Shown here one piece after another: positions 1 to 52,949 of a stretch of 52,949 nucleotides of DNA (its first letter is position 1; each line of letters opens with the position of its first letter). A program made the position numbers and the translations under genes. Below the pieces are notes generated by a model, which was not told the DNA's origin, did not search any database, and saw nothing but the letters and a program-made list of their open reading frames with translations. The DNA is taken from assembly GCA_026390015.1 (NCBI GenBank), contig JAPLGS010000165.1:27194-80142 (forward strand). The letters are read 5' to 3'. Origin of the DNA: Chloroflexota bacterium. GTDB taxonomy: Bacteria; Chloroflexota; Anaerolineae; Anaerolineales; Villigracilaceae.

Positions 1-223
1 AGCGGACATCATCCTACCCGTTACCATTTGGGCTGAGCATGAAGGTTATTCGATCAACCTTGAAGGGCGAATACAAACAACTCACAAATCCATTACGCCG
101 CCCGAAACGGTACGAGAAAACATCGCTGTGTTGAATGAGATCGCACTGCGTACGAACATGGCTATTAAATCTGAGTGGCAAAAAGCCATTCTGGCGCGCA
201 AATCAAGCGTGGAATTGAATTAA
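1..223 (+). CDS. C-terminal end of a NuoG-like / molybdopterin-family subunit (partial)
   Basis: The reading frame is open from base 2 to the TAA at 221-223, and its start lies outside the window. The visible 73 residues contain a stretch reading ADIILPVTIWAEHEGYSINL followed by EGRIQ. This resembles the end of the molybdopterin-oxidoreductase-like domain in NADH dehydrogenase subunit G and related formate dehydrogenase chains, where ADVVLP...AEKEGT...N.EGRVQ is typical. The gene lies 10 bases before the hydrogenase small subunit. It is therefore probably the Fe-S electron-transfer subunit of the same complex, linking the diaphorase part to the hydrogenase. Which exact subtype it is cannot be judged from this tail. 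Confidence 0.75.
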   Translation, partial: ADIILPVTIWAEHEGYSINLEGRIQTTHKSITPPETVRENIAVLNEIALRTNMAIKSEWQKAILARKSSVELN

Positions 224-233
224 GAGGTACCCC

Positions 234-776
234 ATGAACAAACCAAAAATTGCTTCTGACTGGATGTGCGGCTGCGCAGGCTGTCATATGTCACTGCTGG
301 ATATGGATGAGCGCATCTTAAAAGTGATCGAGCTTGTCGACCTGCGCTCAACTCCAATAACTGACTTAAAGGAACCCGATGAAAGCGGCGTGGATGTTGG
401 CATATTGGAAGGCGGAATCAACAACAGCGCCAACGAAGAAGTTGCTCACAAAATGCGCAAACGTGCTAGGATTTTGGTGGCGCTTGGTGACTGTGCTGTC
501 TTCGGCGGTGTGCCGGCCATGCGCAACTTCTGCGGCGTGGAAGCGGCGCTTCAACTCGCTTATGTAGATGCGGACAGTAACGAACCCGGCAGTCAGATTC
601 CCAACGACCCGGAACTCGCAACCATGACCAAAACACGCGCCATACAAGAGGTGGTACCTGTCGATTTCAGCGTCCCCGGCTGCCCGCCAGATGCAGATGT
701 CATCTTCCATGTTCTTGCCGAACTCGCCCAGGGGCGAAAGCCTGAACTCAAAAATGAACTGCTGCATTGGCACTAG
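234..776 (+). CDS. hoxY: NAD-reducing type [NiFe] hydrogenase small subunit (HoxY-like)
   Basis: 180 residues, the usual length for HoxY, the small subunit of bidirectional (group 3d-like) hydrogenases. The N-terminus carries the proximal [4Fe-4S] cluster motif CGCAGCHMS (ligands C14 and C17), the second conserved region GDCAVFGG and the third, PGCPPDAD. No Tat signal peptide is present, which fits a cytoplasmic enzyme. An AGAGGT-like Shine-Dalgarno lies just before the ATG. It passes electrons from the NiFe site in the large subunit, encoded 12 bases downstream, to the diaphorase/Fe-S subunits encoded upstream. Assignment to group 3 is from family knowledge; the subgroup would need a phylogeny. 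Confidence 0.9.
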   Translation: MNKPKIASDWMCGCAGCHMSLLDMDERILKVIELVDLRSTPITDLKEPDESGVDVGILEGGINNSANEEVAHKMRKRARILVALGDCAVFGGVPAMRNFCGVEAALQLAYVDADSNEPGSQIPNDPELATMTKTRAIQEVVPVDFSVPGCPPDADVIFHVLAELAQGRKPELKNELLHWH

Positions 777-788
777 GAGATTTTACAA

Positions 789-2216
789 ATGACCACACGA
801 AAAATAACGATCGAACCTGTTACCCGTATTGAAGGTCACGCTAAAGTTACGATCCACATGAATGAAAATAATACCGTAGACCGTGCATATATGCACGTCA
901 ACGAGTTTCGTGGATTTGAAAAATTCTGTGAAGGACGCCTATATTTCGAAATGCCCCAGATCACCGCGCGCATTTGCGGCATCTGCCCGGTCAGCCACCA
1001 TCTCGCAGCCGCAAAAGCTGGCGACGCGATAACCGGTCAAACACCACCCCGGCCGGCCAGCCTCCTGCGCGAATTGATGCACATGGGTCAGATCATTCAG
1101 AGCCACGGGATGCACTTCTTTGAACTTGCCGGCCCCGACCTGCTGCTCGGCTTCGACGCCAACCCTGAAACACGAAACATCATCGGTCTGATCAACGCCA
1201 ACCCGGATTTAACCGTCAAGGCTGTTCAACTGCGCAAGTTCGGGCAGGAGATCATTAAGACTCTCGGAGGGCGCCGCATTCACCCTGTCTTCGCCATCCC
1301 CGGCGGCGTGAACAAGGCCCTTACCCGTCAGGAACGGGACGACATTTTGAAAAATTCTGATGCAGCGATCGCCACCGTGCGCGTCGGCCTGCAGATCATC
1401 AAAGGCTGGGCGCAACAGAACCTGGAGGATATCGATAAATTCGCTGTGTTCCCCACTGGTTACTTTGGCTTGACCACGCCCAATAACGGACTCGAGCTTT
1501 ACGATGGCGACATCCGCCTGATTGGACGGGACGGTGCGCAGTTGGAACACTTCCCGGTTGCAAATTATCTGGATCACATTCAGGAGCATGTCGAACCCTG
1601 GTCATATTTGAAATTTCCCTTCTACAAAAAGATGGGATATCCTGACGGAGTCTATCGAGTCGGTCCACTCGGACGCCTGAATCTGGCCGAGAAAATTGAT
1701 ACGCCCCTGGCAAATGACGAACTCAAGATCTTCAAGAGTCTGAATAATAACAAGCCAGTGGAGAACACGCTGTATTATCATTACGCCCGCCTTATCGAAT
1801 GCCTTTTCGCGATCGAGCGCGTCAGCGTATTATGTGACGACCCGGATATCCTCAGCACCGACATTCTCAACACCCGCAAAGATTACAAGGGACACGGCGT
1901 AGGTGTAATCGAAGCTCCGCGAGGTACACTCATCCACGATTACACTGCGGATGAAGATGGAAAACTACTCAAGGTAAACTTGATCGTATCCACAGGGCAC
2001 AATAACTGGGCCATGAGCACAGCGGTCGAATCTGTGGCGAAGACCTACGTAAAGGGACCGGAAGTTCAGGAAGGTATGTTAAATCGAGTCGAAGCAGCCA
2101 TCCGCGCATACGACCCATGCCTATCCTGCTCAACCCATGCAATCGGACAAATGCCCATTCAACTTGAGATCGTCGCCGCAGATGGCACGCTGATCAAGAC
2201 CCTGACCCGCGACTAG
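789..2216 (+). CDS. hoxH: [NiFe] hydrogenase large subunit (HoxH-like)
   Basis: 475 residues. Both nickel-binding motifs are present: the N-terminal RICGIC...H (C63, C66, H70) and the C-terminal DPCLSCSTH (C444, C447, H450). After H450 there is a 25-residue tail, the peptide that a maturation protease removes once nickel is inserted. A candidate for that protease is encoded two genes downstream. The start has a clear AGGAG Shine-Dalgarno. The enzyme reversibly oxidises H2 with HoxY. All four cysteine ligands are intact, so it is predicted to be active. Confidence 0.93.
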
Positions 2217-2266
2217 AATATTTTACATAAGCTGTACCGACTCCAATCAAACCGAAGGAGAGCAAC

Positions 2267-2713
2267 ATGACGACAGTTCGAAAATTACTTGACGATAAGC
2301 TCAATACAAAGATTCACACAATTTTAGCCGGTGAAACTGTGCTGGATGCGTTAAAAATTATGGCCGAAGCAGAGACGGGAGCGGTGCTCGTAACCGAAGA
2401 TGACAAGATCGTCGGCATTTTCACTGAACGCGATTACGCCCGTCAGGGCGAAGTCAAAGGTGTTTACGCAAAAGACACCATTGTCCGCGACGTGATGACC
2501 AACCAGATGGTCATGATCAAGCCTGAGACCACCCTGCAGGATTGCGCCGAATTGATGCGTCAATATCGCGTACGGCATCTGCCTGTCATTGAAAATGAAC
2601 ATGTGATCGGGATTGTTTCCATTCGCGGACTCGCGGAAGCGCTGCTGCAACAAAAGCAAGGCGCGATTGTTGAACTCGAAAAATACATCCTGGGAACCGG
2701 CTACGGCGAGTAA
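2267..2713 (+). CDS. Twin-CBS-domain protein, hydrogenase-linked (copy 1)
   Basis: 148 residues consisting almost entirely of two CBS motifs. The first contains GAVLVTEDDKIVGIFTERDY and the second ends with RVRHLPVIENEHVIGIVS. CBS pairs bind adenosine nucleotides (AMP, ATP, NAD(H) or SAM in known families) and act as energy sensors. The GGAGAGCAAC sequence before the ATG is a good Shine-Dalgarno. The gene sits between hoxH and the maturation protease, inside the operon. A close paralogue of the same length begins at 6149, and both start with the same TTVRKLL sequence. Regulation of the hydrogenase by nucleotide binding is inferred from position only. Confidence 0.85.
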   Translation: MTTVRKLLDDKLNTKIHTILAGETVLDALKIMAEAETGAVLVTEDDKIVGIFTERDYARQGEVKGVYAKDTIVRDVMTNQMVMIKPETTLQDCAELMRQYRVRHLPVIENEHVIGIVSIRGLAEALLQQKQGAIVELEKYILGTGYGE

Positions 2714-2804
2714 TCAGATTTCTTTAACTACGAATACAATTAGTTTGAACAGCACCATTGGCGACTGTTCCTTTATTAATTTCTTTAACGACAAGGTATG
2801 TAAC

Positions 2805-3359
2805 TTGAAAAAACTATTGATCATTGGCTATGGAAACCCAGACCGCGAAGATGATGGCGTAGCCTGGCACATCCAACATGCGCTTATAAACAAGATGGGT
2901 TTGCCTGCGCCCGCTTCTTATGAAGATGAATTCCCACAAGCCGGGCAAATCAACTTTGCCTTTTATCTGCAGTTGACCCCGGAAATGGCAGAAGAGATTG
3001 CAGCCTATGAATATGTTTGCTTCCTGGATGCACATACCGGCAACATCCCTGAAGAGGTGCGCCTAATCGATGTGGAAAGCGACTTTCAACGCTCTCCCTT
3101 CACACACCATCTTACCCCGCAGTCGTTGATCTCGATCTGCGAAACACTTTATGGAAAAAAGCCGGAAGCCGCCCTGCTTTCCGTGCGCGGATATCAATTC
3201 CTTTTTTCGAGGCAGTTATCCGATGAGACTAGGCTGCTCGTGCCACAGGCCGTTGAATTGATCTGGGACTGGCTCGACACTATAAATATCCTGAACGAAC
3301 GGGAAATTCAATACCCATCCTCCTTCAAGGAAACGGAAAATGGTAAATCTAAAAATTAA
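2805..3359 (+). CDS. hoxW: Hydrogenase maturation protease (HoxW/HyaD family)
   Basis: About 184 residues from a TTG start at 2805, preceded by AAGG eight bases upstream. The frame stays open further upstream, but only through the end of the CBS gene, so the longer start is unlikely. The product begins with LIIGYGNPDREDDGV, matching the IIGYGNPLRGDDG nickel-binding signature of this peptidase family (the Asp at DDG is a metal ligand). A later HTGNIPE region and a conserved C-terminal half follow. It is expected to cut the HoxH precursor after the C-terminal histidine once Ni is inserted. Its last 20 bases overlap the formate dehydrogenase gene, suggesting translational coupling. Confidence 0.85.
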   Translation: MKKLLIIGYGNPDREDDGVAWHIQHALINKMGLPAPASYEDEFPQAGQINFAFYLQLTPEMAEEIAAYEYVCFLDAHTGNIPEEVRLIDVESDFQRSPFTHHLTPQSLISICETLYGKKPEAALLSVRGYQFLFSRQLSDETRLLVPQAVELIWDWLDTINILNEREIQYPSSFKETENGKSKN

Positions 3360-6123
3360 CGGTAATTTAATTCATGTGCCTGAAGACATGACGGTGCTTG
3401 AGGCAGCAACACTGGCGGGCGTCACCATACCCACCCTGTGCGACCACCCTGACTTGCACCCCTACGGCGGCTGCCGTCTCTGTGTGGTGGATGTAAAAGG
3501 GTATCGCACTCCCATGGCCTCCTGTACCTTGGCAGTCAGTGAGGATATGGAAGTCAACACGCATAGCCCGGAGATCGAAAAATCCCGCAAGATCATCCTT
3601 GAATTATTTATGTCCAACTATCACGATGACGGATATGAAAATGGACAGAAGCAGAAAACTCAATTCATGCATTGGGTCGATCACTATGGTTTGGATGTGA
3701 AAGCAAGCATGTCAACCAAGCCGCAGTATCCAGTAAACAGCGATGCCAATCCATTCGTCTTTGTAGACTTGAACAAATGCATCCAATGCACAAGATGCGT
3801 CCGCGCCTGCACCGATATTCAGGGACGCTTCGTCTGGAGCATGGCCGAACGCGGAATAGACACCCACCCTGTCGCCGGGGCAAACACCGACATGCTTGAT
3901 GCACGCTGTGAATCGTGCGGCGCTTGCGTCGCCTACTGCCCCACCGGCGCATTAGACAACAAGATGTCTATGGGCGCGGGCGTACCGGATAAAGTTGTGA
4001 TGACCACCTGTACCTACTGCGGCGTGGGCTGTCAATTTGAACTAAATATTAAAGCTAACAAGATCATCCGCGTTACTTCGACAGAGAAAGCACCAGTCAA
4101 CGGCAATCATCTTTGCGTGAAAGGCCGTTACGGCTACGACTTTGTACATCATCCAGAGAGAATATCGAAGCCAAGAGTTAGAAGATACTTACTCGAAGGA
4201 AAAAAGAAACCAGTTGTCAGTGAGCAGTTGACAATGAACATGGGTCAGTGGGATTGGGTGGAGACGGATTGGGAAACTGCGCTTGACATCACTTCGCAAA
4301 AAATTCTTGACATCAAAAGCCAATTCGGCGCGAACAGAATTGGAGTACTCACATCCGCAAAATGCACAAACGAAGAAAATTATCTGATGAACAAACTGGC
4401 GCGACAGGCTATCGGCACGAACAACATTGACCACTGCGCCCGTCTCTGACACTCTAGCACAGTAGCCGGTCTGGCTGCCTCCTTCGGTTCGGGCGCCATG
4501 TCCAACTCAATGGATGATGTAGCAAAAGAAGCAAAAGCCTTCTTTATTATCGGATCAAACACCACTGAACAACATCCTGTCTTCGGAGCCATGCTCCGCC
4601 AGGCAGTCCGCCAACGCGGCGCAAAACTGGTCGTGGCCGACCCGCGCAAGATCGACATCACTGAATTTGCCACGCTTCATCTACGCCATAGACCCGGCAC
4701 AGACATTGCCCTGCTCAACGGATTGATGTACATCATCCTCGAAAAAAAATGGGAGAACCAATCCTTCATTGATGAACGTACAGAAAATTTTGACGAATTC
4801 AAAGCCACTGTAATGAACTATCCGCCGCAATTGGTTTCAAAAACAACCAACATCCCTGTTGAACAATTATATGAAGCCGCTGAGATCATCGCAAAAAATA
4901 GCCCGATGGCTGTGCTGTGGGCAATGGGGATTACCCAGCATATCGTCGGCGTGCGCAATGTGATGGATCTCGCCAACCTGCAAATGCTGCTCGGCAACAT
5001 AGGCAAAGCCGGTGGCGGCGTGAATCCATTGCGCGGACAAAATAACGTGCAAGGCGCATGCGACATGGGCGGTCTGCCGAATGTTTATACTGCCTATCAA
5101 CCTGTCACAAGTGATGAAGTCCACGATAAATTTGAAAAAGCATGGGGCGCAACAAGCAACACAAAAGTCGGACTGACGGTCACTGAAATGGTGCCTGGCA
5201 TTCTTGATGGAAGAACTCACGCGTTATATATTCTCGGCGAAGACCCGGTCATGTCTGATCCGGATACGAAGCATATTCGGCATTGCTTCGAAGAAATTGA
5301 TTTTCTCGTCCTGCAGGAAATCTTCCCATCTGAAACTGCGGCCTATGCGGATATGCTTTTGCCCGGCGTTACTTTCGCAGAAAAAGATGGCACATTCACA
5401 AACACTGAACGGCGTGTGCAGATGGTGCGCAAGGCGATTCCCACCCAAGGCGATGCCCGTGATGACTGGTGGATCACTTGTCAGATAGCAAAACGCATCT
5501 TGGCCGGGAGCAGTGAGCGGGTGCGGTCCGATGCGCCTTATTCCGGCTGGGAGTATGCCAGCCCATCCGACATTATGTCCGAGATCAACGCGCTGACTCC
5601 ATCCTATGGCGGCATCACACACGCAAGGATCGAAGCGGGCGAACGTCTGCAATGGCCATGCCCAAGTGCAGATCATCCGGGCACACCAATTTTACACACC
5701 AAACAATTTACGCGCGGCAAAGGCAAGTTCATGCCGATCGAGCATGTGCCGCCCGCCGAAAGACCTGATAATGATTATCCGATGCTGCTAAGCACAGGCC
5801 GTGTGTTATATCACTGGCATGGCGGACAAATGACCCGCCGCGCAAAAGGGTTGATGGAAATCTATGGCGAAGCTTTGATCGAAGTGAATCCAGATGACGC
5901 TGAAAAATTGGGATTGAACGGAAAAAATATTGTGCGCGTCACATCCCGCCGCGGATTTATAGAAGCGCAAGCGTGGGTTACAGACCGCGTGCCGCCCGGC
6001 ATGGTGTATGCCAACTTCCACTTCCCGAACGCCTCAGCCAATGAATTGACTCACGCGTCACTTGACCCTGTGGCAAAAATTCCCGAATATAAAATAGTGG
6101 CTGTAAAAGTTGAATTGGCGTAA
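3340..6123 (+). CDS. fdhA: Formate dehydrogenase alpha subunit, selenocysteine-containing
   Basis: One gene of 927 codons interrupted only by an in-frame TGA at 4447-4449, read as selenocysteine 370. Flanking residues DHCARL-U-HSSTVAGL match the active site of selenocysteine formate dehydrogenases (E. coli FdhF has CCARV-U-HGPSVAGL). Order: N-terminal [2Fe-2S] domain (CDHPD...GGCRLC...C), two [4Fe-4S] motifs (CIQCTRCVRAC and CESCGACVAYC), the CTYCGVGC cluster of the Mo/W domain, the catalytic domain, and a C-terminal molybdopterin-binding domain (MLLSTGR, then GMVYANFHFPN). Between the [2Fe-2S] and [4Fe-4S] motifs the usual HxxxCxxCxxxxxC cluster is absent. It interconverts formate and CO2. 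Co-location with hoxYH suggests electron exchange with the hydrogenase/diaphorase, and this is inference. Automated calls would split it at 4449/4498. Confidence 0.93.
4462..4478 (+). promoter_or_regulatory. Bacterial SECIS hairpin downstream of the Sec UGA
   Basis: GUAGCC (4462-4467) pairs with GGCUGC (4473-4478) through six base pairs, one of them G-U, leaving the loop GGUCU. The loop GGU begins 19 bases after the UGA, the same spacing and the same GGUCU loop core as the E. coli fdhF SECIS that SelB recognises. This supports UGA recoding rather than termination. Confidence 0.88.
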
Positions 6124-6148
6124 AATATAGCTTAAGGAGAACTCTTCC

Positions 6149-6595
6149 ATGACCACTGTCCGTAAATTACTCGAATCAAAAGGCACCGAAACTAATTATT
6201 CCGTAGCATCAACAGATACCGTTTTGCAGGCAATCAAGGTAATGACAGAAGCCCACATTGGCGCGGTGCTGGTCACTGAAGGCGGAAGGATCGTAGGAAT
6301 CTATACTGAACGCGATTATCTTTACAAAGGCGAGATCGACGGGCACTCGGCAAAAGACACGGTCATCAAAGATGTAATGATATCTAAAATGGTCACAGTC
6401 ACAAAAGAGACAACGGTCGAGCAGTGCATTGGGCTGATGAGACAATTCAACATACGCCATTTGCCTGTTGTGGAAAATGAACATCTCGTCGGTCTGGTCT
6501 CCATGCGTGACGTAATGTTTGCCGCAATTGAAAATAAAGAAAGCGAGATCCGCGGACTGGAAAATTACATCATGGGTTCAGGGTTTCAATCGTAA
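6149..6595 (+). CDS. Twin-CBS-domain protein, formate dehydrogenase-linked (copy 2)
   Basis: 148 residues, a paralogue of the protein at 2267-2713 with identical length and layout. CBS1 contains GAVLVTEGGRIVGIYTERDY and CBS2 contains NIRHLPVVENEHLVGLVS. Shine-Dalgarno TAAGGAG lies 10-14 bases before the ATG. It follows fdhA by 25 bases and ends the operon, just ahead of a strong terminator. The most likely role is a nucleotide-sensing partner of the oxidoreductase, possibly as a hetero-oligomer with copy 1. That is an inference from duplication and position. Confidence 0.85.
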   Translation: MTTVRKLLESKGTETNYSVASTDTVLQAIKVMTEAHIGAVLVTEGGRIVGIYTERDYLYKGEIDGHSAKDTVIKDVMISKMVTVTKETTVEQCIGLMRQFNIRHLPVVENEHLVGLVSMRDVMFAAIENKESEIRGLENYIMGSGFQS

Positions 6596-6606
6596 TAAAA
6601 GCAATA

Positions 6607-6664
6607 TTTATAAACCAAAAAGATGCGCAGGCTTAATAACCTTCGCATCTTTTTGGTTTATAAA
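6607..6664. terminator. Bidirectional terminator with 21-bp perfect stem
   Basis: Bases 6607-6627 are perfectly complementary to 6644-6664, with a 16-base loop that can add three more pairs (AGG/CCT). The stem contains CCAAAAAGATGCG, so T-rich tracts follow the GC core in both directions. It lies between the end of the hydrogenase/formate dehydrogenase operon (+) and the end of the MBOAT/SGNH operon (-), which converge here. Confidence 0.85.
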
Positions 6665-6736
6665 TTACGATGCTATATTTTTTCATCAGCCGCTTTCGCA
6701 GCAATCGCCAGAAATGTAGATTTAAGAATCAGTCTC

Positions 6737-7663
6737 TTATTTTTCAAGCACCGAACTTAAGAGTTCAATGATGTGATCAGTACGCGCACCTCGTCCAATG
6801 CTGTTCATATGATACACCGTATCGTAAAAATAATCTTCAGGATAGATAAAATCCTGCGGGGATCCGACAATAGGAATTTCAAGCTCGGAGGTGAGTTGGC
6901 CATAAAAAGCCTGTAACTTTTCCTTTTGGGCATTGTATTCATCTACCGGTATGGCCGGGAACATGAATAGCATCTGAGCATTGGCCGAAATCCCTGAACG
7001 ATAAAACACATTAAGCAAAGTAACTGCAGGGTTTGGAGAGATAATCTCAATCTGGTCCACATGGTTGTTGGGAGTCAGCTTATCTGCCCGTTTTAGGTGT
7101 GAGATCAAATCTCCGTTCTCATTAAAGGCCTGTCGGTAGTAAACTTTATCGTGTATATCAGGACTTTTTATATTTCGTAAAATATCGCCTTCAGACATCT
7201 GAAGAAAACCTACGAGCACATTGAAAAACTGCCCCGTCGTACTTATACCTGAAATACAATCAAAGCATAATTTGATCACAGATCCTAATTCTCTGGGGTA
7301 TCCATTTAAAGGTATCTTATGAAATAGTTCATACTCAGGAAAAACCACAACAATGTCACCACTCCTGATAGCAGATGCTGCTTCATTTAGCATATATCTT
7401 AATCCCAAATCGCCATGCAAGCCCATATTAATCACAGGCATTCCAAAACGTTTTTCAATCTTTTCGCTATTCACACTAAAGGCAAGGTTGGAACCACCAA
7501 CCAAAATAATCTTTGGAGACTTTGTTAAGTAAAGTAGGCGGTGTTTATCAAGCGCAGCAGCAAGGTAATTATTGGTATCGTGCGGACTAGTTCCCACAAT
7601 AAGAACAAGAAATACCGATACAATCAACCCTAAAAACAGAATGTTTGACGCAAGTCTACGCAT
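6737..7663 (-). CDS. Membrane-anchored SGNH-like protein, partner of MBOAT
   Basis: 308 residues. An N-terminal anchor helix (about residues 8-25) is followed by an extracytoplasmic domain. ILVGGSNLAFSV (GGSN at 56-59) fits the nucleophile block of SGNH/DltD/AlgJ-like proteins, and VVVFPEYELF and a C-terminal DTVYHMNSIG (D..H block) fit the rest. The gene starts 15 bases after the MBOAT gene ends, so the two are probably cotranscribed. By analogy with AlgI/AlgJ and DltB/DltD, it would receive or transfer an acyl group onto a surface polysaccharide or other exported acceptor. The acceptor cannot be named from the sequence. Confidence 0.7.
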   Translation of the reverse strand: MRRLASNILFLGLIVSVFLVLIVGTSPHDTNNYLAAALDKHRLLYLTKSPKIILVGGSNLAFSVNSEKIEKRFGMPVINMGLHGDLGLRYMLNEAASAIRSGDIVVVFPEYELFHKIPLNGYPRELGSVIKLCFDCISGISTTGQFFNVLVGFLQMSEGDILRNIKSPDIHDKVYYRQAFNENGDLISHLKRADKLTPNNHVDQIEIISPNPAVTLLNVFYRSGISANAQMLFMFPAIPVDEYNAQKEKLQAFYGQLTSELEIPIVGSPQDFIYPEDYFYDTVYHMNSIGRGARTDHIIELLSSVLEK

Positions 7664-7678
7664 GGAAATATCATCCGA

Positions 7679-9139
7679 TTAAAATTGGAAGTAAATAAAA
7701 TCCGTTGGGATTGAGTAAATCTTCCCGAAAACAAGGATACAAATCAGGATTCCAGCGTAAAGCGACCAACGGATTATAGGGGATTTGTCTGCCAGAATGG
7801 CCAAAATAGATTTTCGTTCTTGAAAATAATGAACAACTTCCATGATCGCGATCGCGAACAAAGTGACCATCAATTCATAATCAGTAAATATAGTGCGAAC
7901 CAATTTCATTAGCTCAGGTTTATCAGACCAACCTGTAAATACTTTCGCTGCAATAAAGAAAGCAGACTGAATCGAAGGAGCTCGGAAAAATATCCATGCA
8001 TAACATACAAACACAAAGACAACTAGCCTTCGAAGAAAATTCGTTCCCCAAATTGGCAGTTTGATTCGAGTCTTATGCAATAATACATTCTGTAAATTTT
8101 GGAGCTTAATTTCTAAAATAATATAAAGACCATGGAGTGCCCCCCAAACTACAAAGGTCCAGCCAGCTCCGTGCCACAGCCCACTTACAAGAAAAACGAT
8201 TGCCAAATTTAATTGCCACCTCCACGGAGGCACTCGATTCCCACCTAAAGGAATGTATAAATAATCCCTAAACCAAGACGATAGGGAAATATGCCAGCGT
8301 TTCCAAAATTCTGAAAAGGAAAGAGAAAGATAAGGCCTTTTGAAATTCACCATTAAATTAAAGCCCATAACTTGGGCAGCACCAATAGCAATATCACTGT
8401 ACCCGGAAAAATCGCAAAAAATCTGCATGGCAAAAAACGCTGTTGCGAGTGCTAGTTGAGGGCCTGAGAAAGCCTGCGGATTGCTATAGTAGCGATTCAC
8501 CAAAGGCGCAAGCCTATCTGCGACCACAACCTTTTTATACAGACCCCAAGTCATTAGTTTCAGGCCGTTTGCGACTCTTTGATAATCAAAAAAATGTTCC
8601 TCATGAAATTGGCGTAGCATATTTTGTGGACGTTCAATGGGGCCAGCCACCAACTGTGGATAGAACAGCACATATAGCGCGTAAATACCAAAATGTCGTT
8701 CTGTTTGCTGATTTCCCCGAAAGACTTCGATGGTATAGCTCATCGCCTGAAAGGTGTGAAAGGATAATCCAATCGGAAGAATTATTTTCAAATTTTCCAT
8801 CGAGTAATTCCAACCAATCATACCTGCCAAAGCGACAATATTTGTGTTCACAAAGTTAAAGTACTTGAAAAATGCTAGAAAGCCAATATTCGCGACCAAA
8901 CTCATTAGCAGATACAATTTTTTTCTTCTTGAAGTTTTGGCTTCCTCAATCCAAATACCTGCAAAATAGTCTACAATAATAGTCGTACCGAGAATCAATA
9001 TATAAGATGGCACAAAAGCCATATAAAAATAAGCGCTTGCGCCAAGTAAAAGCCACCAGCGGTGTTTGTGAGGCAACAAAAAATATAATATTGTGACAAT
9101 TGGGAAAAACAATGCAAATTGAAAAGAGTTAAAGAGCAT
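7679..9139 (-). CDS. MBOAT family O-acyltransferase (AlgI-like)
   Basis: 486 residues from the ATG at 9139, giving the usual MBOAT beginning MLFNSFQFALFFPIV. A longer frame begins at 9163 but lacks a Shine-Dalgarno. Multi-pass membrane protein with the family signatures FSEFWKRWHISLSSWFRDY, YIPLGGNR and SGLWHGAGWTF, the last containing the catalytic histidine. AlgI-type enzymes move acetyl or other acyl groups across the membrane to a secreted glycan. Its partner is the SGNH-like protein directly downstream. No glycosyltransferase or polymer gene is next to it, so the acceptor is unknown. Confidence 0.88.
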   Translation of the reverse strand: MLFNSFQFALFFPIVTILYFLLPHKHRWWLLLGASAYFYMAFVPSYILILGTTIIVDYFAGIWIEEAKTSRRKKLYLLMSLVANIGFLAFFKYFNFVNTNIVALAGMIGWNYSMENLKIILPIGLSFHTFQAMSYTIEVFRGNQQTERHFGIYALYVLFYPQLVAGPIERPQNMLRQFHEEHFFDYQRVANGLKLMTWGLYKKVVVADRLAPLVNRYYSNPQAFSGPQLALATAFFAMQIFCDFSGYSDIAIGAAQVMGFNLMVNFKRPYLSLSFSEFWKRWHISLSSWFRDYLYIPLGGNRVPPWRWQLNLAIVFLVSGLWHGAGWTFVVWGALHGLYIILEIKLQNLQNVLLHKTRIKLPIWGTNFLRRLVVFVFVCYAWIFFRAPSIQSAFFIAAKVFTGWSDKPELMKLVRTIFTDYELMVTLFAIAIMEVVHYFQERKSILAILADKSPIIRWSLYAGILICILVFGKIYSIPTDFIYFQF

Positions 9140-9212
9140 TCTTATTAATCCAAAAAAAAACAAACAAGTATGGAAATGGAGTGTTTCGCTAAAGCCTACA
9201 GCACGGCTTATT

Positions 9213-11351
9213 TCAACTTCGCTTCAACTGCTCTTCAACTGCTCTTGCAACTTTACTCAACGCATCGCTCACAGTGCCTGCTGAAGCGGGCAGACTGCCT
9301 TGCGCCAGGTTCGGACGGCCACCGCCCTTGCCGCCAATAGATTGGATGATGTCGCCAGCTTTGAGTCCTCGCTTGACAAGGTCTTCGGTCACCACGGCGA
9401 TGACAGTTGATCCAGTCGCCAGGACAGCCACTCCTTCTTTGGGATATTTCTCGCGGAATTTATCGGCCAACATTCGCAGAGTATCCACATTTGAGTCGGG
9501 GATTTCCAAAGCCAGCACATTGATATCCTTCACGAGTCGCATGTTTGAAAGTTGAAGGTTGAAGGACGAAAGAGCTGACTGTACGCGGAGATTTGCTAAT
9601 TCCTTTTTGAGATCCGAAATTTCATCTTGCAAAGAATCAACTTTCGCAGGAACTTCTTCCACGCTGGATTTCAACGCACCTGCAGTTTGCTTTAATGTCT
9701 TGAATCTTTTTATGATCAACTCATATGCACCGCGACCTGTGACCGCTTCGATGCGGCGAATCCCCGCTGCCGCAGAACCTTCACTGACGATGATGAACGC
9801 GCCAATGTCGGAGGTGCGATCGATGTGTGTACCGCCGCAAAGTTCGAAGGAATATTTGGAATCCGCTTTTTCAGATAGCAAACTATCTGACTCCAAAATG
9901 GAGATTGTCCTAACGATCTCACCATACTTCTCGCCGAACAAAGCCATCGCGCCTTCCTTCTTGGCTTCATCGAGCGACTTGGTCACTTTAACTACAGGCA
10001 TATCTGCCGCAATCGCTTCGTTGACCATCTTCTCGACACGTTCAATTTGTTCGGGAGTCATCGCGTCAGGTTGAGTGAAGTCAAAACGAAGATGTGTCGG
10101 CGAGACCAGCGAACCTGCCTGACGGGCGTGGTCACCGAGAATTTCATGCAGCGCCTTGTGAAGCAGATGTGTGGCTGTATGATTTCGCATGATGTTGTGA
10201 CGTCGGACGGTGTCCACTTCAGCGGTGACTTTGTCGCCAACTTTGGGCTGACCAGAAATGACCTGTCCGATGTGTGTGATGGTTCCAGCGGCAGCGCGAC
10301 GAATGGAAGTGATTTCAATTTCCCAATCGTTGCCACGGATGTAACCTTCATCATTTACCTGCCCACCAGATTCAATGTAGAAACCTGTCTTGGGTAAAAT
10401 AACTTCGACGACATCATCGAGAGCAGCGGATGAAACTGATTCACCGTTAACGATCAACGCTAAAATTTCACCGTCTATTTTGGGGCTATTGTATGGATCA
10501 TATTCAACGCCGTCTTTACCTAGTTTCTTTTTGACTTGCAAATCTTTCAAAACGTTTGCAAAGAATTCCGAATCTTCGCCGCCGAGTTTGCCCATGGCTT
10601 TGCCGCCGCCAGAGGCTTTGCTATGTTGATTCTTCGCTTCTGTGAATCCTGCTTCATCAATATCAAGTCCCTGCTCACGGGCGATGTCACGGGAGATTTC
10701 AAAAGGCAAGCCATAGGTGGCGTAAAGGTCGAAGGCTTTGTGGCCGTCAAGAACAGGTAATTGGGAATTAGGGATTTGGGATTGGGCGCGAATTTCGTCA
10801 AGCTGATTCTGTAAATGAGCAGTACCCGCTTCAACGGTTCGAGCGAAGCGGATTTCTTCACGAGTCAGGTTATCTAAAATGGTCGCCTTGTTCTTTTCCA
10901 GTTCGGGATAAAAGTCGCCATATTCGGCGACGACGGCTTCGGCAACTTTGGCGAGGAACGGTTGGTTGAGTCCGATCTTGGTGCCAAAGCGCGCGGCGCG
11001 TCGAATGATCATGCGGGTGACGTAGTTGCGGCCCGCGTTGCCAGGTACGACGCCATCGGCGATGAGGAAGGCGGCCGAGCGGACGTGATCACAGATAACG
11101 CGGTAGGGCGTGAAGTTTGCGAGCATTTCTTTTTCGGTGTGACTCGCGAGCGAGCGCAGAACTTCGAGCGAACCTGTGAAGAGGTCGGTCTTATAATTTG
11201 AGTCGACGCCTTGCAGAACGGAGACGATGCGCTCAAAACCCATGCCTGTATCAACGTGCTTGGCGGGCAGCGGCTCGAGGCGGCCATCTTCGAAGAGATT
11301 GTATTGAATGAAAACGTTGTTCCAACAGTTCGAGGAAGCGCGTGCATTCAC
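9213..11351 (-). CDS. alaS: Alanyl-tRNA synthetase, C-terminal part (after frameshift)
   Basis: This frame carries residues from [14 protein letters not shown] to the C-terminus of AlaRS. It holds the end of the catalytic domain, the editing domain (HTATHLLH and [13 protein letters not shown] zinc-binding motifs) and the C-Ala/DHHA1 domain with [13 protein letters not shown]. True coding sequence begins near 11325; the residues before WNN are out of frame. The N-terminal part lies in another frame (11251-11967). A single extra base around 11324-11325 (minus strand CTGTTGG where CTGTGG would keep the frame) separates them. The joined protein would be about 917 residues, a normal length. AlaS is essential, so a sequencing error or a second copy elsewhere is likely. 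Confidence 0.88.
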
Positions 11352-11967
11352 CGTTCACACCGCAGACGTGATCTGTGCCGCGCAAGTTATCGCGCTCTTC
11401 ACCGAGATCAAGATGGATTTCAGAACATGGTCCGCACGGACCGAACTCTGCCATTTGCCAGAAATTTTCTTTGCGTCCGAAAAATAAAACATGCTCGGGG
11501 TTGAATCCGGATTGCTGTTTCCAAATATCGGCGGCTTCATCATCTTGAGGCACGTTACCACTATCATCTTGAAAACAAGTGGCGTAGAGTCTGTCTTTGG
11601 GCAAGCCCCACACTTCGGTCAGTAATTGCCACGACCAGCCGATGGCGTCCTTTTTATAGTAATCACCAAATGACCAGTTGCCGAGCATTTCAAAGAATGT
11701 GTGATGCGTATCGTCGCGGCCCACATCTTCAAGGTCGTTGTGTTTGCCGGCCACGCGCATACACTTCTGCGAGTCAACGGCGCGTTTGTACGGGCGCGTA
11801 TCTGTGCCGACGAACACATCCTTGAATTGCACCATGCCCGAGTTGGTGAATAGCAAAGTCGCATCGCCGCCTGGGACGAGTGACATGGACGGCACGGCGG
11901 TATGCCCGTGCTCGACGAAGAAATCAATAAAGTCTTGGCGGATCTGGTTGCCTGTTAGTTTTTTCAT
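11251..11967 (-). CDS. alaS: Alanyl-tRNA synthetase, N-terminal part (before frameshift)
   Basis: Start ATG at 11967, with GGAG five bases upstream. It opens with [20 protein letters not shown] and carries the class II motif 1 and 2 regions ([30 protein letters not shown]) and [10 protein letters not shown] of AlaRS. After CTRFLEL the frame departs into an unrelated tail (LEQRFHSIQ...), while the expected WNNVFIQYN continues in the next frame. True coding therefore ends near 11325. The role is charging tRNA-Ala with alanine in the cytoplasm. Confidence 0.88.
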
Positions 11968-11998
11968 TCAAACTCCAAAATATGATGATGACTGGCGA

Positions 11999-12004
11999 AT
12001 TATA
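11999..12004 (-). promoter_or_regulatory. Putative -10 box of alaS
   Basis: On the minus strand, TATAAT (12004-11999) sits 32 bases ahead of the alaS start. The -35 region is weak (around 12022-12027). No T-box leader was recognised between here and the upstream terminator. Confidence 0.45.
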
Positions 12005-12161
12005 CCAAGTGAGTTGAATGTTGGAACGTTGAAAATTGACCGGCAGAGTCTATGAAAGATTCCACAGAGAAAAGCCTGCGCTCTCCATAGTTTTCTGTTC
12101 CTCCTGTCATTATCGCAGCGGATAACTGATCAGTTCCACGAGGCAATGGTGGAGCCTGGCA

Positions 12162-12200
12162 AAACAAAAGGCATCTTCGAAAGAAAGATGCCTTTTGTTT
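12162..12200. terminator. Strong hairpin terminator after the J-domain gene
   Basis: AAACAAAAGGCATCTT (12162-12177) pairs perfectly with 12185-12200 through 16 base pairs around a 7-base loop. T-rich arms follow the GC core on either strand. It lies 24 bases past the end of the J-domain gene and upstream of alaS, so it insulates alaS from that transcript. Confidence 0.8.
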
Positions 12201-12223
12201 ATTCACTGAATAAGGAGGCAAGC

Positions 12224-12928
12224 TTATATGACGCTCAGTAAATAGCGTCTCTCTTGAACAAGTTGTTCTAAGCGCCGTTTTCGTTTTTCAACTTCGTCAA
12301 AAATGGGTTTGTAATTTTTTTTGTAAAATTTTGCACGCTCGTTGAAAAGATAAATTCCAGCGATTAGTGAAAATGCGCCAATGAAATATAAAAAAGTAAT
12401 ATCTACAATATAAGCAATCAAAAATATAACAAAACTACTAAGAGAAAGTGAAATAGCAAATATCGAAGTGGGCAGTTTGGGCAATTCCTTACTTATTTTA
12501 CTTATTTCCTCCTTGATCAACGAAATTTCCTGGTCCAATTGGCTTACCTTTTGGCCTTGCACATCTTCTTCGCGATCAATAGTTTCGCGCCTTTTTTTCC
12601 ATCGTGATTCTTTGACGTGCTGTGCCACTTCATCTTCCCGGCGGCGTTCATCTTCAGCTTGGCTTTGAGTTGTTGATCGACTGGATTCATGCTTGTGACT
12701 GGATTCTATATAACCAGCGTGACGATCATACTCTGTCCGCTTGGCTGGATTTCCAAGGATCACGTATGCAGCGTTTATCTCTTTTATTCTTTCTTCAGCT
12801 TTTAACTTCTGAGTGGGATTTGGAAATTTATCAGGATGCCATGCCTGTACAAGAAAACGATATTGTTCTTTAACGGCTTCTTGGGATGTATCATGTGCTA
12901 TTTCGAGAATTTTATAATAATCTTTCAT
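12224..12928 (-). CDS. Membrane-anchored J-domain (DnaJ-like) protein
   Basis: 234 residues. The J domain spans about residues 2-70, with HPD at 31-33 (the DnaK-stimulating loop) and the family ending NPAKRTEYDRHAG. A charged, glutamine/arginine-rich segment and a coiled coil (about 85-150) follow, then two adjacent membrane helices (about 156-175 and 177-195) and a basic C-terminal coiled tail. The zinc-finger and substrate-binding domains of true DnaJ are absent. This is a class C J-protein that probably recruits DnaK to the inner face of the membrane. Its client is unknown. Confidence 0.85.
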   Translation of the reverse strand: MKDYYKILEIAHDTSQEAVKEQYRFLVQAWHPDKFPNPTQKLKAEERIKEINAAYVILGNPAKRTEYDRHAGYIESSHKHESSRSTTQSQAEDERRREDEVAQHVKESRWKKRRETIDREEDVQGQKVSQLDQEISLIKEEISKISKELPKLPTSIFAISLSLSSFVIFLIAYIVDITFLYFIGAFSLIAGIYLFNERAKFYKKNYKPIFDEVEKRKRRLEQLVQERRYLLSVI

Positions 12929-13211
12929 TAGAATAATACGCCCTTTACATGAGATTCAACATAATTTGTAACTTGGTCAAGTTATCGTGGAAAATCATTT
13001 TCCACGATTCTCTTTGGAAATCTTATCATAAGACAGGGTTGATGAAAAATGCTCTAAACAAGATATTTCGAAAGGAATTGAAATTTGTATTTGCTCCTGA
13101 AGATTGCAGAAGACTGAGAGTCAAACCTGAAATTATCGCCAGCAAATAAATGAGCTTGCGCTGGCTACTTGGTTCATCCGCCCGGAATTGAGCGGTAACA
13201 ATGGAATATCC

Positions 13212-13233
13212 TGCTATTTTACCCTCATAATTT
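13212..13233. repeat. Shared 22-base motif, copy 1
   Basis: TGCTATTTTACCCTCATAATTT, identical to 21132-21153. Partial similarity extends on both sides (TATC before, GCAG after). On the minus strand it reads AAATTATGAGGGTAAAATAGCA, which contains a TAAAAT -10-like box. It lies upstream of the minus-strand J-domain gene. Confidence 0.6.
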
Positions 13234-13330
13234 CCCGGGGGCAGTAAAATTGTGCTTTTGAAAAATAAACTGATGAATGAACCAGGTAGCTGTCAATAAA
13301 TCCGTTTTTTTTAGTTTTGAAAATTCGCTG

Positions 13331-13358
13331 TTGAAAATTACTTAAAATTGACTATACT
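13331..13358 (+). promoter_or_regulatory. Promoter of the two-gene membrane-protein operon
   Basis: TTGAAA (13331-13336), a 16-base spacer and TATACT (13353-13358) form a sigma-70-like promoter 21 bases before the ATG at 13380. Confidence 0.6.
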
Positions 13359-13379
13359 AAGGCTAGGATCAAAAACATA

Positions 13380-13775
13380 ATGGTTGCGTCAAACAACGAT
13401 ACATTTCTCGAACAATTAATTCAGAACCAGCGCCGAGCCATTCGGTATTATGTATTTTTTGCTGCGAGTCTGGTTACTTTGGGAATTATTGTTATCGTAA
13501 TAGCCTTTGTCTCTCCAGTCTGGCTCGATGCAAACTCCCCCATTGTTCCAGATACGTTTAAAGGGCTATTTGGTATGGGGGGCGCTTTTGTGTCATCCTT
13601 GAGCGCATTTCAGGTCAAGGAAATTCTAAATCGAAAAGAAAAAATCCAGGCGTTTGAAACTATCAAAGGGCAAATGCAAAAGCTAAAAAGCACTCCCAAA
13701 TCAAAGAGGGAAGATTCACAAAAACGGTTGGAAGAACTAATTTGGAAAGTCCTTGAAAAGACAGCTCTCAGCTAA
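13380..13775 (+). CDS. Small two-helix membrane protein, unknown
   Basis: 131 residues, not recognised. Two hydrophobic segments are visible: about residues 24-45 (YVFFAASLVTLGIIVIVIAF) and 58-76 (a glycine-rich FKGLFGMGGAFVSSLSAF). A basic, helical cytoplasmic tail with a coiled-coil look follows (EILNRKEKIQAFETIKGQMQ onwards). It is separated by 15 bases from a second membrane protein with a long coiled coil, so the two may form one complex. A good promoter precedes it. Confidence 0.65.
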   Translation: MVASNNDTFLEQLIQNQRRAIRYYVFFAASLVTLGIIVIVIAFVSPVWLDANSPIVPDTFKGLFGMGGAFVSSLSAFQVKEILNRKEKIQAFETIKGQMQKLKSTPKSKREDSQKRLEELIWKVLEKTALS

Positions 13776-13790
13776 AGGTATGAATTATTT

Positions 13791-14600
13791 ATGGAACCAA
13801 CTCCAGAACAGATAGAATCTCTTAATAAGAATATCGAGCAATATGAACAAAAAGCCCGTTTTCGAGCATGGTTGTTCACTATAATCCCATTGCTTTTCGG
13901 GGTTATTTTATTGAGCTATACCGTTTGGCAAATTCAAAACTATGGGCAAAAGCTTGTTGAAGTTCAAGTGAAACTTGATAAAACCACCACCGAATTAAAC
14001 GACTCAATTATTGCGTTACAGGATGCGAGGAAACAACTTGACCTAGCGAATACTGATCTTACTGCTGTCCAGGGTAAATTGAATACTACTTCCAGGGAAC
14101 TGGAAAAAACTCAGAAAGAACTCGATAATATCCAAAAGGAATTGGATGATGCGAATGAAGAATTGAAAAGCGCCAATGTTTTCCTGGCAAATTCCTATTC
14201 AATAGACGCAATAGATGAGAAAAATTCTTTGTCGTTCTTTCCCATTCAATCAGATGTTTTATACTATATTCAGGAACTTCAATATTCCAATGTAGGTTGG
14301 AATCGAAACGGTTTTTCTGAAGTCGAAGGATTTAACTCGCCGAATTTTTCCGTTTATGTTTTGCAACATTTTGGGCTTGTCTCAGGGAACTACAATGCTG
14401 ACGCGAAGCCCTGGCAAATACTGGAACCTGCTAATGAACTTTCGATTGGCGACATCGTTTATTATGAAGGCGGCTATTCCATGTTTTACTATGAGATAAA
14501 CAGAGATAGATTCGTCATAGGCATGACTCCATTGGGAATTATTGCCCAAAGGCTCAATTTTGCACCTATTCTCGGTTATCTTCACGTTCCTTATCAATAA
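13791..14600 (+). CDS. Membrane-tethered coiled-coil protein with a degenerate NlpC/P60-like domain
   Basis: 269 residues. One membrane helix (about 26-47) is followed by a heptad-rich coiled coil (about 50-130, with repeats such as ELEKTQKELDNIQKELDDAN) and a globular C-terminal domain (about 150-269). The globular part has the outline of an NlpC/P60 fold. FNSPNFSVYVLQHFGL stands where DCSGFVxYVYxxxGI is usual, then LSIGDIVYYEGGYSMFYYE stands where LxPGDLVFF...GHVGIY is usual. The catalytic Cys and His positions are not conserved (N185/F186/S187; SMFYYE), so if the resemblance is real this is a non-catalytic version. It probably faces outside the membrane. The fold assignment is tentative. 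Confidence 0.6.
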   Translation: MEPTPEQIESLNKNIEQYEQKARFRAWLFTIIPLLFGVILLSYTVWQIQNYGQKLVEVQVKLDKTTTELNDSIIALQDARKQLDLANTDLTAVQGKLNTTSRELEKTQKELDNIQKELDDANEELKSANVFLANSYSIDAIDEKNSLSFFPIQSDVLYYIQELQYSNVGWNRNGFSEVEGFNSPNFSVYVLQHFGLVSGNYNADAKPWQILEPANELSIGDIVYYEGGYSMFYYEINRDRFVIGMTPLGIIAQRLNFAPILGYLHVPYQ

Positions 14601-14620
14601 TCCTTCGTCAAAATTATCTC

Positions 14621-14669
14621 AAAAGTAAAACGGTCTCGGGCGAAATGTCAACGAGACCGTTTTACTTTT
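14621..14669 (+). terminator. Terminator with 18-bp stem
   Basis: AAAAGTAAAACGGTCTCG (14621-14638) pairs perfectly with 14652-14669 around a 13-base loop, and the T-rich right arm ends in TTTTT. It lies 21 bases after the coiled-coil gene. The A/T arms make it usable from both strands. Confidence 0.85.
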
Positions 14670-14703
14670 TGGTATATCCAAAATATGAGGTTCGATCAAA
14701 ATT

Positions 14704-14940
14704 TTATTTCACAGGCTTTAGCACATTGACTGGAGTCACACGCGTAGTCTTGCGATAGTAGTCATCAAAACCAGGCATGACTTCAACCATCTGATTAATC
14801 AAGCGTGCCCGCTCTGGTTCTTCTGCATCCGTCGCAAGGGCTTGGAAATTTTCCTCATCAAATTTGATGCAAGCTACTGGATTATTCCGTTGACGAAGGA
14901 CTGGATATCTTTGTTTACAGAATAATAAAAACGCCAACAC
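14704..14940 (-). pseudogene. Remnant of a deazaflavin (F420)-dependent nitroreductase family gene
   Basis: 78 codons. The last 35 or so (ARLINQMVEVMPGFDDYY, then RKTTRVTPVNVL) match the C-terminal signature of the deazaflavin-dependent nitroreductase (Ddn/DUF385) family, where R-x-x-x-x-PGFxxYxxKTTRxIPVxVL is typical. The N-terminal half (signal, substrate and F420-binding part, about 70-80 residues) is missing. Upstream sequence has no matching frame and runs into a terminator hairpin at 14932-14959. It is most likely a 5'-truncated gene relic. Family assignment rests on this short segment only. Confidence 0.5.
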
Positions 14941-14959
14941 AAACGAATTTGCGTTGGCG
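14921..14959 (-). terminator. Minus-strand terminator
   Basis: On the minus strand, GTTGGCG pairs with CGCCAAC (14953-14959 with 14932-14938) and is followed by TTTTTATTATT (14931-14921). It would end transcripts coming from the cohesin/protease locus. It overlaps the apparent start of the nitroreductase remnant. Confidence 0.6.
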
Positions 14960-15185
14960 GAATGATGCTATTTCCACGTCCCCGGTGACATACAAGGTAT
15001 TTGAACGCTAACTTTGGGGATCGATTATACGTATATTCGACATCTGCCCAACGTAATTGGTTTAATGAGTATCAGCAAGCGCGTGTATGTGTTCCAACTA
15101 TTGACATTCCGCATACTTAATTATGCTTTCATCATTTGGAAATTAACTGAAGAAGGATTTAGAAGAAAAGCAATAAATCGAAAAC

Positions 15186-15704
15186 TCACCTTACATTCAC
15201 TTTTCCATCTATCAACGAAGCTTGTATCGCCATTCCATTTGAATCGGAGAAAAGAGCGCCTGCTGGAGCGGCTTGCGTCCCAAGAAAACGGATTGGAGAA
15301 TCGCCGCTGGCCTTGGCGCGGAAAATAATCTCCAATAGCGTCCCACTGCCATTGGCTGGCACACTGTTGATTTGTGCTACTGCATAATCAATTGTGCCCG
15401 ATGCATTATCGAATGCATTCTGAACGACAAAATCCGCATTGATAAAACCACCTCCATTCAATTCTGTAACTTCCAGCACGGTTGTGTCGAAGGACAGATG
15501 GATTTCGACTCCAATGAGATTAACGATATTCTCAACCTTAATGAGCACCTTAACAGTGTCGTTGATCCTAACTTGCGAGATAGCCGGTTCAACTTTTATA
15601 GCAGTACCAGATGGCGCGCATGATGATAAAAGAATCAACACTGCTAATACAGTAACCAGCCAAATACGAATTGCCAATAGATAACGGAAAATGGTATTCT
15701 CCAT
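15186..15704 (-). CDS. Cohesin-domain lipoprotein
   Basis: 172 residues. The N-terminal signal peptide ends in a lipobox (ILLSSC), predicting a lipid-anchored surface protein. Residues about 37-172 form a single cohesin-like domain. Visible are INDTVKVLIKVENIVNLIG, then IHLSFDTTVLEV, SGTIDYAVA, NGSGTLLEIIFRAKASG and DSNGMAIQASLIDGKVNV, in the order seen in type I cohesins. Cohesins bind dockerins, and the metalloprotease encoded 1.4 kb away in the same orientation has one. The protein could be a lipid-anchored docking point. It is similar to the first domain of the neighbouring LysM protein, so the two probably arose by duplication. Confidence 0.8.
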   Translation of the reverse strand: MENTIFRYLLAIRIWLVTVLAVLILLSSCAPSGTAIKVEPAISQVRINDTVKVLIKVENIVNLIGVEIHLSFDTTVLEVTELNGGGFINADFVVQNAFDNASGTIDYAVAQINSVPANGSGTLLEIIFRAKASGDSPIRFLGTQAAPAGALFSDSNGMAIQASLIDGKVNVR

Positions 15705-15732
15705 CTTACAATTTAGTTAGGAAAATAATTAG

Positions 15733-16881
15733 CTACGGAATGCACAGTTGCTGGCCTGGATAAATGAGCGTTGGATTCGAAATTTGATTTACACGGGCAA
15801 GTTCTGTGTAACTGGTACCGTATTGGGTTGCAATGTGATACAGCGTATCTCCCGAAACAACGGTATAGGTAGCTTTACATGTCGATGATGGAACCGCGGT
15901 AGTTGTGGTTGGAATAGCGGTCACTGCAGTTGTAGTGGGGATCGGAGTAGTAGGAATAACAGTTGTGGGAATTGCAGTAGGTGACGCAGGTGTTGTGGAT
16001 GCCGTAAACTGGGACTGACAAACCGGGCCAATTGACATATTTGTCCATGCAATATTAGGGACGAGCAACTTTTGATTTGAGAAGATCAGATACGGCCACC
16101 ATATGCCATTTTTCTCCGCAATCGCCAAAGGAGAAACTCTATAAGCGCGTCCAATACAATAGAGCCATTCCCCGGAGCGCACGACATGCGTTCCCAAAAT
16201 GCCTCCAACAGCGATCGGTATTGGTGTGGCTGATGGCGTGTTCGTTGGGACGATGGCTGTATTCGTTGGAGTGTTTACAGGTGTGATCGTTGGTCCTGTT
16301 GGGGTATTCGTCGGGGGGACTACAGGCGTGCTTGTTGGGACCATAGGTGTAAACGTTTGTGTCGGACTCCCGCCTACATTAACACTACCGCCAGTCCATG
16401 ACGCCTGTATCGAGATCCCGTTTAAGTCTGACAAAAGGAATCCGCTTGGAACAGCCGCCGTTCCATGCAAAGCAACGGTTGAGATGCCAGAAGCCTTGGC
16501 GCGAAAAGATATGTTGAGCAATGTGCCGCTCCCTTGAGCCGCGGGACGGTTCAGCTGCGCAACGGCGTAATCAATTGTGCCAGCGGTGTTATTGAAGGTA
16601 TTCTGCGGAGTAATATCAGCAAGAACAAAACCACCGTTCGTCACCTGAAGCACTTCCAGCACACTCGGGTTGAAGGACAGGTGCAGTTCAAATGCAGTGA
16701 GGTTGGCAATGTTATCAACTTTAATTGATATATTAGCGGTGTCGTTTATCTGCGCTAAGAGCGCGGGGGGATCAACCCGGACTACAGCAGCGCTCTGTGC
16801 AAAAGCCGATATTCCCGTCAGGGAAAAGGCAATGACGATCATGATAAACAAAATTCGAATCACTAACAATTTACGTGGCAT
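15733..16881 (-). CDS. Secreted cohesin protein with LysM domains
   Basis: 382 residues from the ATG at 16881, which has GGAG six bases upstream; a longer TTG-started frame (16893) overlaps that Shine-Dalgarno. A signal peptide ends near SAFAQS. Then comes a cohesin domain (VRVDPPALLAQINDTANI...FELHLSFNPSVLEV...GSGTLLNISFRAKASG), a Thr/Pro-rich linker, a first LysM-like module (HVVRSGEWLYCIGRAYRV), a second Thr/Pro linker and a clear C-terminal LysM (YTVVSGDTLYHIATQYGTSY...NPTLIYPGQQLCIP). LysM binds peptidoglycan or chitin-type glycans. The protein looks like a cell-wall adaptor that presents a cohesin to dockerin-bearing enzymes. Confidence 0.85.
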   Translation of the reverse strand: MPRKLLVIRILFIMIVIAFSLTGISAFAQSAAVVRVDPPALLAQINDTANISIKVDNIANLTAFELHLSFNPSVLEVLQVTNGGFVLADITPQNTFNNTAGTIDYAVAQLNRPAAQGSGTLLNISFRAKASGISTVALHGTAAVPSGFLLSDLNGISIQASWTGGSVNVGGSPTQTFTPMVPTSTPVVPPTNTPTGPTITPVNTPTNTAIVPTNTPSATPIPIAVGGILGTHVVRSGEWLYCIGRAYRVSPLAIAEKNGIWWPYLIFSNQKLLVPNIAWTNMSIGPVCQSQFTASTTPASPTAIPTTVIPTTPIPTTTAVTAIPTTTTAVPSSTCKATYTVVSGDTLYHIATQYGTSYTELARVNQISNPTLIYPGQQLCIP

Positions 16882-17070
16882 GGGAAACTCCAAAATCTAG
16901 ATTGAGATAAATTTTCATATTTAATCCTGTCGCTTTTATTGCTCCCGCCTCGTATCAAAAAAGGCAAGATTTAGTATCGTCAAACTAGCATCACTTGCTG
17001 TTACGACCAAAGCGCTGATATTGATCTCGGCAGTTTTATTTGCCAATGCGGATTTCAGCACAAAACCTAC

Positions 17071-20000
17071 CTACTGGCATACCGTGTAAGGAGTAGAGTG
17101 GGTGGCGATTGCGTCGATCCAGGCTATGAATTCAGGTGTATTCGGCAAGCAAACAGTGGTTGGATATGTAAAAATTGTCAATCTAACCAGGTTGCGTAAA
17201 CTATCTGGCATTATCCCAGAAAATGGGTTGCCAACTAAAATAAGGTATTTCATATTGGTGAGGTTCCCTAGTTGAGATGGGATGCCACCGGAAAGTCCAT
17301 TCCAACCGATATCAAGGTGAGTCAAGTTTGTCAAGTTGCCTAATTCTGGTGGGATGCTGCCGGAAAGTCTATTCTCTTTGATGTCAAGAACAGTCAGGTT
17401 TGTCAGGTTGCCTAATTCTGATGGGATGCTACCAGTCAATTGGTTATACCCCAGAAAGAGATTTGCGAGGTTCATCAGGCTGCCCAGTTCTGATGGAATG
17501 CTGCCAGATAATTCGTTATATCCCAGCCCGAGCTCAGTAAGGTTCGTCAGGTTTCCCAGTCCCGCCGGGATACTGCCAGTCAATTGGTTACTATTTAGAT
17601 TCAAGCCTCTCACATGGCCGCTGTTACAGGTAATGCCATGCCAGGAACAGGGTGTATTGGTAGCCAACCAATCTGTTTTATTTACCCAGCCGCTGCCATT
17701 TGTACTATTGTACAAGGTAATCAGAGCATTGCATTCAACCAAAGGAATTTCGGTTACTGTATCACATCCAATAACAGACACGTTTGTGGATGTTGGATTA
17801 GGAGTGTACGTTGGTGTTGAAGTAGGAAATGCGATTGGCGTGAATGTAAACATAGGTGTAATGGTATTATCAAAAGTAGGGGTGATCGTGGGTGCAATAT
17901 TTACAGTGGGTGTAACGCTGACTGTGGGCGTTATCGAATCCGACGGTCCTACTTTGCCCCAGTTTCCGGCCGTGATTGCGAGGTCACTGATGTTGACACT
18001 GCCGTCATCATTGATGTCGGCTGATTCATCTGTGATGCTGCAATCTGTCGTGGAAGATTTTACCGCGACGGCCGCCTGTCCAAATTTGCTGATGATCGTC
18101 CCGATGTCCAATATGTTGATGGCATTATCAGCATTGACATCACCGCCAGCCAGCGTTGGAGTTTTCCAATCTACTACCATCGAATTTTCCACTAAAACAT
18201 TTGCTATTTCCGAATCCAAATAACCGGGATAACTGACATGGAAAGTGTATGTGCCCGTAGCCAGATTGTCCAACTGGAATTCTCCATTGATGTTTGTATA
18301 AATGGGATTTACTTCCGAAGCAGTTCCGCCGACTCTTACACTTGAGCAAGCCAGGCTGCCATTGCCTGTATTCGGATTGGCAGGAACGCCCTGGCGCTGG
18401 ATCATTACTCCTGCGACGGCGGGTTTGATAACCGTATAGCTCTCACCACTTATAAAGGGCAATCCAGCCAATGGACTCCCGACTATGTCGGTGACGGTTG
18501 CGCTAGCGGAAATATCCAAACGCAAGTCGCCGTTACCTGTACCTGTGTTGACAGATACTGTATAGATGACGGGGCCGCCAATAACACCTGCGACAGATTC
18601 GCCACTGATCGTGTCAGTTTTGGTTAATACAAAATCACCTGCATCCACACCTACGACTTCTTCGGAGAACGTGACTGTAAAGTCCACGCTGGCGACGCTG
18701 GTGGGATTCGTGCTGGCGCGAACAATAGAGTTTACAATGGGTTCGGAGTTTTGCGCGGCAATATAATTAACAGCGCCAACCTCTGTCGCGATTAATCCAG
18801 CCACGGAAACTTGAAGGTCAAAAAATCCATTGGAAAGTTGCGCCGGTGGCATCACTTCCAATGTGTAAATACCGGACAATTCCTGTGCGTCAACAACAGC
18901 AGCTTCCATCCCACCGATCATGACAGAAAATGCACTTTTGGCGAGACTCTGAGTCGTTTGAACCACAATGTCCATTTGATTTGGATTGGTATAACTTCCA
19001 GCAAAGCCGGTATTTATTTGAGTTGGAGATAATATATTCAAATATTCACCAATGGTAACTATAAAGCCGGTGGCAGTTGCCGAATCTATATGTACCGATA
19101 TATTGTTGGTCTTATCCGTGAACGTTTCTCCGGCAACCCACATGGCTCCTCCATCACTCGTAATCCCATTTCCATCGGCATCAATCACATTGGCGGGAAT
19201 CGCTCGCGTAGTATCTACCTCGTGGATTATGACTGCCGGCCCCGCAAGTTTTTTGTCGTATCCGACAAGCCGCCGAGCTTCCAGCGTGTAGAAATGAGTG
19301 CTTGATCCGCCAATTGGGATCTGAGCCATTTTGTAGTTCGTGGTGGCAGGCAGGGCTAGCTGCTCAAGGGTTATTGTTGCTGTTAAGTTGCTCGCTATAA
19401 ATGTGAATTTTTCCCCGGCGGGTATCCATCCCAGCTTATCTTTATGGAAAGAAATAGTGTGTTGCCCAACACAACCATAAGTGGAATCTTTGGAAGCGTC
19501 GCAGTTATAGCGGTCTTTGCTCATCACATCCCAGGCATTGTCATAAACCTCACCATAACTACCTGAAGAATGTGGCAAGCCGAAGCCATGTCCCATTTCA
19601 TGTTGTATGACAGAAATATCAGCATATGCCCAAGGGGGTTCCCAGGTTACGCTCCACACTTTCGTTATCCCATCTATTGTTCCGTACCAGCCTCCACCAA
19701 TAGCCACGCCATGCAGCCAGTCGAAGTTAAACATCATATTGATGCCGCCACTTTTGTAGAGTGAAAAATCTATAACGGCATCTGCAGCACCTATACAATC
19801 AGATGCTAATAGATCAAGGCTTTCATAATTTGCCGCGGGTTCTGGCAACACAAACCAGCCAGCGGCATTACTTCCCGCAATATTAATTGCGCCATATGAT
19901 TGTTCACGCCAGTAATGATCCAATCCAGGCGGAGTGTTCGAGTACATGCCCTGAAAAAACAACTGATCTCGTGGTTCTGCGGGCACATCATTGAATTTGC

Positions 20001-20469
20001 ACATGATAGTTATCCAGGGTCTGGATCCAGTTACTGCTGATGAGATCTCTGCCCTCCTGGCCAGCGAATCAAGGGCAATAGCAGCCACGTATAAAGATGC
20101 TGTTATGTTCTGCCTCGCCAATGTGACTGCAGGAGTACCCACTACTGTTATATGTTTACCATTCAGCGCCGAAGCCCCACCGAATGGTTGAGCCAGGGTT
20201 TCGTCTATCAAAAGCAATGTTGTCTGCCCGTTATCTTCTGTCAGAGTGTAAATGGGCGCTTCTGATTTAATACTATTTAAATTATCCTGCCACCGGATAA
20301 TGAACCATCCGGAGAGTGATTGGTCTTCTTCTTTGTCAGACAGTGCGGCGGGGAACGATGCTTCAGCAAAATCGTTCCCGGCAAATGCCAAATTATGACT
20401 TCCGTTGCCAAACAACAATCCAAGAATAATGATAATGCCGGCAAACTTGAAAATATATTTTTTTTTCAT
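17071..20469 (-). CDS. Secreted metalloprotease with dockerin and plant-type LRR domain
   Basis: 1132 residues. In order: signal peptide (about 1-30); an OB-like GWF domain (about 52-112) shared with the next lipoprotein; a zinc metalloprotease domain with HEMGHGFGLPH (H290, H294, H300) and a Met-turn-like WDVMS; beta-sandwich domains with FTVTFSEEVVGVDAGDF (Ig-like, about 590-690); a carboxypeptidase-regulatory-like segment (IYTNINGEFQLDNLATGTYT); a dockerin with two Ca-binding repeats (DVNADNAINILDIG, about 775; DINDDGSVNISDLA); a Thr/Pro linker; and LRRs of the plant type (LTGSIPSELGNLTNLT, about 925-1100) headed by a CSWHGITC cap. Predicted to be extracellular. The dockerin could attach it to the two cohesin proteins encoded downstream. 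Its substrate is unknown. Confidence 0.85.
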   Translation of the reverse strand: MKKKYIFKFAGIIIILGLLFGNGSHNLAFAGNDFAEASFPAALSDKEEDQSLSGWFIIRWQDNLNSIKSEAPIYTLTEDNGQTTLLLIDETLAQPFGGASALNGKHITVVGTPAVTLARQNITASLYVAAIALDSLARRAEISSAVTGSRPWITIMCKFNDVPAEPRDQLFFQGMYSNTPPGLDHYWREQSYGAINIAGSNAAGWFVLPEPAANYESLDLLASDCIGAADAVIDFSLYKSGGINMMFNFDWLHGVAIGGGWYGTIDGITKVWSVTWEPPWAYADISVIQHEMGHGFGLPHSSGSYGEVYDNAWDVMSKDRYNCDASKDSTYGCVGQHTISFHKDKLGWIPAGEKFTFIASNLTATITLEQLALPATTNYKMAQIPIGGSSTHFYTLEARRLVGYDKKLAGPAVIIHEVDTTRAIPANVIDADGNGITSDGGAMWVAGETFTDKTNNISVHIDSATATGFIVTIGEYLNILSPTQINTGFAGSYTNPNQMDIVVQTTQSLAKSAFSVMIGGMEAAVVDAQELSGIYTLEVMPPAQLSNGFFDLQVSVAGLIATEVGAVNYIAAQNSEPIVNSIVRASTNPTSVASVDFTVTFSEEVVGVDAGDFVLTKTDTISGESVAGVIGGPVIYTVSVNTGTGNGDLRLDISASATVTDIVGSPLAGLPFISGESYTVIKPAVAGVMIQRQGVPANPNTGNGSLACSSVRVGGTASEVNPIYTNINGEFQLDNLATGTYTFHVSYPGYLDSEIANVLVENSMVVDWKTPTLAGGDVNADNAINILDIGTIISKFGQAAVAVKSSTTDCSITDESADINDDGSVNISDLAITAGNWGKVGPSDSITPTVSVTPTVNIAPTITPTFDNTITPMFTFTPIAFPTSTPTYTPNPTSTNVSVIGCDTVTEIPLVECNALITLYNSTNGSGWVNKTDWLATNTPCSWHGITCNSGHVRGLNLNSNQLTGSIPAGLGNLTNLTELGLGYNELSGSIPSELGSLMNLANLFLGYNQLTGSIPSELGNLTNLTVLDIKENRLSGSIPPELGNLTNLTHLDIGWNGLSGGIPSQLGNLTNMKYLILVGNPFSGIMPDSLRNLVRLTIFTYPTTVCLPNTPEFIAWIDAIATHSTPYTVCQ

Positions 20470-20552
20470 ATCTTGTCCTGATAACGAAAGAGTAATTCTG
20501 AATGACAGACCGCGTTATAAAACCTGAAAGCATAATATCGAAAATACCACGT

Positions 20553-20978
20553 TCAGTCAGCGCCTGCAAATTGGACGGACAATACACGGACGATCCTCGG
20601 CGAGTCGTTTATAATCTCGCCGACCATTGTGATTCGTTTGCGATCAAGTTCGAGTGGACCTCCAAGCAGTTTTGCTGTCTCATCATCTAACAATAATTGG
20701 GTGACCTGACCCTGATCATCGGTAATTGAATAATGTGGTTTGCCGTTCCAAATTGTAGTAAACCAGCCTGTTATGGTAACCTGTTTTAAAGAAGTTGGCG
20801 CCTTGATAATGGCGGGTGTTTCTGTAGATCGTGTAAATGAACTTGGAGTGGTGTCAATTGATGAATTGGAGTTGGATGTTGCTATTTTATCCAAGGGATA
20901 ATTAACAGGGGAGCAAGCAGCTAGCAAAGACCCACATAATAAATTTAGCAGTAGGAACCAATTCAAATATAAGCTCAT
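20553..20978 (-). CDS. Small lipoprotein sharing the N-terminal domain of the metalloprotease
   Basis: 141 residues. The signal peptide ends in a lipobox (GSLLAAC). A Ser/Thr-rich linker leads to a domain reading GWFTTIWNGKPHYSITDDQG, then QVTQLLLDDETAKLLGG and KRITMVGE. The same pattern (GWF...IY.LT.DNGQTT.LLID..LAQPFGG...HITVVG) occurs near residues 54-112 of the neighbouring protease. The repeated-hydrophobic pattern suggests a small beta barrel. It lies 83 bases upstream of the protease in the same direction, so it is probably the first gene of the operon. The function is unknown; it may be a membrane partner or inhibitor of the protease. Confidence 0.7.
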   Translation of the reverse strand: MSLYLNWFLLLNLLCGSLLAACSPVNYPLDKIATSNSNSSIDTTPSSFTRSTETPAIIKAPTSLKQVTITGWFTTIWNGKPHYSITDDQGQVTQLLLDDETAKLLGGPLELDRKRITMVGEIINDSPRIVRVLSVQFAGAD

Positions 20979-21131
20979 GGATCGTGTAATTTTAATCGCA
21001 TCTGATAAGAGTTTTTGGAATCAGCAAGATCGTGGTTTTCATCCCAATGTTCATAGGACTTTCCTACATTATCCAGAACCACAAGAAATTTTCGACATGC
21101 TTCAGAAATGGTAAATAGCAAAGAATTATCA

Positions 21132-21153
21132 TGCTATTTTACCCTCATAATTT
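21132..21153. repeat. Shared 22-base motif, copy 2
   Basis: Identical to 13212-13233. It lies about 155 bases upstream of the minus-strand lipoprotein/protease operon, so, like copy 1, it could be a minus-strand promoter element. A looser version (CTATTTTACCTGCATTACG) lies at about 50231, upstream of the peptide-binding protein gene. Confidence 0.6.
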
Positions 21154-21548
21154 TCTTGGAGCAGCATGACGAGCAAATTCCTTCTCTGGTTCCAAGAACG
21201 CATCAAGGCAATGGACAGCTGATCCCTGATCAGGTCGATCTGACAAGATCAAAGCAAAAGAGAGGGCAGGTCACAGCCAGTGCAATCCTTGGGAGACCGC
21301 ATCACAGCTATTAGCGTGCAACTTATTTGAACTAACAAACTTTATTTTGTATTAATACTTCAACTGCCAAGGGCTACGAATATTTAGTTGCTTATGAATG
21401 GAGCATTTGTCTGAAAAATCTTTCTGGTGATCCTTGTGTTTTTTGAAAAACAAATCGAACCCGCTTGGATGGAAAAGAGCTATCGGCGGACGAAATTTCC
21501 GTCCGAGGTTCCAAAAAACCTGCGGACCCAGCTAGTAGCTAGCGCCGC

Positions 21549-21576
21549 TTGACTAAATGCTAAAAACCTTTACAAT
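21549..21576 (+). promoter_or_regulatory. Promoter of the GntR-regulated sugar operon
   Basis: TTGACT (21549-21554), a 16-base spacer and TACAAT (21571-21576). Transcription would start near 21583, giving a leader of only about 20 bases without an obvious Shine-Dalgarno. Confidence 0.6.
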
Positions 21577-21579
21577 AAC

Positions 21580-21595
21580 AGATGTATTGACATCT
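21580..21595. promoter_or_regulatory. Palindromic operator candidate for the GntR regulator
   Basis: AGATGT-ATTG-ACATCT is a perfect 6+6 inverted repeat covering the predicted transcription start and ending 8 bases before the regulator's ATG. GntR/HutC regulators normally bind short palindromes of this kind and repress their own operon. Confidence 0.6.
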
Positions 21596-21603
21596 ACATA
21601 TCT

Positions 21604-22353
21604 ATGAAAAGAAATTTATTCAAAATCAATCTAAAAGGCAAACTGCCTCTCTACAATCAGATCGAATGCAATTTACGCGACCTGGTTGTAAACGGACATC
21701 TTAAACCTGGCGAGGCAATGCCTGGGGAATGGAAATTAGCAGATCTTTATGGCGTGAGCCGCCTGACCGTTCGGCGCGCCTTGGATGAACTCGTTCGCCA
21801 AAACTGGCTTGAAAAAAAACATGGTGTTGGCACGTTCGTTCGCCAACCCAGCATGGCGACCATTGCATCCGGCAAGTTGAGCTTCACCGAACAAATGAGA
21901 TCTATTGGAAGAGAACCAAGCAGTAAATTCATCAGTCAACGAGTTGTGCCTGCAACTGAAATAATAGCGCGCGCCCTGCGCATTCAGGACGGCGACCCGA
22001 TCCTTGAGATCACCCGCATCCGTCTAGCTGACAATGTTCCGATCCTGTTTGAGTCGGCATGCCTGTCAACGGCGCAATTCCCCTCTCTGCAGAACCATGA
22101 TTGGTCGCAGGAAGAGTCCCTATATAAAGTTTTAAGTGACGAATATGAAATCAATATTTCCGCAATGGATCACACCATCAAGCCTGTCACATTGACAGAG
22201 AAGGAAGCGCGTTACTTGAAAGCCAAAGCTGGCATCCCCGCGCTGCTGAGCCAGATCATTGCGTTTACATCAAGCGGCGTACCGGCCGAATACGCGTGGT
22301 CAGTTTCCAATGGTGATAAAAGTGAATTTTATTTTCACTATCAACGCACATAA
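21604..22353 (+). CDS. GntR/HutC-family transcriptional regulator
   Basis: 249 residues. An N-terminal winged helix-turn-helix (about 12-80; LYNQIECNLRDLVVNGHLKP, then YGVSRLTVRRALDELVRQ, KKHGVGTFV) is followed by a UTRA effector domain (about 95-245; FTEQMRSIGREPSS, DPILEITRIRLADNVPI, YEINISAMDHTIKP). UTRA domains of this group sense sugar phosphates such as GlcN-6-P or GlcNAc-6-P in NagR/DasR relatives. It heads an ABC uptake operon with a ROK kinase and a SIS protein, supporting an amino-sugar role. It is probably autoregulated through the palindrome at 21580-21595. Confidence 0.88.
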   Translation: MKRNLFKINLKGKLPLYNQIECNLRDLVVNGHLKPGEAMPGEWKLADLYGVSRLTVRRALDELVRQNWLEKKHGVGTFVRQPSMATIASGKLSFTEQMRSIGREPSSKFISQRVVPATEIIARALRIQDGDPILEITRIRLADNVPILFESACLSTAQFPSLQNHDWSQEESLYKVLSDEYEINISAMDHTIKPVTLTEKEARYLKAKAGIPALLSQIIAFTSSGVPAEYAWSVSNGDKSEFYFHYQRT

Positions 22354-22436
22354 TAAACCATCAAAGGAGGCGCAGGAAAATATCCCATCCCTGTTTGTCA
22401 TATAAATATATTTTGTTGGATCAAAAGGAGAAAAAG

Positions 22437-23729
22437 ATGAAAGCAATTCGTTCGATGTTGTTCGTGCTCATTGCCCTTGTAATTCTGGTAAGTGTGGTTG
22501 GCTGCCAGCCTAAGCAGCCAACCGGCCCCGCGACGATCCGTGTATTAACCATGGAACAGGCTGGTCCCACTGTTGACGAAATGAACTCCATTGTTGCGGA
22601 GTTCAATAAAGCCAATCCTGACATCAAGGTCGAGATCGAGTATGTGGCCTATGACGCACTGCACGATAAGATCACAACCGCAATGGCGTCCAACCCACCT
22701 GCCTATGATGTCTTCCTTGGAGATGATATTTGGTATGCAGAGTTTGCCAAATCTGGGTATGCATTGGATGTGACTGATCGCATTTCAAAAGATATGCATG
22801 ACAAAATCTTCCCCGCTGCATGGGACATCACCACCGTCAACAGCAAAGTATATGGTATGCCCTGGTTGTTGGATGAAAAATATTTCTTCTACAATGAAGA
22901 CCTACTCAAACAAGCTGGCTTTGATGCTCCACCTTCCACATGGGAAGAACTGCTTGCTCAATCCAAAGTCTTGAAGGATCAGGGCGTTGTGGAATACCCA
23001 ATGGTCTGGTCATGGGGACAATACGAAGCAGCTATTTGCGATTGGGTTATCCTGCTCTATGGCAATGGTGGATCACTCGTAGATGACAAAGGCGCACCCG
23101 CTTTCAATAGTCCTGTCGGCGTAAAGACTCTCAGTTGGATGGTGCAGACTATTGACGATGGTTACACCAATCCCGCCTCCATATCTTACGTTGAGGAAGA
23201 TGTCCGCAATGTGTTTTCGCAAGGCAATGCCGCCTTCGCAGTGAACTGGACTTACATGTATGATCTTGTTAACTTCAATGACAAAGAATCAAAAGTCACA
23301 GGCAAGATCAAGATGGCACTTATGCCTGGCTTTGAAGGCTCTGGCGCCCAGAGTGCGTCCATCAACGGCTCCATGGGATTCTCCGTTGCGGCTACCTCTC
23401 CCAATCCAGACGCTGCATGGAAGTACATTGAATTTCTGACTTCCGAAAGCATCCAGAATCAATACTCAGCCCACCTGTTGCCCATGCGGAGTACCAGCTA
23501 TGACGGCGAGAATTTGACAAAACTGGAAGCATACACACCCGCCAACGCAGTAACTGTACCGATGTTCAATGAGCAATTCCCGTTCGCGCACGTCCGCCCG
23601 AAGGTAGCCTATTATCCCGAGGCATCCAAGGCTTTGCAACTTGCATTGCAGGAAGCATTGACAAAACAAAAGACTCCTGAGCAGGCTCTGAACGACGCCG
23701 CAGCGAAGTGGGTCGACTTGGCTAAATAG
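22437..23729 (+). CDS. ABC transporter sugar-binding lipoprotein
   Basis: 430 residues from the ATG at 22437, which follows AAAAGGAG; the frame is open 14 codons earlier but without a ribosome site. Signal peptide with lipobox (LVSVVGC), then a family-1 solute-binding fold: TIRVLTMEQAGPTVDEMNSI, YDVFLGDDIWYAEFAKSGYA, GMPWLLDEKYFFYNEDLLKQ, YPEASKALQLALQEALT. CUT1-type sugar-binding protein that delivers an oligosaccharide or amino sugar to the two permeases encoded next. A strong SD-like AAAGGAGG at about 22363 upstream has no gene directly after it. Confidence 0.9.
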   Translation: MKAIRSMLFVLIALVILVSVVGCQPKQPTGPATIRVLTMEQAGPTVDEMNSIVAEFNKANPDIKVEIEYVAYDALHDKITTAMASNPPAYDVFLGDDIWYAEFAKSGYALDVTDRISKDMHDKIFPAAWDITTVNSKVYGMPWLLDEKYFFYNEDLLKQAGFDAPPSTWEELLAQSKVLKDQGVVEYPMVWSWGQYEAAICDWVILLYGNGGSLVDDKGAPAFNSPVGVKTLSWMVQTIDDGYTNPASISYVEEDVRNVFSQGNAAFAVNWTYMYDLVNFNDKESKVTGKIKMALMPGFEGSGAQSASINGSMGFSVAATSPNPDAAWKYIEFLTSESIQNQYSAHLLPMRSTSYDGENLTKLEAYTPANAVTVPMFNEQFPFAHVRPKVAYYPEASKALQLALQEALTKQKTPEQALNDAAAKWVDLAK

Positions 23730-23743
23730 GATCGTTCATTCCA

Positions 23744-23772
23744 GAGAATGGGGACGTGTAGTCCCCATTCTC
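23744..23772 (+). other. Intercistronic hairpin between binding protein and permease
   Basis: GAGAATGGGGA (23744-23754) pairs with TCCCCATTCTC (23762-23772) through 11 perfect base pairs with a 7-base loop and no T-run. Such hairpins often stabilise the upstream binding-protein message so that it is made in excess over the permeases. Confidence 0.7.
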
Positions 23773-23785
23773 CTATGGAGAGGTT

Positions 23786-24682
23786 ATGCAACGAAAGCGA
23801 ACCCTCGCACAACAAGACATGCTTGTTGGCTTTGCGCTGATCCTGCCCAGCTTTTTAATAATTCTGGGAATATCGCTTCAGCCAATACTTTCAACTTTAT
23901 ATTTAAGTTTATTTGAAGTCCCACGCGGAATCAATCTTCAAAACACATTTGTTGGCCTCGGCAATTACATCTCGCTATTAAGTGAGCCCATCTTTTGGGC
24001 AACAATCGGGCGAACATTTTACTTCACCGTTATTTCTGTCGGTACTGAACTTGTGTTGGGTCTTGCTATCGCACAACTGATTCACGCCCACCCGCCTGGT
24101 TGGCAATTCCTTCGGACAAGTCTCATCATCCCCTGGGCAGTGCCAACCATCGTCAACGGTACGATGTGGCGTTGGATCTACAACGCGGATTATGGCGCAC
24201 TTAACGGTCTTCTGTTTCAACTTGGACTTATTGATAAATATATCCCCTGGCTCACCAGACCAGATATGGCAATGAACCTCGTCATCCTTGCAGATATCTG
24301 GCACAGCGTTCCCTTCATCGCTTTGATATTACAAGCTGCTCTTGCCACGCTTCCCCCAGACCTGGAAGAGGCTGCTTCCGTAGACGGTGCAACCGCAATT
24401 CAATATTTCTGGTTCATCCGCCTACCCCTGCTTCGACCCGCGATTCTTGTTGCACTGATCATTCGCACCGTGGAAGCGTTCCGTGCCTTTGACCTTATTT
24501 ACGTTATCACTAACGGCGGACCCGCCAATGGCACCGTGACTATTTCCTTCCTCACCTACCTTGAGATGTTTAGTTTTGGCCATGCGGGCCGTGGCTCCGC
24601 ACTTTCCTTCCTCATCTCACTTTTTACTCTTACTCTGGCTTTCATCTATATCCGCATGTTATATCGTCCTGAGGAAAAATAG
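23786..24682 (+). CDS. ABC sugar transporter permease, MalF/UgpA type
   Basis: 298 residues, six predicted membrane helices. The EAA loop reads EEAASVDGATAIQYFWFIRL with the following LPLLRPA, which is the contact site for the ATPase. Shine-Dalgarno GGAGAGG precedes the ATG. Its last base is shared with the GTG start of the partner permease. Forms the heterodimeric CUT1 channel with the next gene product. No ATP-binding subunit is encoded in the operon. Confidence 0.9.
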   Translation: MQRKRTLAQQDMLVGFALILPSFLIILGISLQPILSTLYLSLFEVPRGINLQNTFVGLGNYISLLSEPIFWATIGRTFYFTVISVGTELVLGLAIAQLIHAHPPGWQFLRTSLIIPWAVPTIVNGTMWRWIYNADYGALNGLLFQLGLIDKYIPWLTRPDMAMNLVILADIWHSVPFIALILQAALATLPPDLEEAASVDGATAIQYFWFIRLPLLRPAILVALIIRTVEAFRAFDLIYVITNGGPANGTVTISFLTYLEMFSFGHAGRGSALSFLISLFTLTLAFIYIRMLYRPEEK

Positions 24683-25533
24683 TGAAAAAGACTCTGCGAA
24701 TCATCCTGCTTTCGTTTTTGGTTCTACTGGCTTTGCTCTTTGTCTACGTGCCAGTTGCATGGCTGGTCATCTCAAGCATTTCATCGCGGTCCGAATTACT
24801 TTCAACACCAATCCATTGGATCCCGCAACATCCCACTTTTCAAAATTACATCAACATCCTCTTTCCTTCACAAGGTACATCTGAAGTCGCAAAGACCTTC
24901 CGTATTACCTTGTGGAATTCTTTAATGGTCGCAACGTCGGTTACGGTCATCGCGCTGGTCTTCGGTTCAATTGCCGCTTATGCACTCATCCGCCTGCGTT
25001 TCCCTTTCCGCCAAACCTTGTTGATCGGCATTCTCGGCACGCGAATGATTCCCGAAATATCGCTGGTCATTCCAATTTATCTTTTTGCCACGCGCTTTGG
25101 GTTATTCAATTCGCCAATCATCCTCATCATTACATATCTGAGTTTCGCATTGCCATTTGCGATCTGGCTCATGGCTGCATTTTTTGAATCCATTCCTGTG
25201 GAGCTCGAAGATGCTGCACGTATCGATGGCTGTAATCGCCTCGAGACACTTTGGAGAATCATTCTTCCGATCTCCACGCCAGGTCTTGTATCAACGGGAC
25301 TCTTTGTATTCCTCACAGCTTGGGATGAATTTTTTTTCGCGCTCATCCTCACCAGCACAGTCAGCGCAAAAACCGTACCAGTCGCCATTGCAGAATTTAC
25401 AGGCCGCTATGTCGTGGATGTGGGCGGCATGATGACAGGTGGGGTTTTGGCCGCAATTCCTCCCGTGCTTCTCTCCCTCATCTTCCAGCGATATATTGTC
25501 AGCGGACTGACAGCGGGGGCAGTGAAAGGATGA
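24682..25533 (+). CDS. ABC sugar transporter permease, MalG/UgpE type
   Basis: 283 residues starting at GTG 24682, overlapping the previous stop codon (TAGTG). Multi-pass protein with EAA loop LEDAARIDGCNRLETLWRII and the following LPISTPG. The C-terminus ends in FQRYIVSGLTAGAVKG, typical of MalG-like permeases. The tight overlap points to translational coupling. Confidence 0.9.
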   Translation: MKKTLRIILLSFLVLLALLFVYVPVAWLVISSISSRSELLSTPIHWIPQHPTFQNYINILFPSQGTSEVAKTFRITLWNSLMVATSVTVIALVFGSIAAYALIRLRFPFRQTLLIGILGTRMIPEISLVIPIYLFATRFGLFNSPIILIITYLSFALPFAIWLMAAFFESIPVELEDAARIDGCNRLETLWRIILPISTPGLVSTGLFVFLTAWDEFFFALILTSTVSAKTVPVAIAEFTGRYVVDVGGMMTGGVLAAIPPVLLSLIFQRYIVSGLTAGAVKG

Positions 25534-26438
25534 GTCAGCCTGTTGCCATCGGTGTGGATTTAGGAGGAACACTCGTCCGCGTTGGAGTTTTTGATTTGGA
25601 CGGGCAGCTCCTCGGTCAGAATGAAACGAGCATCGCCTCCGTTGGGCCTGTTAATGGACTCAGCCTTATCGAGCACTTAATTCGCGAAAGCCTTGACTCT
25701 GTTAACTTCCCAACTCTATTAGGAATTGGTATCGGCTGCACGGGACCCCTGGACACGATTCGCGGACTCATCAACAATCCATATACGCTTGAAGGCTGGA
25801 ACAACATTCCCATTGTTGAAAGACTCAACACAACCTTCAATGTCCCTGTGCGGCTTGAAAACGATGCTGATGCAGCTGCACTTGGTGAATACTGGCAGGG
25901 AGCAGGGCGCGATGCAAAACGGCTTTACGCCGTCACTGTTGGTACTGGTGTTGGCACATCCTTGATCATAGATGGAAAAATCTATCGTGGTGTTGATGGT
26001 TCGCATCCCGAAGGCGGACATCAACTGATCGACCCGAATGGCCCCGAATGTTATTGTGGTCATCGTGGATGTTGGGAAAGTTTAATTTCGGGATCAGCAA
26101 TTTCAAATCAGGCGAAAAGCATGCCAACTATGGATGCGAGATCCATCGCAAATGCCGCCCGTATAGGCGACCCTGCTGCCATCGCGATCATGCAAAAAGC
26201 CGCGCGCAATTTTAGTTTAGGCATTATCAATATCATTTCTTTTTTTGTTCCCGATGTGCTTGTCTTGAGCGGCGGCGTAATGAAAAGCTCAGATCTTTTT
26301 TTGCCGACGCTTGAGAAAGCGCTTAAAACTCCCAACCCAATGGTGCCGTTTGACCGCGTACACATCCTGCCAGCCACGCTTGGCTATTATGCGGGCTTAT
26401 ACGGCGGCGCCTACATGATTCTACGCGAGGCAAAATGA
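25530..26438 (+). CDS. ROK-family sugar kinase
   Basis: 302 residues. N-terminal phosphate loop GVDLGGTLVRVGVFD, sugar-site ENDADAAALGEY, second phosphate region VTVGTGVGTSLIIDG, and the ROK zinc signature ending CYCGHRGCWESLISG. Glucose and N-acetylglucosamine/N-acetylmannosamine kinases belong here. With the neighbouring SIS protein and NagR/DasR-like regulator, an amino-sugar kinase is the best guess. It overlaps the permease stop by 4 bases. Confidence 0.88.
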   Translation: MSQPVAIGVDLGGTLVRVGVFDLDGQLLGQNETSIASVGPVNGLSLIEHLIRESLDSVNFPTLLGIGIGCTGPLDTIRGLINNPYTLEGWNNIPIVERLNTTFNVPVRLENDADAAALGEYWQGAGRDAKRLYAVTVGTGVGTSLIIDGKIYRGVDGSHPEGGHQLIDPNGPECYCGHRGCWESLISGSAISNQAKSMPTMDARSIANAARIGDPAAIAIMQKAARNFSLGIINIISFFVPDVLVLSGGVMKSSDLFLPTLEKALKTPNPMVPFDRVHILPATLGYYAGLYGGAYMILREAK

Positions 26439-27469
26439 CAAAAGTTCCCTACATTCTTGATATTCTCGACCAGCCAAATTCTTTAAAAACCGCGCTGGAG
26501 CAATTTGACTCAGTATCGCTTGCGCCACTAGCCGCGGCCATTCGTAACAATGAATTTGATCGTATTCTTATCACAGGCATGGGTGGATCGCTTTATGCTT
26601 CCTATCCTGCCTGGTTACTTCTCGCAAATGCAGGGCTTCCAGTCCTTTGGGTTGATACTGCGGAATTAATCCATCACACGCCCGCGCTGGTAACATCAAA
26701 AACGCTGCTCTGGATATTTTCACAGTCTGGCAAATCTGCTGAAATCATCTCAGCCATCGACTTTGGACGGATACAAAAACCCGCAGCGTTAATCGCCACA
26801 GTAAATGATCTCGAAAGCCCACTCGCAAATGCATCACAGATTCAAATCCCCATCAATGCAGGAGCCGAACATACCGTTTCGACTCGCACATATGTCAATT
26901 CGTTGGCAGTGGGTCAACTTGCCGCGTTGGCTTTGCTTGGCAAAGATATTGAAGTCGCGCGCGCTGAACTCATGCAAACGGCATCCGCAATCGAAACATA
27001 TCTTTCAAGCTGGGAAAGTCATGTTCAACTGATTGGCAAATCCATTGGCTTCCCTAAGCGCCTCGCAATCCTTGGTCGCGGCGCTTCTCTCGCGTCCGCA
27101 TATACAGGCGCACTTATCCTTGGTGAAGCATCAAAATTTATAGCAACTCCCTACCAGGCAGGCGAATTCCGTCACGGCCCTCTCGAGCTTGCCACACCTG
27201 ACTTAACCGTCTGGCTTTTCGTTGGCCCGCAGGAAACCCGAGATTTAAATCTTCACCTGCTCAAGGATTTGCGCAGCTATCAAGTCAACGCTTTTTATAT
27301 TGGTTCAGAGAAGAACGATTGGCAAATTGAAATACCCAATGTTCCATCAATTGGGTTGCCGTTGATGGAAATCATTCCGATTCAATTATTGACTATCCAT
27401 TTTGCAGAGCAGATCGGAGTGGAGCCTGGTCATTTCTTTAGAACGGGAAAGATAACTCTTGCAGAATAA
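26435..27469 (+). CDS. SIS-domain sugar isomerase/deaminase (GlmS/AgaS-like)
   Basis: 344 residues with two SIS domains. The first has ITGMGGSLYASYPAWLLLAN and WIFSQSGKSAEIISAI, and the second has ILGRGASLASAYTGALILGE and YQAGEFRHGPLEL, the last being the GlmS isomerase-type signature. The glutamine amidotransferase domain of GlmS is absent, so it would act as an isomerase/deaminase on an amino-sugar phosphate. It overlaps the ROK kinase by 4 bases. NagA (deacetylase) is not in the window. Confidence 0.85.
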   Translation: MTKVPYILDILDQPNSLKTALEQFDSVSLAPLAAAIRNNEFDRILITGMGGSLYASYPAWLLLANAGLPVLWVDTAELIHHTPALVTSKTLLWIFSQSGKSAEIISAIDFGRIQKPAALIATVNDLESPLANASQIQIPINAGAEHTVSTRTYVNSLAVGQLAALALLGKDIEVARAELMQTASAIETYLSSWESHVQLIGKSIGFPKRLAILGRGASLASAYTGALILGEASKFIATPYQAGEFRHGPLELATPDLTVWLFVGPQETRDLNLHLLKDLRSYQVNAFYIGSEKNDWQIEIPNVPSIGLPLMEIIPIQLLTIHFAEQIGVEPGHFFRTGKITLAE

Positions 27470-27642
27470 TAGCTTGCTTGTTATACAGAATATCCTTTGC
27501 CGCGGATTTCACAGATTTTCCGTGGGTATTTTTTTCAATTCCCATAAATTTATTGTTTGAACCACAACTATAGACTCGATTCCAAAATAACACTATATTG
27601 AGGAAAATCGCTTGGGCAAATGGTTGCGTGGAATTGCAGACA

Positions 27643-28641
27643 ATGACTACTATTCGTGAAGTTGCAAAAAAAGCCGGGGTATCCCCCACCAGCGTCTCAC
27701 ATGTTCTGAATAATACACGTTTCGTTTCCGAAGACGTGCGCGAACGTGTAAATTCCGCTATGCGTGAGTTGAACTATAGGCCCAATGCGCTGGCGCGTTC
27801 CTTGCGACGGGGCGAAACACATACGCTCGGTTTGATTTTGCCCGACAGCGCCAACCCATTTTTTGCCGAGGTTGGTCATGCAATTGAATCAGCGGCGTTT
27901 TTGCGTGGGTATAGTGTTATTTTGTGCAATACCGAGAATGACGAAGATAAAGAGCACTTGTATACAGAAGTGCTCGAGAACAAACAATTGGACGGCATCA
28001 TCTTCGTAGGAGCGGGGGAAAACCGCGAATCAATTTCAGCGATTATTCAAAACGGAATACCCCTTGTTGTTGTCGACCGCGACATGGGCAACCTCGAATT
28101 AGATACGGTCACAACTGAAAATCATCAGGGTGGTTTTCTAGCCACACAACATCTGCTCTCACTCGGACATCAAATCATTGGCTGCATTACAGGACCATCT
28201 AACATTACCCCCAGCGCGGAGCGTGTTACAGGCTACCGTGAAGCACTTCGGCAGGCTGGAATTCACATCGAAGACTCCTTATTGGTACGCGGCGATTTTC
28301 ATGCGCCTTCAGGATATTCGGCCGCCTTACAACTTCTACAAAGAACCCCGCGCCCAACTGCCATATTCGTATGCAATGACATGATGGCAATTGGCGCATT
28401 GCGCGCCGCCGCCCAGCTTGGGCTGAAAGTGCCTGAAGATATAGCCATTGTCGGTTTTGATGATATTGAACTGGCGTCCTACACCACCCCTTCACTGACC
28501 ACTGTTGCTCAACCCAAACAGGAAATTGGTCAACTGGCGGTAAAACTAATTTTTGAACGGATGGGCGATCATTCATTACCGCCCCGTCACAATATACTAT
28601 CCACCCAATTGATCATTCGCGAAAGTTCCACGAGGTCTTAA
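27643..28641 (+). CDS. LacI-family transcriptional regulator of a ribose-type operon
   Basis: 332 residues from the ATG at 27643, giving the canonical LacI start TTIREVAKKAGVSPTSVSHV with HVLNNTRFVSEDVRERV. A TTG-started extension of 15 residues is not supported by the family. The periplasmic-binding-like effector domain follows (LGLILPDSANPFFAEVGHAI; GIPLVVVDRD; TAIFVCNDMMAIGALRAA; VGFDDIELASYTTPSLTTVAQ). The stop overlaps the start of the ribokinase gene (TAATG), so it is coexpressed with rbsK and rbsD and probably senses ribose or a related pentose. Confidence 0.9.
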   Translation: MTTIREVAKKAGVSPTSVSHVLNNTRFVSEDVRERVNSAMRELNYRPNALARSLRRGETHTLGLILPDSANPFFAEVGHAIESAAFLRGYSVILCNTENDEDKEHLYTEVLENKQLDGIIFVGAGENRESISAIIQNGIPLVVVDRDMGNLELDTVTTENHQGGFLATQHLLSLGHQIIGCITGPSNITPSAERVTGYREALRQAGIHIEDSLLVRGDFHAPSGYSAALQLLQRTPRPTAIFVCNDMMAIGALRAAAQLGLKVPEDIAIVGFDDIELASYTTPSLTTVAQPKQEIGQLAVKLIFERMGDHSLPPRHNILSTQLIIRESSTRS

Positions 28642-29549
28642 TGCAGGGAAAACTTCTCGTTGTTGGCAGTTTGAATGTGGATCTTGTGGTCAACGTTGCA
28701 CGTCACCCGCAAATTGGTGAAACAATTTTGGGCGGAAAGTTTACAACATTTCCCGGCGGAAAAGGAGCCAATCAGGCAGTAGCGGCGGCACGCATGGGCG
28801 CAGCGGTGACAATGATCGGCCGTGTTGGACAGGATGGATTTGGAGACGAATTACGCGCCAGAGCAGCCGAAGATGGAATCAATATTCAGTATGTAACAGT
28901 AGACAAAAATGAAGCCACAGGAATTGCACTGATAACGGTGGATGCTTTAGGACAAAATACCATTGTCGTCGCATCGGGAGCAAATCTCGCATTGACTCCC
29001 CAGGATTTAATCACAGCCAAAGCTGCCTTTACCAATGCTGATGTAATGGTGACGCAACTCGAGAGTCCGCTGGAAACTGTCAGCGAAGCAGTGTCTTTGG
29101 CCGCGCAACACAAGTTGAAGATTGTTTTGAACCCCGCACCAGCCCAACGCCTCGATGCAAAATTATTATCAATGGTTGATTACTTCATTCCCAATGAACG
29201 CGAAGCCATGCAAGCAGTTGGAGCGGAGACTCTTGAATCTGCGATAGATCAATTGCTTGCAATGGAAGTACAAAACCTGATCATCACACTTGGTGAAAAA
29301 GGTGTTCTGGTTGTCACTGCCGATGGACGCAGGCAAATCCCGGCGTATCCAGTGATAGCCATTGATACTGTGGCAGCAGGCGATGCTTTTGTAGGCGCAT
29401 TCGCAACAGGCCTGGCGGAAGGCATGAGCGTCGAGCAATCCGTTCAGTTGGGAAACGCTGCCGCCGCAATTTCAGTTACAAGATATGGCGCACAACCTTC
29501 CCTGCCGATGCGCAAAGAAATAATTGAATTTCTTGGAGGTCAGAAATGA
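28641..29549 (+). CDS. rbsK: Ribokinase
   Basis: 302 residues, PfkB family. N-terminal VVGSLNVDLVVNVARHPQIG and GGKFTTFPGGKGANQAVAAA are ribokinase-specific. The C-terminal signature DTVAAGDAFVGAFATGLAEG contains the catalytic aspartate (GDAF). Phosphorylates ribose to ribose-5-phosphate in the cytoplasm. Its end overlaps rbsD by 4 bases (ATGA). Confidence 0.92.
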   Translation: MQGKLLVVGSLNVDLVVNVARHPQIGETILGGKFTTFPGGKGANQAVAAARMGAAVTMIGRVGQDGFGDELRARAAEDGINIQYVTVDKNEATGIALITVDALGQNTIVVASGANLALTPQDLITAKAAFTNADVMVTQLESPLETVSEAVSLAAQHKLKIVLNPAPAQRLDAKLLSMVDYFIPNEREAMQAVGAETLESAIDQLLAMEVQNLIITLGEKGVLVVTADGRRQIPAYPVIAIDTVAAGDAFVGAFATGLAEGMSVEQSVQLGNAAAAISVTRYGAQPSLPMRKEIIEFLGGQK

Positions 29550-29881
29550 AAAAAACAACATTATTGAACTCAGAATTATCGTATGTCATCGCTACACTCG
29601 GTCACACGCAAACATTGGTTGTGGCCGATGCGGGATTGCCTATTCCTCCAGAAACCGAGCGCATTGATTTGGCGTTGACCAAAGGTGTGCCAGGAGCTGT
29701 AGAAACACTCAAGGTCATTTTGGAAGAAATGCAGGTTGAAAAGATTATTCTCGCTGAAGAAGTGAAGAAGCACAATCCGCAATTTCTAAAAGCAGTCAAA
29801 AATCTTTTACCTGGGTTTAGCAAACCCGGTTCGTGGGTCAAATTAAGTTGGATAAATCCAACCGTAAGAATCGCAAAATAA
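29546..29881 (+). CDS. rbsD: D-ribose pyranase, C-terminally truncated
   Basis: 111 residues. The first 88 or so match RbsD closely: MKKTTLLNSELSYVIATLGH, then VVADAGLPIPPETERIDLAL and EKIILAEEVKKHNP. The normal protein is about 130-140 residues and ends with a VRTGE...PYANVIL region that carries part of the active site. Here the frame after NLLPG is unrelated (FSKPGSWVKLSWINPTVRIAK), and no other frame downstream restores the missing end. The final exons of similarity are lost where the DNA has a GGGTTT-AGC-AAACCC hairpin. Probably inactive, or retained in part. It normally interconverts pyranose and furanose forms of ribose. Confidence 0.8.
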   Translation: MKKTTLLNSELSYVIATLGHTQTLVVADAGLPIPPETERIDLALTKGVPGAVETLKVILEEMQVEKIILAEEVKKHNPQFLKAVKNLLPGFSKPGSWVKLSWINPTVRIAK

Positions 29882-30216
29882 CGATTGATAGCTGCGAAGT
29901 GTGCCAAGCGTGTTGCCCGCTAATAATAAAATAAAGCGGCAGAAAAAGGTAATACCCGGAAGCAGTTCAACTCGTCCCAAGAATCAAACAGAAAATATCG
30001 CAACAAGGTTTCAATATCTTGAAAGAAGGTTTGGCGCTTACGTAATACCTGTCGCAGGACAGTCCCATAAAATAAGATCACATCTAGGGTAATGCGATGT
30101 GATTACATATTGGATAATTTGGTACTCTTAAATCAATTAGAAAGTTGTACAGATCGTGAATATACTTCGCTTATTCACGATCAACCTAACTTATACCGGC
30201 TGCTTGCTTGCACAAA
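29882..30216. other. Convergent intergenic region
   Basis: 335 bases with no recognisable gene. Contains a small hairpin at 30077-30103 (ATCACATC / GATGTGAT) and the terminator at 30152-30182. Confidence 0.6.
30152..30182. terminator. Hairpin at the end of the Tat-protein/Bat operon
   Basis: GATCGTGAATA (30152-30162) pairs with TATTCACGATC (30172-30182), 11 base pairs and a 9-base loop. It lies 35 bases past the minus-strand gene end, with only a weak T-run. Confidence 0.5.
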
Positions 30217-32448
30217 TTACTTTCTGAATATCTTATTCCAATCCAACATCGTTTTTAGATGCTCAAGGGGAACCTCACCCTCGGGGATATATCCTACAAA
30301 CGAGCGATTGTATTGATCTTCCGTGCCGTCTGAGAGCAGCCAGCGCAACGGAGCTTTAAACGTCCCGACCGCGGATTTGGCGTTATCGCCGCCAGGCAGC
30401 GCAGTTTCGTACGTGATGACCATCATGCCGTCAGCGGTTTCCGCCACCTCAGCCACTGTCGCTTCGTGGATCCAACGCAGCCATTGAGTTTCGACCATTT
30501 TCTGTTTTTCAGAAGAAAGGGTCGTGCGAGAGCGTGTGATCAAGTCATTGATCTTATACAGCCATTCACCACTCTTCTCTTTCTTCGTTTTGTACTCGGC
30601 CGGCAGCAAGCCAATTTTTTGTTTTGTCTCGATCCACCTTGCGATCTGCCACTGCGAAGGATTTAATATTGAAAAACTGATAAACCGTAACCACAGAATG
30701 CTCGAGCCCTGTATGTAATCTTTTTCAGAAGTCGGCTTGACATAATATGCACCAGGAAATTTGTTCTCTTTTTCATTTGTGACATACCACTTCGCTCTAG
30801 CTGCCAATCCACCGGGCGGTAGATGTCCGCGGATGTGTTGGCAATGCTCAGCGACTTCGTTGCAGACCGCGCGCGTAACGATCAATTCGAGCGTACGTCC
30901 ATGCTCATCGCGCCACTCGATAGGGTTGTGATTCTCCCACGCATTCATCACAGAGCGCAAATCGTTGCTCTGCTTCGCGTTCCGCTCTTCATCTTCCTGC
31001 GGAGTAAGTTTTTCCCAACCCAGATCTGAGACCTCCGTCACGCGCAGCGGCGTGAATCTGACAATCTCCTTCCACGCCCATTTCGGGAAGGTGTTTTTCA
31101 TTTCCATTAATTTCTGTAATATGTCATCACTGGATAATTTTTTGATCTCATAAATTACTTCATCCGTTTGGAGGTCGATGAGACCAGATCGGCGAGTCTT
31201 CGGTCCGTTCGCCTTGATCATTGTCAGATGCAGAAGAATTTTATCCATCCACTCCTTTTCGGTTGTGAGCGCGAGTTTGGGTTTATCCGTCCCGCCAGTT
31301 GATTCGTATATCTCTATTTTTTCCTTACAGCGTTTTACGATTTCCGAATCGTCAAGGTCTTTGAGTTCACGCACTACATCAAATACCCGCAAACGAATCA
31401 TTAAATCCTTTGGGTCAACCCATGATCCGTGCGCGCTGGCGTAGCGCATGCCCGAAAAATGCACAACCATGTATTGCAGCCATTGAGGAAATCGCTGCGG
31501 TTCTTTTTGGAAACGTAGGTTTATCAGATCCAATAATTCATATTGATTCTTCTGAGCGATTGAATTTGTGTATTCCTCGACTTTCCAATAAGCAATATCC
31601 TGGATAGAGACCTGACGGTCGGGTGGAAATTTGATAATGAACTCCGCTTCGGGCGTTTTGAAGTTCACATCGCTTTTGGAAAGCTTGTACCAAGCCAGTT
31701 TGCCCTGTTCGATTTTGTCATACGTGACGAGGAAAGCTCGCAATTGATTCATCTCATGTTCAGCCATCGGCAAGGTGATGGATTCCTGGGCGTCCAATAG
31801 CTTGCCCTCACTCACGTATTTAGAATGGGTGGGAAGCATCCCTTCATGCCTGCGCCTAAGTGCTTTGATCCTGTCCTTGGTCGCATCGCGGTGTATAACC
31901 CAGTAGGAGATCATGCGCTCCACAAAACTCCGCTCACCGCGGATATCCCTGGGCCAGTTCCCTGCAAATAAATCATGGAGGTTATTGATCTCGGTCAGTT
32001 CCAACTCATCGATTGGCTGAAAAGAAAAATATTCCACACGCACATCTCTTCTTAGAAAATAATCACGCAACGAAGTGTATTCTTTTTGCGCCGCAACTGC
32101 GTTTAATTCCCATGTCTTTTTATATGCGGCCACTTCGTCTTTCAAGGCATTAATATCTTTGCCTTTGTATTGCGACCAGGCATCAACTTCCATGTAATAG
32201 ATTAAAAAGTCGCGCAGTTTTACCTCCCGCATGGGATAGATGGTTTTGCATAAATATTCATTTTGCCATTGGAAGTATTGTTGGGGATTAAAAGGAGTAT
32301 CCTTCGACTCCGCAAGCATTTGTTCGATCTTACTTGCAAAAGCGCGAGGCAATACCAGTGCCCCAAGCATCAGGGAACAAAATTTCAGGAAGTCACGCCG
32401 TGATATTCCTTGATCGTCTAGGGTTTCTTGCATACCAGTATCTAGCAT
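30217..32448 (-). CDS. Large Tat-signal protein of unknown function
   Basis: 743 residues, function not recognised. The N-terminus has a twin-arginine signal (SRRDFLKFCSLMLGALVLP, with R17 and R18), so it is exported folded, which suggests a cofactor or early assembly in the cytoplasm. The rest is highly charged and tryptophan-rich, predicted helical, with no repeats or obvious catalytic signature. Landmarks are LQYMVVHFSGMRYASAHGSW, EWRDEHGRTLELIVTRAVC and EHCQHIRGHLPPGG. A good Shine-Dalgarno (AAGGAGAG) precedes the ATG. It lies 77 bases after the second VWA gene in the same direction, so it is probably part of, or a client of, the MoxR/VWA system. Confidence 0.75.
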   Translation of the reverse strand: MLDTGMQETLDDQGISRRDFLKFCSLMLGALVLPRAFASKIEQMLAESKDTPFNPQQYFQWQNEYLCKTIYPMREVKLRDFLIYYMEVDAWSQYKGKDINALKDEVAAYKKTWELNAVAAQKEYTSLRDYFLRRDVRVEYFSFQPIDELELTEINNLHDLFAGNWPRDIRGERSFVERMISYWVIHRDATKDRIKALRRRHEGMLPTHSKYVSEGKLLDAQESITLPMAEHEMNQLRAFLVTYDKIEQGKLAWYKLSKSDVNFKTPEAEFIIKFPPDRQVSIQDIAYWKVEEYTNSIAQKNQYELLDLINLRFQKEPQRFPQWLQYMVVHFSGMRYASAHGSWVDPKDLMIRLRVFDVVRELKDLDDSEIVKRCKEKIEIYESTGGTDKPKLALTTEKEWMDKILLHLTMIKANGPKTRRSGLIDLQTDEVIYEIKKLSSDDILQKLMEMKNTFPKWAWKEIVRFTPLRVTEVSDLGWEKLTPQEDEERNAKQSNDLRSVMNAWENHNPIEWRDEHGRTLELIVTRAVCNEVAEHCQHIRGHLPPGGLAARAKWYVTNEKENKFPGAYYVKPTSEKDYIQGSSILWLRFISFSILNPSQWQIARWIETKQKIGLLPAEYKTKKEKSGEWLYKINDLITRSRTTLSSEKQKMVETQWLRWIHEATVAEVAETADGMMVITYETALPGGDNAKSAVGTFKAPLRWLLSDGTEDQYNRSFVGYIPEGEVPLEHLKTMLDWNKIFRK

Positions 32449-32525
32449 TTACTCTCCTTGTTCTTTGTTTGTGGATTATTTCCGATAATACTCATTTTTT
32501 TAAAATATGTAAATAACTTGCAACC

Positions 32526-33560
32526 TTATGGAAGGGGATGCCAGAGGATCGAAAACGCAATTGCAAGCGAGACAAACAGTGCGCCAATGGCTGCAAAGAT
32601 GACACTGACCTCTCTGGTTTGTTTGACCGTCATCAGCTGTGTCGGAAGATTCTCGAAAACATCCTGCAGTTCTGTTGCGCTTGCGGCCAGATGGTAAGAG
32701 CCGCCTGTCAGATCCGCTACCTGCTTGAGAGTTTCCTCGTCAATCTCCCTGCGGAATCCGCCACCGCCGCCAAATGATCCACCAAACTGATCATTGTTTT
32801 GAATCTGAAATCCACAATTGGGGATGGTTGTGTTATTGGTTGTGCCAAACCCGATGGTATAAACCCTGACCCCCCGATCTAGTGATTGCTGCGCCCCCAA
32901 CAGCGGAGGTATTCCTGTATTGCTGGCACCATCGGTAAGCAGGACAACGATAGCCGGTATGTATTCCCCTTTTGGCAGGGGTACTGCCTCAACACCGGAA
33001 GAAGGGCTGGTTATGCTATCGTCTATTTCAGCGATCGCATCCAGGGATTTAAGAATACCCTCCCCAATTGCTGTTCTGCGTGCGGTGGTTAAATTTTGAA
33101 TGGCAGTTTCCAACAGATCATGGTCCGTTGTGGGTGGTTGGATTATTGCCGCAAACCCGGCGAATGCAACCACGCCGATCTGTGTATTTCCTTTTTGAGT
33201 CTGAACGAATTTTAGTGCTGCGGTTTTGGCGGCTTCCAGGCGGCTGGGCAAAATATCAGTGGAGCACATGCTTCTCGAAACATCGATCGCCAGAATAATA
33301 GTCGCGTTGGAAGCCGGGACAGTAATAGTTGAGACCGGCCGACTTAGGGCAACAGTCAAGCTGGATAATGCGATTAGAAATAAGGCAAAGGGAAAATGAC
33401 GCCGCCATTGAGATTGTTTCGGAAGCGAACCACGTATCAATGACAAACTTGAAAAACGCACAGCAAAAGGCTTGCGGCGGCGCAAGATCAAAGTATAAGC
33501 AAGGATCATTAAAGGGATCAATATCAATAAATAAAGAAAAGCGGGCCAAAGCAAATTCAT
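32526..33560 (-). CDS. VWA-domain membrane protein (BatB-like)
   Basis: 344 residues. Two N-terminal membrane helices (about 5-25 and 56-74), a von Willebrand A domain with the MIDAS motif DVSRS (D93, S95, S97), and a C-terminal membrane helix (about 318-338). Paralogous to the next upstream gene, with the same length to the MIDAS motif. In Bat/MoxR operons such proteins form membrane complexes with the AAA+ ATPase; the link to stress or aerotolerance is from Bacteroides work. A glycine-rich insert (GGSFGGGGGFRRE) sits before the last VWA helix. Confidence 0.85.
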   Translation of the reverse strand: MNLLWPAFLYLLILIPLMILAYTLILRRRKPFAVRFSSLSLIRGSLPKQSQWRRHFPFALFLIALSSLTVALSRPVSTITVPASNATIILAIDVSRSMCSTDILPSRLEAAKTAALKFVQTQKGNTQIGVVAFAGFAAIIQPPTTDHDLLETAIQNLTTARRTAIGEGILKSLDAIAEIDDSITSPSSGVEAVPLPKGEYIPAIVVLLTDGASNTGIPPLLGAQQSLDRGVRVYTIGFGTTNNTTIPNCGFQIQNNDQFGGSFGGGGGFRREIDEETLKQVADLTGGSYHLAASATELQDVFENLPTQLMTVKQTREVSVIFAAIGALFVSLAIAFSILWHPLP

Positions 33561-33579
33561 AGCAACCTCTTTTACACCA

Positions 33580-34581
33580 TCACGGTATATGGCTAAACCA
33601 AAGAAGCGATAACATGCCTCCGATCAACAGGATCAATGTGCTAAGGCCGGCAAACACTGCCGTCACCTCTGATTTTTCCTGCTTAATCACCAGGCGTGGC
33701 TCAATATTGTCGTATATCTGGCGCAGGTCTTTTTCTGTTTTGGCGTTGAAATAAAGACCATCCGTGACCTGGGCAATTTTTTGGAGGGCAGCTTCATCCA
33801 CTTTTGTATGGACAGTGAATCCATTGACCTCCAGATTTATACCTTCCACGCTGCCGATCGCAATCGTATGGATGCGCACACCCCGGTCAGCGGCAAACTG
33901 CGCCGCGGCCAGTGGATCGGGATTCGAGTTGTTCTCGCCATCTGTCAGCAGGACAATGACTGCGGAATTATTCGCCGCAGCTTTCGTCGCAGGAGTAGGA
34001 GCAGCAGGTTGTGAATCAGCGCTGAGAATCTGATCCTGCCCGGTCATAGTCGCGATAGTATTCAACGAGACAATGATCCCGCTCGCCAACGAAGTTCCGC
34101 GTTGAGGCTGCAAACGATCAATTGAGGCAAGGATCGCAGCCTGATCATTCGAAGGCAATTGGACCGAGAATCCGCTTTCACTGAAAGCAACGACACCAAC
34201 TTGTACCGTGGATGGTTGTCGCGCCACAAAATCATTTGCGACGGATTTTGCAGCCTCCAATCTTGTCGGCTCAAAATCTTCAGCAGACATACTTCCCGAA
34301 ACATCGAATGCAAGGATGACGATGCCCTCCACTTTGGGAAGCCCCATCACCATTTGCGGGCGGGCCAATGCAACGAATAGAATCGTCAGTCCGATCAAAA
34401 ATAATAGCGCGGGAATATGACGGCGCGGACCAACTCCGCGGCCTGAGGCTTGCTGGATCAATCCAAGACTTCCATAACGCACAGCATATTGGCTGCGTCG
34501 TTTTTGCATGCGAAGATACAACAATATTAAAAGTGGAATTATTACCAAGGACCAGAGCAATGCAGGCCAGATAAATGACAT
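33580..34581 (-). CDS. VWA-domain membrane protein (BatA-like)
   Basis: 333 residues. Helix pair at the N-terminus (about 4-23, 58-74), VWA domain with the intact MIDAS DVSGS (D93, S95, S97) and LTDGENNSNPDPLAAAQFAA, and a C-terminal anchor helix (about 308-328). A segment rich in Ala/Pro/Thr (SADSQPAAPTPATKAAANNS) is inserted in the domain. It lies 2 bases after the DUF58 gene, and BatB follows 19 bases later. Probably binds divalent metal and a protein ligand outside the membrane. Confidence 0.87.
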   Translation of the reverse strand: MSFIWPALLWSLVIIPLLILLYLRMQKRRSQYAVRYGSLGLIQQASGRGVGPRRHIPALLFLIGLTILFVALARPQMVMGLPKVEGIVILAFDVSGSMSAEDFEPTRLEAAKSVANDFVARQPSTVQVGVVAFSESGFSVQLPSNDQAAILASIDRLQPQRGTSLASGIIVSLNTIATMTGQDQILSADSQPAAPTPATKAAANNSAVIVLLTDGENNSNPDPLAAAQFAADRGVRIHTIAIGSVEGINLEVNGFTVHTKVDEAALQKIAQVTDGLYFNAKTEKDLRQIYDNIEPRLVIKQEKSEVTAVFAGLSTLILLIGGMLSLLWFSHIP

Positions 34582-34583
34582 AA

Positions 34584-35483
34584 TTACTTCCGGTGCTGGC
34601 GACGTATCGCCGCAAAACGCATGATCGCGCGGATGAGATCTTCATCGGTCGAGAGCGGCAGCGCATCCACGCCCGCGCGCTTGAATGTCTCACTCAATTC
34701 TTTTTCACGCTGTGAAGCGCGTTCATGAAAACGCTGGCGGAATTTTTTATCATGCGTATCCACGTACAACTGTTCGCCAGTTTCAGAATCCTCCATGATG
34801 ACCGTACCGATATCAGGCAAATCCATTTCGCGCGGATCCCACAAGCGGATAACGATCACTTCATGGCGCTGGCTCAATAAATTGAGCGACTTCTCCCAAC
34901 CCGCCGCGCTGATAAAATCTGAAATTACAAATACAAGCGAACGTTTTTTGATGGCGTTCAGTCCGCTATTAAACAATGGAGCCAGATCGGTGATGACGCC
35001 TTGTGCTTGATGCGGTTGTTTCAAAAGATCGTTGATGATGCGTAGAACTTGATTGCGCCCGCCTCTGGCCGGGACCGTGTGCTGGACTCGGCTCCCATAC
35101 ATCATCGCTCCGACACGATTCCCGTGACGGGTTAATATCCTTGCAAGTGTGGCGACGAAATCAATTAAGACATTTCGTTTTTGATGATCCAATCTGCCAA
35201 AATCCACGGAGGGACTCAGGTCAAGCAGAAACCAGGCGATTACTTCGCGATCCTCCACATACTTGCGAACGTACGGTGTATTCATGCGCGCGCTGACATT
35301 CCAATCAATATAGCGAATATCATCCTCAGGTTGATATTCGCGCAGATCGGCAAAGTCTACACCCGAGCCATAGAATAGACTGCGATAGTCGCCCTGTAGA
35401 TAACCATCCAGCCTGCGGATGACCTGCCAGTCCAGCCGATGCAGGATGCGCTCAGGCGTTGGCTCGGATATTAAAGTGTTCAT
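34584..35483 (-). CDS. DUF58-domain protein (Bat/MoxR operon)
   Basis: 299 residues. Signature GYLQGDYRSLFYGSGVDFAD, then REYQPEDDIRYIDWNVSARM and DREVIAWFLLDLSPSVDFG, as in DUF58 proteins with a VWA-like core. The gene overlaps the end of the MoxR gene by 32 bases, implying translational coupling. Known as a constant partner of MoxR ATPases. The mechanism is not established. Confidence 0.88.
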   Translation of the reverse strand: MNTLISEPTPERILHRLDWQVIRRLDGYLQGDYRSLFYGSGVDFADLREYQPEDDIRYIDWNVSARMNTPYVRKYVEDREVIAWFLLDLSPSVDFGRLDHQKRNVLIDFVATLARILTRHGNRVGAMMYGSRVQHTVPARGGRNQVLRIINDLLKQPHQAQGVITDLAPLFNSGLNAIKKRSLVFVISDFISAAGWEKSLNLLSQRHEVIVIRLWDPREMDLPDIGTVIMEDSETGEQLYVDTHDKKFRQRFHERASQREKELSETFKRAGVDALPLSTDEDLIRAIMRFAAIRRQHRK

Positions 35484-36456
35484 TCAATGGCACCACGGGA
35501 ACGGGAATACGATCAAGTATCTTTGTCAGCAAGTCATCACTGGTTATGTTATCGGACAGAGCTTCATAGGTTAGTACCAGTCTGTGACGGATCACATCCA
35601 GTGCCATATCGAGAACATCCTGCGGAAGCGCATAATTCCGCCCGCGGACAAATGCCAGCGCGCGCGCAGTCAGGATTAAATTGATGGAAGCGCGCGGACT
35701 CGCGCCGAACATGATGTAGCGCTCCAAATCAGCGATACCTACTTCCTTTGGCTTGCGTGTGGCAGTGACGATCTTCACAGCATATTCCATGAGTATCGGG
35801 TCTACATAAACCTGGTCAACTGTTTTCTGCAGCTCGATCAGTTGATCGGTAGTTATTATTTTTTGCGCTTCGAATAACGCACTTGTCATGCGCTCAACGA
35901 TGACAAACTCTTCTGTCGGGGATGGATACCCAACCAGTACCTTAAGCATGAAGCGGTCAACTTGTGCTTCAGGCAGAGCATACGTCCCTTCCGTTTCAAT
36001 CGGATTCTGGGTCGCAAGGACAAGGAATGGATTTGGTACTTTAAAACTTTCGCGGCCAATGGTCACTTGTTTTTCCTGCATCACTTCCAGCAGCGCGCTC
36101 TGCACTTTGGCAGGCGCGCGGTTGATCTCATCAGCCAACAATAAATTAGTGAAAACAGGACCAAGGGAAGTATTGAACTCGCCCGTCTTTTGGTTATAAA
36201 TGCGAGTCCCGATCAGATCAGCTGGAACAAGATCGGGAGTAAATTGAATACGCTTGAATTCGCCGCCGATCCCGTCTGCCAGGGTCTTGATAGCCATGGT
36301 CTTCGCCAAGCCAGGCACACCTTCCACGAGGATATGTCCGCGAGCCAGCAATGCGACGATCAGGCGTTCCAACAAATGATCCTGTCCAACGATGACCTTT
36401 TTTACCTCATACAACAATCGTTCCATCGGAAGTTTGCTATTTAAGTTCTGATCCAT
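35452..36456 (-). CDS. MoxR-type AAA+ ATPase
   Basis: 334 residues. Walker A GVPGLAKT (46-53), Walker B-type LLADEINRAPAKVQSALLEV, sensor 1 region VLATQNPIETEGTYALPEAQ, and the C-terminal lid with FGASPRASINLILTARALAF. The RBS AAAGGAGATGACAA fits the ATG. First gene of the operon MoxR-DUF58-VWA-VWA-Tat protein. MoxR proteins act as chaperones that mature or insert cofactors into partner proteins. The downstream Tat protein is a plausible client (inference). Confidence 0.9.
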   Translation of the reverse strand: MDQNLNSKLPMERLLYEVKKVIVGQDHLLERLIVALLARGHILVEGVPGLAKTMAIKTLADGIGGEFKRIQFTPDLVPADLIGTRIYNQKTGEFNTSLGPVFTNLLLADEINRAPAKVQSALLEVMQEKQVTIGRESFKVPNPFLVLATQNPIETEGTYALPEAQVDRFMLKVLVGYPSPTEEFVIVERMTSALFEAQKIITTDQLIELQKTVDQVYVDPILMEYAVKIVTATRKPKEVGIADLERYIMFGASPRASINLILTARALAFVRGRNYALPQDVLDMALDVIRHRLVLTYEALSDNITSDDLLTKILDRIPVPVVPLNEHFNIRANA

Positions 36457-36533
36457 TTGTCATCTCCTTTTATTATTTCACTCTACTATAAAGATCGCTC
36501 TCGGCGGTTTGGGCAGCCAGAATCATTTAACAA

Positions 36534-37373
36534 CTAATACGGCGGAGAGCCCATTGCTCCAACCGCGGTCATGATCGGCACGGCAAAGCCAATGCCAACA
36601 AAAAAATTATCCTTGGTGGGATTTATGATGCCTGTAACAATTCCGATGACGTAGCCATCACGGTTCAACAACGGTCCGCCTGAATTACCGGGGTTAATGG
36701 CTGCATCCACCTGGATCATGCCGTGAATATTAATATTGCTATTTGGAAGTTCAAAAACGCGATCAAAGCCGGAGATCACGCCTGCGCTCATCGAGCCATA
36801 TAAGCCAAATGGATTACCCACCACAAAAGTTTCGTCCCCAATCCGCATTGAATTTGGATTTCCCAACACGGCAGGTATAAGAGAAAGCGGCGTATCTAAT
36901 GCCTGGATCACTGCGATATCATTCTCCGGCTGTCTGAGGACAATTACCGCTTCTGATTCACTGCCATCCGCAAATGTGACTTTGATCTGGGTAGCTCCAT
37001 CAACAACATGCAGACTGGTCAGGATATTTCCAAAGGTATCGACGACCACGCCGCTTCCCAACCCGTAATCAGCTTTAGCGTTCTTATGGGTTTCCTCCAC
37101 CTGAATCAGTATCAGTGACGGTCGAATGATCTGATACACATTCGCAGAATATGCAGCCGGGGGCGTAGCAGATGCCATCGCGCTGGCAACAGAATCGTTC
37201 ACGTCACTGACTGTCAATTGAGTTGGTTTAATAAAGAGGATATTGTATAAAAGGAAAGCCAGAAGCGCAGCCAAAACCCCCGTGCCGAAAGGCAGTCCGC
37301 GCCGCAAACGCGTGAGCACTACTTTGATGCGCCCTCGCCAAAATTCAAATCGTGATGCAGATGATTCGTTCAT
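36534..37373 (-). CDS. Membrane-anchored trypsin-like serine protease (HtrA-like, no PDZ)
   Basis: 279 residues. N-terminal anchor helix (about 29-48), then a trypsin-fold protease with an intact triad: H122 in SLHVVDG, D152 in PENDIAV and S231 in NPGNSGGPL. VVGNPFGLYGSMSAGVISGF is the usual HtrA activation region. The protein stops after IGFAVPI and lacks the PDZ domains of DegP/DegS. It lies 77 bases before the MoxR gene in the same direction, so it may be transcribed with the Bat operon. Predicted to act on the outer face of the membrane. Confidence 0.88.
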   Translation of the reverse strand: MNESSASRFEFWRGRIKVVLTRLRRGLPFGTGVLAALLAFLLYNILFIKPTQLTVSDVNDSVASAMASATPPAAYSANVYQIIRPSLILIQVEETHKNAKADYGLGSGVVVDTFGNILTSLHVVDGATQIKVTFADGSESEAVIVLRQPENDIAVIQALDTPLSLIPAVLGNPNSMRIGDETFVVGNPFGLYGSMSAGVISGFDRVFELPNSNINIHGMIQVDAAINPGNSGGPLLNRDGYVIGIVTGIINPTKDNFFVGIGFAVPIMTAVGAMGSPPY

Positions 37374-37738
37374 GCACTTTTCCCGTTAGGTTTAGAGGAA
37401 GGGCGTACACAGCAGTTTCGTTCAATTTTTAGATTGCCCAATTGTAGAGATTTACCTGCAAACCAAATATAAAGCTACTGTCTTAGATAAAGATGAGAGA
37501 AATTGTCCAATTCTTACAACATACCCTTTCGAGCCTTGTGCTGGGTATTTCTTTCATCTATTCAATAGATTGGGGAAACCTATAGTCTGAAATTGGATGT
37601 GCTCGAAGCGCGCGTGGATGAATGGGTCGCGCAAGAGTTAAATTTGTAAATACCCCATCTTTACTTCTTTTCCAACACTGTAATTTGGTCTATACTTGGG
37701 GAAAGCAGGTTCCAATTTATTGTTAAAAAGGAGAAAAC
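37374..37738. other. Intergenic region with a possible gene relic
   Basis: 365 bases. At 37569-37649 (+) a short frame after a TAG reads GETYSLKLDVLEARVDEWVA and ends QELNL-stop, with amino-acid composition like the end of a real protein; I do not recognise it. A TATACT -10-like box at about 37691 and the Shine-Dalgarno AAAGGAG at about 37729 serve the hydrolase gene. Confidence 0.5.
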
Positions 37739-38692
37739 ATGAGCCCGTCAAAATCGCGTACCGAATGGTTGGAGATCCCAATTTTTATTCATGGCATCTC
37801 GCCCGAAGAGAACCCCCCAGACCACATCGCTGAGTACGAAAGTTTACGAAGTTTGGTAAATAAACATTTGGATGCCATAGGGAAACCAATCCTCTCTAAA
37901 ACGCCGATCTATGTGGAGTGGGGCAGGCAATATCGCGGCGCTTCCGGCAACGATCAATATCTTGCTCAGGCCGAACAGATCCTGCATGCCCGCATCCGCG
38001 AGAGCATGGGCGACAAATATACAGGAATGCTTCCCATCTACAAAGCTGTGCGGGAATTGATCTATTTTGGGGTGATAGACCTCTTCTATTATGTTTCCCA
38101 GGATGGCGAAGAGGAATTACGAAACCATGTCTTTAACGAGATCACAAAAAAACTCCTGCAGTTGGGGCGTATAAAATCAACCCGCGTTTCTTTAACCTTC
38201 TTTGCACATTCTGCCGGCACTTTGATCACGCACGATCTACTTTATCACTACTTTGGCAAGAAGAGCACTGACGAACCCGTGAGCAAAAGTGAAAGCAATT
38301 TGATCGTAGAGAATATGGACAAAGCCCGAAACCTCAGCAACCCCGATGATCCTGAAGATATCCGCATTCGAGTCCGCCGTCTGTACACCTTCGGCTCGCC
38401 CATTTCTCCGTTGTCTGTGCGATCTAATTCTGTTATCCAAATGTTGCTCAAGGATAAAGTACTCGATACTGAAATGATCGGCTTGCGCAGTTCAGATGGA
38501 TTGTCTAATCCGCGTTGGGTCAACTTCTGGGATAAGGATGATTTGGTCTCAGCGCCTGTTGCGCCTCTCTACGATAACGCCAAAAAAGTGATCCTCGATC
38601 AACACATGAACGCTGGTTTTATCCTTCCCAAAGCGCACACCAACTACTGGTTCTCTGAAGAGATGGCAAAGTTTATTGCCCAGACGTATTGA
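37739..38692 (+). CDS. Alpha/beta-hydrolase-fold protein
   Basis: 317 residues. The strand-turn IFIHGISPEE supplies an oxyanion-like HG motif. The nucleophile elbow reads FFAHSAGT (S158), followed by YTFGSPISPLSVR and a C-terminal NFWDKDDLVSAP...HMNAGFILPKAHTNYW region, which contains candidate Asp and His residues. No signal peptide. Substrate unknown. Stand-alone gene with its own promoter and terminator. Confidence 0.75.
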   Translation: MSPSKSRTEWLEIPIFIHGISPEENPPDHIAEYESLRSLVNKHLDAIGKPILSKTPIYVEWGRQYRGASGNDQYLAQAEQILHARIRESMGDKYTGMLPIYKAVRELIYFGVIDLFYYVSQDGEEELRNHVFNEITKKLLQLGRIKSTRVSLTFFAHSAGTLITHDLLYHYFGKKSTDEPVSKSESNLIVENMDKARNLSNPDDPEDIRIRVRRLYTFGSPISPLSVRSNSVIQMLLKDKVLDTEMIGLRSSDGLSNPRWVNFWDKDDLVSAPVAPLYDNAKKVILDQHMNAGFILPKAHTNYWFSEEMAKFIAQTY

Positions 38693-38695
38693 AAT

Positions 38696-38730
38696 ATAAA
38701 AACAGGTTCCGAAATGGAGCCTGTTTTTAT
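38696..38730 (+). terminator. Terminator of the hydrolase gene
   Basis: ATAAAAACAGGTTCC (38696-38710) pairs with GGAGCCTGTTTTTAT (38716-38730), 15 base pairs including one G-T, with a T-run. It starts 4 bases after the stop codon. Confidence 0.85.
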
Positions 38731-38935
38731 CAGTTCTTATGCTTGAAGCGGGCAGCTTGCTTTCCGACTAATTAGCCAGAAAAACATGCAGGGCTAGAAG
38801 TAGTTTATTCAGTGGAATTCCGTATATCCAACCGATCTGATCACTATAGACTAATCCTCTCCCCTGCCCGCTTCATTAAGTAATTAGACGGTTTATCTCT
38901 GGTTAACCCGTCTTTTTATTCAGTTTGTAGGTGAT
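38731..38935. other. Intergenic block bounded by inverted repeat and a second terminator
   Basis: TGAAGCGGGCAG (38744-38755) and CTGCCCGCTTCA (38864-38875) are a perfect 12-bp inverted repeat 108 bases apart. A rho-independent terminator follows (AGACGGTTTA 38886-38895 with TAACCCGTCT 38904-38913, then TTTTTATT). No protein frame is visible. The layout (terminator, 12-bp inverted repeat, terminator) would suit a small structured RNA or a mobile-element scar. Confidence 0.45.
38886..38918 (+). terminator. Rho-independent terminator
   Basis: Ten-base stem with one mismatch (AGACGGTTTA / TAACCCGTCT) followed by TTTTTATT on the plus strand. It is not needed by the hydrolase gene, which already has its own terminator at 38696-38730. 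Confidence 0.6.
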
Positions 38936-39100
38936 GCTTCAGGGTTAATTGGTTTAACTTCAAAGTTAATTGGTTTACCTGAAAGTTACCTGGCTTAACC
39001 TGAAAGTTACCTGGCTTAACCTGAAAGTTACCTGGCTTAACCTGAAAGTTACCTGGCTTATCCTGAAAGTTACCTAGCTTAGCTTGAAAGTTAATTGGTT
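38936..39100. repeat. 21-bp tandem repeat (about 8 copies)
   Basis: Consensus CCTGAAAGTTACCTGGCTTAA, units starting at 38936, 38957, 38978, 38999, 39020, 39041, 39062 and 39083. Units 3-5 are identical; the outer units diverge (TTAATTGGTTTA in place of TTACCTGGCTTAA). There are no spacers, so it is not a CRISPR. Because 21 is a multiple of three, all frames stay open, and an 80-codon minus-strand frame (38916-39158) would encode a heptapeptide repeat (GNFQVKP). Confidence 0.92.
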
Positions 39101-39377
39101 GGTATCCTCCCTGCGGGCGTTTTCGAAAAATCTGGATGCAGAGAAACTCATCAAGCATGAACCGACGAACGGCTTGCGCCTACGCGAAAAAGCAGAACCC
39201 GAACAGCGCGGCCTGAGCATCAACGAAATATGCGGGCGAACTCCAAGAAAAATAGCAATCCAAAACTAGAAGAGAAGCAGCATACGCCAGATCTACCGGA
39301 TTATGCGGTGAGGGTTTAGGGTTTTGATGGTTGCAGGTTAATTTGGCCTTCTTTCAGTTCCTAAGAAATATTTTCAG
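39101..39377. other. Intergenic region downstream of the tandem repeat
   Basis: No gene I can support. A plus-strand frame from 39084 to 39269 is open but has no recognisable family and begins inside the repeat. Confidence 0.5.
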
Positions 39378-40499
39378 CTAACCTTTTCCAATAGTCTTCA
39401 AAAAAGCATCCACGACTTGCGGGTCAAAGTGCCTGCCGTTCTGCGCCTTGATATACTCGCGCGCTTTTTGTTTTGTCCATTTCTTGCGATACGGTCGGTC
39501 AGAGGTCAGCGCATCCCATACATCCACGATGGCAAAGATACGCGCGGTCAATGGAATACGATCTCTTTCCAATCCCTGCGGATAGCCCGTCCCGTCCCAT
39601 TTTTCATGATGACAATATGGGATGTTGAGCGCTTCATTCAAATAGGCAATGAGTACCAGCATATCGTGCGCAAGCTGGGGATGTTTACGCATCAGCACCC
39701 ATTCTTTGTCTGTCAGTTTTCCTTCTTTGAGCAGGATCGCGTCAGGGACGCCCATCTTACCGATGTCGTGCAGGAGTGCGCCGCGACGGATGGCCGTCAG
39801 TTGAGATTCGCTGATCCGCATGACCCGCGCCAATTTCAAAGTCAGCTCTGTGACGCGTTGGGTATGCCCTTCGGTTTCATGATCGCGCAGATCCATCGCC
39901 CGCGACCAGCCTTCTATGGTGGCGTCATACGCAAGGCTAATATCCAGATTGGATCGTTGCAGATTCTCGAAGAGTTGGGTATTGTCGATCGTAATGGCGG
40001 CCTGACCAGCCAGCGATTCAAGGAATTCAAGCCACTCGGGGTCTGGAGTGAATGTTTTTCGACAATAAACTTCCAGCACGCCTTTGACTTCCCCTTTCAC
40101 GAGCAAAGGCACACACCAATAACAAACAAAGCCTTCCCCTTTCCAGAGTTTTGCAAATTGCGGATTTTCGCGGAGCATGACGGTCTCAAAATCAAGTGTG
40201 ATGCTCGGACGGTGTTCCATAATGGCGCGTCCGGCAACGCTATCGCTCAAGTTAACGCTTTCAAACAGGAGTGTATGAAACCCACGCCCCGCTACTAATT
40301 CCAATAGGTTTGAACCTGGGTGAAGCAGAAGTACAGCGGCGGCGTCCACATTCAATAGAGAGATGGAATTGGATAATAAAATATTGAGCGTCAGATGCAT
40401 ATCACGACTGCTGCAGCTGCATGCGCTGCAACGCTGCGCCTGCCATTTCTGACAAAATAGATAATAAGCGGATCTCATCTTTGTCAAATCCGCGTTCAC
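39378..40499 (-). pseudogene. GAF + HD-GYP phosphodiesterase, C-terminal fragment of a broken sensor
   Basis: Genuine coding begins near 40404; the first 33 residues of the open frame are out-of-frame GAF sequence. Then a GAF domain (LLNVDAAAVLLLHPGSNLLE, GYWCVPLLVKGEVKGVLEVY-like) and an HD-GYP domain (EGHTQRVTELTLKLARVM, ALLHDIGKMGVPDAILLKEG, HHEKWDGTGYPQGLERDRIP, VDVWDALTSDRPYR). HD-GYP enzymes degrade cyclic di-GMP, and the metal ligands (HDIGK, HH, HEKWDGTGYP) are intact. It is out of frame with the GAF fragment before it. The intact ancestor would be one PAS-GAF-PAS-GAF-GAF-HD-GYP protein downstream of a diguanylate cyclase. The fragment might still be translated from an internal ATG such as 40400. 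Confidence 0.75.
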
Positions 40500-40758
40500 T
40501 TGGCACAGAAACCATCATCACTCCCAGCGTTTTCTGCGTGGTGCGGATGGGCAAGCAGGCACCGCCCCAACCAACTGGGATTTGACTGCGTGATACGGCG
40601 CGCGTTTCTGGGTCGCTGGCAAGCTCACGCGAAATATAGGCGTCGCCGCTGGTAAAGACTTTGCCTGCAATCCCCTCGCTGATGTTCTGCGGCGGCTCAT
40701 TGACTTGAGCGGTCCAGCCGCGAGCTATATTTTTCTCAAGAATATTCCTGGCCTTGTT
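40402..40758 (-). pseudogene. GAF-domain fragment of the broken sensor (middle piece)
   Basis: 119 codons in a third frame, without its own start. It reads NKARNILEKNIARGWTAQVN, then ISEGIAGKVFTSGDAYISRE, LPIRTTQKTLGVMMVSVPSE and LLSILSEMAGAALQRMQLQQ, a typical GAF domain. It connects the PAS fragment (ending NEALDI at 40757) to the GAF/HD-GYP fragment (starting about RDMHLTLN at 40404). About ten residues of GAF sequence seem to be missing at the left junction, which argues for a real deletion there. The right junction is at a GCAGCTGCAGCAG stretch, prone to slippage. Confidence 0.7.
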
Positions 40759-42193
40759 ATATGTCTAACGCTTCATTTAATACAATGGCCAACATCTCAT
40801 TCTGTTTCGAGGCGGAACGCATAACGAGTGAGATGCGGTTAATGGTTTCCAATTCCAGCACACGCTGATGGATACTTTCTTCAGACCGCTTGCGATCGGT
40901 AATGTCCTGCACGGAGCCGATGATCGTCTGACTAGCTGCATTATATTCAGCAGCGGAATGAATGTCGCGGAGCTCGCCATCAGATATTCTTTGTATTTTG
41001 AATTCAACATCGTACGACTTCCCTTTCTTGATCAGCGCAGACAAAGCAGCATCCAAAATTGGACGGAATTCAGGCAGTGGAATTGATTGGACAAAAGCCA
41101 TCGTCATAGAGCCTTGAGCTACACCATAAATACGGTGCGCCTCATCCGAAGCGATCATCGTTTTTGTAGTGAGGTCGATCTCCCAACTTCCCAGGCGGGC
41201 GATCCCTTGCACTTTTTTGAGCATTGTCTCACTTTCGCTCAGCGCCTCTCCCGCTATTATTCTTGTCATAAACATATCTAGTTGTCTTGAATAAATGTTA
41301 ACCAGGGTATCGTTTTCAAACCGCTTTCCGGCCGGCATGATCAATGTGAAATCACCGATCATTTGATCATTCACGATCACTTTCGTAACAGCAACTTCTC
41401 CCATATTTAAGAGCTTCTCAATTGGCCTGGAGATCGTTTCTGGCAGAACTCTTTTGGAAAGCTCACTCAAAGATGAAAAACGGGCGACGACTTTATCTTT
41501 TAGTTTTTCATTTTGTATGGAATATTCATTCCATTCTTTTCCCACCGGCTCAAAGCCCAATATTTTTGACAGTTTTATTATCTTATCGTTTAACCCGGCA
41601 ACTGCGAGTGTGGTAAATTTCCCGGTGTTTTTATTGAACAAAGTCAAAATCCCATATTTTGCTTTTGATATGTATAAAAGATTTTCCAGGATCTTTTGAT
41701 AAGATGCCTGCTCTGTCCCTGTTTTTAATAACTCTTCAGTAAAACCCACCATTTGTTTTAATAGATATTCATCTTCCACACGGATCGTCTCTCTCTTCCG
41801 TTCGCGTTCGGTGATGTCATGAATAATAGAGAAAAGTATGTCTTTTTCCTGCAAAGTGATGGGCGAAGATTGAACTTCCACAATACGTTCTTCTCCGCTG
41901 GCAAGCTTGTGCGGAAAAACAAAATAATCCCGTTCTTCTGATAATGCTTTTTGGCGCTCCAACGCCACTTGCTCTGCAGGCAAAGTATTAATTTCCTGGA
42001 TGGACATTCTGCAAAGTTTCGATTTGGGATATCCGTAGAAATTCACAGCCGCTTGATTTGCATCCAGAATAACGCCCGTCAGCGGTTCGATCAGCAACAT
42101 GATCGCCGAGTGAACCTCAAACATGAGATGGAAGGTTTGTTCATCCGGCTCAACGGATGCAATATTTTTCAGCGAAGGTTTTCTTGATGTCAT
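40757..42193 (-). CDS. PAS-GAF-PAS sensor protein, N-terminal part of the broken HD-GYP sensor
   Basis: 478 residues. PAS domain 1 (about 20-135; FEVHSAIMLLIEPLTGVILD ... ILFSIIHDITERERKRE), a GAF-like domain (about 160-320; ILENLLYISKAKYGILTLFN), PAS domain 2 (about 335-440; ARLGSWEIDLTTKTMIASDE ... IIGSVQDITDRKRSEE), then the beginning of a further GAF domain cut off at NEALDI-stop. The sequence continues in other frames downstream as GAF-GAF-HD-GYP. It overlaps the diguanylate cyclase gene by one base, so the intact gene would be cotranscribed and translated with it. By itself the protein has no output domain. Confidence 0.8.
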   Translation of the reverse strand: MTSRKPSLKNIASVEPDEQTFHLMFEVHSAIMLLIEPLTGVILDANQAAVNFYGYPKSKLCRMSIQEINTLPAEQVALERQKALSEERDYFVFPHKLASGEERIVEVQSSPITLQEKDILFSIIHDITERERKRETIRVEDEYLLKQMVGFTEELLKTGTEQASYQKILENLLYISKAKYGILTLFNKNTGKFTTLAVAGLNDKIIKLSKILGFEPVGKEWNEYSIQNEKLKDKVVARFSSLSELSKRVLPETISRPIEKLLNMGEVAVTKVIVNDQMIGDFTLIMPAGKRFENDTLVNIYSRQLDMFMTRIIAGEALSESETMLKKVQGIARLGSWEIDLTTKTMIASDEAHRIYGVAQGSMTMAFVQSIPLPEFRPILDAALSALIKKGKSYDVEFKIQRISDGELRDIHSAAEYNAASQTIIGSVQDITDRKRSEESIHQRVLELETINRISLVMRSASKQNEMLAIVLNEALDI

Positions 42194-44181
42194 CAGCTTG
42201 TTCCCGTAGGCACTGTATCAAAGATCATCGTGCAATTCTTCCCGGCATTCTTTGCCGCATACAAGGCGAGATCAGCACGATGAAGCAGACTTTGCACCGA
42301 GTCAGTTTGCGAGGCCTCGTGGATCGATTGAGCGATGCCGATGCTGATCGTGAGAGTCAGCGCACCTCTGTCGGTATTCAATCGCATCGCGGCGACGCTG
42401 GCGTGGATTCGTTCAGCGAGAGGCAATGCATCTTGCGCAGTGGTATGGGGCAAAAGGATGAGAAACTCATCACCGCCGTAGCGCCCGATCAGATCGGCGG
42501 AACGGAGTTTGACGCAAACAGTTTGGATGGTCTTTATTAAAGCCTGATCACCCATGGGGTGCCCGAAGGTGTCATTGATATGTTTGAAATTATCAATATC
42601 AAAGAATATCATCGAGAGCGGCGGCTGATAGCGCATGGCGACATCGAACTCGCGCTCAGCGAGTTGCATTATGGAGCGGTGATTGTTAATAAGAGTCAGA
42701 TCGTCTATTTGCGCCAATTGCTGTTGACGCTCAAAGGATTGTTGAAGTTCGTGATGAGCTGCTTCGAGTTCACCCTGAGCACGAAGCAATTCATCCTCTG
42801 CCTGTTTGCGCTCAGTGATATTCTTTGAAATACAAGTTACATAAAGCACCTTTCCTTGTTCGTCTTTGATCGGGTCAGCAAGGGTTAGGTAATATCTTTC
42901 TTCGCCCGTATCCGCGGTGACTTTAACTTCGATTTCTCCCTTTTTGCCCGTCTTGAATACCTGTCGAACCAGCGTCAGGCGTTTTTCCGCCTCCTCAAAC
43001 GGGAAAATCGCATGGGGAGTCTTGCCCATGATCTCCACCGGCTCCTTTCCAAAAGTCCGCGCAAACGCTTCGTTGACAAATCGGTAGGTTTCATCCGGAC
43101 TGAAAGCGAAAATTGGATCACTCGAATATAAGATCAGTTCTCGAAATTTCTTCTCGCTTGCTTGCAACGCCTCTTCTGCTTTTTTGCGCGCGGTGATGTC
43201 ACGTAAAATCAACAAATGCCCAGAGATACTTTGACGATCATCAAACAGCGGCAATATTTGTAAATCAATATCGCGCGGCGGGTTTTCTGAAATACGCAGC
43301 TCCGTCAAGCTCGCGGTTATTAGATCGCCAGCTTGATCCAGATGCAGAGTCTCTTTTAGAATATCCGCAGACAACTGCCCGATCGCGCTGGACGAAATTC
43401 CGATCAGTCGCTCTGCTGCGGGATTGATATCCACAATGCGCTTGCTGGCATCCAGAACGATGACGCCGTCCGTCATTTCATCCACCAGTTTATGACGCGC
43501 TATCGGCACAACATCCAGCAGGCGAAGCCCAAACAAGGCGTAGGCATAGATCATTCCGGAGATTGTGTATAAGAATGGAGTCAAATCGAGATTGGGGAAG
43601 GGGCTGGAACCAAGCAAGCCGAGAATGTTACCCGCAAGCGGCGTAAATGTCGCGAACAGCATGGTACCGACTTGCCGACGAAACAAACCGGAGGCTCGCA
43701 AATACGCCTGAACAAATAAGCCGATGAGGATAAAAACCTGTATGTATGTATAAAGGATAAAAAACCAGAACCAGGGCCCGCCGCTGTAGATTAAATCAGT
43801 GCTGTGCTGCCCGCCAAAAAATAGCCCGTGCCAGTCGTCAGTCCACAGCAGAAACAAGGTGACGAGAGGCACAATAGCCAACAGCCTCAGGTTGCGTCGT
43901 GTCAGCAGATGTGAACGACCGGTGAACTGCAGAACAAATATTGCTACCAATGTAGTATGGGTCGCCGCCCCAAAAAAGGTAGCCCTCAGCCAAAATAGCT
44001 GGGCGGACGGTTCCGTCATCATCCAACGCACGGCGTATGTCGTTGCCCAAATCACTTCTGCAAGCATGAAGAACATCAGTCCGCTGGCCCCCGTCGCCGA
44101 CCGGCGCTTCCAGGAGATAATCCCGATCGTCGCGGATGTAGCAGCGGCGATTAAGAGCGCAACCGCATAAGATATGTTCAT
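42193..44181 (-). CDS. 7TM-PAS-PAS diguanylate cyclase (GGDEF)
   Basis: 662 residues. N-terminal seven-helix membrane sensor of the histidine-kinase 7TM type (residues 1-220; SATGASGLMFFMLAEVIWAT, IIPLVTLFLLWTDDW-like), two PAS domains (about 235-335 and 350-460; each ends in ITARKKAEE / ITERKQAEDE), a short coiled-coil signal helix, and a GGDEF domain with RYGGDEF and IDDLTLINNHRSIMQLAERE. The GGDEF motif is intact, so it is predicted to make cyclic di-GMP. The I-site RxxD is not obvious just before the motif (KLRSADLIGRYGGDEF has RSAD four residues ahead, which fits RxxD at an acceptable spacing). No EAL domain is present. The partner HD-GYP enzyme is the gene directly downstream. Confidence 0.9.
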   Translation of the reverse strand: MNISYAVALLIAAATSATIGIISWKRRSATGASGLMFFMLAEVIWATTYAVRWMMTEPSAQLFWLRATFFGAATHTTLVAIFVLQFTGRSHLLTRRNLRLLAIVPLVTLFLLWTDDWHGLFFGGQHSTDLIYSGGPWFWFFILYTYIQVFILIGLFVQAYLRASGLFRRQVGTMLFATFTPLAGNILGLLGSSPFPNLDLTPFLYTISGMIYAYALFGLRLLDVVPIARHKLVDEMTDGVIVLDASKRIVDINPAAERLIGISSSAIGQLSADILKETLHLDQAGDLITASLTELRISENPPRDIDLQILPLFDDRQSISGHLLILRDITARKKAEEALQASEKKFRELILYSSDPIFAFSPDETYRFVNEAFARTFGKEPVEIMGKTPHAIFPFEEAEKRLTLVRQVFKTGKKGEIEVKVTADTGEERYYLTLADPIKDEQGKVLYVTCISKNITERKQAEDELLRAQGELEAAHHELQQSFERQQQLAQIDDLTLINNHRSIMQLAEREFDVAMRYQPPLSMIFFDIDNFKHINDTFGHPMGDQALIKTIQTVCVKLRSADLIGRYGGDEFLILLPHTTAQDALPLAERIHASVAAMRLNTDRGALTLTISIGIAQSIHEASQTDSVQSLLHRADLALYAAKNAGKNCTMIFDTVPTGTS

Positions 44182-44636
44182 AATGATATATTTCCTGGAA
44201 GCAGATTGCCCTGGCAGGCGATTAGGAACATAAGAGAACTAACGTTTTGGAACCTACTCTGCGGCGTGGGTTGTAAAAAGCTGACAGCTGTGATCTCACA
44301 GATAATTTGATCTTTGGCGTCACCTTCGTTGGTGATGTGATTGTTTTTCGAGATGGGTTTATTGGAAGTCATCAATTTGATCCTACAATTTTTTATGGGA
44401 ACACCGGATTAATTATACAACCCGAGGGCGTATAAAACGAATAAAATCCGCGCCAGATCGGTATGTGTTCTTTCGATAAATAACCAGGCAATCGGAGCTT
44501 GTGCTGCGCTGGCGGCGATCATTACATAGACTCTACCCAGATTTCCCGCTGACAACGCATTTTAAACAAAAACACGCTCAAATGGCAACTATCGATTGTG
44601 GCTGTACCGCCAGCACAATACAGCTTTTGTCGCGGG
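44182..44636. other. Intergenic region carrying the left direct repeat
   Basis: 455 bases. The left half holds the leader of the diguanylate cyclase gene and a 65-codon minus-strand frame that I do not support as a gene. The right part holds one copy of the repeat that recurs at 51464-51562. Confidence 0.6.
44525..44608 (+). repeat. Direct repeat, left copy, flanking the D-peptide island
   Basis: A block of about 84 bases matching 51464-51562 in the same orientation. The core ACGCATTTTAAACAAAAACACGCTCAAA (28 bases, 44555-44582) is identical to 51494-51521. Flanking parts share GACTCTACCC before and CGATTG/GGCTGTACC after. The left copy lacks about 15 bases present in the right copy after the core. 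It lies 29 bases past the C39 peptidase gene end. Confidence 0.85.
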
Positions 44637-45299
44637 TTAAGCTCGTCCGATAACAATAATGTGCCCGCTGTAAGCTGCTGCAAAACGGGCCAGCGGCAGA
44701 CGTGCGCCAGCTTGCAGCGCAGCTTTCCGCCCCGATGGATTGTTAACATAAAAAGCCTGCGGGTGGTCATCCGCACACTCCACACCGATCACAACCATAA
44801 GATGCCCGCCTTGCCGGGTAATGGGCAGGCGATCATCGCCAGCTTCGTACGAAACAGAAGCGATAACCATGTGCCCTTGCCGTAGATACTTGGGGATTTC
44901 TTCCAAACTGGCCGGGCGGGCTTCCGCTGTCAGGCCGCTGGCTTGTGCCATTTCAGCCAGCGCACTATGCACCCAGCCCACTTCGTGAGAGCTGCCATCC
45001 TCGTTGTGGTGAATCAAATATCCGCTTCGTTCCAAGCCGAGGCGCGCCCAGTCTATCAGAGATCTCGTCGGACCTCCGACAGCTTCCACACACATTTTCA
45101 AGCATGCCACTCCACAGGCACGTTCGACCCAGTAGACATATTCCTGTGGGCTTTGTGCGCCGCTTTCTGCCCAGCGCGGATCTTGAGCGGGATCCATCCC
45201 ATGCACAAAAATAGATTCGGCCAATTCCGGGCTGGAGATCTGGGCGTAATAAGGAACGGAGTAAGGCAGGCGAATGGTTTCGAAAATTGGTTCAGGCAT
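44637..45299 (-). CDS. C39-like cysteine peptidase (papain fold)
   Basis: 220 residues with no signal peptide visible. Catalytic region ERACGVACLKMCVEAVGG (C62), histidine region GGHLMVVIGV (H166) and NNPSG (polar residue after the histidine) fit the C39/papain-like fold (C39_2 family). It is transcribed divergently from alr, with only 38 bases between them. The neighbours handle D-amino-acid peptides. The peptidase may therefore trim or process peptides in the cytoplasm. That link is inferred from position only. Confidence 0.7.
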   Translation of the reverse strand: MPEPIFETIRLPYSVPYYAQISSPELAESIFVHGMDPAQDPRWAESGAQSPQEYVYWVERACGVACLKMCVEAVGGPTRSLIDWARLGLERSGYLIHHNEDGSSHEVGWVHSALAEMAQASGLTAEARPASLEEIPKYLRQGHMVIASVSYEAGDDRLPITRQGGHLMVVIGVECADDHPQAFYVNNPSGRKAALQAGARLPLARFAAAYSGHIIVIGRA

Positions 45300-45323
45300 A
45301 AGCGTATCCGATCTTTCTGTGAT

Positions 45324-45329
45324 TATAAT
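45324..45329 (+). promoter_or_regulatory. -10 box of alr, implying a leaderless message
   Basis: TATAAT at 45324-45329 ends 8 bases before the alr ATG at 45338, so transcription would begin at or just before the start codon and no Shine-Dalgarno is possible. The -35 is weak. The 38-base intergenic space must also serve the divergent C39 gene. Confidence 0.55.
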
Positions 45330-45337
45330 TCACCCAA

Positions 45338-46435
45338 ATGATTAGAACTCACCCCACCTGGATCGAGATCAACCTTTCAGCGGTCGCCAGCAACTGCGCC
45401 AACATCATCCGTGATACCGACACGCCGCTCATGGCAATCGTCAAAGGTGATGCGTACGGGCATGGAGCTGTGGAGGTAAGCCGGGCGGCCATGGCAGGCG
45501 GGGCAAGTTGGCTCGGTGTGGCGCGTTTTGGGGAAGCGCGAGTCTTGCGCCAAAATGGAATCGATGCCCCCATTTTGGTACTGGGAATGATCACGCCTAA
45601 TGAAGTGGATGAAGCCATTGCCAGCAATGTGACATTGACCCTGCACAGTTTGGAAACGCTTCAGCTTTTTTCCGCCCGCGCGCGTGCTGCCCATCAAACG
45701 GTTTCGGCACATCTGAAAGTGGATACGGGTATGGGGCGGTTGGGCGTTTTCGCAGAGGAGATTGTTTCCTTCGCGCGCCAGGCGCAAGCGGCAGGAGGAA
45801 TCTATATCGATGGGATGTACAGTCATCTGGCGGCAGCTGAAGTGACACATCCTCTAAACGAAATGCAATACCAGCGTTTTGATATGGCTGTTCGGGCGAT
45901 GGAGGAATCCAGTTTTCGGCCGCGCTGGGTGCATCTTGCAAATTCATTCGCAGCTTTTTATCAGCCGCAATGCCGTTACAACATGGTGCGTGTGGGCAAT
46001 GTGATTCTCGGACTGCGTATCCGAATTAACCAGCCGCTTCCCGAGTATTACCTGCCTGTACTTCGCTGGAAAGCTCAATTGGCATCCTGCCGCCTTTTAC
46101 CCGCCGGTTGGAATGTGAGCTATGGTGCGAATTACATCACTCCACACGAAGAACTTATTGGTGTCATACCAGTCGGTTATGGCGACGGGCTGCGCGGCTT
46201 ACCCGGTAACCAAATCATAATTGATGGAATCAAATCTCCGGTAGTGGGACGGGTACGTCTTGACCAGTTGATGGTACGCCTGCCCCATCCTTATCCAATG
46301 GGCGAGGAAATTGTGATCATCGGTCAGCAAGGCGATTCATCAATATGGGTGCATGATCTGGCCGCCCTTTACCAAATATCACAGGTAGATTTCACAACAC
46401 TGATCCACAGGCGCGTACCGCGTATTTACATTTAA
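45338..46435 (+). CDS. alr: Alanine racemase
   Basis: 365 residues. PLP lysine K36 in MAIVKGDAYGHGAVEV (usual VKANAYGHG), HLKVDTGMGRLGV, the second catalytic tyrosine Y262 in NVSYGANYITP, and GRVRLDQLMV near the C-terminus. The conserved GIALYG region is changed to GNVILGL, and GRT after the tyrosine to GAN, so the substrate range may differ from plain alanine. It interconverts L- and D-alanine in the cytoplasm. Beside an M55 D-aminopeptidase and a Dpp-type transporter, it is likely to be used to degrade D-alanine from imported peptides. A terminator starts within its stop codon. Confidence 0.88.
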   Translation: MIRTHPTWIEINLSAVASNCANIIRDTDTPLMAIVKGDAYGHGAVEVSRAAMAGGASWLGVARFGEARVLRQNGIDAPILVLGMITPNEVDEAIASNVTLTLHSLETLQLFSARARAAHQTVSAHLKVDTGMGRLGVFAEEIVSFARQAQAAGGIYIDGMYSHLAAAEVTHPLNEMQYQRFDMAVRAMEESSFRPRWVHLANSFAAFYQPQCRYNMVRVGNVILGLRIRINQPLPEYYLPVLRWKAQLASCRLLPAGWNVSYGANYITPHEELIGVIPVGYGDGLRGLPGNQIIIDGIKSPVVGRVRLDQLMVRLPHPYPMGEEIVIIGQQGDSSIWVHDLAALYQISQVDFTTLIHRRVPRIYI

Positions 46436-46470
46436 CCACAAACAGCCCCTCGCTGGGGCTGTTTGTGGTT
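46434..46470. terminator. Convergent terminator of alr and dppC
   Basis: AACCACAAACAGCCCC (46434-46449) pairs with 46455-46470 through 16 perfect base pairs around TCGCT. It overlaps the alr stop codon and lies 13 bases past the end of the minus-strand dppC gene, so it can end both transcripts. Confidence 0.85.
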
Positions 46471-46482
46471 AAGCGACTGGCA

Positions 46483-47355
46483 TTAAGTCATGCGCGGATC
46501 AAAGGAATCACGTACACCTTCACCAAGAAAGTTGTAACCTAAAACAACCATCAAAATGGCAAGACCGGGGAATGTTGTCAGCCACCAGCTATAAAACTGG
46601 TAGCGTCCGGTAGAGATCATGGCGCCCCATTCGGGCGTAGGAGGCACAGCGCCCAATCCGATAAAACTGAGCGCGGCAATATTAAGAATGGCGCTGCCGG
46701 CATCTAGGGAAGCTTTGACTAGTACCGGTGCAAAAGTGTTGGGAAGAATGTGAGTCATCAGAATGCGTCCACGCGATGCACCGAGCGCAACTGCCGCAGT
46801 GACATATTCATTATTCTTAACGCTCAACACCTGGCTGCGCATAAGACGGGCATACTCGGGCCACCAGACCAATACCATGGCGATGAGAGCATTGGTAATG
46901 CTGGGTCCCAATACAGCGGCGATAGCCAATGCAAGCACGATCGAGGGAAATGCCAGGGTAATATCTGCCAATCGCATGATCAATAGATCGTAAGTTCCGC
47001 CAATATAACCGGCGGATGCTCCCACCAGCACTCCCATCATCACAGCGAATAGGATGACTACAAAACCGATGGGCAGGGAAATCCGCGCTCCATAGATCAC
47101 GCGGCTGAAAACATCACGGCCCAATTCATCGGTACCAAACCAATACTGGGCTGATGGAGATTGAAGCCGGTCATTGATCGTCTGGGACAAAGGGTCCCGC
47201 ATCGGTGTAAAGGGAGCAATGATCGCCGCAACCGCCCAAAACACGATGATGACCAAGCCGAGCATCGCCATCGGGTTGCGGCGCAAGGAGCGCAGACTTC
47301 GCCTAATGGGGCTGTCGACAGTTTTAGGCAACGCTTCTGCTACGGTGACAGTCAT
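46483..47355 (-). CDS. dppC: Peptide ABC transporter permease, DppC type
   Basis: 290 residues. Six membrane helices, the N-terminal oppC-type start (RSLRRNPMAMLGLVIIVFWA), GTDELGRDVFSRVIYGARIS (OppC signature), and the EAA loop region AAVALGASRGRILMTHILPN. It lies 3 bases after the dppB gene. Channel half of a dipeptide/oligopeptide importer. No ATP-binding subunits (DppD/DppF) are encoded in this cluster. Confidence 0.9.
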   Translation of the reverse strand: MTVTVAEALPKTVDSPIRRSLRSLRRNPMAMLGLVIIVFWAVAAIIAPFTPMRDPLSQTINDRLQSPSAQYWFGTDELGRDVFSRVIYGARISLPIGFVVILFAVMMGVLVGASAGYIGGTYDLLIMRLADITLAFPSIVLALAIAAVLGPSITNALIAMVLVWWPEYARLMRSQVLSVKNNEYVTAAVALGASRGRILMTHILPNTFAPVLVKASLDAGSAILNIAALSFIGLGAVPPTPEWGAMISTGRYQFYSWWLTTFPGLAILMVVLGYNFLGEGVRDSFDPRMT

Positions 47356-47358
47356 GTC

Positions 47359-48378
47359 TTATCCTTCACGAATGCGCGGATCAATGATGGTGTAGAGCAT
47401 ATCTACAAAAATATTTACCAACATATAAATAATGGCGATCAGCAGAGTTGTGCCCGTAATGGCGGGGTAATCCAAATTGGCAGCGGATTCCACGGCATAA
47501 CGGCCAATCCCCGGCCAGGAGAAAATCGTCTCGGTCATAATAGCGCCGCTCATCAAGCCGGCAAAAGCCAGTCCAACCAATGTCACCAGCGGAATCAGCG
47601 CGTTTCGAAGTGCATGTTTTAGGATGACCAATTTTTCAGCCAGTCCTTTTGCGCGGGCAGTACGTATGTAATCCTGCGAAAGTACTTCCAGCATCGAAGA
47701 GCGGGTGATGCGCGAAATCAGCGCCAGGGTAAACCAACCGAGGATGATCGAAGGTAGTACCAGGTGATGGAGCGAATCCCAGAAGGCTGGCATGTTGCCT
47801 TTTAGCAGTGAGTCGAAAACAAATAGGCCGGTCACTGATTCTGGAGCACCGATTCGTGGATTGATTCGACCAGGTCCCGGAGCCCAGCCCAGTTTGTAAT
47901 AAAAAACAAATAAGACCAACAGTCCCGACCAGAAGGGAGGCATGGAAGCGCCCAATAGGGAAATAATCCGCGTAACCTGATCGACAAAACTACCGGATTT
48001 ATAACCAGAAATGATCCCTAACGGTAAACCGAGCAGTATGGCAAAAATAAAAGAACATATCGAGAGTTCTATAGTGGCGGGCAGAAAATCCTTTAAATCT
48101 GAGGCAACTGGATTCTTGGTTTTGAAGGATGTGCCAAGGTCGCCTTGAAGTAGATTTTTTAAATAAACCAGATACTGCACGGGCAACGGCTCATCCAATC
48201 CCCATTTTTCCGTGGCAGCATGGATGGCCTCTGGGTCATCCATGGATCTTTCGGTCAAAATAACCGCCAGCGGGTTGACCGGTACGATATGCGTCACCAC
48301 AAAAAGAAGCAGGGTAATCCCAATAGCCATGGGGATCATCAGGAGCAAACGCCTGATGAGGTTTTGAATGAGACTCAT
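47359..48378 (-). CDS. dppB: Peptide ABC transporter permease, DppB type
   Basis: 339 residues from the ATG at 48378, which has GGAAG five bases upstream; a frame opening at 48435 adds 19 residues from a repeat-hairpin region and is unlikely. Starts with SLIQNLIRRLLLMIPMAIGI (typical DppB). It has the TIELSICSFIFAILLGLPLG region and the RTARAKGLAEKLVILKHALR EAA loop. It forms the pore with DppC. Confidence 0.9.
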   Translation of the reverse strand: MSLIQNLIRRLLLMIPMAIGITLLLFVVTHIVPVNPLAVILTERSMDDPEAIHAATEKWGLDEPLPVQYLVYLKNLLQGDLGTSFKTKNPVASDLKDFLPATIELSICSFIFAILLGLPLGIISGYKSGSFVDQVTRIISLLGASMPPFWSGLLVLFVFYYKLGWAPGPGRINPRIGAPESVTGLFVFDSLLKGNMPAFWDSLHHLVLPSIILGWFTLALISRITRSSMLEVLSQDYIRTARAKGLAEKLVILKHALRNALIPLVTLVGLAFAGLMSGAIMTETIFSWPGIGRYAVESAANLDYPAITGTTLLIAIIYMLVNIFVDMLYTIIDPRIREG

Positions 48379-48402
48379 CGTTTCTTCCAACCTCCAACCC
48401 GT

Positions 48403-48437
48403 GCATGTAGGGGCAGGGTAACCCCGCCCCCACATGC
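48403..48437. repeat. GC-rich intergenic hairpin between binding protein and permease
   Basis: GCATGT-A-GGGGC (403-414) pairs with GCCCC-C-ACATGC (426-437) apart from one mismatch, with GGG/CCC pairing inside (AGGGTAACCCC). Its position just after the binding-protein gene (stop at 48447 on the minus strand) suggests a 3' stabiliser. A related GC-rich hairpin containing AGGGGCAGGG is at 52491-52524, so it may be a dispersed repeat. Confidence 0.7.
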
Positions 48438-48446
48438 ATCATTATA

Positions 48447-50171
48447 TTATTTAGACAGTTCGAACAGATCAACAAACCAGACTGGGTGGAATTGGAAACC
48501 TTTCAAATCGTTGCGGAAAGCATGCACATACTGCACCTGGTAGAGCATGGTGAAAGGCATTTCTTCCATGATTACTGCCTGCAACTTCTCCACGGCATCT
48601 TTGCGAATAACGGCATCAGAAGTAGTGCGGATCGTGGTGGCTAGCGCATTGGCATCCGGGTTCGCAAATCTCATACGGAAGGCAATCGAGCGATCACCAA
48701 GGCCAAAGTAGTCGGTCCACATGGTCACATCCAGATAGTCTGGAGTCCAGCCTCCAAAAGCCATCGGAAGCTGCTGGGCGCGCATTTGAGTCAGATACAC
48801 ACTCTGCTCCAAAGGCTTAAGGTTGAGTGTGATGCCGGCTTCAGCTAAATCGTTCTTTATCTTGGCGGCAACGGTATCACGCGTCGCGTTGGATGCGTAA
48901 TACATATCGAACGTAACACCATCGGGATAGCCGGCAGCGGTCAACAATTCCTTGGCCTTCGCCAGATCACGGCCTTGGGTCTTGGCCGGATCGACTCCTA
49001 TGATACCTACTGGGATGATGCTAGGAGCGCGGGTTCCATATCCGTTCAAAACAGCCTTGGTGATACCTTGGTAATCAATTGCATAAGCCACGGCCTGACG
49101 AACTTCCTTTTTACAGAGGATTGCAAAAGAATCTGGGCTTTGCAGCTCGGCGAATTTTGCGGGGTCTGCAGCCTTGATAACATCGGGACAGACATAGGTC
49201 ATCGCCAGATAGTTTTCATCAAGAGATTGATCGACAGTAATTGTGAGCTCGGAATTGGATTTAGCCTGATCCACCAGATCAGTTTGCAAACTGCCGATCA
49301 TATCTGCGTCGCCTTTTTCCAACATTTGCAGTTGAGTGGTCGGGTCAGATACGTGGGTAATGACCACTTTGTCAAATTTGGGAGCGCCCTTCCAATAGTT
49401 CTTGTTGGCAGTTAATTCAATATCTGCTTTGGGCGACCACTTGGTCAGGATAAAGGGACCCGAACCAGCAGAGTTCTGATCGAGCCATTCTTTGGCTTTA
49501 TCTGTGGTTGCGGCATCTGCTGCATCAGTACCGCCGTGTTCCTTAACCAGCTTGGAATCCTGAATCCCGAGGCTGGGATTGCAGGCGCTGGAGAGGAATT
49601 GAGGCAGTGGCTGCGCCGTGCCATCATCACCCACAGTAGTAGATACCTTAACGGTGTAATCATCCACTGCTTCCACTTTACCGACGCCATCCAAATTGAA
49701 AGCGGGGGCTCCAGCTACGTTTAGTAGACGATTCCATGAAAAAACTACATCCGCAGATGTGACTGGATTGCCTGAGGCGAACTTGGCATCCTTGCGTAAG
49801 TGGAAGATGAATTCGGTGAAATCTGCATTGACTTCCCAAGTTTCGGCCAAGCGCGGCACGATGGTATTCAAATCCTCGGGGCGGATATCGACCAGCGTGT
49901 CATAGGTGTTGATGTGGATGAAAAGATTAGTGGTCTCACCAGCGTAAGCAGGGTCAAGTGTAACCACATCATCCAAATTCATGGCGATGATCAATGTACC
50001 TCCAACAGGGGCGACGGCTGACTCAGTCGCTGCAACAGGCGGTTCTGTCGGGGCGGTATTTGCCCCTGCTGGGTTTGACCCTTCAGGTGTGGCTGCGGAG
50101 CCACAGCCCGCCAACATGCTGGCCAATAAAATCACCAGCATTACGAACGGAAATACACGATTTAGTTTCAT
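48447..50171 (-). CDS. Peptide ABC transporter substrate-binding lipoprotein (DppA/OppA type)
   Basis: 574 residues from the ATG at 50171, preceded by the strong AAGGAGGAGAC; a frame open 12 codons earlier is less likely. Signal peptide with lipobox (ASMLAGC), a low-complexity Ala/Thr/Pro linker, then a family-5 binding fold: VVTLDPAYAGETTNLFIHIN, NADFTEFIFHLRKDAKFASG, VTSADVVFSWNRLLNVAGAP, EVRQAVAYAIDYQGITKAVL. Binds peptides outside the membrane and delivers them to DppB/DppC. Confidence 0.92.
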   Translation of the reverse strand: MKLNRVFPFVMLVILLASMLAGCGSAATPEGSNPAGANTAPTEPPVAATESAVAPVGGTLIIAMNLDDVVTLDPAYAGETTNLFIHINTYDTLVDIRPEDLNTIVPRLAETWEVNADFTEFIFHLRKDAKFASGNPVTSADVVFSWNRLLNVAGAPAFNLDGVGKVEAVDDYTVKVSTTVGDDGTAQPLPQFLSSACNPSLGIQDSKLVKEHGGTDAADAATTDKAKEWLDQNSAGSGPFILTKWSPKADIELTANKNYWKGAPKFDKVVITHVSDPTTQLQMLEKGDADMIGSLQTDLVDQAKSNSELTITVDQSLDENYLAMTYVCPDVIKAADPAKFAELQSPDSFAILCKKEVRQAVAYAIDYQGITKAVLNGYGTRAPSIIPVGIIGVDPAKTQGRDLAKAKELLTAAGYPDGVTFDMYYASNATRDTVAAKIKNDLAEAGITLNLKPLEQSVYLTQMRAQQLPMAFGGWTPDYLDVTMWTDYFGLGDRSIAFRMRFANPDANALATTIRTTSDAVIRKDAVEKLQAVIMEEMPFTMLYQVQYVHAFRNDLKGFQFHPVWFVDLFELSK

Positions 50172-50322
50172 GTCTCCTCCTTGGAGAGTAAGAAATTTGT
50201 CTGGCAAATGCCAGGAAAACCCATTCGCAACTATTTTACCTGCATTACGCGCCGATTGTTTATAGAAAATAAAATAGCTTAAATTTTTTACTGTTCAATT
50301 CATTTTAGCCTGTGCACCGCGC

Positions 50323-51147
50323 CTACCTGGCCAGCGCGAGCATGGCGCGGAACGCAAGATAAATCGTGACCATGTCATCAGCTACATATTCAACGCGGCG
50401 ATCCACTGTCCGCTGTGCATGAGGCAGGTTCGCGGCCTTATCAGCCATGTCTGATTGACCAAATTCGATTGTCATTTTGATCGGTGTAGATACTTTGAAA
50501 GGCATGGGAGCTTTTTTGTTCTTGAGGTTCTTCATGGCACGTTCCGCGGCTTCTTCAATTAATTTTGATGTTACCGAGGGCGGCAAACATTCAGCAGACA
50601 TGCGGCTCGCGGCTTTCTTCACCTGTGCGGTTTCGATCTCATCGCCAAAAAAATCCCGAACTTCCGCGCACAAAGTTTGATCGCCAGAAGCCATAAGGAT
50701 GGGTACATCAAAATGACCGCACACCGCGCCGTTCAATCCTGATTCGCCAAACGCGCGACCATTGATCCATAAACCTGATAGGCGCTCATCAGACCAGGTG
50801 TGGTCGAGAATGGCATTAATCGCGCCCATGCGCCCATGATAGCCAACATACATGACTCCATCCACATTTATATCAACCCCATGCACCATTGAAAGTCGCG
50901 AGGGTGAACCAGAATTAAGTGTTGCCCGTGGATCCAATTCTTCGATGAGAATATTTCTTCCGTTATTATGACCATCTGTCACAGCAACTGATGTTGCGCC
51001 CCCTGCGAATGCGCCGCGAATGGCGGCGTTGACATCTGCGGTCATTAATTTTCGAAAGCGGGAATATTCTGGATGATCAGGGGTAACCTGATCCCAATGC
51101 ACAACCCCTGTGATTCCTTCCATATCTGCGGCAATTAAAATTTTCAT
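50323..51147 (-). CDS. M55 family D-aminopeptidase (DppA-like)
   Basis: 274 residues. Signature start KILIAADMEGITGVVHWDQV (zinc ligands D8 and E10 in the family), VTDGHNNGRNILIEELDP (DxH site), VGYHGRMG and GESGLNGAVCGHFDVPILMA, then SGDQTLCAEVRDFFG. M55 peptidases (B. subtilis DppA) are cytoplasmic decamers that release D-alanine from D-Ala-D-Ala and similar peptides. It heads the minus-strand cluster with a peptide ABC transporter and lies near alr. This supports use of peptidoglycan-type D-peptides as nutrients. Confidence 0.9.
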   Translation of the reverse strand: MKILIAADMEGITGVVHWDQVTPDHPEYSRFRKLMTADVNAAIRGAFAGGATSVAVTDGHNNGRNILIEELDPRATLNSGSPSRLSMVHGVDINVDGVMYVGYHGRMGAINAILDHTWSDERLSGLWINGRAFGESGLNGAVCGHFDVPILMASGDQTLCAEVRDFFGDEIETAQVKKAASRMSAECLPPSVTSKLIEEAAERAMKNLKNKKAPMPFKVSTPIKMTIEFGQSDMADKAANLPHAQRTVDRRVEYVADDMVTIYLAFRAMLALAR

Positions 51148-51463
51148 GGCTGCTCCTTTTTCTGAGTATTTCTGTTCTTGCAGTTTAGTCTCATCGCCAC
51201 GCAGCGATACTAAACAAATGATACTTTATCAGCGGAGAATCGAATATGGTATTTTATATATGCTCTTTACAATTTTTTGCTTGTTACTTATCCATCGCTG
51301 CATTTTTGGTACAGCCAAAGTCGGTGGTTGGTAATTGAAGGCGCAGTGGTGTACAAAGTCGGAAACTGTATGAGCGCTTCTTCCAAAATTTTTTCCTCGA
51401 ACATATTCAACTGGATGAATCGAATGCTCTGGGGGAATGCAACCTTTCCTCTATGGAAGCTTT

Positions 51464-51562
51464 CATGGACTCTACCCTGACTGCCCACTGGCGACGCATT
51501 TTAAACAAAAACACGCTCAAAAGGGCACGTTTTAATTACCAACTACCGATTGCGGCTGTACC
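51464..51562 (+). repeat. Direct repeat, right copy, flanking the D-peptide island
   Basis: About 99 bases matching 44525-44608, same orientation. The 28-base core at 51494-51521 is identical. After the core this copy carries about 15 extra bases (GCACGTTTTAATTAC) before similarity resumes at CTACCGATTG. The two copies are 6.9 kb apart. Confidence 0.85.
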
Positions 51563-51686
51563 AAATGCGGGGTAACACCGCATCCTTTACGAGCACCAGG
51601 AAGATATCGGGGGAGGTGTCGCAGGCAACTAGCTGTTCTAGCGCGATGGTGGTTTCGTGTAAAGCCAAGTTCTAAAAATTAGGTGG

Positions 51687-51715
51687 TTGACATTTGGTGC
51701 GCCGCACTATAAAAT
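51687..51715 (+). promoter_or_regulatory. Promoter and operator of higBA
   Basis: TTGACA (51687-51692), a 17-base spacer and TAAAAT (51710-51715). The spacer contains the palindrome GTGC-GCC-GCAC (51697-51707), a natural operator for HigA autoregulation. Transcription would begin at about 51722, the GTG start codon itself, so the message looks leaderless. Confidence 0.65.
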
Positions 51716-51721
51716 AAAGCC

Positions 51722-52003
51722 GTGATAAAAAACTTCAAAGATGACGAAACTCAAAAGATTTATCAGCGTCAACGCTCGCGTAAGTTGCCAGCCGATATTC
51801 AGCAAGTCGCCTTGCGTAAACTACGCATGATAAATAACTCCATTTCAATCACTGATTTGCGCATCCCTCCTGCTAACCGTCTAGAAAAATTAAATGGGAA
51901 TCGGGCAGGTAAATGGAGTATTCGGATAAATGACCAGTGGCGTGTTTGCTTTCGTTGGGAAGGCAGTGACGCTCTTGATGTTGAAATAACAGATTATCAC
52001 TAG
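51722..52003 (+). CDS. higB: HigB-type (RelE superfamily) toxin
   Basis: 93 residues from GTG 51722. It has KNFKDDETQKIYQRQRSRKL near the N-terminus, LRIPPANRLEKLNGNRAGKW in the middle and INDQWRVCFRWEG...VEITDYH at the end, matching HigB/RelE mRNA interferases that cut mRNA on the ribosome. The toxin comes before the antitoxin, the usual HigBA order, with 8 bases between them. Confidence 0.9.
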   Translation: MIKNFKDDETQKIYQRQRSRKLPADIQQVALRKLRMINNSISITDLRIPPANRLEKLNGNRAGKWSIRINDQWRVCFRWEGSDALDVEITDYH

Positions 52004-52011
52004 AGGTAAGA

Positions 52012-52311
52012 ATGACTAACAAATTACAGCCCGTTCACCCTGGCGAAGTTTTACTAGAAGAATTTTTGAAGCCGATGGACTTGAGTCAGAATCGTTTAGC
52101 TATTGATATTGGCGTAGACGCACGCCGTATCAATGAAATAGTTTTGGGAGTTCGTAGCGTGACAGCAGATACAGCCTTGCGTTTGTCTCGCTATTTTGGT
52201 ATCTCGCCCCAATTCTGGCTTGGGCTACAAGCAGAGTACGATTTAGATGTTACGCTTGATTCTTTGGGTAGTCGTCTTGACCGAGAAGTAAGACCGCGAG
52301 TGCCAGCGTAA
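52012..52311 (+). CDS. higA: HigA-type antitoxin
   Basis: 99 residues. It starts LQPVHPGEVLLEEFLKPMDL and has an HTH (SQNRLAIDIGVDARRINEIV ... VTADTALRLSRYFGISPQFW), the signature of HigA antitoxins of the XRE type. It neutralises HigB and represses the promoter upstream. The final residues (LDREVRPRVPA) are normal. Confidence 0.92.
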   Translation: MTNKLQPVHPGEVLLEEFLKPMDLSQNRLAIDIGVDARRINEIVLGVRSVTADTALRLSRYFGISPQFWLGLQAEYDLDVTLDSLGSRLDREVRPRVPA

Positions 52312-52578
52312 TTTTTCAAAGCAAAGGTTCTGGTAAGCATAAACGCCGAACAAAGCGTGCTCCGAAACCCAGTCATCACGAAAGCCACTTGGTCTAGGTT
52401 AATGCCTATGCAGATGCGAATATTTCTGAAGAGCGCCGTGCGATAGTTCCGCATGCAGGGATCTGGCGAGTAGGATCAACTGGATGATATGCGGGGAGGG
52501 GCAGGGATCTGCCCTCTCTACCGCGATGGTGCTTGTTTAAAAACAAATAATAAAGTTAATGATCATCAGGAAAGTCTA
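52312..52578. other. Intergenic region with GC-rich hairpin
   Basis: 267 bases with no supported gene. A cruciform-like repeat at 52491-52524 (GCGG-GGAG-GGGCAG-GGAT-CTGCCC-TCTCTA-CCGC) resembles the hairpin at 48403-48437. GCAGGGATCTG occurs twice (52455 and 52502). The Shine-Dalgarno AGGAAAG near 52568 serves the next gene. Confidence 0.55.
52491..52524. repeat. GC-rich hairpin repeat, second copy type
   Basis: GCGG (491-494) and CCGC (521-524) enclose GGGCAG (499-504) paired with CTGCCC (509-514) around loop GGAT. It shares AGGGGCAGGG with 48409-48418. Confidence 0.55.
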
Positions 52579-52836
52579 GTGGCAAAGTTAATCAATGCTC
52601 AATTCGAGAGAATCAAAAAGGCATTTAACAAAGAAGAAATACCTTTCGTGTCGACATCAACAATAAAAACATATTTCAAGTATCTTGAGAACAATTTGGC
52701 CCGCCCTTGTTTGTTAACGGGAATTGAAAGCTTAGAGTTCTTTAGATGGGAAGAACATTTTTCGTTTGGTTACGGAAGTCAAGATGAATACGAGCAATTG
52801 ACAGGGCGAACGCATCTTACGTCTGGACAAGTTTAG
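52579..52836 (+). CDS. Small conserved protein of unknown function, probably 3'-altered
   Basis: 85 residues from GTG 52579, which has AGGAAAG just upstream; a frame from 52489 reads through the hairpin and is unlikely. It contains MAKLINAQFERIKKAF, then YFKYLENNLARPCLLTGIES and FFRWEEHFSFGYGSQDEYEQ. I associate this with small conserved proteins that keep a C-x-x-TGIE...FxWEE...FGxG...EYExL pattern, but I cannot name the family. The end (LTGRTHLTSGQV) departs from that pattern and overlaps the minus-strand transposase-like fragment, suggesting that an insertion replaced its C-terminus. Confidence 0.55.
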   Translation: MAKLINAQFERIKKAFNKEEIPFVSTSTIKTYFKYLENNLARPCLLTGIESLEFFRWEEHFSFGYGSQDEYEQLTGRTHLTSGQV

Positions 52837-52942
52837 AAAAACCTGAAAGTACTTGGAGCAAATAGGCATTATCCCAGGCAGCCTGCATACGTTTGGTTTT
52901 GATACTGCGCTTGCTGGTTTTGTCTTGCTTAAGTAAATTCAT
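52817..52942 (-). pseudogene. Transposase-like N-terminal fragment
   Basis: 41 codons starting at ATG 52942 (minus). It reads MNLLKQDKTSKRSIKTKRMQ, then AAWDNAYLLQVLSG, and stops at 52817. This basic start looks like the N-terminus of an insertion-sequence transposase I have seen in related genomes, but the exact family is not certain. The body of the gene is missing, so it is an IS remnant. Confidence 0.4.
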
Positions 52943-52949
52943 AGCAATA

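Follow-up and report, generated by a model that had tools for sequence, protein, structure and literature searches.

The window, a stretch of 52,949 nt on contig JAPLGS010000165.1 from a Chloroflexota bacterium (Villigracilaceae), carries a four-gene cluster encoded entirely on the minus strand (Table 1). The sequence-only reading had placed genes for a lipoprotein with a cohesin, a cohesin-LysM protein and a metalloprotease with a dockerin side by side, and the three genes were confirmed at exactly those coordinates. Beyond that reading, a fourth gene was found upstream of the protease, and the protease itself was found to carry an X module and C-terminal leucine-rich repeats (LRR). The product of the fourth gene resembles the N-terminus of the protease (38% over 61 aa, E 2e-10, in a single BLASTP comparison). 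It had no match in Pfam or NCBIfam, and its copy in a sister MAG is L034:2071-2472. The region has 6 terminator-like sites, and shuffled sequence gave 6.7.

Table 1. Features of the cohesin-dockerin cluster, numbered from the first nucleotide of the window.
Feature	Position	Strand	Basis
Lipoprotein, 141 aa, related to protease N-domain; first cluster gene	20553..20978	-	BLASTP
Secreted metalloprotease (predicted), 1132 aa	17071..20469	-	N-domain, catalytic, middle domains, X, dockerin, linker, LRR
Catalytic domain, aa 131-480	19030..20079	-	Zinc motif HEMGHGFGLPH and Met-turn WDVMS
Mosaic breakpoint	19208..19308	.	200-base window identity to sister MAG
X module, CarboxypepD_reg-like, aa 690-773	18151..18402	-	Pfam 28.1 bits, under cut-off 32.3
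Dockerin, aa 774-841, two complete calcium loops	17947..18150	-	Pfam and alignment
C-terminal LRR, aa 941-1132	17074..17649	-	LRR_1 60.1 bits; region by own profile
Cohesin, Thr/Pro linker and two LysM (predicted wall anchor), 386 aa	15733..16893	-	Pfam
Cohesin lipoprotein (predicted membrane anchor), 172 aa	15186..15704	-	Cohesin PF00963, lipobox LSSC
Terminator-like hairpin, 12 pairs and T tail, behind last gene	14932..14959	-	Weak

Both cohesins exceeded the PF00963 cut-off of 24.1 bits (40.3 bits in the lipoprotein, 40.7 bits in the LysM protein). The LysM protein has a Sec-type signal, read by eye, and its two LysM stretches scored above cut-off (92.6 bits), which marks it by profile as a putative secreted wall protein. 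The lipobox and the LysM matches support the earlier proposal of one probable membrane anchor and one probable wall anchor. A PDB sequence search with the cohesin profile gave 19 distinct sequences (best 1.7e-13), every one named scaffoldin, cohesin or cellulosome-anchoring protein. In a fold search with a predicted model as query (mean pLDDT only 59), the best 50 of 54 matches (E <= 0.001; best 6.7e-7) were cohesins, scaffoldins or their complexes, and both cohesins were assigned to PF00963 on score and fold. Among the matches listed, the closest solved cohesins in sequence and fold were those of clostridial type II cohesin and X-dockerin (1qzn, 2b59, 4u3s, 5g5d), at fold-search identities of only about 13-22%. 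Chance Pfam matches were rejected as an explanation, since the scores, the gene order in relatives and the PDB sequence and fold matches argue against them.

The zinc motif and Met-turn of the protease are kept in 12 distinct homologues. On these motifs alone (HExxHxxGxxH plus Met-turn) the protein is placed among the metzincins, the model of the catalytic region having a pLDDT of 29.6. The NCBIfam M6 domain TIGR03296 scored 52.1 bits, below the curated cut-off of 110.8, so that the protease is an M6 relative and not a member by that cut-off. Reprolysin/M11 matches in Pfam were also below cut-off.

The Dockerin_1 match (aa 776-832) scored 29.7 bits at a cut-off of 22.9 and, with both calcium loops, places the module in the type I dockerin family PF00404. 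All ten calcium-loop positions are kept in the window protein, and the dockerin thus retains the calcium-binding residues on which the earlier proposal depended; across 15 aligned rows nine of the ten are invariant and the tenth nearly so. Between the window and the sister MAG, dN/dS was 0.09 for the X module and 0.10 for the dockerin, the strongest purifying selection among all modules, and 0.17-0.18 for the cohesins.

On the contig of the sister MAG, which comes from a lake community, all four genes recur in unchanged order. In 200-base windows its identity to our sequence was 47-71% above the breakpoint; below it, as far as 15138, identity was 76-93%. An exception to this mosaic is the 44-codon linker in the LysM gene (dS 1.42; NG86 values are rough near saturation). 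The enzyme end is much more diverged than the docking end, synonymous sites included. Exchange by recombination therefore fits better than relaxed selection, which was rejected on that ground.

The search for the gene trio in relatives covered 152 genomes of the family and bore out its conservation: the cassette is present in 15, where a single contig holds the whole trio in 11 and contig ends interrupt it in the remaining 4. In 13 of these 15 genomes the dockerin belongs to a cohesin-like-X-dockerin link protein (229-383 aa) that has no recognised enzyme domain. Only the window genome and one sister MAG were found to have the protease in its place, so a trio dedicated to a protease holds for these two genomes but not for the other 13. 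LysM proteins of some relatives have two cohesins each. Assignment of the link N-terminal domain to the cohesins is not secure: Pfam was under cut-off in 5 of 13 members, the hhalign probability was 39%, and its profile gave 0 matches against PDB sequences. In the dockerin tree, with 7 loci from other families as outgroup, the protease dockerins form one clade (100/100) within the links, beside two link rows (90/90), on a fairly long branch (0.42); several deeper forks are weak. This nesting indicates that a protease took over the position of the N-terminal domain in the link, and on this ground the protease as ancestral cargo was rejected, the weak deep forks notwithstanding. Since most relatives with the cassette have the dockerin on a link protein that is no enzyme, the enzyme was seemingly swapped into an older surface system. 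The other 40-50 dockerin-bearing genomes of the family have a different locus type, with no LysM in those inspected. One scan of genome contigs returned a single locus.

The 4.3-Mb window genome has six cohesin matches, two in the cluster and four on contig C169, and three dockerins by the X-dockerin profile, one in the cluster and two on C169. The C169 dockerins scored 61 and 54 bits with this profile versus 253 for the window dockerin; with plain PF00404 the pair reached no more than 14.1 bits (E 0.25). By profile, the proteins at this locus combine a cohesin with a dockerin in one chain, and the C169 proteins had no M23 match. A further dockerin candidate on C123 (21 residues, 13.5 bits) was dismissed after a Pfam scan of the 2941-aa protein gave no dockerin match. 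Both anchor cohesins of the cluster could serve the C169 proteins instead, which is a counterpoint to the platform proposed below. Each of the six cohesin matches is the single cohesin of its protein, and the three dockerin proteins had no glycoside hydrolase match. A miniature cellulosome, with a multi-cohesin scaffoldin and plant-cell-wall hydrolases as cargo, was therefore rejected for this genome. The assembly suggested earlier is cellulosome-like only in its predicted cohesin-dockerin clip, a device that cellulose-digesting bacteria are known to use; a scaffoldin with many cohesins and cellulase cargo were not found here.

Of the family's dockerin ORFs, 75 were inspected, and 68 of them have a cohesin as well. 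One set had 59 ORFs less 1 duplicate, that is 58 (56 with cohesin), and the second had 17 (12 with cohesin); L034 and L106 (G151), both 10,103 long with equal ORF lengths, are the same locus and were counted once. These loci were picked non-randomly from hit lists, one set partly targeting dockerin contigs without a cohesin match, and class-level loci with further dockerin ORFs, in which no cohesin was detected, lie outside the count. Cohesins were called by our own profiles (E <= 0.01), the type B profile being built from ORFs initially found by the trio profile; Pfam listed no cohesin for L189. The seven ORFs without cohesin comprise the two proteases, L191:5296-6033, L192:3972-5654 (dockerin only 20.0 bits), L198:2894-3754, and two cut at the contig start, L199:3-422 and L200:1-483. 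Cut ORFs showing a cohesin (e.g. L193, L194, L195, L202) were retained. Elsewhere in the Chloroflexota, dockerins occur on proteins with M23, C39, S8 or amidase domains, and no glycoside hydrolase family was found among the 38 dockerin proteins scanned. Peptidase_M23 occurred in all 8 large cohesin-dockerin proteins scanned from relatives, and Amidase_2 on such protein(s) in another family. There are independent peptidase-dockerin cases within the class, one of them adjoining a cohesin-LysM gene.

Non-cellulosomal cohesin and dockerin systems were reportedly treated by Peer et al. in 2009. They are known from ANME archaea (PMC9012536) and from a pair in Archaeoglobus fulgidus (PMC9705933). To judge from the available portions of these papers, the window genome resembles such systems in its few cohesins and dockerins, in having no tie to cellulose degradation and in some proteins with both modules, and differs by its conserved trio, its LysM and lipoprotein anchors and its metalloprotease cargo. 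In the accessible parts of two papers on Ruminococcus flavefaciens, adaptor scaffoldins such as ScaC have one cohesin and one dockerin per protein, with 5-11 copies per strain (PMC4081043), and dockerin proteins include peptidases (16 modules, one labelled metalloprotease) and LRR (PMC2930009). The link proteins of relatives and the C169 proteins are ScaC-like in combining both modules by profile; the window protease, which lacks a cohesin, is not such an adaptor, and its peptidase and LRR recall those R. flavefaciens dockerin proteins. However, in the same texts these proteins belong to a complete cellulosome, which has some 180-223 dockerin proteins and is anchored by way of sortase, against 3 dockerins in the window genome (PMC4081043, PMC2930009). 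As in the clostridial type II systems, an X module precedes the dockerin and the predicted role is anchoring, but here the X module is CarboxypepD_reg-like and the anchors are LysM and lipid. Ca. Stygibacter (Cloacimonadota) has dockerin-bearing peptidases (S8/S53, C25) proposed to act in a surface complex; according to the part of that source at hand (PMC8542988), it uses a 3,755-aa multi-cohesin scaffoldin, unlike the single-cohesin anchors and different peptidase found here. A 2016 study lists, in its available part, no cohesin or dockerin for five curated Anaerolineae genomes and UNI-1 (PMC4877987).

We consider it reasonably probable that the cluster encodes a small docking platform, anchored in wall and membrane, with a protease fused onto it. 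The cohesin-LysM protein would sit in the peptidoglycan and the cohesin lipoprotein in the membrane. The metalloprotease, presumed to be proteolytically active, would clip to either anchor through its X-dockerin in a calcium-dependent manner, and its LRR may bind the substrate. The platform would be an older Chloroflexota cassette whose usual dockerin partner is the link protein. In the window lineage a protease would have displaced the N-terminal domain of this link, which thereby became a terminal enzyme; since then the enzyme end may have diverged or been exchanged while the docking end stayed constant.

The same docking could serve to act on the wall or surface layer of the cell itself, in maturation, shedding or turnover, with the upstream lipoprotein as regulator or receptor. 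The M23 and amidase domains on relatives' cohesin-dockerin proteins point this way, as does the paralogy of that lipoprotein with the protease N-domain; however, the C169 proteins lack M23, and the LRR and S8 examples are equally compatible with external substrates. We hold this to be possible but doubtful, and it differs from the platform reading in substrate alone, the docking mechanism being shared. It is unlikely, in our view, that the anchored cohesins mainly hold C169 cohesin-dockerin proteins in a head-to-tail fibre, with the protease as a cap or site competitor. The spread of cohesins and dockerins over two loci would suit such a chain, and so would the cohesin on both C169 dockerin proteins and most family dockerin ORFs, but the C169 dockerins are distant from that of the window, and the single cohesin-dockerin proteins of R. 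flavefaciens are described, in the part of the paper available, as adaptors and not as fibres (PMC4081043). Least probable is that the dockerin serves a structural purpose as a calcium module, or has its partner elsewhere, the neighbourhood being a relic of the link cassette. The pairing is read from sequence and the protease-dockerin branch is fairly long, yet the calcium-loop residues are kept, the X module and dockerin are the most constrained modules, and the gene linkage is preserved in the sister MAG.

To our knowledge, cohesin-dockerin pairs have few known jobs outside cellulosomes. We suggest, with much reserve, a general surface chassis in Chloroflexota, in which head-to-tail chains of proteins that each have a cohesin and a dockerin, rooted in LysM wall and lipid/TM membrane cohesins, would carry wall hydrolases or peptidases instead of cellulases, with enzyme domains swapped by lineage and one such swap caught in the two sister genomes. 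The family supplies a small, conserved and testable set of two anchors and one partner, and a natural before/after pair, the link protein in relatives and the protease in the window lineage. Two questions thereby become testable with short proteins, namely whether proteins with one cohesin and one dockerin assemble into chains, and by what route a docking system acquires an enzyme.

Four consecutive genes make up the locus, separated in gene order by 83, 177 and 28 bases. A terminator-like hairpin of 12 pairs lies past the last of them (14959-14932). Such sites are no commoner in the region than in shuffled sequence (6 versus 6.7), so the four genes are called a likely operon on spacing only. 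In Pfam, the two cohesins, the two LysM domains and the dockerin all scored above cut-off. The protease is composed of a signal sequence, an N-domain, a catalytic domain, a middle region, a CarboxypepD_reg-like module (X), the dockerin, a Thr/Pro linker and a C-terminal LRR. Its catalytic domain contains HEMGHGFGLPH and the Met-turn WDVMS, and scored 52.1 bits against the NCBIfam M6 model, below the cut-off of 110.8. The N-domain is related to the lipoprotein encoded upstream. At 13380-14600, convergent with the operon, adjoining genes encode two predicted membrane proteins, of 131 aa and of 269 aa; the latter contains a long coiled coil. No family exceeded its cut-off in either.

Genes of the cohesin-dockerin cluster in the window
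Product	Coordinates	Strand	Place in cluster
Lipoprotein, 141 aa	20553-20978	-	First of four
Metalloprotease, 1132 aa	17071-20469	-	Second of four
Cohesin-LysM protein	15733-16893	-	Third of four
Cohesin lipoprotein	15186-15704	-	Last of four

The genome-wide count suggested by the sequence-only reading gave six cohesins and three dockerins in the window genome (4.3 Mb, 177 contigs): two cohesins at the window locus and four on another contig, C169. PF00404 detected one dockerin at E ≤ 0.001 and two more, weakly, on C169; a profile of X plus dockerin recovered all three at E ≤ 1e-8. C169 encodes two proteins of 529 and 562 aa with one cohesin and one dockerin each, followed by two further cohesin proteins. 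Peptidase_M23 was not found in its cohesin-dockerin proteins. Upstream on the same strand is a response regulator (L011:11858-13159), whose DNA-binding domain continues into a hydrophobic segment and an additional C-terminal part. A third contig of this genome, C123, encodes a surface protein of 2941 aa that has DUF7933 and SdrD_B repeats and, fused at its end, a sortase domain (L013:3137-11962).

Among 152 genomes of the family, cohesins were found in 67 and dockerins in 68 (E ≤ 0.01), the two lists overlapping in 64. The X-dockerin profile matched 64/152 at E ≤ 1e-8, and 15 of these carry an X-dockerin of the window type (each at least 213 bits; next score 82). The search for the trio of dockerin, cohesin-LysM and small cohesin genes in other Chloroflexota, also proposed earlier, bore out its conservation: it is complete on one contig in 11 of these 15 family genomes. 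A contig end interrupts the remaining four sets, and for three of them the absent cohesin piece was found at another contig's edge (L103, L108, L110). The small cohesin genes have a strict lipobox pattern in 8/14 cases and a Cys immediately after the hydrophobic stretch in a further five; L110 has neither. The gene set is kept, but in most of the relatives it includes no protease: the dockerin frame is short in 13/15 genomes and long only in the window genome and a sister MAG, G151. In one relative a CAP-LysM protein is encoded straight after the trio (L099:4913-5941).

The short frames encode a link protein, with no recognised enzyme domain before X and the dockerin. Its N-terminal domain (~145 aa in 13 genomes; only partly included in the L104 ORF) is read as a cohesin. 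It aligned along its length with the trio cohesins in one profile comparison (E 3e-4). At class level, the link N-terminal profile and the cohesin profile of a second locus type in the family, type B, both hit the same region at three loci, L174, L177 and L178. Cohesin was the sole Pfam name among 13 link domains scanned (a second copy from the L099 LysM protein included, L104 excluded), in 5/13 and always below the cut-off. Against this reading, the hhalign probability was only 39%; a PDB sequence search with the domain profile gave no match. In the X-dockerin tree, with seven loci from other families as outgroup (85/83), the protease pair fell within the links, next to two link rows (90/90), which argues that the protease replaced the N-terminal domain of a link.

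The same four genes occur in the same order in the sister MAG, an uncultured Chloroflexi (contig CAIWRB010000045.1). Identity to it was 47-71% from ~21031 to 19308 and 76-93% from 19308 to 15138, where homology stops (200-base windows). The step is sharp, at 19208-19308 within the end of the catalytic domain, and the enzyme side is synonymously saturated. By NG86, the upstream lipoprotein and the protease signal, N- and catalytic regions have dS values between 1.2 and saturation. The modules behind have 0.15-0.55, with a single exception, a short linker in the LysM gene (1.42). dN/dS was 0.09 for X, 0.10 for the dockerin, 0.17 and 0.18 for the cohesins, 0.17 for the catalytic domain and 0.20 for the LRR. 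This pattern looks as if the enzyme end had been exchanged while the docking end stayed constant. Matches to at least part of the 1132-aa protease came from 78 of 120 family genomes (G151 not included), mostly through shared middle or LRR modules; among the matches listed, long catalytic-part matches (E 3.3e-80 or better) came from ten genomes beside the window's. No dockerin was seen in these ten loci, three of whose ORFs run past the sequence end. At L021, one of the ten, an N-domain is encoded by a gene of its own upstream, as in the window.

We propose that the calcium-loaded X-dockerin of the protease would bind the cohesin of the wall LysM protein or of the membrane lipoprotein, as module identity, kept calcium loops, linkage and selection suggest. 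The loops were judged against the canonical calcium-loop positions of dockerins. A cysteine of X and another lying between the two dockerin loops are invariant in 15/15 rows and may connect these two modules. A surface location is predicted from the signal sequences, lipobox and LysM.

Non-cellulosomal cohesins and dockerins (PMC9012536), single cohesin-dockerin adaptors (PMC4081043) and dockerin peptidases have been published; PMC2930009, PMC8542988, PMC9705933 and PMC12484212 also concern these subjects. The cassette was not recognised in the literature searched, which was judged mostly by listing and whose coverage left out most subscription journals.

Nineteen inspected type B loci of the family encode one cohesin-X-dockerin protein and a larger one headed by Peptidase_M23. 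In most of these loci a cohesin-TM protein is encoded between the two. M23 was present in all eight large proteins scanned with Pfam, some of which also have a glucose/sorbosone dehydrogenase domain; L123:5300-9676 and L126:3124-8292 are examples of M23-headed cohesin-X-dockerin proteins. A cohesin is also present in 68 of 75 inspected family dockerin ORFs, the other seven being the two proteases, three other proteins and two ORFs cut by contig ends. Across the class, the X-dockerin profile matched 79/396 genomes. L179, a cluster of another family (5110-14878), encodes an S8 subtilase with a dockerin (22.5 bits, just below the Pfam cut-off of 22.9) directly adjoining a cohesin-LysM gene, and nearby an Amidase_2-dockerin protein whose cohesin was detected by profile only. 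L182, of the same genus, has another S8-dockerin protein (20.9 bits). A protein at L190 joins a C39-like peptidase to two cohesins and one dockerin. No glycoside hydrolase family was found by Pfam in 38 dockerin proteins, with thresholds differing between scans; beta-helix domains occur in several and a ConA-like lectin domain in one, and for some no cargo could be named. Peptidase cargo is a theme of these dockerin proteins rather than a rule.
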